A DNA stretch of 34,211 nt. It comes from Burkholderiales bacterium (lineage in GTDB: Bacteria > Pseudomonadota > Gammaproteobacteria > Burkholderiales > Burkholderiaceae_C). A program made the translations under genes and the position numbers. Shown piece after piece: positions 1 through 34,211 of this stretch (position 1 is the stretch's first letter; every line of letters begins with the position of its first letter). The stretch covers positions 1-34,211 of the forward strand of contig JAPLPO010000017.1 in assembly GCA_026400155.1 (NCBI GenBank), given 5' to 3'. Under the pieces are notes generated by a model. It ran no database searches, was not told the DNA's origin, and was given only the letters and a program-made list of their open reading frames with translations.

Positions 1-814
1 CACCGCCACCAGGCAAAATACCCAGCATGGAGCCAATGGCCGTACCGCGCAACACAGCAGGAATCATGTTCCGGAAGTCTTCACCCGTTGGGAAGAGTCC
101 CTTCACTTTGCCGGTAAACACTTCGCGTTTGTCTTCAGGCTGTCCCAAGTTGGCAATGATCTCGCCGTAGCCAAATACACCCATGGCAACGACGATGAAA
201 CCAATACCGTCTGTGAGTTCAGGAATGTCAAAGCTGTAACGTGCCACACCAGAGTTGACATCGGTACCGATCAAGCCCAACAGCAAGCCCAACACAATCA
301 TGCCCACGGCTTTGATGAGGGAGCCAGAGGCCAACACCACGGCACCAATCAGGCCCAAGATCATGAGCGAGAAATATTCGGCAGGACCAAATTTGAATGC
401 AACCTCAGTGAGTGGGGCGGCAAAAGCAGCCAAAATCAAGGTACCCACACAACCGGCAAAGAAAGAGCCCAAACCAGCCGCGGCCAACGCAGGCCCCGCT
501 CGGCCTTTTCGGGCCATTTGGTAGCCGTCAATGACCGTAACCACCGAGGATGACTCGCCTGGCAAGTTCACCAAAATGGCGGTTGTCGAGCCACCGTATT
601 GGGCGCCGTAGTAAATACCGGCCAGCATGATGAGGGCAGCAATGGGAGGCAGTGCGTAGGTTGCGGGCAGCAACATGGCAATGGTGGCCACAGGGCCAAT
701 GCCTGGCAACACGCCAATGAGCGTACCCAGCAAACAACCGATGAAGGCGTAAATCAAGTTTTGGAAGGTGAAAGCAACACCAAAACCCAATGACAAGTTA
801 TTGATCAAATCCAT
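1..814 (-). CDS. tctA: TctA-family tripartite tricarboxylate transporter large permease (partial, N-terminal half)
   Basis: Large integral-membrane subunit of a TTT-type secondary transporter, which imports organic acids handed over by a periplasmic Bug/TctC binding protein. The start at 814 reads MDLINNLSLGFGVAF. It is followed by the family's glycine-rich stretches GVLPGIGPVATIAMLLP and YYGAQYGGSTTAILVNLPGE, then alternating hydrophobic helices. About 271 residues are visible and the frame runs off the left edge inside the second conserved GxLPGGG loop. Full-length TctA proteins are about 500 residues, so the C-terminal half lies outside. It sits 12 bp downstream of tctB and is surely co-transcribed with it. 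Family is certain from these motifs. The substrate cannot be read from the sequence, and no binding-protein gene is adjacent inside the window. Confidence 0.95.
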   Translation of the reverse strand, partial: MDLINNLSLGFGVAFTFQNLIYAFIGCLLGTLIGVLPGIGPVATIAMLLPATYALPPIAALIMLAGIYYGAQYGGSTTAILVNLPGESSSVVTVIDGYQMARKGRAGPALAAAGLGSFFAGCVGTLILAAFAAPLTEVAFKFGPAEYFSLMILGLIGAVVLASGSLIKAVGMIVLGLLLGLIGTDVNSGVARYSFDIPELTDGIGFIVVAMGVFGYGEIIANLGQPEDKREVFTGKVKGLFPTGEDFRNMIPAVLRGTAIGSMLGILPGGG

Positions 815-826
815 TTGGGGTACTCC

Positions 827-1315
827 TTAACCTGCAATGAAAGAAGGCCAAACAGGGAACTGCAGTTTGAGCAGCACAATGAAGGCGAGGTAGCTCATAA
901 CTGACAAGACAGTGGCCAAAATCAAAACTTCTTTCAGTTTGAATTTGTCGCCTGCCAAGCTCACAATCAGGGTGGTTCCATAAATGGCAACAATCAAACC
1001 CATGGCCGGAAATTTGATGCTGGGCAAGCCACCCAGCAAAACACCAAACAGCAAGTTGCCTGCGATGATGAAAGACAAAGGCTTCCAAGCCCAAGAACCA
1101 ACGCGATCGCCGGTGGGGGTTTCAACCACCAAGGATTTGAAAAGGATGATGCCACCGATGATGGCCAAAATGCTTCCCAGCAAAAGTGGGAAATAACCGG
1201 GGCCCATGCGTGCACCAGTACCGATGTTGTAGCTTGTAGCTCCGTAAGCAAATGCGGCACCAACGACGGTGTACAGAAGTCCGGAGTAAAAGTCTTTTTG
1301 ACTTTTGATTTTCAC
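827..1315 (-). CDS. tctB: TctB-family tripartite tricarboxylate transporter small permease
   Basis: Small four-helix membrane subunit that pairs with TctA. The protein opens VKIKSQKDFYSGLLY, carries the typical RMGPGYFPLLLG segment after the first helix, and has further hydrophobic stretches to the C-terminus. An ATG exists at 1366, but I prefer the GTG at 1315. It has a strong ribosome-binding sequence (GGAGGAG) about 6 bp upstream and gives the normal family N-terminus of about 162 residues, whereas the longer version adds an uncharged-polar 17-residue tail with no good Shine-Dalgarno. tctA follows after 12 bp. The region upstream carries two direct repeats that may regulate the pair. Family call is firm; substrate unknown. 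Confidence 0.9.
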   Translation of the reverse strand: MKIKSQKDFYSGLLYTVVGAAFAYGATSYNIGTGARMGPGYFPLLLGSILAIIGGIILFKSLVVETPTGDRVGSWAWKPLSFIIAGNLLFGVLLGGLPSIKFPAMGLIVAIYGTTLIVSLAGDKFKLKEVLILATVLSVMSYLAFIVLLKLQFPVWPSFIAG

Positions 1316-1377
1316 AGTGAGGCTCCTCCAAAAAGTTTGGGATGCCGGATTTTCAGGCCAATTCATCTCTGTCGATA

Positions 1378-1433
1378 TGTGGGTTTCACCTACTGAGTGG
1401 CAAAAAAGCCATGCGCTTTGTGGGTTTACCCTA
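1378..1433. promoter_or_regulatory. Pair of 15-bp direct repeats upstream of tctB (candidate operator)
   Basis: Plus-strand copies TGTGGGTTTCACCTA (1378-1392) and TGTGGGTTTACCCTA (1419-1433) agree at 13 of 15 positions and start 41 bp apart, about four helical turns. The second copy contains the near-palindrome GGGTTTACCC. They lie between tctB and the upstream methyltransferase gene, where the tctBA promoter would be expected. The function is inferred from position and repetition only. No matching regulator gene is visible nearby. Confidence 0.45.
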
Positions 1434-1458
1434 GTTTTCTAAGCTTTGCGCACTCGGA

Positions 1459-2223
1459 TTATTTCACCAAGGGTTTGAAACCTCTCAGCCACTTTGTGGC
1501 AGGTAGTCCAAATCTATTTTCAATCGCCTCAGCTTGAACCAAGAATGCATCTTTGGAAGGTCTGCTAGGAACACGTTGCGCCAAGACCACTGTGTTGCCT
1601 TCGCGGGTGGGTTTGAAGGCCCACAAGGCGTCTTCCCCAAATGCCTCAGCCATTTTGGCCAAACTTTGTTCGTAACTTGAAGTGCGTCCAAACAAATTGA
1701 CAGTCATGGTGCCTTCATCTGTGAGCAGTGCACGACAATTTTTGTAAAACGCCACGCTGTCAAGCACTGGAGCCGCAGCCTCGTGGTCATAAAGGTCTAC
1801 ATGCAAAATATCGACGGTGCCCAGCCACTCGCGGCTTTGAATTTCCTTGGCTGCATCGGCAATGATGACGCGCATGCGAGGGCCGTCTTCTGGCAATTTG
1901 AACCAGCCACGACAGGCATGCAAAACACCTGGGTTGAGTTCAATCGCGGTGCACGTCCAGCGCAATTTTTTGTAGCAAAACTTGGTCAAGCTGGCCGCCC
2001 CCAAGCCCAACTGCATGGCATGACGCCCCGCGACCGAAGCGCTCTTTAAAAAAAGCAAGCCCGCCATCATTCTTTGAATGTATTCAAGGTCTAAGTCAAA
2101 AGGTTCCTTGATGTTCATCGCGCCTTGAATCCAGGGCGTGCCTAAATGCAAATAGCGCGATACACCATCTTCCGAAAAAATGACTTCTGGCAGCTCAGGG
2201 GCTTTGGATGAAGATTTGCTCAT
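1459..2223 (-). CDS. Spermidine-synthase-like SAM-dependent methyltransferase fold protein
   Basis: Predicted cytoplasmic Rossmann-fold enzyme of 254 residues. A glycine-rich SAM-type loop (QLGLGAASLTKF) is at about 71-82, the acidic loop AIELNPGV at 93-100, and a catalytic-region motif DILHVDLYDHEA at 138-149. This is the arrangement of the spermidine/spermine synthase (PF01564-like) group. The aminopropyl-acceptor residues of true SpeE cannot be confirmed, and many short homologues are annotated only as spermidine synthase family, so polyamine synthesis is not established. The start codon overlaps the tatD stop by 4 bp (ATGA, 2220-2223), showing translational coupling at the end of the lol-tatD operon. 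Confidence 0.75.
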   Translation of the reverse strand: MSKSSSKAPELPEVIFSEDGVSRYLHLGTPWIQGAMNIKEPFDLDLEYIQRMMAGLLFLKSASVAGRHAMQLGLGAASLTKFCYKKLRWTCTAIELNPGVLHACRGWFKLPEDGPRMRVIIADAAKEIQSREWLGTVDILHVDLYDHEAAAPVLDSVAFYKNCRALLTDEGTMTVNLFGRTSSYEQSLAKMAEAFGEDALWAFKPTREGNTVVLAQRVPSRPSKDAFLVQAEAIENRFGLPATKWLRGFKPLVK

Positions 2224-3095
2224 GGATTTTCAAAATGATGAAGCTGCGGAAGAACACGCTGCGCATTGGCCAGTGTGGCAGCCGCAATGTCAGGCACAGA
2301 AAGGCCGCGCAGCTGCGCCAGAACAGCACCGATGCGGGGCAACTGAGAGGGCTCGTTGCGTGCCTGCACAGCAAGACCGTGCTCTGATTTTCTTTCGGCT
2401 TGTGTTTTGTAAAGCCAATGCGGCGGTATGTCAGGAGCATCGGTTTCCAACACCACGGCCGAGAGCGGCAGTTCATTGGCCAAGCGCCTGAGTTGCAGTG
2501 CGCGATCAAAGGTGAGTGCGCCCCCAAAACCCAAAGCAAAACCCATCTCGACGAAGGTTTGAGCTTGCTGAAAACTACCATTGAAAGCATGCGCAATACC
2601 GCCCTGCACCCCATGCCGCCTGAGTCCTTTTAACAATTCATCGGCGGATTTGCGCACATGCAAAATAACGGGAAGTTTGAATTTTTGCGCCAGCTTCAAT
2701 TGCGCGTGGTAGAAGAATTCTTGCTTCTCTCGCATGGCTGGCTCACACAAAGCAGGGACAAAAAAATCTAGGCCTATTTCACCCACTGCCACCAGCCTGG
2801 CATCTGAGCGCAAACCTTGGGCGTCTTTGGCCAAGGCACCCTCAATGCACTGCGCCAAAAAATCCAAGTCTTGTTCTTGAGCCTGTGGCACATACAAGGG
2901 GTGAATACCCAGAGCATAGGGCTGGTGAAATGCTTGCGCCAACTTTTGCAAAGACAAAAAATCTTTGGCTTGAACTGCTGGCATGACACACCAAGCCACA
3001 CCTTGGGATTGTGCGTTTTGCATGACCGCGGTGCGGTCTAAGTCAAACTCAGGAGCATCAAAATGGCAATGGCTGTCAAGCCAGAGCAGGCTCAT
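2220..3095 (-). CDS. tatD: TatD family metal-dependent hydrolase (DNase)
   Basis: TIM-barrel metal-dependent hydrolase of 291 residues. Metal ligands visible are the N-terminal HxH (DSHCHFD, His9 and His11), Glu106 in VGEIGLD, His146 in ILHVRKS, His169 in AHAFNGS, and an Asp in LETDAP near the C-terminus. Members act as 3'-5' exonucleases or related DNases, possibly in repair. I chose the ATG at 3095 because it begins right before the conserved [10 protein letters not shown] and overlaps the lolD stop by 4 bp (ATGA, 3092-3095). An upstream ATG at 3137 would add a basic tail lying entirely inside lolD. Family is certain; assignment to TatD itself rather than the YcfH or YjjV paralogues is less so. 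Confidence 0.9.
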
Positions 3096-3781
3096 GGCTG
3101 AAGCACGCCTTTTTCTAAGCGAAGAACGCGGCTGCAACGCGCCGCCAGTTGGGGGTCGTGCGTGACCACCACAAACGCAGTGCCTTGCTGTTCGGCTGTG
3201 TTGAGCATGAGGTCGAAAACGCTTTCTGCAGTGGCCCGGTCTAAATTGCCGGTTGGCTCATCGGCTAAAACACAAGCGGGCTGCGTCACCATGGCGCGCG
3301 CAATGGCCACCCTTTGGCGCTCGCCCCCTGAAAGCTCTGCAGGTCGGTGCAATGCCCTATTTTGCAGTCCCACTTGCGCCAATCTTTCTAAGGCCAAGGC
3401 ATTGGCAGCTTGCTTCGAATCCCGCCGAATCCAAAGTGGCATAGCCACATTTTCTTGTGCGGTAAATTCGGGCAACAAATGGTGAAACTGATAAACAAAA
3501 CCCAGCAAACGGTTGCGCCTAGCGCCCTGTTCAGCGGCACCGTAGCCAGACCAATCTTGCCCCTGTAGCAAGACTTGTCCTTGGGTGGGCGAGTCGAGGC
3601 CGCCCATCAAATGCATCAGCGTACTTTTGCCAGAACCCGAGGCGCCCACAATGGCCACAGTTTCACCCGCTTTGACGCTGAGGTCGACGCCTTGTAAGAC
3701 AGAGACACTCAAGCCTCCTTCTGAGAAACGTTTGCTTAAGCCGCGAACTTCAAGCACCGGCTGTTGGGCCACATCACTCAT
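3092..3781 (-). CDS. lolD: Lipoprotein-releasing system ATPase LolD
   Basis: ABC ATPase of 229 residues that powers extraction of outer-membrane lipoproteins from the inner membrane by the LolCDE complex and their delivery to LolA. Visible motifs: Walker A GASGSGKS at 46-53, Q-loop region near 97, signature LSGGERQ at 150-156, Walker [12 protein letters not shown] at 171-181, and the switch His at 208 (VTHDP). The start MSDVAQQP at 3781 overlaps the lolC/E stop by 8 bp, and its stop overlaps tatD by 4 bp. The permease next to it fixes the assignment; MacB or FtsE-type ATPases share the motifs but not this context. Confidence 0.94.
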
Positions 3782-5051
3782 AACGCAAAGCCTCCGCAGG
3801 GTTGACTTGGCTGGCGCGCCAGCTCGGATAGAGCGTTGCCACAAAGGACAAAACCAATGAAATAAGCACGACCGGCAAGATGTCTGACATTTGGGGGTCG
3901 CTTGGCATGCGGCTAATGAGGTAAATGTCTTTGGGTAAAAAGCTGGCGCGGAAAAGTGTTTCGAGCGCTGGCACGATCACATCAATGTTGAATGCAATGA
4001 GCAAGCCCAACAGCATGCCACCCAATGTGCCAATGACGCCCACCAAGGCGCCCTGCACCATGAACACGCCCATGATGCTTCTAGGACTTGCGCCCAAGGT
4101 TCGCAGGATGGCGATGTCGGCGCGCTTGTCGGTCACGGACATCACCAAAGTGGACACCAAATTGAAAGCGGCCACCGCCACAATGAGCGTAAGGATGATG
4201 AACATCATGCGTTTTTCAACTTGCACGGCCGCAAACCAAGTTCTGTTTTGTTGCGTCCAATCGCGCAGCGCCATACCCATGGGCAAGGTGGGTGCAAGCT
4301 CTCGCGCTACAGCGCGCGCTTCGTGCAAATCTTTGATTTTGAGACGGATGCCTGTGGGTCCTTCTAAGCGAAAAATTTTGCCCGCATCGGCCACGTGCAA
4401 CATGGCCAAGGATGCGTCATATTCGTAGTGCCCTGAGTTGAAAACACCCACCACTTGCATTTGTTTAAGACGCGGCAAAACGCCTGCAGGCGTCACTTGG
4501 CCGTTGGGCGCAATGAGTGTGACGGGATCGCCAATTCGCAGACCCAACTGCCGCGCCAAATCAATTCCCAAAACGATCCCAAACTGCCCTGGTACCAACT
4601 CATTAATGCCTGGCAGGGCTTGATTGCCAGACATTGAACCTGCAGACAGGTCCACCACGCTGGGCTCAAGTGCAGGATCGATGCCACGCACCAAGACGCC
4701 CTTCATGTCCTCACCCCTGGCCAGCAAAGCCTGAGCTGCAATGAAAGGGGCTGCGCCAATGACTTTGGGATTGCTTTTAATTTGCTCAAGGGTTCCTGTG
4801 ACGTCCTCTAAAGGTCCGCCATCGGCTGAAATCAATTCGATGTGCGACACCACGCTCAGCATTCTGTCGCGGACTTCTTTCTGAAAGCCATTCATGACAG
4901 ACAAGACAATGACCAAGGCTGCAACACCAAGACCAATGCCCAACATCGAGACGCCCGAGATGAAAGAGATGAAGCCATTGCGACGCGTGGCTCTGCCTGC
5001 GCGGGTATAGCGCCAACCCAATACCAGCTCGTAAGCCAATTCAAAACTCAT
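3774..5051 (-). CDS. lolC: Lipoprotein-releasing system transmembrane protein LolC/LolE
   Basis: Inner-membrane permease of the Lol lipoprotein-sorting system, 425 residues. N-terminal helix at about 27-53 ([20 protein letters not shown]) after a basic segment, then a large periplasmic domain, then three C-terminal helices in the FtsX/MacB-like permease domain with the conserved [23 protein letters not shown] loop, ending NPAEALRYE. Only one permease gene is present. In many beta-proteobacteria a single LolF-like protein serves as a homodimer in place of LolC plus LolE, so LolC is a family label. It is the first gene of the lol-tatD-methyltransferase operon and diverges from the recJ side at about 5052-5160. 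Confidence 0.93.
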
Positions 5052-5078
5052 TCAGGGCCACTTTCAAGGGACAGATAC

Positions 5079-5120
5079 TGCCACATACCAAATGCCGCAT
5101 ACAAAATGCCACATGCCGAC
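5079..5120. repeat. Three 14-bp-spaced TGCCRCAT repeats in the lolC/recJ-side divergent region
   Basis: The octamer TGCCRCAT occurs at 5079-5086, 5093-5100 and 5107-5114, spaced exactly 14 bp. The first two 14-mers are TGCCACATACCAAA and TGCCGCATACAAAA; the third degenerates after the octamer. Right after it, TGTCACAA (5121-5128) faces TTGTGTCA (5136-5143) as a 7-of-8 inverted repeat. The region lies between two divergent transcription units, so a regulatory role is possible, but a simple slippage-made microrepeat is equally plausible. Confidence 0.45.
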
Positions 5121-5160
5121 TGTCACAAAGGGACATTGTGTCATCCCTGACAATACGGGC

Positions 5161-6120
5161 ATGAAAGCAGGCTTACCACCCTACGCAATGCCCCAGGCCC
5201 CTCAAGACCCAGCAGCCCTCCGCCATGGGGTGATTGCTTACGCCGCCCCAGAGTCTGAGGCACTGCAAAAAGCAATGGACACATTGTATTTGCCCAACCT
5301 GGAAAAATTACTTAGCCGCCTGTCCTACGTCAAAAATTCAAGCCAAGCAGCCGAAGATTCAAATGCGTTTCTCATGCCGCACGAACATGCCCTCAAATTG
5401 ATTGGCATGGCACCCTGTTTAGGCCCAGAAGCCATCATGACCCCCTGCCATTGGCAAGTCGGCATGAACGAGGTGATTTTGCTCAAACCCGAAGAGTTGG
5501 CCTTGAGCGACGCAGAATCAAGGCAAGTTTTGTCTGCCATGCAACCCTACTTTGAGGAGGACGGTCTGCATGTTGTGTACGAAAGCCCTCTGGTTTGGCG
5601 TGTCACTGGCCATCTGATCGATGGTTTGCCTTTGGCCAGCATTGAGCGGGTGTCTGGCAAAAGCATTCAAACGTGGATGCCCAATTTGCAACAAGCCAAA
5701 ACTTTGCAACGTTTACAAAGTGAAATGCAGATGCTTCTTTACCAACACCCTGTGAACGACGAGCGAAGTTTGAAGGGGCGATGGACGGTGAATTCTTTTT
5801 GGATGCACAGAGATTTAGACCAGCTTTATCCGCAAAGCGACAAGCTTTCGGTGGCCTTCGATTTGCGAGAACCGGCCCAATTGTCTAACCCAGAGCTATG
5901 GCAAAAATCGTGGCAACAGATTGACAACACGCTCGCACTTTCTTTGTGCCAAGCTTTGGATTTGAACCAAGCCGTGTCGCTCACACTGTGCAGCGAAAAT
6001 TCTTTGAGACACTACTCACTGCAGCCAGATTCATGGCGCCAAAAACTGCAGCGCGTTTTCAAGCCTGTCTCTCTAAGCCGAGAATTGCGTGCCTTGACAA
6101 TTGGAGTTGCCAGCCCATGA
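5161..6120 (+). CDS. Conserved hypothetical protein preceding recJ
   Basis: Protein of about 319 residues with no recognised catalytic motif. It reads as a soluble cytoplasmic protein: no signal peptide or membrane helix. Noticeable segments are HGVIAYAAPESEALQKAM near the N-terminus, ALKLIGMAPCLGP, CHWQVGMNEVIL, and a charged SFWMHRDLDQLYPQSD stretch near the middle. A similar gene is, to my recollection, common before recJ in Burkholderiales, sometimes with doubtful phosphoglycerate-mutase labels; I see no support for that. The start is uncertain: ATG at 5092, 5161 or 5188 are all possible, none with a clear ribosome-binding site, and the 5092 start would read through the 14-bp repeats. The 3' end overlaps recJ by 4 bp (ATGA, 6117-6120), so the two are coupled. 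Confidence 0.75.
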   Translation: MKAGLPPYAMPQAPQDPAALRHGVIAYAAPESEALQKAMDTLYLPNLEKLLSRLSYVKNSSQAAEDSNAFLMPHEHALKLIGMAPCLGPEAIMTPCHWQVGMNEVILLKPEELALSDAESRQVLSAMQPYFEEDGLHVVYESPLVWRVTGHLIDGLPLASIERVSGKSIQTWMPNLQQAKTLQRLQSEMQMLLYQHPVNDERSLKGRWTVNSFWMHRDLDQLYPQSDKLSVAFDLREPAQLSNPELWQKSWQQIDNTLALSLCQALDLNQAVSLTLCSENSLRHYSLQPDSWRQKLQRVFKPVSLSRELRALTIGVASP

Positions 6121-7832
6121 GTTTGAAAATATTGACGCGCGACGTCCCGCCGCGCACTGCCTGGGCCTTAGAACAAGCTGGCATTCACCCCCTGCTTTCG
6201 CGCTTGTTTGCTGCGCGAGGCATCGTGAGTGCAGAAGAATTGGACGATGGTCTGGCCAAGTTATTGGCGCCAAGCTCATTAAAAGGGAACCAAGCCGCAG
6301 CTGTTTTGTTGGCCGATGCCATTGCAAGCAACAAGCGCCTTTGCATCGTGGCCGACTACGATTGCGATGGCGCCACAGCCTGTGCAGTCGGCCTTCGGGG
6401 TTTGCGCATGCTCGGCGCTCAGCACGTGAATTACATCGTGCCTGACCGCGTTGTGGATGGCTATGGTCTGACGGCCCCTATTGCAGAGCGGGTGAAGCAA
6501 TCGGGCGCAGATGTGCTGATAACTGTCGACAATGGGATTGCCAGCATGGAGGGCGTTGCGCAAGCGCAGGCTTTGGGTTTGCAAGTATTGATCACAGATC
6601 ACCACTTGCCTGCAGCCACCTTGCCCACGGCAGAAGTCATTGTGAACCCCAACCAAGCAGGCTGTGATTTCGAAAGCAAGTCATTGGCAGGTGTGGGCGT
6701 GATGTTTTATGTGCTGCTGGCTTTGCGTGCCGAGCTGCGCCAACGTGGCGTATTCTCAGCCGAATCGCAACCCAAACTCGATACCCTTTTGCCTTTGGTA
6801 GCCTTGGGCACCGTGGCAGACGTGGTGAGGCTTGACAACAACAACCGCCGCTTGGTGGCACAGGGCTTAAAGCGCATTCGAGCAGGACAGATGCCTGCCG
6901 GCATGCTGGCATTGTTCAAAGCAGCTGGCCGGGAGCCCAAAGTAGCCACCACCTTTGACTTCGGATTTGCACTCGGCCCCCGAATCAATGCCGCAGGCCG
7001 CTTGTCAGACATGACATTGGGCATTGAATGTCTCACCTCCGATGATTCAGTAAGAGCCGATGAATTGGCCAAGCAACTGGATGCCATCAATCGGGAGCGC
7101 CGAGACATTGAAGGCGACATGCGCCAGCAAGCCATGGACATTGCCGAGTCTTTGTTGGATGACAGCGAGGAGCCGCCCCCTGCCATCTGCGTTTTCGATC
7201 CCGATTTTCACGAAGGTGTGGTGGGCATTGTGGCCTCCCGCATCAAAGACAAATTTCACCGACCCTGCTTTGTTTTTGCCGCCAGCAATGCGCCCGGCAA
7301 AGAGCACGAATTGAAAGGCTCAGGCCGCTCGATTCCGGGCTTTCACCTGCGAGATGCGCTCGACCTCATGGCTAAAAAGCATCCGCATGTGTTGTTGCGA
7401 TTTGGTGGCCATGCCATGGCTGCCGGCTGCACCATCGAAGAAGAAAACTTGGAATTGTTTGAGGCTTGTTTCATGCAAGTGGCTGCCGAACTCTTATCGC
7501 CTGCAACGCTTCAACGCAAATTGGAAACCGATGGCCCGCTGCAAGCGCAATACCGGCGCGTTGAATTCATCGATGTGATGCACAAAGAGGTATGGGGCCA
7601 AGGCTTTGCAGCGCCTGTTTTCAGCGATGAAGTGGAAGTTGTTTCACAAAAGCTGGTGGGTGAAAAACACCTCGCCCTCAAACTCAAACACCACGGTCAA
7701 CCCGTGGACGGCATTTGGTTTGGTCGAATTGAACCCTTGCCCGCTCGCGTCAAGCTGGCCTATCGGCTCGATGTCGATGAATGGCAAGGGCAAAAACGCG
7801 TGCGCTTCATGGTGGAAGCCGCCGAGCTTTAA
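6117..7832 (+). CDS. recJ: Single-stranded-DNA-specific exonuclease RecJ
   Basis: 5'-3' single-strand exonuclease of recombination and mismatch repair, 571 residues, cytoplasmic. DHH phosphoesterase motifs are clear: VADYDCDG at 78-85, TVDNGIAS at 136-143, DHH at 161-163, and VALGTVADVV at 228-237. The DHHA1 domain has the GGH motif at 430-432 (RFGGHAMAAG), followed by the OB-like C-terminal domain ending FMVEAAEL. The ATG at 6117 overlaps the upstream stop by 4 bp and gives the normal MSLKILTRDVP start; an in-frame ATG at 5946 would only extend backwards through the upstream gene. The length fits the beta-proteobacterial family. It converges with coaD at a gap of only 5 bp. Confidence 0.97.
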   Translation: MSLKILTRDVPPRTAWALEQAGIHPLLSRLFAARGIVSAEELDDGLAKLLAPSSLKGNQAAAVLLADAIASNKRLCIVADYDCDGATACAVGLRGLRMLGAQHVNYIVPDRVVDGYGLTAPIAERVKQSGADVLITVDNGIASMEGVAQAQALGLQVLITDHHLPAATLPTAEVIVNPNQAGCDFESKSLAGVGVMFYVLLALRAELRQRGVFSAESQPKLDTLLPLVALGTVADVVRLDNNNRRLVAQGLKRIRAGQMPAGMLALFKAAGREPKVATTFDFGFALGPRINAAGRLSDMTLGIECLTSDDSVRADELAKQLDAINRERRDIEGDMRQQAMDIAESLLDDSEEPPPAICVFDPDFHEGVVGIVASRIKDKFHRPCFVFAASNAPGKEHELKGSGRSIPGFHLRDALDLMAKKHPHVLLRFGGHAMAAGCTIEEENLELFEACFMQVAAELLSPATLQRKLETDGPLQAQYRRVEFIDVMHKEVWGQGFAAPVFSDEVEVVSQKLVGEKHLALKLKHHGQPVDGIWFGRIEPLPARVKLAYRLDVDEWQGQKRVRFMVEAAEL

Positions 7833-7837
7833 CCTCT

Positions 7838-8254
7838 TTATCGCTTGGCCTGCAGGGCCTTCAAAACAGCGGGTGAAACAAGCCCGCTTGTGTGCAAAAA
7901 GACGGTGTCTACTTCGGGCGCTAAGTGCCGGTTCATGCCGGCCATTTGTGTTTCGTAATCGTAGTCAGTGACGGAGCGCAAACCTCGCACAATGACACGC
8001 GCGCCTTGGCTGTGCACAAAATCGCATAGCAAGCCTGAGAAAGGCAAAACCGTGACGTTGCCCAAATCTTGCGTCACTTCTTGCGCCATGGCCAAACGCT
8101 CTTCCAAGGTGAACATGGTTTTTTTGTGGTGTGCGGTGGCCACAGCCACCACCACTTTGTCAAACATTTGCGAGGCGCGGTACACCACATCCTCATGACC
8201 CAAAGTAATGGGGTCAAAAGTTCCAGAATAAACAGCGGTCACTGTGCGACTCAT
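7838..8254 (-). CDS. coaD: Phosphopantetheine adenylyltransferase CoaD, with an internal C-terminal deletion
   Basis: Enzyme of coenzyme A synthesis that transfers AMP from ATP to 4'-phosphopantetheine. The nucleotidyltransferase motifs are present: SGTFDPITLGH at 10-20, KK at 44-45, VIVRGLRS at 87-94, and the ETQMAGMNRHL segment at 101-111. The protein is only 138 residues against a usual 158-165. After DTVFL (116-120) it jumps through HTSG straight to LVSPAVLKALQAKR. The usual segment between, which carries the ISSTxVRE-type ATP-binding motif (about 124-130 in E. coli), is absent. The reading frame is intact and there is no DNA in which the segment could hide, because recJ ends 5 bp away. 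Start at 8254 has an AGGAG site, itself inside the palindrome AGGAGCTCCT (8256-8265). Family certain; activity doubtful. Confidence 0.9.
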   Translation of the reverse strand: MSRTVTAVYSGTFDPITLGHEDVVYRASQMFDKVVVAVATAHHKKTMFTLEERLAMAQEVTQDLGNVTVLPFSGLLCDFVHSQGARVIVRGLRSVTDYDYETQMAGMNRHLAPEVDTVFLHTSGLVSPAVLKALQAKR

Positions 8255-8280
8255 GAGGAGCTCCTGATGGTTTGGAGGGA

Positions 8281-8880
8281 TTATCCCTCGATTGGTCGTT
8301 GCAGCAAGTGGGCATGAACGGCGCCAGCTTTCATGTGCTTTTGGGCTTGCAGGCCACACGCTTGAAGGGCCTCGTCTGTCCAATGGAGGGGGGCTTCTAA
8401 GTAAACCCAGCCGCCAGGCACAACGGCTTTGGCCGCAGCCATCAAAGCATTTTCAAAGTGCGAGCCCTCAAAGGGTGGGTCTAGAAAAACCACATCGAGG
8501 CTGCTGGGCGCTAAGCGCTGAAGCGCCATCATGGCGTCGCCCTTTTGAACTTGAACGGTGTGTGCTTTCAAACGCTCGCGCGTTTGACTGAGCAGCGTGA
8601 CCAATTGCGCATCTTGCTCCAACATCAAGACACTTTGTGCGCCCCGCGAAGCAGCCTCAAAGCCCAAGGCACCCGTGCCCGCAAATGCATCGACACAACG
8701 CCAATCGGTGAGGTCTTGGCCCAACCAATTGAACAATGTTTCTCGCACTCGGTCGGGCGTGGGCCGGAGACCAGGTCGATCGATCACTTTGATTTTGCTG
8801 CGCTTCCACTGGCCACCAATGATGCGCACTTCGTGCGAAGGTGAGCCGATAGCAACTTGACTGATAGGTTTGGTAGGCAT
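8281..8880 (-). CDS. rsmD: 16S rRNA (guanine(966)-N(2))-methyltransferase RsmD
   Basis: Methylates G966 of 16S rRNA during 30S assembly. The 199-residue protein shows the family N-terminus VRIIGGQWKRSKIKV, the substrate loop GLRPTPDRVRETLFNWL at 37-53, the SAM-binding DAFAGTGALGFEA at 64-76, an acidic loop LMLEQD at 85-90, and the catalytic DPPF at 134-137. It lies 26 bp upstream of coaD on the same strand, the common rsmD-coaD pairing, and diverges from ftsY, which is also a widespread arrangement. The ATG at 8880 is the natural start. Confidence 0.95.
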   Translation of the reverse strand: MPTKPISQVAIGSPSHEVRIIGGQWKRSKIKVIDRPGLRPTPDRVRETLFNWLGQDLTDWRCVDAFAGTGALGFEAASRGAQSVLMLEQDAQLVTLLSQTRERLKAHTVQVQKGDAMMALQRLAPSSLDVVFLDPPFEGSHFENALMAAAKAVVPGGWVYLEAPLHWTDEALQACGLQAQKHMKAGAVHAHLLQRPIEG

Positions 8881-8911
8881 GACCTCAAGCTTACCGCGTT
8901 GTCAGGCAATT

Positions 8912-8939
8912 TTGAGCTTGCCCTAAGTTTTCATAGAAT
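8912..8939 (+). promoter_or_regulatory. Candidate sigma-70 promoter of ftsY
   Basis: A TTGAGC -35 box (8912-8917), a 16-bp spacer and a TAGAAT -10 box (8934-8939) lie 22 bp before the ftsY ATG, in the rsmD/ftsY divergent gap. Four of six bases match the -35 consensus (TTGACA) and five of six the -10 consensus (TATAAT). This is inferred from sequence only. Confidence 0.45.
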
Positions 8940-8961
8940 AGGCCCTTACAGACCGCTCAAT

Positions 8962-9987
8962 ATGTTCCGATTCTTTCGCTCATCCCCCAAACCAGAACCG
9001 GCTCAGGACAAGACCCCTTTGGTCAGCCCCTCAGCAAAGCCGATGGCACCTAGCACAGCGGCTGGCCAACCCGAGCCTTCCGAGCCCCCTCGGCAGTCTT
9101 GGCTCAGCAAACTCAAAGCGGGCCTGCGCAAAACGGGCGGCAGCATTGCATCCGTCTTCACTGGCACGCAAATCGATGATGCGCTCTACGAAGAGCTTGA
9201 AACGGCCTTGTTGTTGGCCGATACAGGCGTCAAGGCCACAGAACACCTTTTGCATGACCTTAAGTCTCGCGTCAAAGCCACCAAGGCCACCGACCCTGCA
9301 GCGGTCAAAGCTTTGCTGATTGAGGCCATTACAGACTTGCTCATGCCACTGCAGAAGCAACTTCAAATTGGATCTCAAAAGCCAATGGTCTTGATGGTGG
9401 CGGGCGTGAACGGGGCAGGCAAAACCACATCCATTGGCAAACTCACACACCACCTGGCAGACCAAGGGGCCAGTGTGTTGCTGGCGGCGGCCGACACCTT
9501 CAGAGCTGCAGCGCGCGAGCAACTGGCTGTATGGGCGCAGCGCAATACAGTTGAAATCATCAGCCAACAAGGTGGCGATCCTGCGGCGGTGAGCTTTGAT
9601 GCAGTCTCTGCTGGCAAAGCCCGCGGCAGGGATGTGGTGTTGGTCGATACAGCGGGCCGCTTGCCCACCCAACTGCACCTCATGGAAGAGTTGAAAAAAA
9701 TCAAACGCGTGGTGCAAAAAGCCGATGCAACGGCCCCCCATGAAGTCTTGTTGGTCATTGACGGCAACACAGGTCAAAACGCCTTGATGCAAGTAAAAGC
9801 TTTCGATGAAGCCTTGGGCTTAACAGGGCTCATTGTCACCAAGCTCGACGGCACGGCCAAAGGCGGCGTGCTTTGCGCCATTGCCCGCGAAAAAGCCATT
9901 CCCGTTTACTTCATTGGCGTGGGCGAGCAACTGGATGACCTTCAAACTTTTGATGCACGTGAATTTGCAGAAGCTTTGCTTAACTGA
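8962..9987 (+). CDS. ftsY: Signal recognition particle receptor FtsY
   Basis: SRP-receptor GTPase that docks ribosome-nascent chain complexes to the Sec translocon at the inner membrane. The 341-residue protein has a basic start MFRFFRSSPK, a short acidic/proline-rich A region (to about 45), the N domain (about 46-135), and the G domain: GVNGAGKTT at 148-156, DTFRAAAREQL at 178-188, DTAGR at 229-233, TKLDGTAKGG at 293-302, and the C-terminal GVGEQLDDLQTFD at 319-331. The start at 8962 follows a plausible promoter; an earlier ATG at 8857 would run back through rsmD. The FGE gene starts only 29 bp downstream on the same strand, so read-through is possible. Confidence 0.96.
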   Translation: MFRFFRSSPKPEPAQDKTPLVSPSAKPMAPSTAAGQPEPSEPPRQSWLSKLKAGLRKTGGSIASVFTGTQIDDALYEELETALLLADTGVKATEHLLHDLKSRVKATKATDPAAVKALLIEAITDLLMPLQKQLQIGSQKPMVLMVAGVNGAGKTTSIGKLTHHLADQGASVLLAAADTFRAAAREQLAVWAQRNTVEIISQQGGDPAAVSFDAVSAGKARGRDVVLVDTAGRLPTQLHLMEELKKIKRVVQKADATAPHEVLLVIDGNTGQNALMQVKAFDEALGLTGLIVTKLDGTAKGGVLCAIAREKAIPVYFIGVGEQLDDLQTFDAREFAEALLN

Positions 9988-10016
9988 CCCTGCTTAACTG
10001 AGCTAGCTTTTTCAAC

Positions 10017-11087
10017 ATGACAACACGCCAATGGTTTATCGCTATCTCAGCCATTTTGGTTTTGGGTACAACTGTCTTTTGGCACGCACGCGATGAAGCC
10101 ACTGTCAAACAAGCTCTGCCAGCCAAATTGCAATGCGAACTACCGCCCTCTTCTGCGGACGCGCCTAAACCCGGCATGGTTTGGATCCCTGAAGGCGTCT
10201 TCGACATGGGAGACAGTGTTTACCCAGAAGAGAAACCTGTTCGAAACGTGCGGGTCAGAGGTTTCTGGATGGACCGCACGGAAGTCACCAATGAAGAATT
10301 TGCTGCCTTTGTGAAAGCCACGGGCTATGTCACAGTAGCCGAACGGCCTGTCAATCCTCAATTGATGGCAAACTTGCCAGAAGACATGCGCAAGCCTGGC
10401 GCCGTGGTCTTCAAAGTGCCCGCCCAGCTCACGCATGGCGATGATCCGCGCCAGTGGTGGCAATACATTCCAGGCGCCAATTGGAAACAACCAGCAGGGC
10501 CTAACTCAAGCATTGACAATTTTGGCCAATTTCCTGCGGTGCACATCACTTACGAAGATGCCCAAGCTTATGCCCAATGGAAGGGCCATCGCTTGCCCAC
10601 TGAGGCAGAGTGGGAATGGGCCGCCCGTGCCGGTGCCAAGGCCTTGCCTGGCCAACACGATCAACCCGCCAGCGCCAACACATGGCAAGGTATTTTTCCC
10701 ATGGCCAATGCCAGCGAAGATGGTTTTGCAGGCTTAGCCCCTGTGGCGTGCTACGCGCCCAATGCCTATGGCCTGTTCGACATGGTTGGCAATGTGTGGG
10801 AGCTCACTGCCGATGTATTTGTGGCTGACAGGCCCGCAGTTTCCAGCAGCCAAGGTTCTAGCGCCAACCAAGGACTTGATCCTGATGAAGCGCAGCGACC
10901 GCCCATTTTTAAAACGCTTCAACCCAATTCGCAGACCAACTCTCAGCCGAAGACTCGCGTGATCAAGGGCGGCTCATTTTTGTGCGCCCCCAATTACTGT
11001 ATGCGATATCGTGCAGGGTCTAGGCAACCCCAAGAAGACGATTTGGCGGTGAGTCATTTGGGTTTTAGAACCATCTATCAGCCATGA
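10017..11087 (+). CDS. Formylglycine-generating enzyme (sulfatase-activating), membrane-anchored
   Basis: Oxidises the active-site Cys of type I sulfatases to formylglycine using O2 and Cu(I). The 356-residue protein has an N-terminal signal-anchor helix (about 6-22, WFIAISAILVLGTTVFW), then an FGE-sulfatase (SUMF1-like C-type-lectin fold) domain from MVWIPEGVFDMGD (54) to LGFRTIYQP. The copper-binding pair Cys323 and Cys328 is present in GGSFLCAPNYCMRYR, matching the CxxxxC of genuine FGEs, so this is not one of the Cys-less SUMF1 relatives. Also typical are RLPTEAEWEWAARAG at 192-206 and GLFDMVGNVWELT at 252-264. The helix implies action on the periplasmic side. It overlaps the DUF1254 gene by 4 bp and lies near two Cys-type sulfatase genes that are its likely clients. 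Confidence 0.92.
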   Translation: MTTRQWFIAISAILVLGTTVFWHARDEATVKQALPAKLQCELPPSSADAPKPGMVWIPEGVFDMGDSVYPEEKPVRNVRVRGFWMDRTEVTNEEFAAFVKATGYVTVAERPVNPQLMANLPEDMRKPGAVVFKVPAQLTHGDDPRQWWQYIPGANWKQPAGPNSSIDNFGQFPAVHITYEDAQAYAQWKGHRLPTEAEWEWAARAGAKALPGQHDQPASANTWQGIFPMANASEDGFAGLAPVACYAPNAYGLFDMVGNVWELTADVFVADRPAVSSSQGSSANQGLDPDEAQRPPIFKTLQPNSQTNSQPKTRVIKGGSFLCAPNYCMRYRAGSRQPQEDDLAVSHLGFRTIYQP

Positions 11088-12466
11088 AGATCGTAAAACG
11101 CTCACTCACTGCAGTGTTGGTTTTACTGGCCCTGGTAGCAGGCTTGGTGTTTGTCTTGAAAGACAAGATCACGCTGGGCGCTGAGGCTTATTTGTATGGC
11201 TACCCCTTGGTCATGATGGAGACCACGCGGGTTCACAGCGCGAAATACACCGGTCCTGAAAATCAGTTGCGCTTGGTCAGGCAATTTCCAAACGCTCAAT
11301 TCAAAGATGTGGTGCGCCCCAATGTCGACACGCTTTACACCACGGCATTCATTAGCATGAAAGAGGGTCCGTGGGTTTTTGAAATGCCCGCCAACGACAA
11401 GCGATATGAGTTGATGCCCTTCATGGATGCATGGACCAACGTGTTTGCATCGCCTGGCAGCAGAACTTCAGGCAATCAGGGCGCTACTTATTTGCTAGCC
11501 GGCCCGCAATGGCAAGGCACGGTACCCAAGGACATGACGCTTCTCAAATCGCCCACCGACATGGTTTGGCTGATTGGCAGAACACAAACCAATGGCACCG
11601 CCGATTTTGCGACGGTGCATGAATTGCAAAATCGCCTTCGTCTCACAAAATGGGACCCCAACTCCGGCACAGCATCCGTTGGCTCAGATTCTAAAAAGCT
11701 TGCGATATCAGCTTGGCAAGCCAGCACTGAGCCCGCCTTACCGCCCGTTGCACAAATGAAAGCAATGAGCACCCCCGAATTTTTCAATCGACTCATGCAA
11801 CTGATGGTGAGCAACCCACCTGCCCCAGAAGATGCCGCCTTCCTTGCACGTCTGGCACAACTTGAAATTAGGGCAGGGCAAGCAGTAGCGCTGCAATGGC
11901 ACAGTCATTTGAGTTTTGCCCTAGGCCGATGGATAGCTTACCAGCGCGTGATGAAGGCTTTGAACAACAAAGCCATTGATGGCAGTTGGTCGGTACCTCC
12001 CTTGAATCTAGGCCGTTATGGCACTGACTACAACACGCGTGCTGCAGTGGCCATGGTGGGACTTGGGGCCAACTTGCCAGAAGACGCCATCTACCCCAAC
12101 ACCGCACTTGACCATGAAGGCAAACCGCTAAATGGGCAGCATCGATATCGCATGCATTTTGCCTCCACGGCCTTGCCGCCCGTCAAAGCTTTTTGGTCCA
12201 TCACAGCCTATGGCGCTGATGAGTTTTTAATCGACAACTCCATTCAACGTTTTGCCTTGGGTGACAGAGATCCATTGGTATTCAATGCAGATGGCTCATT
12301 GGACATTTGGATACAAGCTACACCACCCGATCCCAAAGAAGCCCATGCCAATTGGCTACCTGTTCAAAAGGGCGCACCGTTTTTACTCAATGCACGTTTG
12401 TATTGGCCTGAAGACAGGGCATTGAACGGGCCATGGAAAATGCCCGTGGTGGAACGACTGAATTGA
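11084..12466 (+). CDS. DUF1254/DUF1214 domain protein, membrane-anchored
   Basis: Protein of 460 residues. An N-terminal hydrophobic segment (about 8-25, TAVLVLLALVAGLVFVL) looks like a signal anchor, so the bulk should face the periplasm. The first part shows the DUF1254 hallmark AYLYGYPLVMMETTR and RPNVDTLYTTAFISM; the C-terminal third shows the DUF1214 hallmark PVKAFWSITAYGADEFLIDN, IQRFALGDRDPL and ANWLPVQKG. No catalytic function is established for the family as far as I know. The ATGA overlap with the FGE gene shows translational coupling, so it probably serves the same pathway. It converges on the TetR gene with a 27-bp gap. Confidence 0.85.
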   Translation: MKIVKRSLTAVLVLLALVAGLVFVLKDKITLGAEAYLYGYPLVMMETTRVHSAKYTGPENQLRLVRQFPNAQFKDVVRPNVDTLYTTAFISMKEGPWVFEMPANDKRYELMPFMDAWTNVFASPGSRTSGNQGATYLLAGPQWQGTVPKDMTLLKSPTDMVWLIGRTQTNGTADFATVHELQNRLRLTKWDPNSGTASVGSDSKKLAISAWQASTEPALPPVAQMKAMSTPEFFNRLMQLMVSNPPAPEDAAFLARLAQLEIRAGQAVALQWHSHLSFALGRWIAYQRVMKALNNKAIDGSWSVPPLNLGRYGTDYNTRAAVAMVGLGANLPEDAIYPNTALDHEGKPLNGQHRYRMHFASTALPPVKAFWSITAYGADEFLIDNSIQRFALGDRDPLVFNADGSLDIWIQATPPDPKEAHANWLPVQKGAPFLLNARLYWPEDRALNGPWKMPVVERLN

Positions 12467-12493
12467 GAGACCCAAGTCAAATTCAATTCAGGC

Positions 12494-13123
12494 TCAAGTC
12501 ACTTGTTTCAAAACCAAATAATTTGAAATCAAGCCTTGCAAATAAGCCCTGATGTTGGGTGGATTCACTGGCCGACTCAAAGCTTGGTAGCCGCCCACAA
12601 TGGCCAAATAAAGTAGGGCTGCCAAATCACGCGCCTTAGCCTTGTCTTTCACAATCACCAAAAATTTGGACTCAAACAAATTCATGCGTTCAGCGTCCAC
12701 TTCCACCAACATTTGCGCAGCGCCTGCGTGCAAATGACTCAAGGCCCTCAAGGCTTGCTCGAAGCGAAGGTTTTCGAGCTCTGAGCCCGCTTGGTTGAAA
12801 GCAGCGTCCACCACAAATTCCAAATCTTGAATGGGATTGTGGCTGCGGTGCGATTTCAGTTTTTCATCCAGCTCGAGTTGGGACAATTTCCAACGCATCA
12901 GCAAGCTGTTGATCAAGTCGGCGTGGTCACTGAAGTGCCAGTAGAAACTGCCCCGCGTGACCTTGAGCTTTTCTGCAATGGCCAGAACTTTGACATTCTC
13001 AAAGCCGCCCGCCACCACCGCCTTGAAGGCTTCGTCTAGCCAATTGTCTCGGGATAACCGAGCGGCCTCAGGTGCCATCGATTTGGTCTTTTTGTTTTGA
13101 TGTGGTGTGTCCATGCTTGTCAT
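12494..13123 (-). CDS. TetR/AcrR family transcriptional regulator
   Basis: Protein of 209 residues. The N-terminal TetR-type DNA-binding domain spans about 25-75, with the helix-turn-helix reading VKVLAIAEKLKVTRGSFYWHFSDHADLINSLL, the characteristic RGSFYWHF ending. The C-terminal ligand-binding domain is variable and its ligand unknown. It is transcribed away from the outer-membrane-protein gene; the gap between them holds the perfect palindrome TACACATGTGTA, a natural operator candidate. It probably represses the island genes (and itself) until a substrate-derived inducer appears. ATG at 13123 chosen; ATG at 13114 is possible. Confidence 0.9.
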   Translation of the reverse strand: MTSMDTPHQNKKTKSMAPEAARLSRDNWLDEAFKAVVAGGFENVKVLAIAEKLKVTRGSFYWHFSDHADLINSLLMRWKLSQLELDEKLKSHRSHNPIQDLEFVVDAAFNQAGSELENLRFEQALRALSHLHAGAAQMLVEVDAERMNLFESKFLVIVKDKAKARDLAALLYLAIVGGYQALSRPVNPPNIRAYLQGLISNYLVLKQVT

Positions 13124-13223
13124 GCCCTATTTTGAAGCATGTCTGTTCGCCCCTTATATTGGCACTCGCTAGCGAAAACCCTAGACATGCATCGATCTTT
13201 GCTGTGCTAGAGTGAATTGTCAA

Positions 13224-13235
13224 TACACATGTGTA
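13224..13235. promoter_or_regulatory. Perfect 12-bp palindrome, candidate TetR operator
   Basis: TACACATGTGTA is fully self-complementary. It lies 89 bp from the TetR start and 29 bp before the start of the outer-membrane protein, next to a TTGTCA hexamer (13217-13222) that could serve as a -35 box. Position and symmetry suggest a regulator site; binding is inferred. Confidence 0.45.
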
Positions 13236-13264
13236 CTGATCAAACAACTATTTTGGAGACTCCC

Positions 13265-14419
13265 ATGACCGATTCCCTGCACAAAGCAACGCCCCGCCAG
13301 CTCGTTTTTGCGACGTTGCCGTGGGTCGCGCTACTGACCTGTGGCTTGAATGCACAAGCGGCTGAAAGTTTTAAATTGCGTCAAGCACCTGTCGGTGCCT
13401 TTGGCGGCGAGATTGCAGTTAGTGCAGACAAGCCCGGTTTTTTTGGGACGGCCAGCCTTACCCAATTGCAAATTTATAAAATTACCGACGCTTCTGGAAA
13501 CGATGTTGCACCTCCCCCAATTTCACCCATTCAACTGAGTCCCACACTGCCCAACAAAGTTGTGTTTCCAGCTGGCAGCTTGGCATTCAACCAAGACCAA
13601 ACACAATTGAATGTGGTGGGCGGTTATCTCACCGAAAGCACCTATGGCAATGGTCACATGGTGTTTGCAATCAACCTGCCTTTCATTCAGCAGAAGCGCA
13701 GTTACATCGTCACTCAACCTGCTGGAACCCTGACGCCTGCAGCAACCACTCCGCCTCTGCCTGCCACCGTAGTGACTCAGCTCAATGGTGGAACTGCCTT
13801 GGCCAACGCGGAAGTTCAAAAACGGGTTAACGCAGCCAGTGTTGCTCAGAATCTGGAAGTCTCAGGCATGGGCGATGCTGAGTTGTCCACTGTGTGGATA
13901 CGTCACGCCGATCGCCTGAAGGTTGCTGCGGGCGTGTCGCTATTTGTGCCAACAGGCTCCTACGACAAAACTCGCGGCCCCAACCCTGGCTTTGGCAACT
14001 TCTACACCTTGCGACCCGGCGTTGCCGTCACTTACAACTTGAACCCCAAACACTCAGACTCCAATTGGGATGCGGGTGTCAGCATCGCAGGCCGAGTGTC
14101 TTATGGCATCAATACCCGCAACAAAGACACCGATTACAAGAGTGGCAATTTTCTTTACGCTGAAGGCGGTATCGTGAAGGTCACTGGCGACTGGGCTTAT
14201 GGCGTGAATGTATTTACCACACAGCAAATTTCAGACGACACCGGAACCGGTGCGCCAGCTGATGGCAACCGCTACAAAACCAATGGTTATGGTCCCTTTG
14301 TGTCTTACAAGCTTCCCGGCAAAAATGCAGGTCTCAATTTGCAATTCAGCGACAACTTTGGTGGCCGCAATGCCATCGTCGCCAAAAGTCTGCAACTGCG
14401 TTTGATCAAGGCTTGGTAA
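13265..14419 (+). CDS. Outer-membrane MetA-pathway-type transporter (Phenol_MetA_deg family)
   Basis: Predicted outer-membrane beta-barrel of 384 residues. A signal peptide (to about residue 33, hydrophobic LVFATLPWVALLTCGL then NAQAA) precedes a mature region rich in alternating strands. Family-type segments are GGYLTESTYGNGHMVFAINLPF, VAAGVSLFVPTGSYDKTRGPNPGFGNFYTLRPGVAVTYNL and a barrel-closing C-terminus LQLRLIKAW with a terminal aromatic residue. Members occur in aromatic and hydrocarbon degradation clusters and are thought to aid uptake of hydrophobic substrates; transport has rarely been shown. The ATG at 13265 is preceded by TTGGAG at good spacing; an ATG at 13217 would pass through the palindrome. 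It is the first gene of the long plus-strand catabolic run. Confidence 0.82.
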   Translation: MTDSLHKATPRQLVFATLPWVALLTCGLNAQAAESFKLRQAPVGAFGGEIAVSADKPGFFGTASLTQLQIYKITDASGNDVAPPPISPIQLSPTLPNKVVFPAGSLAFNQDQTQLNVVGGYLTESTYGNGHMVFAINLPFIQQKRSYIVTQPAGTLTPAATTPPLPATVVTQLNGGTALANAEVQKRVNAASVAQNLEVSGMGDAELSTVWIRHADRLKVAAGVSLFVPTGSYDKTRGPNPGFGNFYTLRPGVAVTYNLNPKHSDSNWDAGVSIAGRVSYGINTRNKDTDYKSGNFLYAEGGIVKVTGDWAYGVNVFTTQQISDDTGTGAPADGNRYKTNGYGPFVSYKLPGKNAGLNLQFSDNFGGRNAIVAKSLQLRLIKAW

Positions 14420-14471
14420 TTCGGTCTTGATAGCCTAAGGTCAATGTGGTTTAGTTTCAAGCCTTACTTCA

Positions 14472-15680
14472 ATGACCGTTCGAAGTCTCAAGAGTTGGCT
14501 GATGCCCGTCATCAGCCAACATCTTTTATCTCGCAAACGCCTTCTGGCGCAGCGTGAAAAATCAGAGCTCAAACGCAACGCCCAACAGCGTCCTCACGTT
14601 TTGCATTTCTTCCATGAGTTGGAAGACTCCTATTCCCAGCTTTTAGCTCAAGCGATCCCCCTCCTTCAAAGCAGGTACGCCGTTTCTGTCGTACAACACC
14701 TGGTAGGGCAGCCCGACGATTCTGCTGTGCCCGAGCGTGACAAACTCAAGGACTACAGTGAGCAAGATGCCGCGCGTTTGGCCAAGCAATATGGACTTCA
14801 ATGGCCTCCCAGTACCCCATCGGTGCCCACTCACATTGGCAAAGAAGCATGGCTTAGCTCGCATCGCTTGCGAAAAAAGTGGGGGCACTATTTAAGTGGC
14901 GTGATTTATTACGAAGGTGAGTGGTATTGGGGCATAGACAGACTGCATCATTTGGAAGAACGGCTCAATGCGTTGGGTCTTTCAAAGCAAGCGCCATCGA
15001 CCAAAGTACGCGAACGACCGCCTCTCTTTTACACACCGCAGTACCAAAGCTTGGGGCGCGTCCCTGAAGGGACCAGCATTGATTTCTTTTTCTCATTGAG
15101 AAGCCCATACTCCGCCATCAGTTGCGCCAAACTATTTCCTTGGGCCAAAGAGCACGGCTTGAAAGTGAATATGCGTTATGTGCTGCCCATGGTCATGCGC
15201 GGTTTGCCAGTGCCCGCTGAAAAAAGAAAGTACATCAGCTTGGACGCGGCTCGCGAAGCCTATGTTCAAAACGTGCCTTTTGGCAGGCTCAACGACCCCT
15301 TAGGCAAGCCCACAGAGAGGGGCTTGGCGCTGATGCCGCTTGCTCAAATGCACGAGTTGGCCGAAGACTATGTCATGTCTTTCATGCGAGGGGTTTGGTC
15401 AGAGGGCTTGGACGCTGGCACAGATGCTCACCTTCAGATCATTGTGGAGCGATGTGGTCTGCATTGGCAGGCCGCCAAAGACATTCTTAAAAGTCAAAGC
15501 AATGAGCAGCATTGGCGGAGCGTTGCAGAGCAAAACAGGCAAGCACTTTTTGCGCTGGGCTTGTGGGGCGTTCCCTCCTTCAAATTTGAAGACACCGCAG
15601 TCTGGGGTCAAGACAGATTCTGGGTCATTGAAAAAGCTTTGCACGATCACTTTGATCTCGCCTCTCCCACTGAATCATGA
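14472..15680 (+). CDS. Two-domain DsbA/HCCA-isomerase-like thioredoxin-fold protein
   Basis: Protein of 402 residues, no signal peptide, so probably cytoplasmic. The C-terminal half (from about 197) resembles 2-hydroxychromene-2-carboxylate isomerase/kappa-class GST: IDFFFSLRSPYSAIS with the active-site-type Ser/Pro/Tyr, and the cis-Pro loop GLWGVPSFKF followed by WGQDRFWVIEKAL. The N-terminal half holds a second, diverged copy starting HVLHFFHELEDSYSQLLAQ, in which the same xxYS pattern occurs. No CxxC is present, so it is not a thiol oxidase; glutathione-dependent isomerisation or a conjugation/dehalogenation role is possible but unproven. Its stop overlaps the sulfatase start by 4 bp (ATGA), which ties it to that pathway. 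Confidence 0.75.
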   Translation: MTVRSLKSWLMPVISQHLLSRKRLLAQREKSELKRNAQQRPHVLHFFHELEDSYSQLLAQAIPLLQSRYAVSVVQHLVGQPDDSAVPERDKLKDYSEQDAARLAKQYGLQWPPSTPSVPTHIGKEAWLSSHRLRKKWGHYLSGVIYYEGEWYWGIDRLHHLEERLNALGLSKQAPSTKVRERPPLFYTPQYQSLGRVPEGTSIDFFFSLRSPYSAISCAKLFPWAKEHGLKVNMRYVLPMVMRGLPVPAEKRKYISLDAAREAYVQNVPFGRLNDPLGKPTERGLALMPLAQMHELAEDYVMSFMRGVWSEGLDAGTDAHLQIIVERCGLHWQAAKDILKSQSNEQHWRSVAEQNRQALFALGLWGVPSFKFEDTAVWGQDRFWVIEKALHDHFDLASPTES

Positions 15681-17488
15681 AATCCACCAGCAGTACCCTT
15701 CAAGTTTGGCTAGCCGTTTTGGCCAGCATTGCACTTCTCATCAGTACGCCTGCACAGGCCAAACGACCCAACATCGTTTTGATGTTGGCCGACGATTGGG
15801 GCTTCAGTGACGTGGGGGCTTTTGGCAGTGAAATTCAAACACCCAACCTGAACCAATTGGCCAAATCTGGCACTCGCTTTTCCAATTTTCATGTGAGTGC
15901 GTCTTGCTCTCCCACCCGATCGATGTTACTCACAGGCGTTGACAACCACCTGAATGGCGTGGGCAACATGCGCGAGGCCATTCCGCAATCGCATGTGGGT
16001 CGGGCTGGTTACCTGAGTGTGCTCAATCAGCGTGTGGTCACAGTGTCCAGTTTGCTGCAAGACAGTGGCTACCGAACTTATGTGGCTGGCAAATGGCATG
16101 TGGGCAAAGAACCGCACAACCTACCGCCAGCCAGAGGCTTTGACAGGTCTTTGGTCATGGGCGACAGCGGCTCCGACAACTGGGAAACAGGCAAACTTTA
16201 CTTAGACCTCACAGACAAGGTGTATTGGTACGACAACGGCCAAGAAGCCAAAATGCCCAAAGAGTTTTACTCCTCAGAGTTTTACATCGACAAAACGCTG
16301 GAGTACCTCAAAACCGATGCCAAATCGGACAAGCCCTTTTTTGCCTACATCGCTTTCCAAGCCAACCACATTCCTCTGCAAGCGCCCCAGTCTTTCATCG
16401 ACAAATACAAAGGCCGCTATGACGCGGGTTGGGATGTCTTGCGCAATGAACGCCGGGACAAAGCCATTGCCCTAGGGCTGATACCGGCCAATTCCAAAAT
16501 GGCCAACTTGCCCTCAACGCATGTGGCTTGGAATTCTTTGAGTGCCACGGACAAAGCCTATCAAGCTCGCCGCATGGAAGTTTATGCAGCCATGGCCGAG
16601 GCCATGGACTTTCAAATTGGCAGGCTCATTGCTCACTTGAAAGAAACTGGTGAGTACGACCAAACAGTGTTTATGTTCTTGTCTGACAATGGTGCGGAGG
16701 CCACCGACCCCTACGCCCTGGCAGTAGGACGCTGGTGGCTGGATCGACATTACAACCGCGATCTAGAACGATTGGGCAGCAAAGGAGCCTACAGCGTCAT
16801 TGGCCCAAACTGGGCAAGTGCCGCCTCATCACCATTGAGCACCTACAAGTTTTTTGCTGGTGAAGGCGGCATTCGGGTGCCCCTCATCATTTCGGGCATT
16901 CCCAACATGCCAAAGTCTGCCACCAATCGGGTGCATGCCAGCCTCACGCATGTGAATGACATCGTACCCACCCTGCTTGACTTGGCCAGCGTGCAACATC
17001 CCGGCACGGTCTACAAAGGACAAACCATCTATCCCTTGAGTGGTCACAGTCTGATGCCCGTCATTGCAGGCGATGCCATCAGAGTGCGAGGACCCGACGA
17101 AATATTGGGCTATGAGTTGTCTGGCAACAAGGCCTTGTTCAAGGGTGACTTTAAATTGCTCAGCAACTTGGCACCTGTGGGTGACGGCAAATGGCACTTG
17201 TACAACATCGTCAAAGATCCTGGTGAAACACAAGACCTGCAACATGAATTGCCCGATCTGTTTTTAAGCATGCAAGCCGACTATGCCAAATGGGCCAAAG
17301 CCAATGGTGTGCTTGAGATGCCTGACGGCTACGACCCCATTCAACAGGTCATCATCAATTCCTTGGTGTTCGTTTACTGGCCGCGCCACCAGATGCATTT
17401 GCTCGGGTTGTTTGCCATCTTGGTAATGGGATTGTTTTGGTTTTGGCGGCGACGCAAACATCGGCCTCTCTCGCAAGCGGTTCATTGA
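15677..17488 (+). CDS. Exported type I (formylglycine) sulfatase with C-terminal membrane anchor
   Basis: Hydrolyses sulfate esters. The 603-residue protein has a clean signal peptide (to about residue 28, hydrophobic core then STPAQA) followed by the sulfatase alkaline-phosphatase-like core: metal-binding IVLMLADDWGFSDVG at 33-47, the formylglycine motif CSPTR at 77-81 (Cys77 is modified), GKWHVG at 138-143, and the metal-binding FMFLSDNGAEATDP. Near the end a hydrophobic helix (about 575-590, LLGLFAILVMGLFWFW) followed by RRRKHR should anchor the periplasmic enzyme to the inner membrane. It needs an FGE, provided upstream. The class is certain; aryl versus alkyl sulfate specificity cannot be read from the sequence. 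Confidence 0.93.
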   Translation: MKSTSSTLQVWLAVLASIALLISTPAQAKRPNIVLMLADDWGFSDVGAFGSEIQTPNLNQLAKSGTRFSNFHVSASCSPTRSMLLTGVDNHLNGVGNMREAIPQSHVGRAGYLSVLNQRVVTVSSLLQDSGYRTYVAGKWHVGKEPHNLPPARGFDRSLVMGDSGSDNWETGKLYLDLTDKVYWYDNGQEAKMPKEFYSSEFYIDKTLEYLKTDAKSDKPFFAYIAFQANHIPLQAPQSFIDKYKGRYDAGWDVLRNERRDKAIALGLIPANSKMANLPSTHVAWNSLSATDKAYQARRMEVYAAMAEAMDFQIGRLIAHLKETGEYDQTVFMFLSDNGAEATDPYALAVGRWWLDRHYNRDLERLGSKGAYSVIGPNWASAASSPLSTYKFFAGEGGIRVPLIISGIPNMPKSATNRVHASLTHVNDIVPTLLDLASVQHPGTVYKGQTIYPLSGHSLMPVIAGDAIRVRGPDEILGYELSGNKALFKGDFKLLSNLAPVGDGKWHLYNIVKDPGETQDLQHELPDLFLSMQADYAKWAKANGVLEMPDGYDPIQQVIINSLVFVYWPRHQMHLLGLFAILVMGLFWFWRRRKHRPLSQAVH

Positions 17489-17503
17489 GCAAGCAACACC
17501 ACC

Positions 17504-18781
17504 ATGGCGCCATCTGGTTACTTTGACAGCCCTTGGCCTTGCGAGGATGCAGGGCCCTCTAGACTTCAAACACCTCACAACACGGCATGCCTGAATTTGC
17601 AACCGGGCATGAAACTGGCATGCACATCCAGACGCACACGGATGTCGACCATGACGGTATTGGGTGCGCCGGGCGAAGTGTTTTTGCTGACTCACTCAGC
17701 CGTTCGAGCGCAGCTGGGACTGGCCACCACGGCGCAGGTTTCTCGCATTGACCCCTTCACATTAGAAACACTCGAAAGCTCTCCAAGGCTAGAGGGCGGC
17801 CCCATGTGGCCAGGCGGCATGGCGGTTCATGCCAATGGTCACATCATGGTGGTTTACGGGCGATATGCACACAAACTCAACCGACATTGCCAACCAGTGG
17901 CTTCGTATTTATTGCCTATTCATGAACCCTACAACAGCTTTGTGGTACTCGACAATGGATTGATTGTGACCAAAAATCTGTCGGCCACCACCCCCGCGCA
18001 ACTCACCACCCTGAACCCCGAGAGCTTGCGAGTGGCCAGCAGCGATGTGGTGTGCCCCGAAGCTTCCATTGCGCGCCTTAGTGCCCATGGCAATACGGTT
18101 TATGTGGTGGGCGTCAGCCGCGTTTTCAGATACCACTGGCATGCATCTTCACAGCAATTGAAACGCGACCCTCATTGGGAGTTTCATTACCTCCAAGATG
18201 CACCGCAAAGCTATGGCTGGGACATGGTTATTGATGGCGAACACGGCTGGTTCATGGACAACGGCAAGCACAACTACTTGGTCAGCATGTTGGGTGCTGG
18301 CAGCCATTCAGCTGCCAACCGGCTCATTCGCGTATCACTGCACAATGCACAATCGCATCAAAGCTGGGAGGTCAGTGGCCTGCCTTATGGCAGCATTACC
18401 AATCCACCCTTGATCGATTTAAAGCGCCGTATTGTGGTGGGTTACGACTCTGCCAATCGACATCTGCGAGCCTGGAAAATAGATGCTGCGCACCATGGCA
18501 ATGCGCACGATGTTGAATTGACACCACTTTGGCATCACGCTCAATTGGGCGCCGCCAGCCACATGCTGCTTTTTGCCAAAACAGGCGAACTGTGCGTCAA
18601 TGACTACAGCCGCTTTAACGAGCAGGTTATTGTGTTGGACATTGAAACAGGTGAAGAAAAAGCGCGTGTGCAAACGGGTGGGCACATGCAAGGCGTGGTG
18701 TTTCCCAGTGTGGGCTGGCACCAAGATTTTTACTGGTCTTCCATGGACCGCCTGGCCCGAATTTACGTCCCCTCACATTAA
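17504..18781 (+). CDS. Beta-propeller-like protein of unknown function
   Basis: Protein of 425 residues, unrecognised family. The sequence is made of repeating strand-rich blocks with GG, NG and DNG turns (for example GGMAVHANGHIMVVYG, VVLDNGLIVTK, SAHGNTVYVVGVSRVFRY, SMDRLARIYVP), which looks like a six- or seven-bladed propeller of the SMP-30/PQQ-like type. No signal peptide is visible, although the neighbouring sulfatases are exported. The start is uncertain: the ATG at 17504 lies 15 bp after the sulfatase stop with no clear ribosome-binding site, and ATGs at 17609 and 17642 are possible. Co-directional tight spacing with the sulfatase and SDR genes suggests a shared pathway. A lactonase or sugar/alcohol dehydrogenase-like role is only a guess. 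Confidence 0.65.
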   Translation: MAPSGYFDSPWPCEDAGPSRLQTPHNTACLNLQPGMKLACTSRRTRMSTMTVLGAPGEVFLLTHSAVRAQLGLATTAQVSRIDPFTLETLESSPRLEGGPMWPGGMAVHANGHIMVVYGRYAHKLNRHCQPVASYLLPIHEPYNSFVVLDNGLIVTKNLSATTPAQLTTLNPESLRVASSDVVCPEASIARLSAHGNTVYVVGVSRVFRYHWHASSQQLKRDPHWEFHYLQDAPQSYGWDMVIDGEHGWFMDNGKHNYLVSMLGAGSHSAANRLIRVSLHNAQSHQSWEVSGLPYGSITNPPLIDLKRRIVVGYDSANRHLRAWKIDAAHHGNAHDVELTPLWHHAQLGAASHMLLFAKTGELCVNDYSRFNEQVIVLDIETGEEKARVQTGGHMQGVVFPSVGWHQDFYWSSMDRLARIYVPSH

Positions 18782-18793
18782 GCAAGCCTTTTC

Positions 18794-19585
18794 ATGACTA
18801 AAACCATATTGATCACAGGTGCTGGCTCTGGCATTGGCAAGGACTCGGCATTTGCCTTGGCCGCAAGAGGGCACCGCGTGTTGGCCACCACCCAAACTCA
18901 AGCTCAAGCAGAAGCACTTGCCCAAGAGTCTCAAAACAAGGGCATTCAGCTCGAGATTTTCAAGCTTGACATCACCCTAGACACTGACAGAAAGCTCATC
19001 GAGCCCTTTGCCATTGATGTTCTGGTGAACAACGCAGGCATGGGTGAGTCGGGCTCTTTGGCAGAGGTTGACATGCAACGTGTTCGGAAAATATTTGAGG
19101 TCAATTTGTTTTGCACACTGGAGCTCACCCAACTTGCATTGCGCGGCATGATTCAACGCGAAAAGGGAACTGTCTTGCTGGTGAGTTCTATCGCTGGCAG
19201 AGTTCCCATGCCCTTTCTCATGCCCTACAGCATGAGCAAATTTGCCCTTTCAGCTGCAGGGGCTGGTCTGCGCGCCGAAATGGATCAACTCAAAAAGAAT
19301 ATCCACATTGCACTCATTGAACCTGGTGCCATTCACACTGGATTTAACCAAGCCATGACCGACAGCAAATATGCGTGGATGGGGCCCTCCTCCTACTTTG
19401 CGCACCAAGCTCAGAAGATGCAAAAACAAGAGCGCGCTACGTTTAAATTTTTAGAAGCGAAAAGTACCGACGGCATCGTGAAGCAGATCATCAAAGCTTG
19501 CGAGTCCAGTCGGCCCAAATTGCGATACACGTCACCTTGGATTCAAGGTTTTGGCGTTCGAATGGCCAGAATTTTTGGAGTATAA
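18794..19585 (+). CDS. Short-chain dehydrogenase/reductase (SDR)
   Basis: NAD(P)-dependent oxidoreductase of 263 residues, cytoplasmic. Classical SDR motifs: cofactor loop TGAGSGIG at 8-15, NNAG at 79-82, and the catalytic triad Ser132 (VSSIAG), Tyr145 and Lys149 (YSMSK). The segment IEPGAIHTGF after the active site is typical. A Thr/Gln-rich patch follows strand two rather than a clear Asp, so NADP is slightly favoured. Twelve bp separate it from the propeller gene and 2 bp from the broken metallo-hydrolase gene. In this context it may oxidise the alcohol released by a sulfatase or dehalogenase, an inference only. Confidence 0.9.
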   Translation: MTKTILITGAGSGIGKDSAFALAARGHRVLATTQTQAQAEALAQESQNKGIQLEIFKLDITLDTDRKLIEPFAIDVLVNNAGMGESGSLAEVDMQRVRKIFEVNLFCTLELTQLALRGMIQREKGTVLLVSSIAGRVPMPFLMPYSMSKFALSAAGAGLRAEMDQLKKNIHIALIEPGAIHTGFNQAMTDSKYAWMGPSSYFAHQAQKMQKQERATFKFLEAKSTDGIVKQIIKACESSRPKLRYTSPWIQGFGVRMARIFGV

Positions 19586-19587
19586 AA

Positions 19588-20708
19588 ATGCGTATTGGAA
19601 AACTAGGGTCAGCCTTTATCGTCATTGCAATGCTTGCAGGCAGCCTGTATGCGTTTCGAGAACCTCTGAGTTTGGCCGTGGCCAAGCGCGTCACAGCGCA
19701 GCGCATGGGCAGCGATCCCCTCAAAGATTTACCCGATGGATTGCACATTGCCGTGTGCGGTGCAGGTTCACCCATGCCAGACGACAAGCGGGGGGGGCCT
19801 TGTACCTTGGTCGTTGCGGGCCAACAAATTTTTGTGTTTGACACTGGCAATACCAGCGCTCGCAACATCAATAAATTGGGATTCAATGCAGGCAACATTC
19901 AGGGCATCTTCCTCACGCACTTTCACTCAGACCATATCGATGGCTTAGGTGAATTGCTGCTCCAGCGATGGGTCTCCAATTCAAATACACAACCCGTTCC
20001 GGTGCATGGCCCCGAGGGTGTCGAAACCGTGGTCAACGGTTTCATGCAAGCTTATAGCCTTGATCGTGGCTATCGGGTAGCGCACCATGGCGAGGCCATT
20101 GTTCCAAGCAGTGGATTTGGCGCAAAAGCCGTTTCGTTCAAAACATTGTTCCAAGCAGTGGATTTGGCGCAAAAGCCGTTTCGTTCAAAACCCAAGCATT
20201 CGAAACCACGCTGGTGTATGACATTCAAGACACGAAAATTCACGCCTTCAGTGTGGCGCATGCCCCCATTCATCCTGCAGTTGGCTACAAAATTCAATAC
20301 AAAGACAGAAGCATTGTGATCAGCGGCGATACCACTCCCTCTGTGCATGTGACCAAGGCTGCGCAGGGTGTAGACGTACTGATACACGAGGCCATGTCGA
20401 TGGAATTAATGAAGCTGCTACAAGAAGGCGCAAAAACAGCCAAACGTGACAAGCTCGAACAAATCATGAAGGACATCACGGACTACCACACCTCGCCTGT
20501 TCAAGCTGCCGAAATTGCCCAGCAAGCGCAGGTGTCCTATTTACTGCTCAACCACATTGCGCCGCCACTTCCACTGCCAGGCTTGGTGGATGCGTTTCTA
20601 AAAGGCACAGCAGAAGTTTTCAAGGGCAAGATTCAAGTGGCCAAAGATGGCGATTTCTTGAGCTTGCCAGCAGGCAAGAAAAGCATTGACGTGAGTCATC
20701 GTTTTTAA
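19588..20708 (+). pseudogene. Metallo-beta-lactamase-fold hydrolase, frameshifted by a 47-bp tandem duplication
   Basis: Start at 19588 has a GGAG site 8 bp upstream. The first frame codes a signal/anchor segment (about 8-22), then an MBL-fold core with the zinc motif HFHSDH at 111-116 and HGPEG at 140-144. At about residue 186 a 47-bp tandem duplication (20098-20191) shifts the frame; translation then runs through unrelated residues to a stop at 20317-20319. Removing one copy joins SGFGAKAVSFKT directly to QAFETTLVYDIQDTK and restores a single frame to 20708, giving a 357-residue protein with VISGDTTPS, the IHEAMS His and the LNHIAPP end. Without repair only the first part, lacking later zinc ligands, is made. 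It could also be an assembly error. Confidence 0.9.
20098..20191. repeat. 47-bp perfect tandem duplication inside the MBL-fold gene
   Basis: Copies 20098-20144 and 20145-20191 are identical base for base; each begins ATTGTTCCAAGCAGTGG and ends TCGTTCAAAAC. The unit length is not a multiple of three, so it causes a +2 shift. The absence of any mismatch suggests a recent event (or an assembly artefact), and a perfect tandem repeat of this size could revert by slippage or recombination. Confidence 0.97.
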
Positions 20709-20755
20709 GTATTGAATTTTAAATTTTGAACACACTTAAAGATTGAAAAAAATCC

Positions 20756-21664
20756 ATGCGTCAATTGCCTCAGATCAAAAACTTTCTTCGCACACCCGAA
20801 GAAAGATTTCAAAACTTGCCCGACTTTCCCTTCACGCCTCATTACACCGAAATTGGCGGTTTGCGCATTGCGTATATCGATGAAGGCCCCAAGGATGGCC
20901 CTGTGGTCTTGCTCATGCACGGTGAGCCTGCTTGGTCTTTTCTTTACCGAAAAATGATTCCTGTGTTGGTCAATGCTGGCATGCATGTCTTGGTGCCCGA
21001 CCAAGTGGGTTTTGGCCGCACCGACAAACCCACCCAGCGTACAGACTACACCTATGAAAACCATGTGCAGTGGATGAGCGCTTGGCTTGAATCAGTGGAT
21101 GTCCAAGACATCACCCTTTTTTGTCAAGATTGGGGCTCGCTCATTGGCCTTCGCATGGTGGCTGAAATGCCAGAGCGTTTTGCCCGCATTGCCTTGAGCA
21201 ATGGCGGCTTGCCCACTGGCAATGAAAAAATACCGAAGGCATTTCACATTTGGCGCGCCTTTGCCATGTACAGCCCTTGGTTTCCCATTGGCAAAATTGT
21301 GCGTGCAGGTTGCGCACAGGGCCTGAGCGATGCCGCTGTAGCCGCCTACGACGCGCCCTACCCCAGCTCTAAATACGCAGTGGGTGCGCGGGTCTTTCCC
21401 ACCTTGGTGCCCATTCATCCCAGCAACCCAGCTCGCGAAGCCAATGAGCGGGCTTGGGAAATGTACAAAGCTTGGACCAAACCCTTCATCACCTTGTTCA
21501 GCACGCGCGACCCCGTGACCAAAGGCGGTGAAAAGATGTGGCAAAAAAGGGTACCAGGTGCTGCGGGCCAGCAGCACACCCAAATTCGTGGCGCAGGCCA
21601 CTTTGTGCAAGAAGACAAAGGGGAAGAAGTGGCGCAGGCCTTGGTGGCTTTTGTCCGCGCCTGA
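20756..21664 (+). CDS. Haloalkane dehalogenase, HLD-I (DhlA-like) type
   Basis: Alpha/beta hydrolase of 302 residues that cleaves carbon-halogen bonds in haloalkanes, giving the alcohol and halide. The oxyanion region HGEPAWSFLYRKMIPV (55-70) closely resembles DhlA. Nucleophile Asp125 with the halide-binding Trp126 sits in FCQDWGSLIGL. A cap-domain Trp (Trp166, HIWRAF) could be the second halide ligand. The acid Asp252 (LFSTRDPVTKGG) and base His282 (GAGHFVQED) complete an Asp-His-Asp triad, the HLD-I pattern. No signal peptide, so cytoplasmic. An AT-rich 47-bp gap separates it from the broken MBL gene. Epoxide hydrolase is the main alternative, but those lack the QDW motif with this cap. Natural substrate unknown. 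Confidence 0.88.
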   Translation: MRQLPQIKNFLRTPEERFQNLPDFPFTPHYTEIGGLRIAYIDEGPKDGPVVLLMHGEPAWSFLYRKMIPVLVNAGMHVLVPDQVGFGRTDKPTQRTDYTYENHVQWMSAWLESVDVQDITLFCQDWGSLIGLRMVAEMPERFARIALSNGGLPTGNEKIPKAFHIWRAFAMYSPWFPIGKIVRAGCAQGLSDAAVAAYDAPYPSSKYAVGARVFPTLVPIHPSNPAREANERAWEMYKAWTKPFITLFSTRDPVTKGGEKMWQKRVPGAAGQQHTQIRGAGHFVQEDKGEEVAQALVAFVRA

Positions 21665-21666
21665 AT

Positions 21667-23349
21667 TCAATTGCCGTAATAAATATATTCGTCAGAAGGC
21701 AGCGTGGGTTGTCGAAGGTGTTTGTCGATGGCAATGGCCGCCTCGGCCATGGAGGGCCAGCTGGGTTTGACTTGTGTGGCATTGAAAGCCTCCAGCTCTT
21801 TTTTCAGGAGGGCCACTCGCTCGGGCTCCTTCGCCGCCAAATTGGTTTGCTCAGTAGGATCGGCCGCCAAGTTGTAGAGCCAATCTTTTCTGGGGTTTTG
21901 CGTCACTTGCAATTTCCAATCGCCCTTGCGTATCACCCGATAAGAATCAGTTCGCCAGAACAAAGATCGCTCGGGGCCCTTTTCTGTCGGCTTGGCCAAT
22001 TGAGGGAAGAGATTGATGCCGTCCATCGGTCGATCGGTAGGCAGCTTGGTGCCAGTCGCCGCCGCCACAGTTGAAAAAATGTCCATATGGTTAACAGGCA
22101 GTTGCGGCTTCACACCCTTTGGAATGCCAACTGGCCAACGCATGAACATGGGGACGCGGATACCGCCTTCAAAGAACGTGGCCTTCCAGCCCCGATACGG
22201 TTTGTTCAAACCATCGAGGCCAACGTAATGCGCGCCGCCGTTGTCACTGGTAAAAATAACCAGTGTGTTGTCGTCCAAGCCCTTGTCTTTCAGTGTTTTC
22301 ATCAATCGGCCAATGTTGCGGTCTAGGTTGCGAACCATGGCCGCATAAACACGCAGTGTGTGGTCTTCAATGTGCGACAGTGCCTCGTAGTCTTCTTTGG
22401 TGGCTTGCAAAGGTGTGTGCGGTGCTGTGTACGCCAAGTAAAGAAAGAAAGGCTGATTGCGGTTAGCCTCGATGGCCTTTTCGGCCTCGTCTGTGAGGTA
22501 ATCGGTGACATAACGCTTGGGCTTAAAGAGTTCGCTGTTGTTAAAGCGCATGCCAAAACTACCGGCAGCCCATTGAAATCTGTCAATGATGTCAAACGAT
22601 TGCTGAGCGTTCACCACATTGGCATCTTTCTCTGGCAAGTACAAAGAGCTGGCATGTGGAAAAGACAAAGACTCATCAAAGCCATGCTCGTAGGCTCTAA
22701 ATTCGGGTGCATCTCCCAAATGCCACTTGCCCACATGAAGGGTTCGATAGCCTTGCCCCTTGAGCAACTTGGCCATGGTAATTTCCGAGCGTGGCAGTCC
22801 CATGGTTTCGTAAGGGATCAGATCTTTTTCGCGATCGGCGTGGTAGATGGCGTCATGAACTTGGTTGGGACCCTTGTAGTGGCCAATGACCTTCATAAAC
22901 TGCTTGGGCGTTGGGGTGAACTCAAAACCAAAGCGAGTGGGATAGCGGCCGGTCATCATGGCGGCACGTGAGGGCGCGCACGTGGCATTGCCCGAGTAGC
23001 TGGTTTCAAAATTGGCACCTTGCTGCGCCAAACTGTTGATATGGGGGGTGGGCACTGTGCCCTTGGCCAAGCCACCACCATTCAAGCTGATGTCGTTATA
23101 GCCCAAGTCGTCGGCCACGATCAGAATGACATTGGGGGGTTTGACGCCAGAACTGTTTTGTGGAATGGCAGCATTGCCCGATGGAATGGTCCAGGTCACT
23201 TCTCTGTTGGGCTCGTGCTCTACCCTGACAAAGACTTTCACGAACCACAAAAGGACCTCTGCTCTACCGCCTTTGGCGTAAAGTGCGCCCACCACCAAGA
23301 CAAACGAGGCGATGAGGACTCCGAGAGCAATGGCAATTTTTTTCAGCAT
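21667..23349 (-). CDS. Membrane-anchored type I (formylglycine) sulfatase
   Basis: Second Cys-type sulfatase, about 560 residues, transcribed toward the dehalogenase and ending 2 bp from it. The N-terminal hydrophobic segment (about 4-26, KKIAIALGVLIASFVLVVGALYA-like) has no clear cleavage site and probably anchors the enzyme facing the periplasm. Core motifs: VILIVADDLGYNDISL at about 74-89, the formylglycine motif CAPSR at 124-128, GKWHLG at 207-212, and VIFTSDNGG. The C-terminal part reads WRTDSYRVIRKGDWKL and DPTEQTNLA, as in arylsulfatase A-like enzymes. ATG at 23349 chosen; the codon before it is TTG. It differs clearly from the sulfatase at 15677, so the two probably act on different ester positions or substrates. 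Confidence 0.92.
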   Translation of the reverse strand: MLKKIAIALGVLIASFVLVVGALYAKGGRAEVLLWFVKVFVRVEHEPNREVTWTIPSGNAAIPQNSSGVKPPNVILIVADDLGYNDISLNGGGLAKGTVPTPHINSLAQQGANFETSYSGNATCAPSRAAMMTGRYPTRFGFEFTPTPKQFMKVIGHYKGPNQVHDAIYHADREKDLIPYETMGLPRSEITMAKLLKGQGYRTLHVGKWHLGDAPEFRAYEHGFDESLSFPHASSLYLPEKDANVVNAQQSFDIIDRFQWAAGSFGMRFNNSELFKPKRYVTDYLTDEAEKAIEANRNQPFFLYLAYTAPHTPLQATKEDYEALSHIEDHTLRVYAAMVRNLDRNIGRLMKTLKDKGLDDNTLVIFTSDNGGAHYVGLDGLNKPYRGWKATFFEGGIRVPMFMRWPVGIPKGVKPQLPVNHMDIFSTVAAATGTKLPTDRPMDGINLFPQLAKPTEKGPERSLFWRTDSYRVIRKGDWKLQVTQNPRKDWLYNLAADPTEQTNLAAKEPERVALLKKELEAFNATQVKPSWPSMAEAAIAIDKHLRQPTLPSDEYIYYGN

Positions 23350-23450
23350 CAACAGAACAAGCTTATGGTTTTGATAATTTGAATCTTAACTCTTTGACTT
23401 GACTGCCCCAGATCATAAAAAACCCTTTTAAAACAAGGCTGTCAAAGAAA

Positions 23451-23466
23451 CATACATGAATGTATG
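23451..23466. promoter_or_regulatory. 16-bp inverted repeat in the divergent sulfatase/PF10118 gap
   Basis: CATACAT (23451-23457) and ATGTATG (23460-23466) are exact complements around a GA centre. On the minus strand a TTGACA hexamer (plus-strand 23441-23446) follows just downstream, compatible with a promoter for the sulfatase, although no well-spaced -10 is obvious. Regulator-binding role is inferred. Confidence 0.4.
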
Positions 23467-23534
23467 GAAAATATAGCAAAATAAGCCATCACCGAGAAGC
23501 CCTCCAAAACCCTCGGTCCCCCTGAAAGAGCCTC

Positions 23535-24359
23535 ATGTCCGAACTTGCAGTTAGAAAATTATTGGTTGACCTCACAACGCCGTTCGAGCAGCGCTGGTGT
23601 GGTGGTGATGCTTTCAAGTCAGCTTTCTTCAATGCACTCTCTATGAGCTTTCCGGTTGGCGAGCAGTTTTTCATTGACTCCGTGCGTGAAGGTGCCAAGC
23701 AAATGGACCCCGCCATGCGCGAAAAATTTGCAGCCGAAGTTCAGGGCTTTATTGGCCAAGAAGCCACGCACCGCCGCATTCACGCTTTGTTCAATGGCCA
23801 CATTGAGCTTCAAGGTTTTAAAAATATCATTGCTGAGCGCTCAGCCAAGCGCATCAAAGCCAACGCGCATCAAAATGTGCGCCAACAGCTGGCGGCCACT
23901 GCGGCCACCGAACACTTTACTGACATCTTTGCCGATTGGTTGCTCAGCCACTCTGAAATTTTTGAAGGCACAGAGCCACGCCTCAGAACCATGTGGCAAT
24001 GGCATGCTGCTGAAGAAGCCGAGCACCGTTGCACTGCCTTTGACGTTTACAAAGCTTTGGGCGGCAATGAACAATGGCGCATCCGTATTTTTCACTACGT
24101 GACCTACACCTTCCTCACCGATGTGATGCTGCAAACCATGCACAACTTGTGGCGCGATGGCAGCTTGTTCAAGATCAGTACTTGGAAAAGCGGCTATCAG
24201 CTATTGCTCAGCAAGAACGGCTTGTTCAGAAGCAATTTTGGCCATTGGAAGGCTTATAAAAAAGCCGACTTCCACCCAGCTCAGCAGAGCGCTTTACTCT
24301 CTGAGCAATGGCTGCAAAACAATACCAGCGCTTACAGCTTGGTAGGCCGCAGCAGCTGA
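23535..24359 (+). CDS. PF10118-type predicted metal-dependent hydrolase with ferritin-like di-iron motif
   Basis: All-helical protein of 274 residues, soluble, function unknown. The N-terminus MSELAVRKLLVDLTTPFEQRWCGGDAFKSAFFNALSM and the metal-ligand pattern fit the PF10118 family. Visible acidic/His residues are Glu43 (VGEQFF), Glu76-x-x-His79 (GQEATHRRIH), Glu126-His127 (ATEHFTD) and Glu161-x-x-His164 (AEEAEHRC), with His157. This E..ExxH..E..ExxH layout is that of di-iron carboxylate proteins, so an oxygenase or desaturase-like role is as plausible as hydrolysis. It is divergent from the second sulfatase and shares its 185-bp upstream gap, suggesting joint regulation. Confidence 0.8.
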   Translation: MSELAVRKLLVDLTTPFEQRWCGGDAFKSAFFNALSMSFPVGEQFFIDSVREGAKQMDPAMREKFAAEVQGFIGQEATHRRIHALFNGHIELQGFKNIIAERSAKRIKANAHQNVRQQLAATAATEHFTDIFADWLLSHSEIFEGTEPRLRTMWQWHAAEEAEHRCTAFDVYKALGGNEQWRIRIFHYVTYTFLTDVMLQTMHNLWRDGSLFKISTWKSGYQLLLSKNGLFRSNFGHWKAYKKADFHPAQQSALLSEQWLQNNTSAYSLVGRSS

Positions 24360-24378
24360 TAGAGCTTTGAGGTTCAGA

Positions 24379-25365
24379 TCACTCCACGGTGATCTTTTCG
24401 TCTTTCACAATTTTGGCCATCGCGGGTATTTCCGTGCGCATCCACTGTGAAAATTGATCAGCGGTCATGGCTGAAGGCTCTGCACCCAAAGTTGTCAAAC
24501 GTTCTTTAATTTCTGGAATGGCTGCAATGCGTTTGATTTCTGCGTGCAGTTTGTCCACCACCGCTTTGGGTGTGCCTGCAGGCGCTAACAAACCTTGAAA
24601 GCTGCCCGTTAAAAAACCCGGCAATGATTCAGCGACTGTTGGCGTATCGGGCATTTGCGGATTGCGAGTCAAACTCGAAACCGCGATGAGCTTGATCTTG
24701 CCGGCCTTCACTTGCGGGTATGTGGCCACCATGCCATTGAACATCACATCTACTTGTCCACCGACCAAATCGGTGATGGCTTGCGCACCGCCCTTGTAGG
24801 GCACATAGCCCCATTCAATGCCGTTGCGCTGAGCGTAAGTCACGCCTGCCAAATGCGAAGCACTCCCCATGCCTGCAGCCACTGCATAGTTAAGCTTGCC
24901 TTTTTGGGCTTTGGCGTAAGCCACCAACTCGGCCGGCGTGTTGGCTGGTATCTTGGTACTAACAGCCAGCAAGTGAGGCGAGTAAGCCACCATGGCCACG
25001 GGTGCAAAATCGTTCATCACGTTGAACGGCAATTTGAACAAGGCAGGGCTGATGACCAAGTTACCCACGTCCATCAGTACCAAGGTGTAGCCATCGGGTG
25101 CAGATTTGGCCACTTGGTCTGCGCCTAGGTTGCCACTGGCACCGGGGCGGTTTTCGATCACCACGGGCTGCCCCCAGTTCTCTGTGATCTTTTGACCGAA
25201 GATGCGGGCCAGCACATCGGATGTGCCGCCAGCGGGAAATGGCGCCACAATTTTGATGGGCGTGGAGGGAAAAGTAGCGGCGGTTTGAGCGTGAACAGAA
25301 GCGCTCAACAGAAGCGCAGTGACTGCGGTTACAGCAGTCACTGCGAAAGATAATTTTTTGAACAT
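24379..25365 (-). CDS. Bug/TctC-family tripartite tricarboxylate transporter substrate-binding protein
   Basis: Periplasmic solute-binding protein of 328 residues. Sec signal peptide (hydrophobic VTAVTAVTALLLSASVHA, cleavage about 26) followed by the Bug hallmark PIKIVAPFPAGGTSDVLARIFGQKI and the family segments VIENRPGASGNLGADQVAKS, YVPYKGGAQAITDLVGGQVDVMF and LLAPAGTPKAVVDKLHAEI. AAGGAT is the ribosome-binding site. It follows a second Bug gene by 11 bp and galactarate dehydratase on the same strand, so its likely ligand is a uronic or aldaric acid; this is context-based inference. No TctAB permease is adjacent here. Confidence 0.92.
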   Translation of the reverse strand: MFKKLSFAVTAVTAVTALLLSASVHAQTAATFPSTPIKIVAPFPAGGTSDVLARIFGQKITENWGQPVVIENRPGASGNLGADQVAKSAPDGYTLVLMDVGNLVISPALFKLPFNVMNDFAPVAMVAYSPHLLAVSTKIPANTPAELVAYAKAQKGKLNYAVAAGMGSASHLAGVTYAQRNGIEWGYVPYKGGAQAITDLVGGQVDVMFNGMVATYPQVKAGKIKLIAVSSLTRNPQMPDTPTVAESLPGFLTGSFQGLLAPAGTPKAVVDKLHAEIKRIAAIPEIKERLTTLGAEPSAMTADQFSQWMRTEIPAMAKIVKDEKITVE

Positions 25366-25376
25366 GACAGTGATCC

Positions 25377-26369
25377 TTATTCGAGTTTGATGTTGGCTGC
25401 TTTAATGACTTGGGCCCATTTTTCAATTTCTGCTTTTTGAAAGCTCAGCACCTGCTCTGGTGTCAAAGCGGAAGGTTGCATGCCTAGGCCTTTGATGCGA
25501 TCTTGCATTTCGGGTGTTTGGATGATCTTGAGAATTTCAGCATGCAATCTGTCAACGATGGGTTTGGGTGTACCAGCGGGAGCAAACAAAGCTTGCCAAG
25601 ACACCACTTCAAAACCTTGCGTACCTGGCCAACCCGATTCGGCCACTGTGGGCACATCGGTGAAAGCGTCTGTTAAGCGTCTGCCAGACGTGACGGCCAG
25701 CGCTCTCAATTTGCCACTTTGAATGTGCGCGCCTGCCACCACCGTGGTGTCAAACATGAAATCAACTTGGCCGCTCATCACGTCTTGAATGGCGGGCGCA
25801 CTTCCCTTGTAAGGCACATGGGTGAACTTGACTTCGCCCTTGAAGGCCAATAATTCTTGCGCCAAATGTTGGGATGTGCCATTGCCGGCCGATGCACCCG
25901 ACAACTTGCCAGGATTGGCTTTGGCCGCGGTCATCAAATCGCGAAGCGTTTTATAAGGGCTGTTGGCGGCAACCACCAAGACCACAGGGTTGGTGCCATA
26001 CAAATAGACAGGCGTGAATGACTTGATCGGGTCATAGCCCAGTTTGGGATACAGGCTGATGTTGATGGCATGCGAGCTGATGGTGCCGCCCAGCAGGTGA
26101 TGGCCATCGGCTGGTGCACGCGCTGCAATTTCGGAGCCCACGCTGCCACCTGCACCGCCCTTGTTTTCAATGACCAAAGTTGTGCCGAGTGCAGCGCCCA
26201 ATTTTTGGGACACCAAACGCGCCAAGATATCGGTGGTGCCCCCTGCTGGAAACGCCACCAAATAATTGATGGGCTTTGAAGGCCATGCTGCTTGGCTGAA
26301 AGCAGTGGTGGTGAGCAAACCTGAAGCGAGGGCGACAGATGTTTGCAAAAAATGACGACGATGGGTCAT
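25377..26369 (-). CDS. Bug/TctC-family substrate-binding protein with twin-arginine signal
   Basis: Second periplasmic binding protein, 330 residues. Its leader MTHRRHFLQTSVALASG carries an RRxFLQ twin-arginine-like motif, unlike the Sec leader of the neighbouring paralogue. Bug hallmarks are PINYLVAFPAGGTTDILARLVSQKL, VIENKGGAGGSVGSEIAARA, HVPYKGSAPAIQDVMSGQVDFMF and LFAPAGTPKPIVDRLHAEI. The ATG at 26369 has AGGAG eight bases upstream. It lies 58 bp downstream of garD and 11 bp before the other Bug gene, in one operon. Presumed ligand an aldarate or uronate. Two different binding proteins in tandem may broaden the ligand range or reflect duplication and divergence. Confidence 0.92.
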   Translation of the reverse strand: MTHRRHFLQTSVALASGLLTTTAFSQAAWPSKPINYLVAFPAGGTTDILARLVSQKLGAALGTTLVIENKGGAGGSVGSEIAARAPADGHHLLGGTISSHAINISLYPKLGYDPIKSFTPVYLYGTNPVVLVVAANSPYKTLRDLMTAAKANPGKLSGASAGNGTSQHLAQELLAFKGEVKFTHVPYKGSAPAIQDVMSGQVDFMFDTTVVAGAHIQSGKLRALAVTSGRRLTDAFTDVPTVAESGWPGTQGFEVVSWQALFAPAGTPKPIVDRLHAEILKIIQTPEMQDRIKGLGMQPSALTPEQVLSFQKAEIEKWAQVIKAANIKLE

Positions 26370-26427
26370 GAGAGTCTCCTGGTTGTTGTTGCAAGTTGGT
26401 ATTTCAAGTGATTTTCACATGCGTTTT

Positions 26428-28005
26428 TTAAGTAATGGGTGCGGGGTTGAATAAGACCAAAGCGTTGTGCAGTTTCCAATGCTCCGCCCATGTTTGGCGG
26501 CCGCTGGCCACCTCCAGCAATAATTGAAACAGTTCCCAACCACCTTCTTCAATGGTAATTTCGCCATCGGCCACACGGCCAGCGTTGAGATCCATCAAAT
26601 CGTGCCAGCGTTGGGCCAATTCGGTTCGGGTTGCTACTTTCAGCACGGGACAAGCTTGCAAGCCATAAGGTGTGCCGCGTCCGGTGGTGAACACATGCAG
26701 GTTCATGCCCGCTGCCAATTGCAGAGTGCCGCAAATAAAATCACTGGCAGGTGTGGCTGCAAACACCAAGCCCTTTTGATGCGGCTTGAGTTTTTCACCG
26801 GGGGCTAGCACGTGTTGGATGGGCATAGAGCCGCTCTTCACAATGGAGCCCATGGCTTTTTCAACAATGTTGGACAAGCCGCCAGCCTTGTTGCCGGGCG
26901 TGGTGTTGGCGCTTCGATCGGCTTGACCGCGTTCTAGATATTGGTCGTACCACGACAATTCACGAACAATGCTTTGAGCCACTTCCACGCTCTGTGCGCG
27001 ATGTGTGAGTTGCTCAACAGCGTCACGCACCTCGGTGTTTTCGCTGAACATGACAGTAGCACCCGCTCTCACCAAGAGGTCGGTAGCAAAGCCCACAATG
27101 GGATTGGCTGTGACACCCGAAAATGCGTCGCTGCCACCGCATTGCACGCCCACCACCAACTCGCTGGCAGCAACAGTTTCTCTTTGGCGTGCATTCAATC
27201 GGGTCAAATGCGGACGCGCGCTGTCGACAATATGTTGCAACATGCTCATGAAACCCACATGCTGATCGTCTTGCAAACACACCGTGTGTGGGCCATCGCC
27301 CTCGCCCTGATCGGGCGTCAAGGGAAAACTACCAGGCGGCAGTAAGCGCAGGGGTGGCAATTTTTCACACCCCAAACTCACCACCAAAACCTCATTGCCA
27401 AAATTGGGGTTGAGGCTGATATTGCGCAGCGTTCTGATAGGAATGATGGCATCGGGCGCATCGATGGCCACGCCGCAGCCGTAGGTGTGCTCTATGCCCA
27501 CCACATCGTCGACATTGGGATAAAGCGGCAACAAGTCTTGCTTAATTTTTTGCACCGCCAAGTCGACAACACCGGCCACGCATTGAACCGTGGTGGTCAC
27601 CGCCAAGATATTGCGGGTACCCACTGAACCGTCTGAATTTCGATAACCCTCAAAGGTATATCCCGTCAGTTCATCGGCTGCAGGCACCTTGGCAGTGGCC
27701 ATGGGCAAGTTGAGGAAATTTCGTGCAGAAGGCATTTCGAGCAATCGCTCATGCACCCAAGAGCCTGCTTGAATATTTTGTTTGGCAATGCCAATGCTGA
27801 CCCTGTAACGCGTGACTGGCTCACCGGCCTTGATGTCGGTCAAAGCCACTTTGTGGCCTTGCGGCACTGCGTTGATGAGCGTGATGGGCGATGCATCTGG
27901 ATGCGTTCTGACCTTGGCGCCCGCTTTCAATCCACCCGCAGTGACAACAATGGCCACGTTGTCGGCCTTGTGCATTGCAATGACGGGGAATTCAGAATAA
28001 TCCAT
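26428..28005 (-). CDS. garD: Galactarate (D-glucarate-type) dehydratase GarD
   Basis: Iron-dependent dehydratase of the UxaA/GarD family, 525 residues, converting galactarate to 5-dehydro-4-deoxy-D-glucarate. It aligns by eye almost end to end with E. coli GarD (523 residues). An N-terminal SAF-like domain (ADNVAIVV...[25 protein letters not shown]) is followed by [54 protein letters not shown], TDRSANPxPGNKxGGL-type sequence, [13 protein letters not shown] and a C-terminal [14 protein letters not shown]. Start at 28005 ([11 protein letters not shown]) fits the family; an upstream ATG at 28137 would cross the regulatory site. First gene of the garD-bug-bug operon, divergent from the GntR gene. 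Confidence 0.95.
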
Positions 28006-28125
28006 AAAGCGCTTTATTAAAAAACTTGGGCTGGGCTGAATCCATCCCGAAGTGGGCCATGAAAAATTTCTGCACAGATTGAAAAGGCTTCTGTTACATT
28101 TCGATCGAATTGAAAGAAATGACAT

Positions 28126-28138
28126 GTTGTCGTACAAC
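28126..28138. promoter_or_regulatory. Candidate GntR/FadR-type operator between garD and the regulator gene
   Basis: GTTGTCGTACAAC is a 5-3-5 inverted repeat lying 121 bp from garD and 47 bp from the regulator's start. It shares the 10-mer TCGTACAACC (28130-28139) with the site before gudD (inverted there). A second palindrome, TTCGATCGAA (28100-28109), is nearby. Binding by the adjacent regulator is inferred. Confidence 0.5.
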
Positions 28139-28184
28139 CCAAATTATCCAAGACCAAGGCACTTTGGGCCCTAGTAGTTACCCC

Positions 28185-28922
28185 ATGAACTCAAACGCCG
28201 TGATCGTCGAAGAACCTCGCAAATCCAAAAGTTTAGCCATGCAATTGGTTGAAAAGATGTCTTTGCAAATTCGCGCAGGCCAACTCAAGGTGGGTCAAAA
28301 ACTGCCAACGGAAGCCGAGATCATGCGCAACTTTGGCGTCAGCCGAACCGTGGTTCGAGAAGCCATTTCTCATTTGCAAGCTTCTTTTTTGGTCGAAACT
28401 CGGCACGGCATTGGCACGTTTGTGTTGCCGCAGGAGCTTAGTCCTTCTTTTCGCGTCAGCGCCCATCAATTAGGCACTTTGCGTGACATCATTGCGCTCC
28501 TTGAATTTCGAATCAGCATTGAAACTGAGGCTGCAGCGCTGGCTTCTCAGAGGAGAAATTCTGAAAATCTCGAAGAACTGCAAAATGCCATGAATGCGTT
28601 CAAGCAAGCCATTGCTGAAGGCCGAGATGCCGTTCAAGCCGACTTTTTGTTCCACCAAGAGATTGCAAGAGCCACTCAAAATAAGCATTTTCAAGAGTTG
28701 ATGCATTCGCTGGGCACTGGCGCCATTCCGCGCGCTCGACTTGAAAATCCCTTGCCCGTCACCCCAGAGCGACTCGCCTATTTGAGGCGTGTGCACGAAG
28801 AGCACGAAAGTATTTTCAACGCCATTGCAGCCCAAGATCCTGAAGCTGCTCGCGCTGCCATGCGCACTCATTTGTCCAACAGCCGCGATCGACTGAAGAA
28901 AAGTGAAAGCGCTGCGCAATGA
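28185..28922 (+). CDS. GntR family (FadR subfamily, FCD-domain) regulator
   Basis: Protein of 245 residues. The N-terminal winged helix (about 15-80) reads LPTEAEIMRNFGVSRTVVREAISHLQASFLVETRHGIGTFV, the classic GntR domain with VSRTVVREAI recognition helix. The C-terminal all-helical FCD domain has a metal-ligand-type set of His/Asp residues (DFLFHQEIARAT and MRTHLSNSR). It sits between garD (divergent) and gudD, as regulators of aldarate or uronate catabolism often do, and probably responds to a sugar acid intermediate. The ATG at 28185 is chosen because conserved sequence begins shortly after; an ATG at 28110 would run through the candidate operator. Confidence 0.92.
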   Translation: MNSNAVIVEEPRKSKSLAMQLVEKMSLQIRAGQLKVGQKLPTEAEIMRNFGVSRTVVREAISHLQASFLVETRHGIGTFVLPQELSPSFRVSAHQLGTLRDIIALLEFRISIETEAAALASQRRNSENLEELQNAMNAFKQAIAEGRDAVQADFLFHQEIARATQNKHFQELMHSLGTGAIPRARLENPLPVTPERLAYLRRVHEEHESIFNAIAAQDPEAARAAMRTHLSNSRDRLKKSESAAQ

Positions 28923-28965
28923 GCCTGAATACCCACCTAGGGTTTCTCCAGTGATGGCGGCTTGA

Positions 28966-28983
28966 ACATCGGTTGTACGATGT
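28966..28983. promoter_or_regulatory. Candidate operator upstream of gudD
   Basis: ACATCGGTTGTACGATGT has exact 6-bp arms (ACATCG/CGATGT) around GTTGTA, 47 bp before the gudD ATG. It contains GGTTGTACGA (28971-28980), the reverse complement of the 10-mer in the garD/gntR gap. Same-regulator binding is inferred. Confidence 0.5.
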
Positions 28984-29030
28984 CTTGTTGGCTAGTCCTT
29001 TTTCAGATTTAACGTCCTTCTTAATTGCCC

Positions 29031-30359
29031 ATGAACACCACGCCCACCATCACCCGTCTGCAAGTGATTCCCGTTGCAGGCCGCGACAGCATGCTGCTCA
29101 ATTTGAGCGGTGCCCATGGCCCTTTTTTCACACGCAACTTGATCATCCTGACCGACTCCAGTGGCAACACAGGCATCGGAGAGGTCCCAGGCGGCGAGAA
29201 AATTCGAAAAACCATTGAAGATGCCAAGCCTTGGATTGAAGGCCAAAGCATCGGTCAATACAAAAACTTGCTCAACTCACTGCAACACAAATTTGCAGAT
29301 CGGGATTCGGGCGGGCGTGGCAATCAAACCTTTGATTTGCGCATTGCCATCCATGCCGTCACTGCCATTGAAAGCGCCCTTCTCGACCTCATGGGCCAGC
29401 ACTTGGGCGTGCCAGTGGCTGCGCTGCTAGGCGAGGGACAGCAGCGCGCCAGCGTTCAAGTTTTGGGTTATTTGTTTTACTTGGCAGACCGCCAAAAAAC
29501 AGACTTGCCTTATCACAGCGAACCCGACGCCAACAACGATTGGCAGCGATTGCGTCACGAAGAAGCCCTCACGCCAGAAGCCATTTTGCGCTTGGCCCAA
29601 GCCGCTCAAGACCGGTACGGCTTCCAAGACTTCAAACTAAAGGGCGGCGTCTTGCGGGGTGAAGCGGAAGTGGAGGCCATTGTGGCCTTGCACGAAAAAT
29701 TTCCGGCTGCTCGAATCACCCTAGACCCCAATGGGGGCTGGCTTTTGAAAGATGCCATTCACTTGCTGCGTGATCACAGAAACACCATGGCTTACGCCGA
29801 AGATCCGTGTGGCGCTGAAGGTGTGTACTCCGGCCGAGAGGTGATGGCCGAGTTCAAACGCGCCACAGGCTTGCCCACCGCCACCAACATGGTGGCCACC
29901 GATTGGCGCGAAATGGCACACAGCATTCAATTGCAATCGGTCGACATTCCCTTGGCAGACCCGCACTTTTGGACTCTGCAAGGCTCTGTGCGAGTGGCGC
30001 AGTTGTGCCAAATGTACGACCTCACCTGGGGCTCACATTCCAACAACCACTTTGATGTGTCTTTGGCCATGTTCACACATTGCGCTGCAGCAGCCCCAGG
30101 CAAAGTAACAGCCATTGACACGCATTGGATTTGGCAGGATGGTCAATACCTCACTCAAGAGCCACTGCAAATTAAGGGCGGCATGATTGAGGTTCCCACG
30201 CAGCCAGGCCTGGGTGTGAAGCGCAACATGGATGCGGTAGAAGCGGCGCATCAGCTTTATTTACAACACGGCTTAGGCGCTCGCAACGATGCCATGGCCA
30301 TGCAATACCTCATTTCTGGCTGGACCTTCAACCCCAAGATGCCCGCCATGGTTCGCTAA
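29031..30359 (+). CDS. gudD: Glucarate dehydratase GudD (enolase superfamily)
   Basis: Mg-dependent dehydratase, 442 residues, converting D-glucarate (and often L-idarate) to 5-dehydro-4-deoxy-D-glucarate. It matches E. coli GudD nearly throughout: [31 protein letters not shown], the KxK motif FKLKGG with Lys204, metal ligands Asp232 (LDPNGG), Glu263 (CGAEG) and Asn286 (TATNM), and the general base His336 in GSHSNNHFD; positions assigned by pattern from the E. coli enzyme. ATG at 29031 is preferred to the in-frame TTG six bases earlier; no strong ribosome-binding site. First structural gene of the gudD-garL-udh-kdgK run. Confidence 0.96.
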
Positions 30360-30401
30360 TTTCAACGCTCATTCAAAATCAACATTTCAATCTAGACCAT
30401 C

Positions 30402-31166
30402 ATGCAAGCCATTCACAACAAATTCAAACAAGCGATTCTCAGTGGACAAAAACAAATTGGCCTTTGGTCGCATTTGTGCAGCCCCATCAGCATTGAAATT
30501 TTGGCAGACTGCGGCTACGACTGGCTGCTGCTTGACATGGAGCATTCGCCCAACGATTTAAGTGAAATCTTAGCGCAACTTCAAGCCATGAAAGGCGGAA
30601 CCGCCACCCCCATCGTGCGCCCCCCTTGGAACGACATGGTGACCTTCAAGCGATTGCTCGACATTGGTGTGCAAAACTTGTTGGTGCCCTACATTCAAAC
30701 CGCAGAAGAAGCCCGCAACGCAGTGGCTTACACCCGCTATCCACCCCATGGCGTTCGCGGCTATGCGGGCGCACCCAGAGCCAGCAACTATGGCCGCATC
30801 AAAGACTACGCTCACCACAATGCCGAAGAGTTGTGCTTGTTGCTTCAAGTGGAAACGCTGCAAGGCTTGGATAATTTAGAAGCCATTGCCAATGTGGAGG
30901 GCGTTGATGGTGTGTTCATTGGCCCCGGCGATTTGTCTGCGGCGCTGGGTCACCTGGCCAATCCCAAGCACCCCGATGTGTTGAAAGCAATTGACGATGC
31001 CATTGCCCGCATCAAAGCCTGCGGCAAAGCGCCAGGCATTCTCACAGGCGATGAAGCCTTGGCCCAACATTGTGTGGCGCAAGGTTGCTTGTTTGTGGCT
31101 GTGGGCGCCGATCAAAATGTATTGCGTGACAGTGCAACAGCACTTGCACAAAGGTTCAAAAGCTAA
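30402..31166 (+). CDS. garL: 5-keto-4-deoxy-D-glucarate aldolase (HpaI/GarL family)
   Basis: Class II metal-dependent pyruvate aldolase of 254 residues that cleaves 5-keto-4-deoxy-D-glucarate to pyruvate and tartronate semialdehyde. Family markers: catalytic His48 in LLDMEHSPND, RYPPHGVRGYAG, metal ligands Glu in LLQVETLQG and Asp in IGPGDLSAALGH, and the terminal VAVGADQNVLRDS. The position directly after gudD makes GarL more likely than the homologous HpaI (HKHD aldolase), because its substrate is the GudD/GarD product. Spaced 42 bp from gudD. Confidence 0.93.
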   Translation: MQAIHNKFKQAILSGQKQIGLWSHLCSPISIEILADCGYDWLLLDMEHSPNDLSEILAQLQAMKGGTATPIVRPPWNDMVTFKRLLDIGVQNLLVPYIQTAEEARNAVAYTRYPPHGVRGYAGAPRASNYGRIKDYAHHNAEELCLLLQVETLQGLDNLEAIANVEGVDGVFIGPGDLSAALGHLANPKHPDVLKAIDDAIARIKACGKAPGILTGDEALAQHCVAQGCLFVAVGADQNVLRDSATALAQRFKS

Positions 31167-31199
31167 CACTGCCTTCACAAATTTGACCTCAAGGCCACC

Positions 31200-32021
31200 A
31201 TGCTCAACCCACCCGCCAGCCCACTGAAATTTCCCCGCCTTCTGCTCACCGGAGCAGGTGGCCATCTGGGCAAAGAACTCAGACCACGTCTCAAATCCTA
31301 TTGCGATGTTTTGCGCGTGAGTGACAGAAGCGAATTAGGCGCCAGTGCACCCGGTGAAGAAATCAGGCAGGCCTCTTTGGAAAACAAAGAACAAATGATG
31401 GACCTTCTAAAAGGCGTAGATGCTGTGGTCCACATGGGCGGCGTGTCCACCGAACAGCCTTGGGATCCTATTTTGGCCAGCAACATTGTGGGCATGGTCA
31501 ATTTGTATGAAGCCGCACGCTTACAAGGAACCAAGCGCATCGTGTTTGCAAGCTCCAACCACGTGACGGGCTTTTACCGGCAAGACGAAGTGGTGAATTC
31601 CAAAATGCCGGTCAAGCCCGATGGTTTCTACGGCCTGTCCAAAGCCTTTGGCGAAGACTTGGCTGAAATGTATTGGGCCCGCTGGGGCATTGAGACCGTG
31701 AGCGTTCGAATTGGTTCTTCTCTTGCAGAACCCAAAGACCGTCGCATGCTGGCCACCTGGCTCAGCTTTGATGATTTGGAGCGTTTGGTGGTGGCGGCAC
31801 TCACAGCACCCATCGTCGGTCACTCCATCATTTATGGCATGTCTGACAATCAAACAACTTGGTGGGACAACACACATGCCAAACACATTGGCTATCGCCC
31901 ACTCGACAGTTCAGATGTTTTTAGAAACGCAGTAGAAGCAAGGCAAGCCAGCATCGACAGCCAAGACAAAGCAGCCATCTATCAAGGCGGTGCCTTTGTG
32001 AAAGCTGCGCCGCACGGCTAG
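31200..32021 (+). CDS. udh: Uronate dehydrogenase (NAD-dependent)
   Basis: Oxidises D-galacturonate or D-glucuronate at C1 to the aldarolactone with NAD+, 273 residues, extended-SDR fold. Visible: cofactor loop TGAGGHLG at 17-24, GGVSTE at 80-85, FASSNHVTGFYRQDE at 116-130 with the active-site Ser, Tyr144 and Lys148 (FYGLSKAFGED), and RIGSS followed by TWLS and WWDN segments, as in characterised Pseudomonas and Agrobacterium enzymes. It supplies the aldarates for the two dehydratases. No lactonase gene for the aldarolactone is recognised nearby; spontaneous opening or an outside gene must suffice. Confidence 0.93.
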   Translation: MLNPPASPLKFPRLLLTGAGGHLGKELRPRLKSYCDVLRVSDRSELGASAPGEEIRQASLENKEQMMDLLKGVDAVVHMGGVSTEQPWDPILASNIVGMVNLYEAARLQGTKRIVFASSNHVTGFYRQDEVVNSKMPVKPDGFYGLSKAFGEDLAEMYWARWGIETVSVRIGSSLAEPKDRRMLATWLSFDDLERLVVAALTAPIVGHSIIYGMSDNQTTWWDNTHAKHIGYRPLDSSDVFRNAVEARQASIDSQDKAAIYQGGAFVKAAPHG

Positions 32022-32030
32022 TTTGCAGTC

Positions 32031-32981
32031 ATGAAGCCGCTTCAATTTGTAGCTATTGGAGAATGCATGTTGGAAGTGCAGGCCAATGGTTTTGGCCCAT
32101 CGGTGCTTGCATTTGGTGGCGACACCTTCAATACCGCTGTGTACTTGCGGCGATGTGCAGCGCCTGCCAAGATTGAAGTGAGCTATGCCACTGGCCTTGG
32201 CACAGATCACCTCAGCCAAACACTGCGCCAAGAATGGGAAAAACTGGGCCTGAACTTAAACACCGTGGAATACATCGAAGGCAGATTGCCAGGCATGTAT
32301 TTGATTGAAACCGATTCAAACGGCGAACGCACTTTTCATTTTTGGCGTGAAAACAGTGCAGCCCGCGTTTATTTTCAAGCCTCTGTCACTGCCCTTGAAA
32401 AGAATTTAGACCAGTTCGATTGCATTTACTTTAGCGGTATTTCTCTGGCCATTTTGGATGTCACTTCGCGCACCCGAATGTTTGCATTGCTAAAGCAAGC
32501 AAAGCTCAATGGCTGCCGTGTTGTGTTTGACAACAACTTTAGGCCCAAGCTCTGGCCTGATCGCAAACTGGCGCAAGAGGTGTACCGTCAAGCTTTTGCA
32601 GCTTGTCATACCGCCATGATCACTTTGGACGATCATCAAGCTGTGTTTGATTTCAGCTCCCTAGAAGAAGCTTTGGCGCACGCAAAAAGTTTGGCCATCC
32701 CCGAGCTTGTGATCAAACGAGGGGCTGAACATACCCTGGTGAGGCCAGAGAAGACCAACGAGTGGCTCAGCATTGCCACCCTCAGCGTTCAACAGGTCAT
32801 TGACACAACCGCTGCGGGCGATGCCTTTGCGGCAGCCTATTTGAGCCGACGCCTGTGCGGTGACAGCGCCCAAAAAGCGGCCATCTTTGGCAATGCCGTC
32901 GCATCCAGAGTCATTCAATACAGGGGGGCGCTAATCCCCGAAGAAGCACTGCAAGACCTCATTTCCAGTCAGGTTTATTGA
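32031..32981 (+). CDS. kdgK: PfkB-family sugar kinase, 2-dehydro-3-deoxygluconokinase-like (KdgK)
   Basis: Ribokinase-fold kinase of 316 residues. N-terminal IGECMLEV and FGGDTFNTAVYLRR match KdgK, and the anion hole/catalytic base motif is DTTAAGDAFAAAYL, the KdgK variant of DTxGAGD. KdgK phosphorylates 2-keto-3-deoxygluconate (KDG) to KDPG. The oxidative uronate route encoded by the neighbouring genes does not produce KDG, so the kinase would serve the isomerase route or another source, or have a different substrate. It follows udh by 9 bp. Its stop lies in a TTGATA-AA-TATCAA inverted repeat (32978-32991). Confidence 0.9.
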   Translation: MKPLQFVAIGECMLEVQANGFGPSVLAFGGDTFNTAVYLRRCAAPAKIEVSYATGLGTDHLSQTLRQEWEKLGLNLNTVEYIEGRLPGMYLIETDSNGERTFHFWRENSAARVYFQASVTALEKNLDQFDCIYFSGISLAILDVTSRTRMFALLKQAKLNGCRVVFDNNFRPKLWPDRKLAQEVYRQAFAACHTAMITLDDHQAVFDFSSLEEALAHAKSLAIPELVIKRGAEHTLVRPEKTNEWLSIATLSVQQVIDTTAAGDAFAAAYLSRRLCGDSAQKAAIFGNAVASRVIQYRGALIPEEALQDLISSQVY

Positions 32982-33007
32982 TAAATATCAACAAAATCAA
33001 TCACTTA

Positions 33008-33013
33008 TATACT
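33008..33013 (+). promoter_or_regulatory. Candidate -10 box of the rpoH promoter
   Basis: TATACT matches the TATAAT consensus at five of six bases and abuts the CIRCE operator, so transcription would start inside or just after the left CIRCE arm. No convincing -35 is found at 17 bp; TTGATA at 32978-32983 is too distant (24-bp spacer). Confidence 0.45.
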
Positions 33014-33039
33014 TAGCACTCCCCATAAGAGAGTGCTAA
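33013..33039. promoter_or_regulatory. Perfect CIRCE element (HrcA operator) upstream of rpoH
   Basis: TTAGCACTC (33013-33021), a 9-base spacer and GAGTGCTAA (33031-33039) match the CIRCE consensus exactly. HrcA is known to bind CIRCE and repress heat-shock genes, its activity depending on GroEL. The element overlaps the likely transcription start and lies 31 bp before the rpoH ATG. HrcA itself is not in this window. Confidence 0.93.
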
Positions 33040-33070
33040 AATCCGATTCATTATGGAAAGGAGTTCTGGT

Positions 33071-34015
33071 ATGACAAACCTCGCTGGATCCCTCGACACG
33101 GCACTCACCCTGAAAAACCCATGGGCCGTTGTGCCTTCGTTGGGTCACCTCGATGCGTACATTTCTGCGGTCAACCGCATGCCCATGCTCACCCCAGAGC
33201 AAGAGCAGGAGTTTGCACGCAAACTGAAAAACGAAAATGACTTGGAATCAGCCAGTAAGTTGGTGCTCTCGCACTTGCGCGTGGTGGTGTCAGTGGCACG
33301 CCAATACTTAGGCTATGGTTTGCCCCATGCTGACCTCATTCAAGAAGGCAACATTGGCTTGATGAAAGCCGTGAAGCGCTACGACCCCGATCAAGGCGTG
33401 CGCCTGGTGAGCTACGCCATGCACTGGATCAAGGCCGAAATTCACGAGTACATCTTGAAGAACTGGCGCATGGTGAAGGTGGCCACCACCAAAGCACAGC
33501 GTAAATTGTTTTTCAACCTGCGCTCCATGAAGCAAGGCCTCAAAGCCGAAGCCGACGAAGCCACTGGCACGCACCGCGACACCCTCACCGCATCTCAAAT
33601 TGACAGCATGGCCAAAGACCTTAACGTCAAACGCGAAGAAGTGATGGAAATGGAAACGCGCATGTCTGGCGGCGATGTGCTGTTAGATCCCTCACCCTCA
33701 GAAGATGGTGAAGTAGCCTATGGCCCCATTGCCTACCTGGCCGACGCGCACCACGAACCCACAGTCATGATTGAAGCGCATCAGCGCGACATGATGGCCA
33801 GCGATGGCATTGCCACAGCATTGGCTTCACTTGACGAACGCAGCCGCAGAATTGTGGAAGAGCGTTGGCTCAAGGTGAACGACGACGGCTCAGGCGGTTT
33901 AACGCTGCACGACTTGGCCGATGAGTTTGGCGTGAGCGCCGAGCGCATTCGCCAAATTGAAGTGGCGGCTATGAAGAAGATGAAAAAGGCTTTGACGCAG
34001 TACGCAGAGGCTTGA
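33071..34015 (+). CDS. rpoH: RNA polymerase heat-shock sigma factor RpoH (sigma-32)
   Basis: Alternative sigma factor of 314 residues directing transcription of chaperone and protease genes. Region 2 shows LVLSHLRVVVSVARQYLGYGLPHADLIQEGNIGLMKAV and DPDQGVRLVSYAMHWIKAEIHEYIL; the sigma-32-specific RpoH box QRKLFFNLR lies at 142-150, which separates it from RpoD/RpoS; region 4 ends with SAERIRQIEVAAMKKMK. The ATG at 33071 has AAAGGAG at ideal spacing; an upstream ATG at 33053 would overlap that site. The region 3 spacer contains an added acidic SPSEDGEVAYG patch. It is expected to be repressed by HrcA through the CIRCE element upstream, and it is followed by a strong terminator. Confidence 0.96.
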   Translation: MTNLAGSLDTALTLKNPWAVVPSLGHLDAYISAVNRMPMLTPEQEQEFARKLKNENDLESASKLVLSHLRVVVSVARQYLGYGLPHADLIQEGNIGLMKAVKRYDPDQGVRLVSYAMHWIKAEIHEYILKNWRMVKVATTKAQRKLFFNLRSMKQGLKAEADEATGTHRDTLTASQIDSMAKDLNVKREEVMEMETRMSGGDVLLDPSPSEDGEVAYGPIAYLADAHHEPTVMIEAHQRDMMASDGIATALASLDERSRRIVEERWLKVNDDGSGGLTLHDLADEFGVSAERIRQIEVAAMKKMKKALTQYAEA

Positions 34016-34043
34016 ATTTTTTATAACTAACCCATTTTTAAAC

Positions 34044-34073
34044 AAAAATGCCGCATGAGATTGCGGCATTTTT
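34044..34073. terminator. Rho-independent terminator, bidirectional
   Basis: AAAAATGCCGCA and TGCGGCATTTTT are exact complements around a 6-base loop, giving a GC-rich stem flanked by A and T runs so it can stop transcription from both rpoH and the convergent exbD/tolR gene. Confidence 0.92.
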
Positions 34074-34090
34074 CTTGGGCGCTTAGTGAC

Positions 34091-34211
34091 TTAATTCACA
34101 AACTGCTCAGATCCCACAATGCCCAGCTTGGTCAAGCCAATGCGTTGTGCACTGGCCATGACCAGTGCCACAGATTCGTACTTGGCTTTGGCGTGCGAGC
34201 GAATGTGCAGC
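34091..34211 (-). CDS. ExbD/TolR family biopolymer transport protein (partial, C-terminus only)
   Basis: Only the last 40 residues are inside the window: LHIRSHAKAKYESVALVM, ASAQRIGLTKLGIVG and SEQFVN to a stop. The periplasmic C-terminal domain of ExbD/TolR proteins ends in this way (a charged strand, a helix, then GLTKLGIV as the final strand). Such proteins pair with ExbB/TolQ and couple the proton motive force to TonB- or Tol-dependent functions at the envelope. The N-terminal membrane helix and proton-carrying Asp are outside. ExbD versus TolR cannot be decided from this fragment. Confidence 0.75.
   Translation of the reverse strand, partial: LHIRSHAKAKYESVALVMASAQRIGLTKLGIVGSEQFVN

What the first reader, a model, noticed from the sequence alone, without database searches (positions are those of the whole stretch)
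10017..24359. Sulfatase + dehalogenase island: a possible pathway for molecules both sulfated and halogenated (chlorosulfolipid hypothesis)
One contiguous stretch holds an FGE, two dissimilar Cys-type sulfatases, a DhlA-like haloalkane dehalogenase, an SDR, an outer-membrane MetA-type protein, a TetR regulator, a DsbA/HCCA-isomerase-like protein, a propeller protein, a DUF1254 protein and a PF10118 protein. Three pairs are physically linked: FGE/DUF1254 and DsbA-like/sulfatase overlap by 4 bp, and the second sulfatase ends 2 bp from the dehalogenase. Sulfate-ester and carbon-halogen hydrolysis in one unit fits a natural substrate carrying both groups. Freshwater chrysophyte algae make chlorosulfolipids such as danicalipin A, a hexachloro docosane-1,14-diol disulfate, with two sulfate ester positions and secondary chlorines. 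That substrate is speculation; the gene set is directly seen.
Basis: partly seen in the sequence, partly recalled or inferred. Interest (0 to 1): 0.82.

Follow-up and report, generated by a model that had tools for sequence, protein, structure and literature searches.

The report
Conserved freshwater sulfatase–dehalogenase gene cluster
Some freshwater bacteria carry a conserved, apparently undescribed set of genes that pairs sulfate-removing enzymes with a halogen-removing enzyme, perhaps to feed on natural molecules bearing both groups, such as the chlorinated sulfated lipids of golden algae.

Summary
All named genes are at the stated coordinates, and the dehalogenase is an HLD-I family member with its catalytic residues present. 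The gene set recurs: of 79 relatives of the first sulfatase (the best of 315), 35 have the dehalogenase 0.1-6.9 kb away, all on one side of the sulfatase tree; the other side has 0 of 30. Among 90 held genomes of the window's genus, 33 of 33 with the dehalogenase have the sulfatase, and 33 of 37 conversely; gene order differs between forms while the set is kept. Neighbours in a minority of relatives (SdsA1-type alkyl sulfatase, GMC oxidoreductase, acyl-CoA ligase, Baeyer-Villiger-like monooxygenase, GST) point to a sulfated aliphatic chain. I judge this a catabolic module for a halogenated alkyl sulfate, with chlorosulfolipids the leading, unproven substrate. Ten searches of an open-access library showed no description of it.

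The parts
10017..11087 (+). formylglycine-generating enzyme (FGE) with N-terminal hydrophobic segment; would mature the Cys-type sulfatases
   Evidence: PF03781 1.7e-69; sequence holds GGSFLCAPNYCMR, the form seen in 16 of 25 FGE relatives in fetched loci
11084..12466 (+). DUF1254/DUF1214 protein with N-terminal hydrophobic segment, function unknown
   Evidence: hydropathy; solved relatives 3u07, 3vb9, 2p3y are uncharacterised; a relative in 16 of 35 dehalogenase-positive loci
12494..13123 (-). TetR-type regulator, divergent from the MetA-to-dehalogenase gene run
   Evidence: PF00440; a relative in 22 of 35 dehalogenase-positive loci
13217..14419 (+). MetA-pathway-type protein, probable outer-membrane channel (inferred)
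   Evidence: PF13557 1.3e-25
14472..15680 (+). DsbA/HCCA-isomerase-like protein with SLRSPY where a CxxC would lie; glutathione-dependent role inferred
   Evidence: PF01323 2.2e-15; alignment with the G316 copy
15677..17488 (+). sulfatase A: like the arylsulfatase 1hdh, hydrophobic N terminus and C-terminal membrane segment, CSPTR motif
   Evidence: PF00884 4e-60; 1hdh 432 bits; motif, hydropathy
17504..18781 (+). beta-propeller-like protein without Pfam match; no hydrophobic N terminus
   Evidence: AlphaFold pLDDT 91; PDB fold matches; hydropathy
18794..19585 (+). short-chain dehydrogenase/reductase
   Evidence: PF00106 1.8e-41
19588..20708 (+). metallo-beta-lactamase-fold sulfatase-like gene with hydrophobic N terminus; frame broken here, whole in relatives
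   Evidence: intact copy of L135 best matches arylsulfatase 8gyg 5.5e-22
20097..20190 (.). exact 47-bp tandem duplication that breaks the frame of the gene above (real or assembly artefact)
20756..21664 (+). haloalkane dehalogenase (HLD-I), no signal seen; D125, W126, W166, D252, H282 present
   Evidence: NF002043 444.8 bits, cut-off 265; PDB matches; residues in 37 of 37 sulfatase-linked copies, window included
21667..23352 (-). sulfatase B: like carrageenan S1 sulfatases, hydrophobic N terminus, CAPSR motif
   Evidence: PF00884 1.9e-61; 6prm 283 bits; motif, hydropathy
23535..24359 (+). PF10118 protein; helical model, weakly like ferritin-like dimetal oxidases; E43, E76, H79, E126, E160, H164 invariant in 16 rows
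   Evidence: AlphaFold; weak fold matches

Best explanation
This is one catabolic module, probably run by the divergent TetR regulator, that takes apart a natural aliphatic compound carrying both sulfate ester(s) and carbon-halogen bond(s). Proposed course (inferred): the substrate enters by the MetA-type channel; membrane-anchored periplasmic sulfatases (A, B and, where intact, the MBL-type one), the first two activated by the FGE encoded beside them, strip the sulfates; the freed halogenated alcohol enters the cell; the dehalogenase replaces a halogen by OH; the SDR (and, in some relatives, a GMC oxidoreductase, a Baeyer-Villiger-like monooxygenase with an esterase, and a GST) oxidise and cut the chain; an acyl-CoA ligase in some relatives feeds it into beta-oxidation. 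Shown: the genes, their motifs and their conserved linkage. Inferred: a shared substrate, its aliphatic nature, the compartments and the order of steps. Leading candidate substrate: chlorosulfolipids of freshwater algae (about 0.33).
For: Linkage: 35 of 79 sulfatase-A loci hold the dehalogenase, 127 bp to 6.9 kb away. On the tree of 80 sulfatases these 35 and the window lie on one 50-row side of a branch (support 98, midpoint root), and the other 30 rows have none; of 35 loci on that side with at least 4.3 kb downstream of sulfatase A, 31 have it. Genus, 90 held genomes: dehalogenase in 33, sulfatase A in 37, both in 33; 29 of the 33 on one contig with starts within 5.1 kb, the other 4 on different contigs. 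Other forms of the cluster in that genus (10 loci fetched) keep dehalogenase, sulfatase A, propeller and MBL in 10 of 10 and DsbA-like and SDR in 9 of 10, in other orders and orientations. Catalytic residues kept in 37 of 37 linked dehalogenases, E57 in 36. Neighbours: an SdsA1/sec-alkylsulfatase-like enzyme (2cfu 550 bits, 4av7 535 bits) and a GMC oxidoreductase next but one to the dehalogenase in two Undibacterium; acyl-CoA ligase, BVMO-like monooxygenase, esterase and GST in others. Eight dehalogenase-free sister loci, all Pseudomonas, have an alkyl sulfatase, a GMC and an acyl-CoA-ligase match together.
Against: No activity, expression or growth data. Three loci with 10 kb on both sides keep parts of the module without a nearby dehalogenase (L161 and L168 nearly all of it, L162 part); L172 keeps sulfatases A and B and a monooxygenase. 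L162's genome has a 68% copy on another contig, L168's copies of 48, 46 and 38%; L161's and L172's show none at E<=1e-40. Sulfatase B, PF10118, FGE and DUF1254 are less constant, and the sulfatase B counts mix two types. Of 35 dehalogenase-positive loci only 5 have the acyl-CoA ligase, 5 a BVMO-like gene, 2 the alkyl sulfatase; none of these was found in this window. The nearest structures of sulfatases A and B are an arylsulfatase and carrageenan sulfatases. Sulfatases look periplasmic and the dehalogenase cytoplasmic, so they need not share a molecule. The 79 loci and the genus genomes overlap (for example L135 is in G682, L176 in G316) and are not independent samples. Elsewhere in the class, 17 of 18 dehalogenase matches outside the own genome have no sulfatase A or B relative nearby.
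Confidence: 0.58

Rival explanations
1. An alkyl-sulfate (fatty alcohol sulfate) catabolic island without halogen: the dehalogenase-fold enzyme acts on another leaving group (for example displaces sulfate at carbon, or opens an epoxide) in the same pathway.
For: Sister loci in Pseudomonas have sulfatase A with alkyl sulfatase, GMC and an acyl-CoA-ligase match but no dehalogenase; dehalogenases and inverting alkyl sulfatases both cleave at carbon with inversion (recalled; PMC3725421 mentions both, seen as a search listing only).
Against: Nucleophile and both halide-binding Trp (roles recalled) are kept in 37 of 37 linked copies; the match to the dehalogenase model and to solved dehalogenases is strong.
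Confidence: 0.17
2. Sulfated and halogenated molecules of another skeleton (sterol or terpenoid sulfates, halogenated cyanobacterial or algal metabolites) are the substrate.
For: SDR, BVMO-like monooxygenase and esterase also fit ring-ketone cleavage; the esterase has a Steryl acetyl hydrolase match (1.3e-15) below its main Abhydrolase_3 match; PDB hits of the monooxygenase include steroid monooxygenase.
Against: Among 20 neighbour proteins scanned with Pfam and 10 of the set with NCBIfam none had a steroid-catabolism family as its best match; the long-chain acyl-CoA ligase and SdsA1-like alkyl sulfatase favour a chain.
Confidence: 0.13
3. Neighbouring but separate functions: sulfatases scavenge sulfate from mixed algal esters, the dehalogenase detoxifies haloalkanes, and they travel together as an ecological island.
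For: Different predicted compartments; some clusters lack the dehalogenase.
Against: Linkage kept through rearrangement and across several bacterial families, and presence or absence as a set in the genus.
Confidence: 0.12

Closest known systems
Haloalkane dehalogenase subfamily I (NF002043/PRK00870; PDB 6f9o, 4mj3, 5esr, 2xt0, 1b6g)
   Same: Full-length match over the curated cut-off; catalytic Asp, His, acid Asp and two halide-binding Trp present
   Different: Sits in a sulfatase gene run; 33 of 37 sulfatase-linked copies form one supported group apart from the 32 unlinked copies used
Alkyl sulfate (SDS) degradation modules, e.g. the Psychrobacter plasmid SLF operon (PMC10779009, abstract and passages seen) and SdsA1/sec-alkylsulfatase-type enzymes
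   Same: Sulfatase with alcohol oxidation and acyl-CoA ligation in a compact cluster; two Undibacterium loci carry an SdsA1-type enzyme
   Different: FGE-dependent S1 sulfatases and a dehalogenase as core; no SdsA1-type gene found in the window
Pseudomonas arylsulfatase (1hdh)
   Same: Sulfatase A aligns over about 520 residues, CxPxR motif kept
   Different: C-terminal membrane segment; clustered with the dehalogenase
MBL-fold arylsulfatase (8gyg)
   Same: Best PDB sequence match of the intact relative of the split gene, 5.5e-22
   Different: Hydrophobic N terminus; distant; frame-broken in the window

Membership tests
Haloalkane dehalogenase HLD-I | score over curated family cut-off | tested here: met
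   NF002043 444.8 bits, cut-off 265
Haloalkane dehalogenase HLD-I | nucleophile Asp, His base, acid Asp and two halide-stabilising Trp (roles recalled) | tested here: met
   D125, H282, D252, W126, W166; 37 of 37 linked copies
Haloalkane dehalogenase HLD-I | hydrolytic release of halide | not testable with these tools
   needs assay
FGE-dependent S1 sulfatases (A and B) | Sulfatase domain plus C-x-P-x-R motif | tested here: met
   PF00884; CSPTR and CAPSR in the window proteins
Formylglycine-generating enzyme | FGE domain with paired Cys (CxxxxC, recalled) | tested here: met
   PF03781; GGSFLCAPNYCMR
MBL-fold arylsulfatase | intact MBL-fold protein related to a known arylsulfatase | tested here: inconclusive
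   a relative's intact copy best matches 8gyg but also matches RNase Z models below their cut-offs; the window copy is frame-broken
SdsA1-type alkyl sulfate degradation island | type III alkyl sulfatase in the cluster | tested here: not met
   none among the 30 window ORFs scanned with Pfam; present in L164 and L183
Chlorosulfolipid catabolic pathway | growth, desulfation and chloride release on a chlorosulfolipid | not testable with these tools
   needs experiment

The most novel reading that the evidence does not exclude
This is the first genetic locus for bacterial breakdown of chlorosulfolipids: FGE-activated periplasmic sulfatases remove the primary and secondary sulfates, and an HLD-I dehalogenase whose natural substrate is a chlorinated fatty diol opens the chain to oxidation, so that freshwater Burkholderiales recycle the chlorinated membrane lipids of golden algae.
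Probability: 0.33. Interest if true: 0.87.

Novelty: new variant of a known kind. Interest (0 to 1): 0.68.

Why it matters
The natural substrates of most haloalkane dehalogenases are unknown and, as far as I recall, no pathway for microbial degradation of chlorosulfolipids has been described. A conserved cluster that ties a dehalogenase to sulfatases gives a concrete substrate class to test, in hosts of which strains exist (Limnohabitans, Undibacterium, Roseateles). If true it would add a chlorine- and sulfur-cycling step to freshwater food webs.

Tried and rejected
Rejected: that the linkage is a one-genome accident. Looked at from the dehalogenase side, sulfatase neighbours are not general: in the class draw (369 genomes) all 18 matches at E<=1e-60 outside the own genome were fetched with up to 20 kb, and only G316 has sulfatase A and B relatives beside it; in the order draw (300 genomes) 15 of the 26 best matches of other genomes were fetched so, with none (one genome, G049, is in both counts). 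Some of these stretches end at contig ends.

Genome-level co-occurrence in the class draw (368 genomes without the own one): dehalogenase of at least 47% identity in 12, sulfatase A at E<=1e-60 in 25, both in 4, expected 0.8, one-sided p 0.006. The 47% limit was chosen after seeing the list, kinship is not corrected for, and in 3 of the 4 genomes the genes lie on different contigs.

Plasmids: 67 records hold a sulfatase A relative at E<=1e-60, all under 60% identity, best listed 45.1%; their neighbours were not examined. A PDB profile search for the propeller gave no credible match. PF10118 fold matches are weak (best E 0.034). Both trees are quick searches; the dehalogenase tree has long branches (L169_HLD1 among them) whose places are unsure. 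Papers: ten searches showed no description of the cluster or of chlorosulfolipid-degrading bacteria; the library is open-access only and listings were capped. Passages were seen of PMC10779009, PMC13413282, PMC6629928, PMC11066093, PMC7081238 and PMC3920027; other papers as listings only.
Full report
WHAT IS THERE. The window is one whole contig (G000:C71) of a 2.69-Mb, 233-contig genome, 81% complete. Among the loci fetched with a complete cluster its nearest named relative is Limnohabitans sp. MMS-10A-178 (L135: sulfatase A 93%, FtsY 96%, RecJ 95%). From 13217 to 21664 seven genes run on the + strand with short gaps (MetA-type, DsbA-like, sulfatase A, propeller, SDR, MBL, dehalogenase), with the TetR gene divergent at 12494-13123; this looks like one regulated operon (inference from spacing). 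Upstream lies FGE-DUF1254; downstream sulfatase B (convergent) and PF10118. FtsY lies on one side, and a galactarate/glucarate set followed by a sigma factor on the other.

Between SDR and dehalogenase lies a metallo-beta-lactamase-fold gene read in two frames. Against L135 the window has an extra exact 47-bp tandem copy at 20097-20190 that shifts the frame. The intact L135 protein has an arylsulfatase, 8gyg, as its best PDB sequence match (5.5e-22), followed by metallo-beta-lactamase PNGM-1 and RNase Z entries. So the island has a third candidate sulfatase, of another enzyme class; whether it is really broken or an assembly fault is open. FGE, DUF1254, sulfatases A and B and the MBL protein have hydrophobic N-terminal segments (sulfatase A also a C-terminal one); dehalogenase, SDR, DsbA-like, propeller and PF10118 showed none (hydropathy only): desulfation outside, the rest inside (inference).

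IS THE DEHALOGENASE REAL. NF002043 444.8 bits (cut-off 265); best PDB matches are haloalkane dehalogenases 6f9o, 4mj3, 5esr. Nucleophile, base, acid and both halide Trp are kept in 37 of 37 sulfatase-linked copies (window and 36 from 35 loci), the Glu of the oxyanion site in 36 (roles recalled).

IS THE LINKAGE MORE THAN CHANCE. A scan of one genome for each of 84,980 species with a sulfatase A alignment gave 315 confirmed relatives, of which the best 80 (79 loci) were kept; the set is thus biased to close relatives. Of these 79, 35 hold a dehalogenase match, 127 bp to 6.9 kb away. In the tree of 80 sulfatases these and the window lie on one 50-row side of a branch (support 98, root at midpoint), and 0 of 30 on the other; of the 14 loci of the 50-row side without it, 10 end within 3.7 kb downstream of sulfatase A. 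Of 35 loci on that side with at least 4.3 kb downstream, 31 have it. In the 90 held genomes of the genus: dehalogenase 33, sulfatase A 37, both 33, neither 53 (Fisher p 1.6e-20, not corrected for kinship); 29 of 33 on one contig. The genus genomes and the 79 loci overlap, so these are not independent tests. Six of the 38 sulfatase matches in the genus cross one stop codon (not followed). Other forms of the cluster in that genus (10 loci fetched; sulfatase A 55-61%, dehalogenase 64-70% to the window) differ in order and strand but keep dehalogenase, sulfatase A, propeller and MBL in 10 of 10, DsbA-like and SDR in 9 of 10 (the tenth is a 6.1-kb contig). In the dehalogenase tree 33 of 37 linked copies form one group (support 99); L160, L174 and both L169 copies fall outside, so the pairing may have arisen more than once, but starred branches force only two changes.

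RESULTS AGAINST. L161, L162 and L168 have 10 kb on both sides and parts or nearly all of the module but no nearby dehalogenase; L172 (10 and 6.6 kb) has sulfatases A and B and a monooxygenase only. A search of the genomes behind 11 chosen loci found a 68% copy on another contig in L162's, 48, 46 and 38% copies in L168's, and none at E<=1e-40 in those of L161, L172 and of the two Pseudomonas loci L177 and L191. The module can thus exist without it, at least in those assemblies. In the class draw 17 of 18 dehalogenase matches outside the own genome, and in the order draw 15 of 15 fetched, are not beside sulfatase A or B relatives.

WHAT THE SUBSTRATE LOOKS LIKE. In Undibacterium umbellatum and U. 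pigrum (L164, L183) the dehalogenase is followed, after one gene on the other strand, by a GMC oxidoreductase and a type III alkyl sulfatase; the latter matches 2cfu SdsA1 at 550 bits and sec-alkylsulfatase 4av7 at 535 bits. The same loci have an FMO/BVMO-like monooxygenase, an alpha/beta esterase and a second SDR upstream, the usual set for secondary alcohol to ketone to ester to acid plus alcohol (recalled). An acyl-CoA ligase relative sits near PF10118 in L157, L160, L161, L163, L165, L166; the L160 protein matches long-chain acyl-CoA ligase models (below their cut-offs). A GST relative is in 9 of 79 loci. On the dehalogenase-free side eight Pseudomonas loci combine sulfatase A, alkyl sulfatase, GMC and an acyl-CoA-ligase match of about 35%; P. 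laurylsulfatiphila (L191) has only a weak ligase match and a distant sulfatase B relative. These point to sulfated aliphatic chains; the dehalogenase would mark the version for halogenated ones. They are a minority: of 35 dehalogenase-positive loci 5 have the ligase, 5 a BVMO-like gene, 2 the alkyl sulfatase. Chlorosulfolipids fit: they are known from the freshwater chrysophytes Ochromonas danica and Poterioochromonas malhamensis (PMC13413282, passages); danicalipin A has two sulfates and secondary chlorines (structure recalled). Limnohabitans grows on algal-derived substrates (PMC3591437, start of abstract in a listing).

VERDICT. Observation confirmed and extended; unity of the module well supported; aliphatic substrate moderately supported; chlorosulfolipid identity plausible and untested. 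The parts are known families; the combination is, as far as the ten searches show, undescribed.

Noticed in passing
window 24379-32981: A galactarate/glucarate catabolic set (two TctC receptors, GarD, GntR-type regulator, GudD, aldolase, epimerase-like gene, KDG kinase) lies directly beside the island; TctC and GarD relatives flank the cluster in several Limnohabitans-like loci.
   Followed up: partly
window 23535-24359: PF10118, named a metal-dependent hydrolase, has invariant E43, E76, H79, E126, E160, H164 in 16 rows and a weak fold likeness to dimetal oxidases (R2-like ligand-binding oxidase, AurF): perhaps an oxygenase.
   Followed up: partly
L147, L149, L150, L151, L156, L157, L161, L166, L173, L225 (L225 repeats L149's contig): A further sulfatase, 46-51% like sulfatase B and mostly beside FGE, has CTVSR or CTISR instead of CxPxR: is it still converted by FGE?
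   Followed up: no
L173, L187, L154: Contigs binned as Singulisphaera, Planktophila and Bordetella parapertussis carry the cluster or parts of it and group with proteobacterial rows on the sulfatase tree; the bin labels are probably wrong.
   Followed up: no
L081 (G000:C56): A second, distant dehalogenase-like gene (32%) outside the cluster groups with copies of the same genus and family.
   Followed up: no
genus genomes: Six of 38 sulfatase A matches cross one in-frame stop; position and meaning not examined.
   Followed up: no
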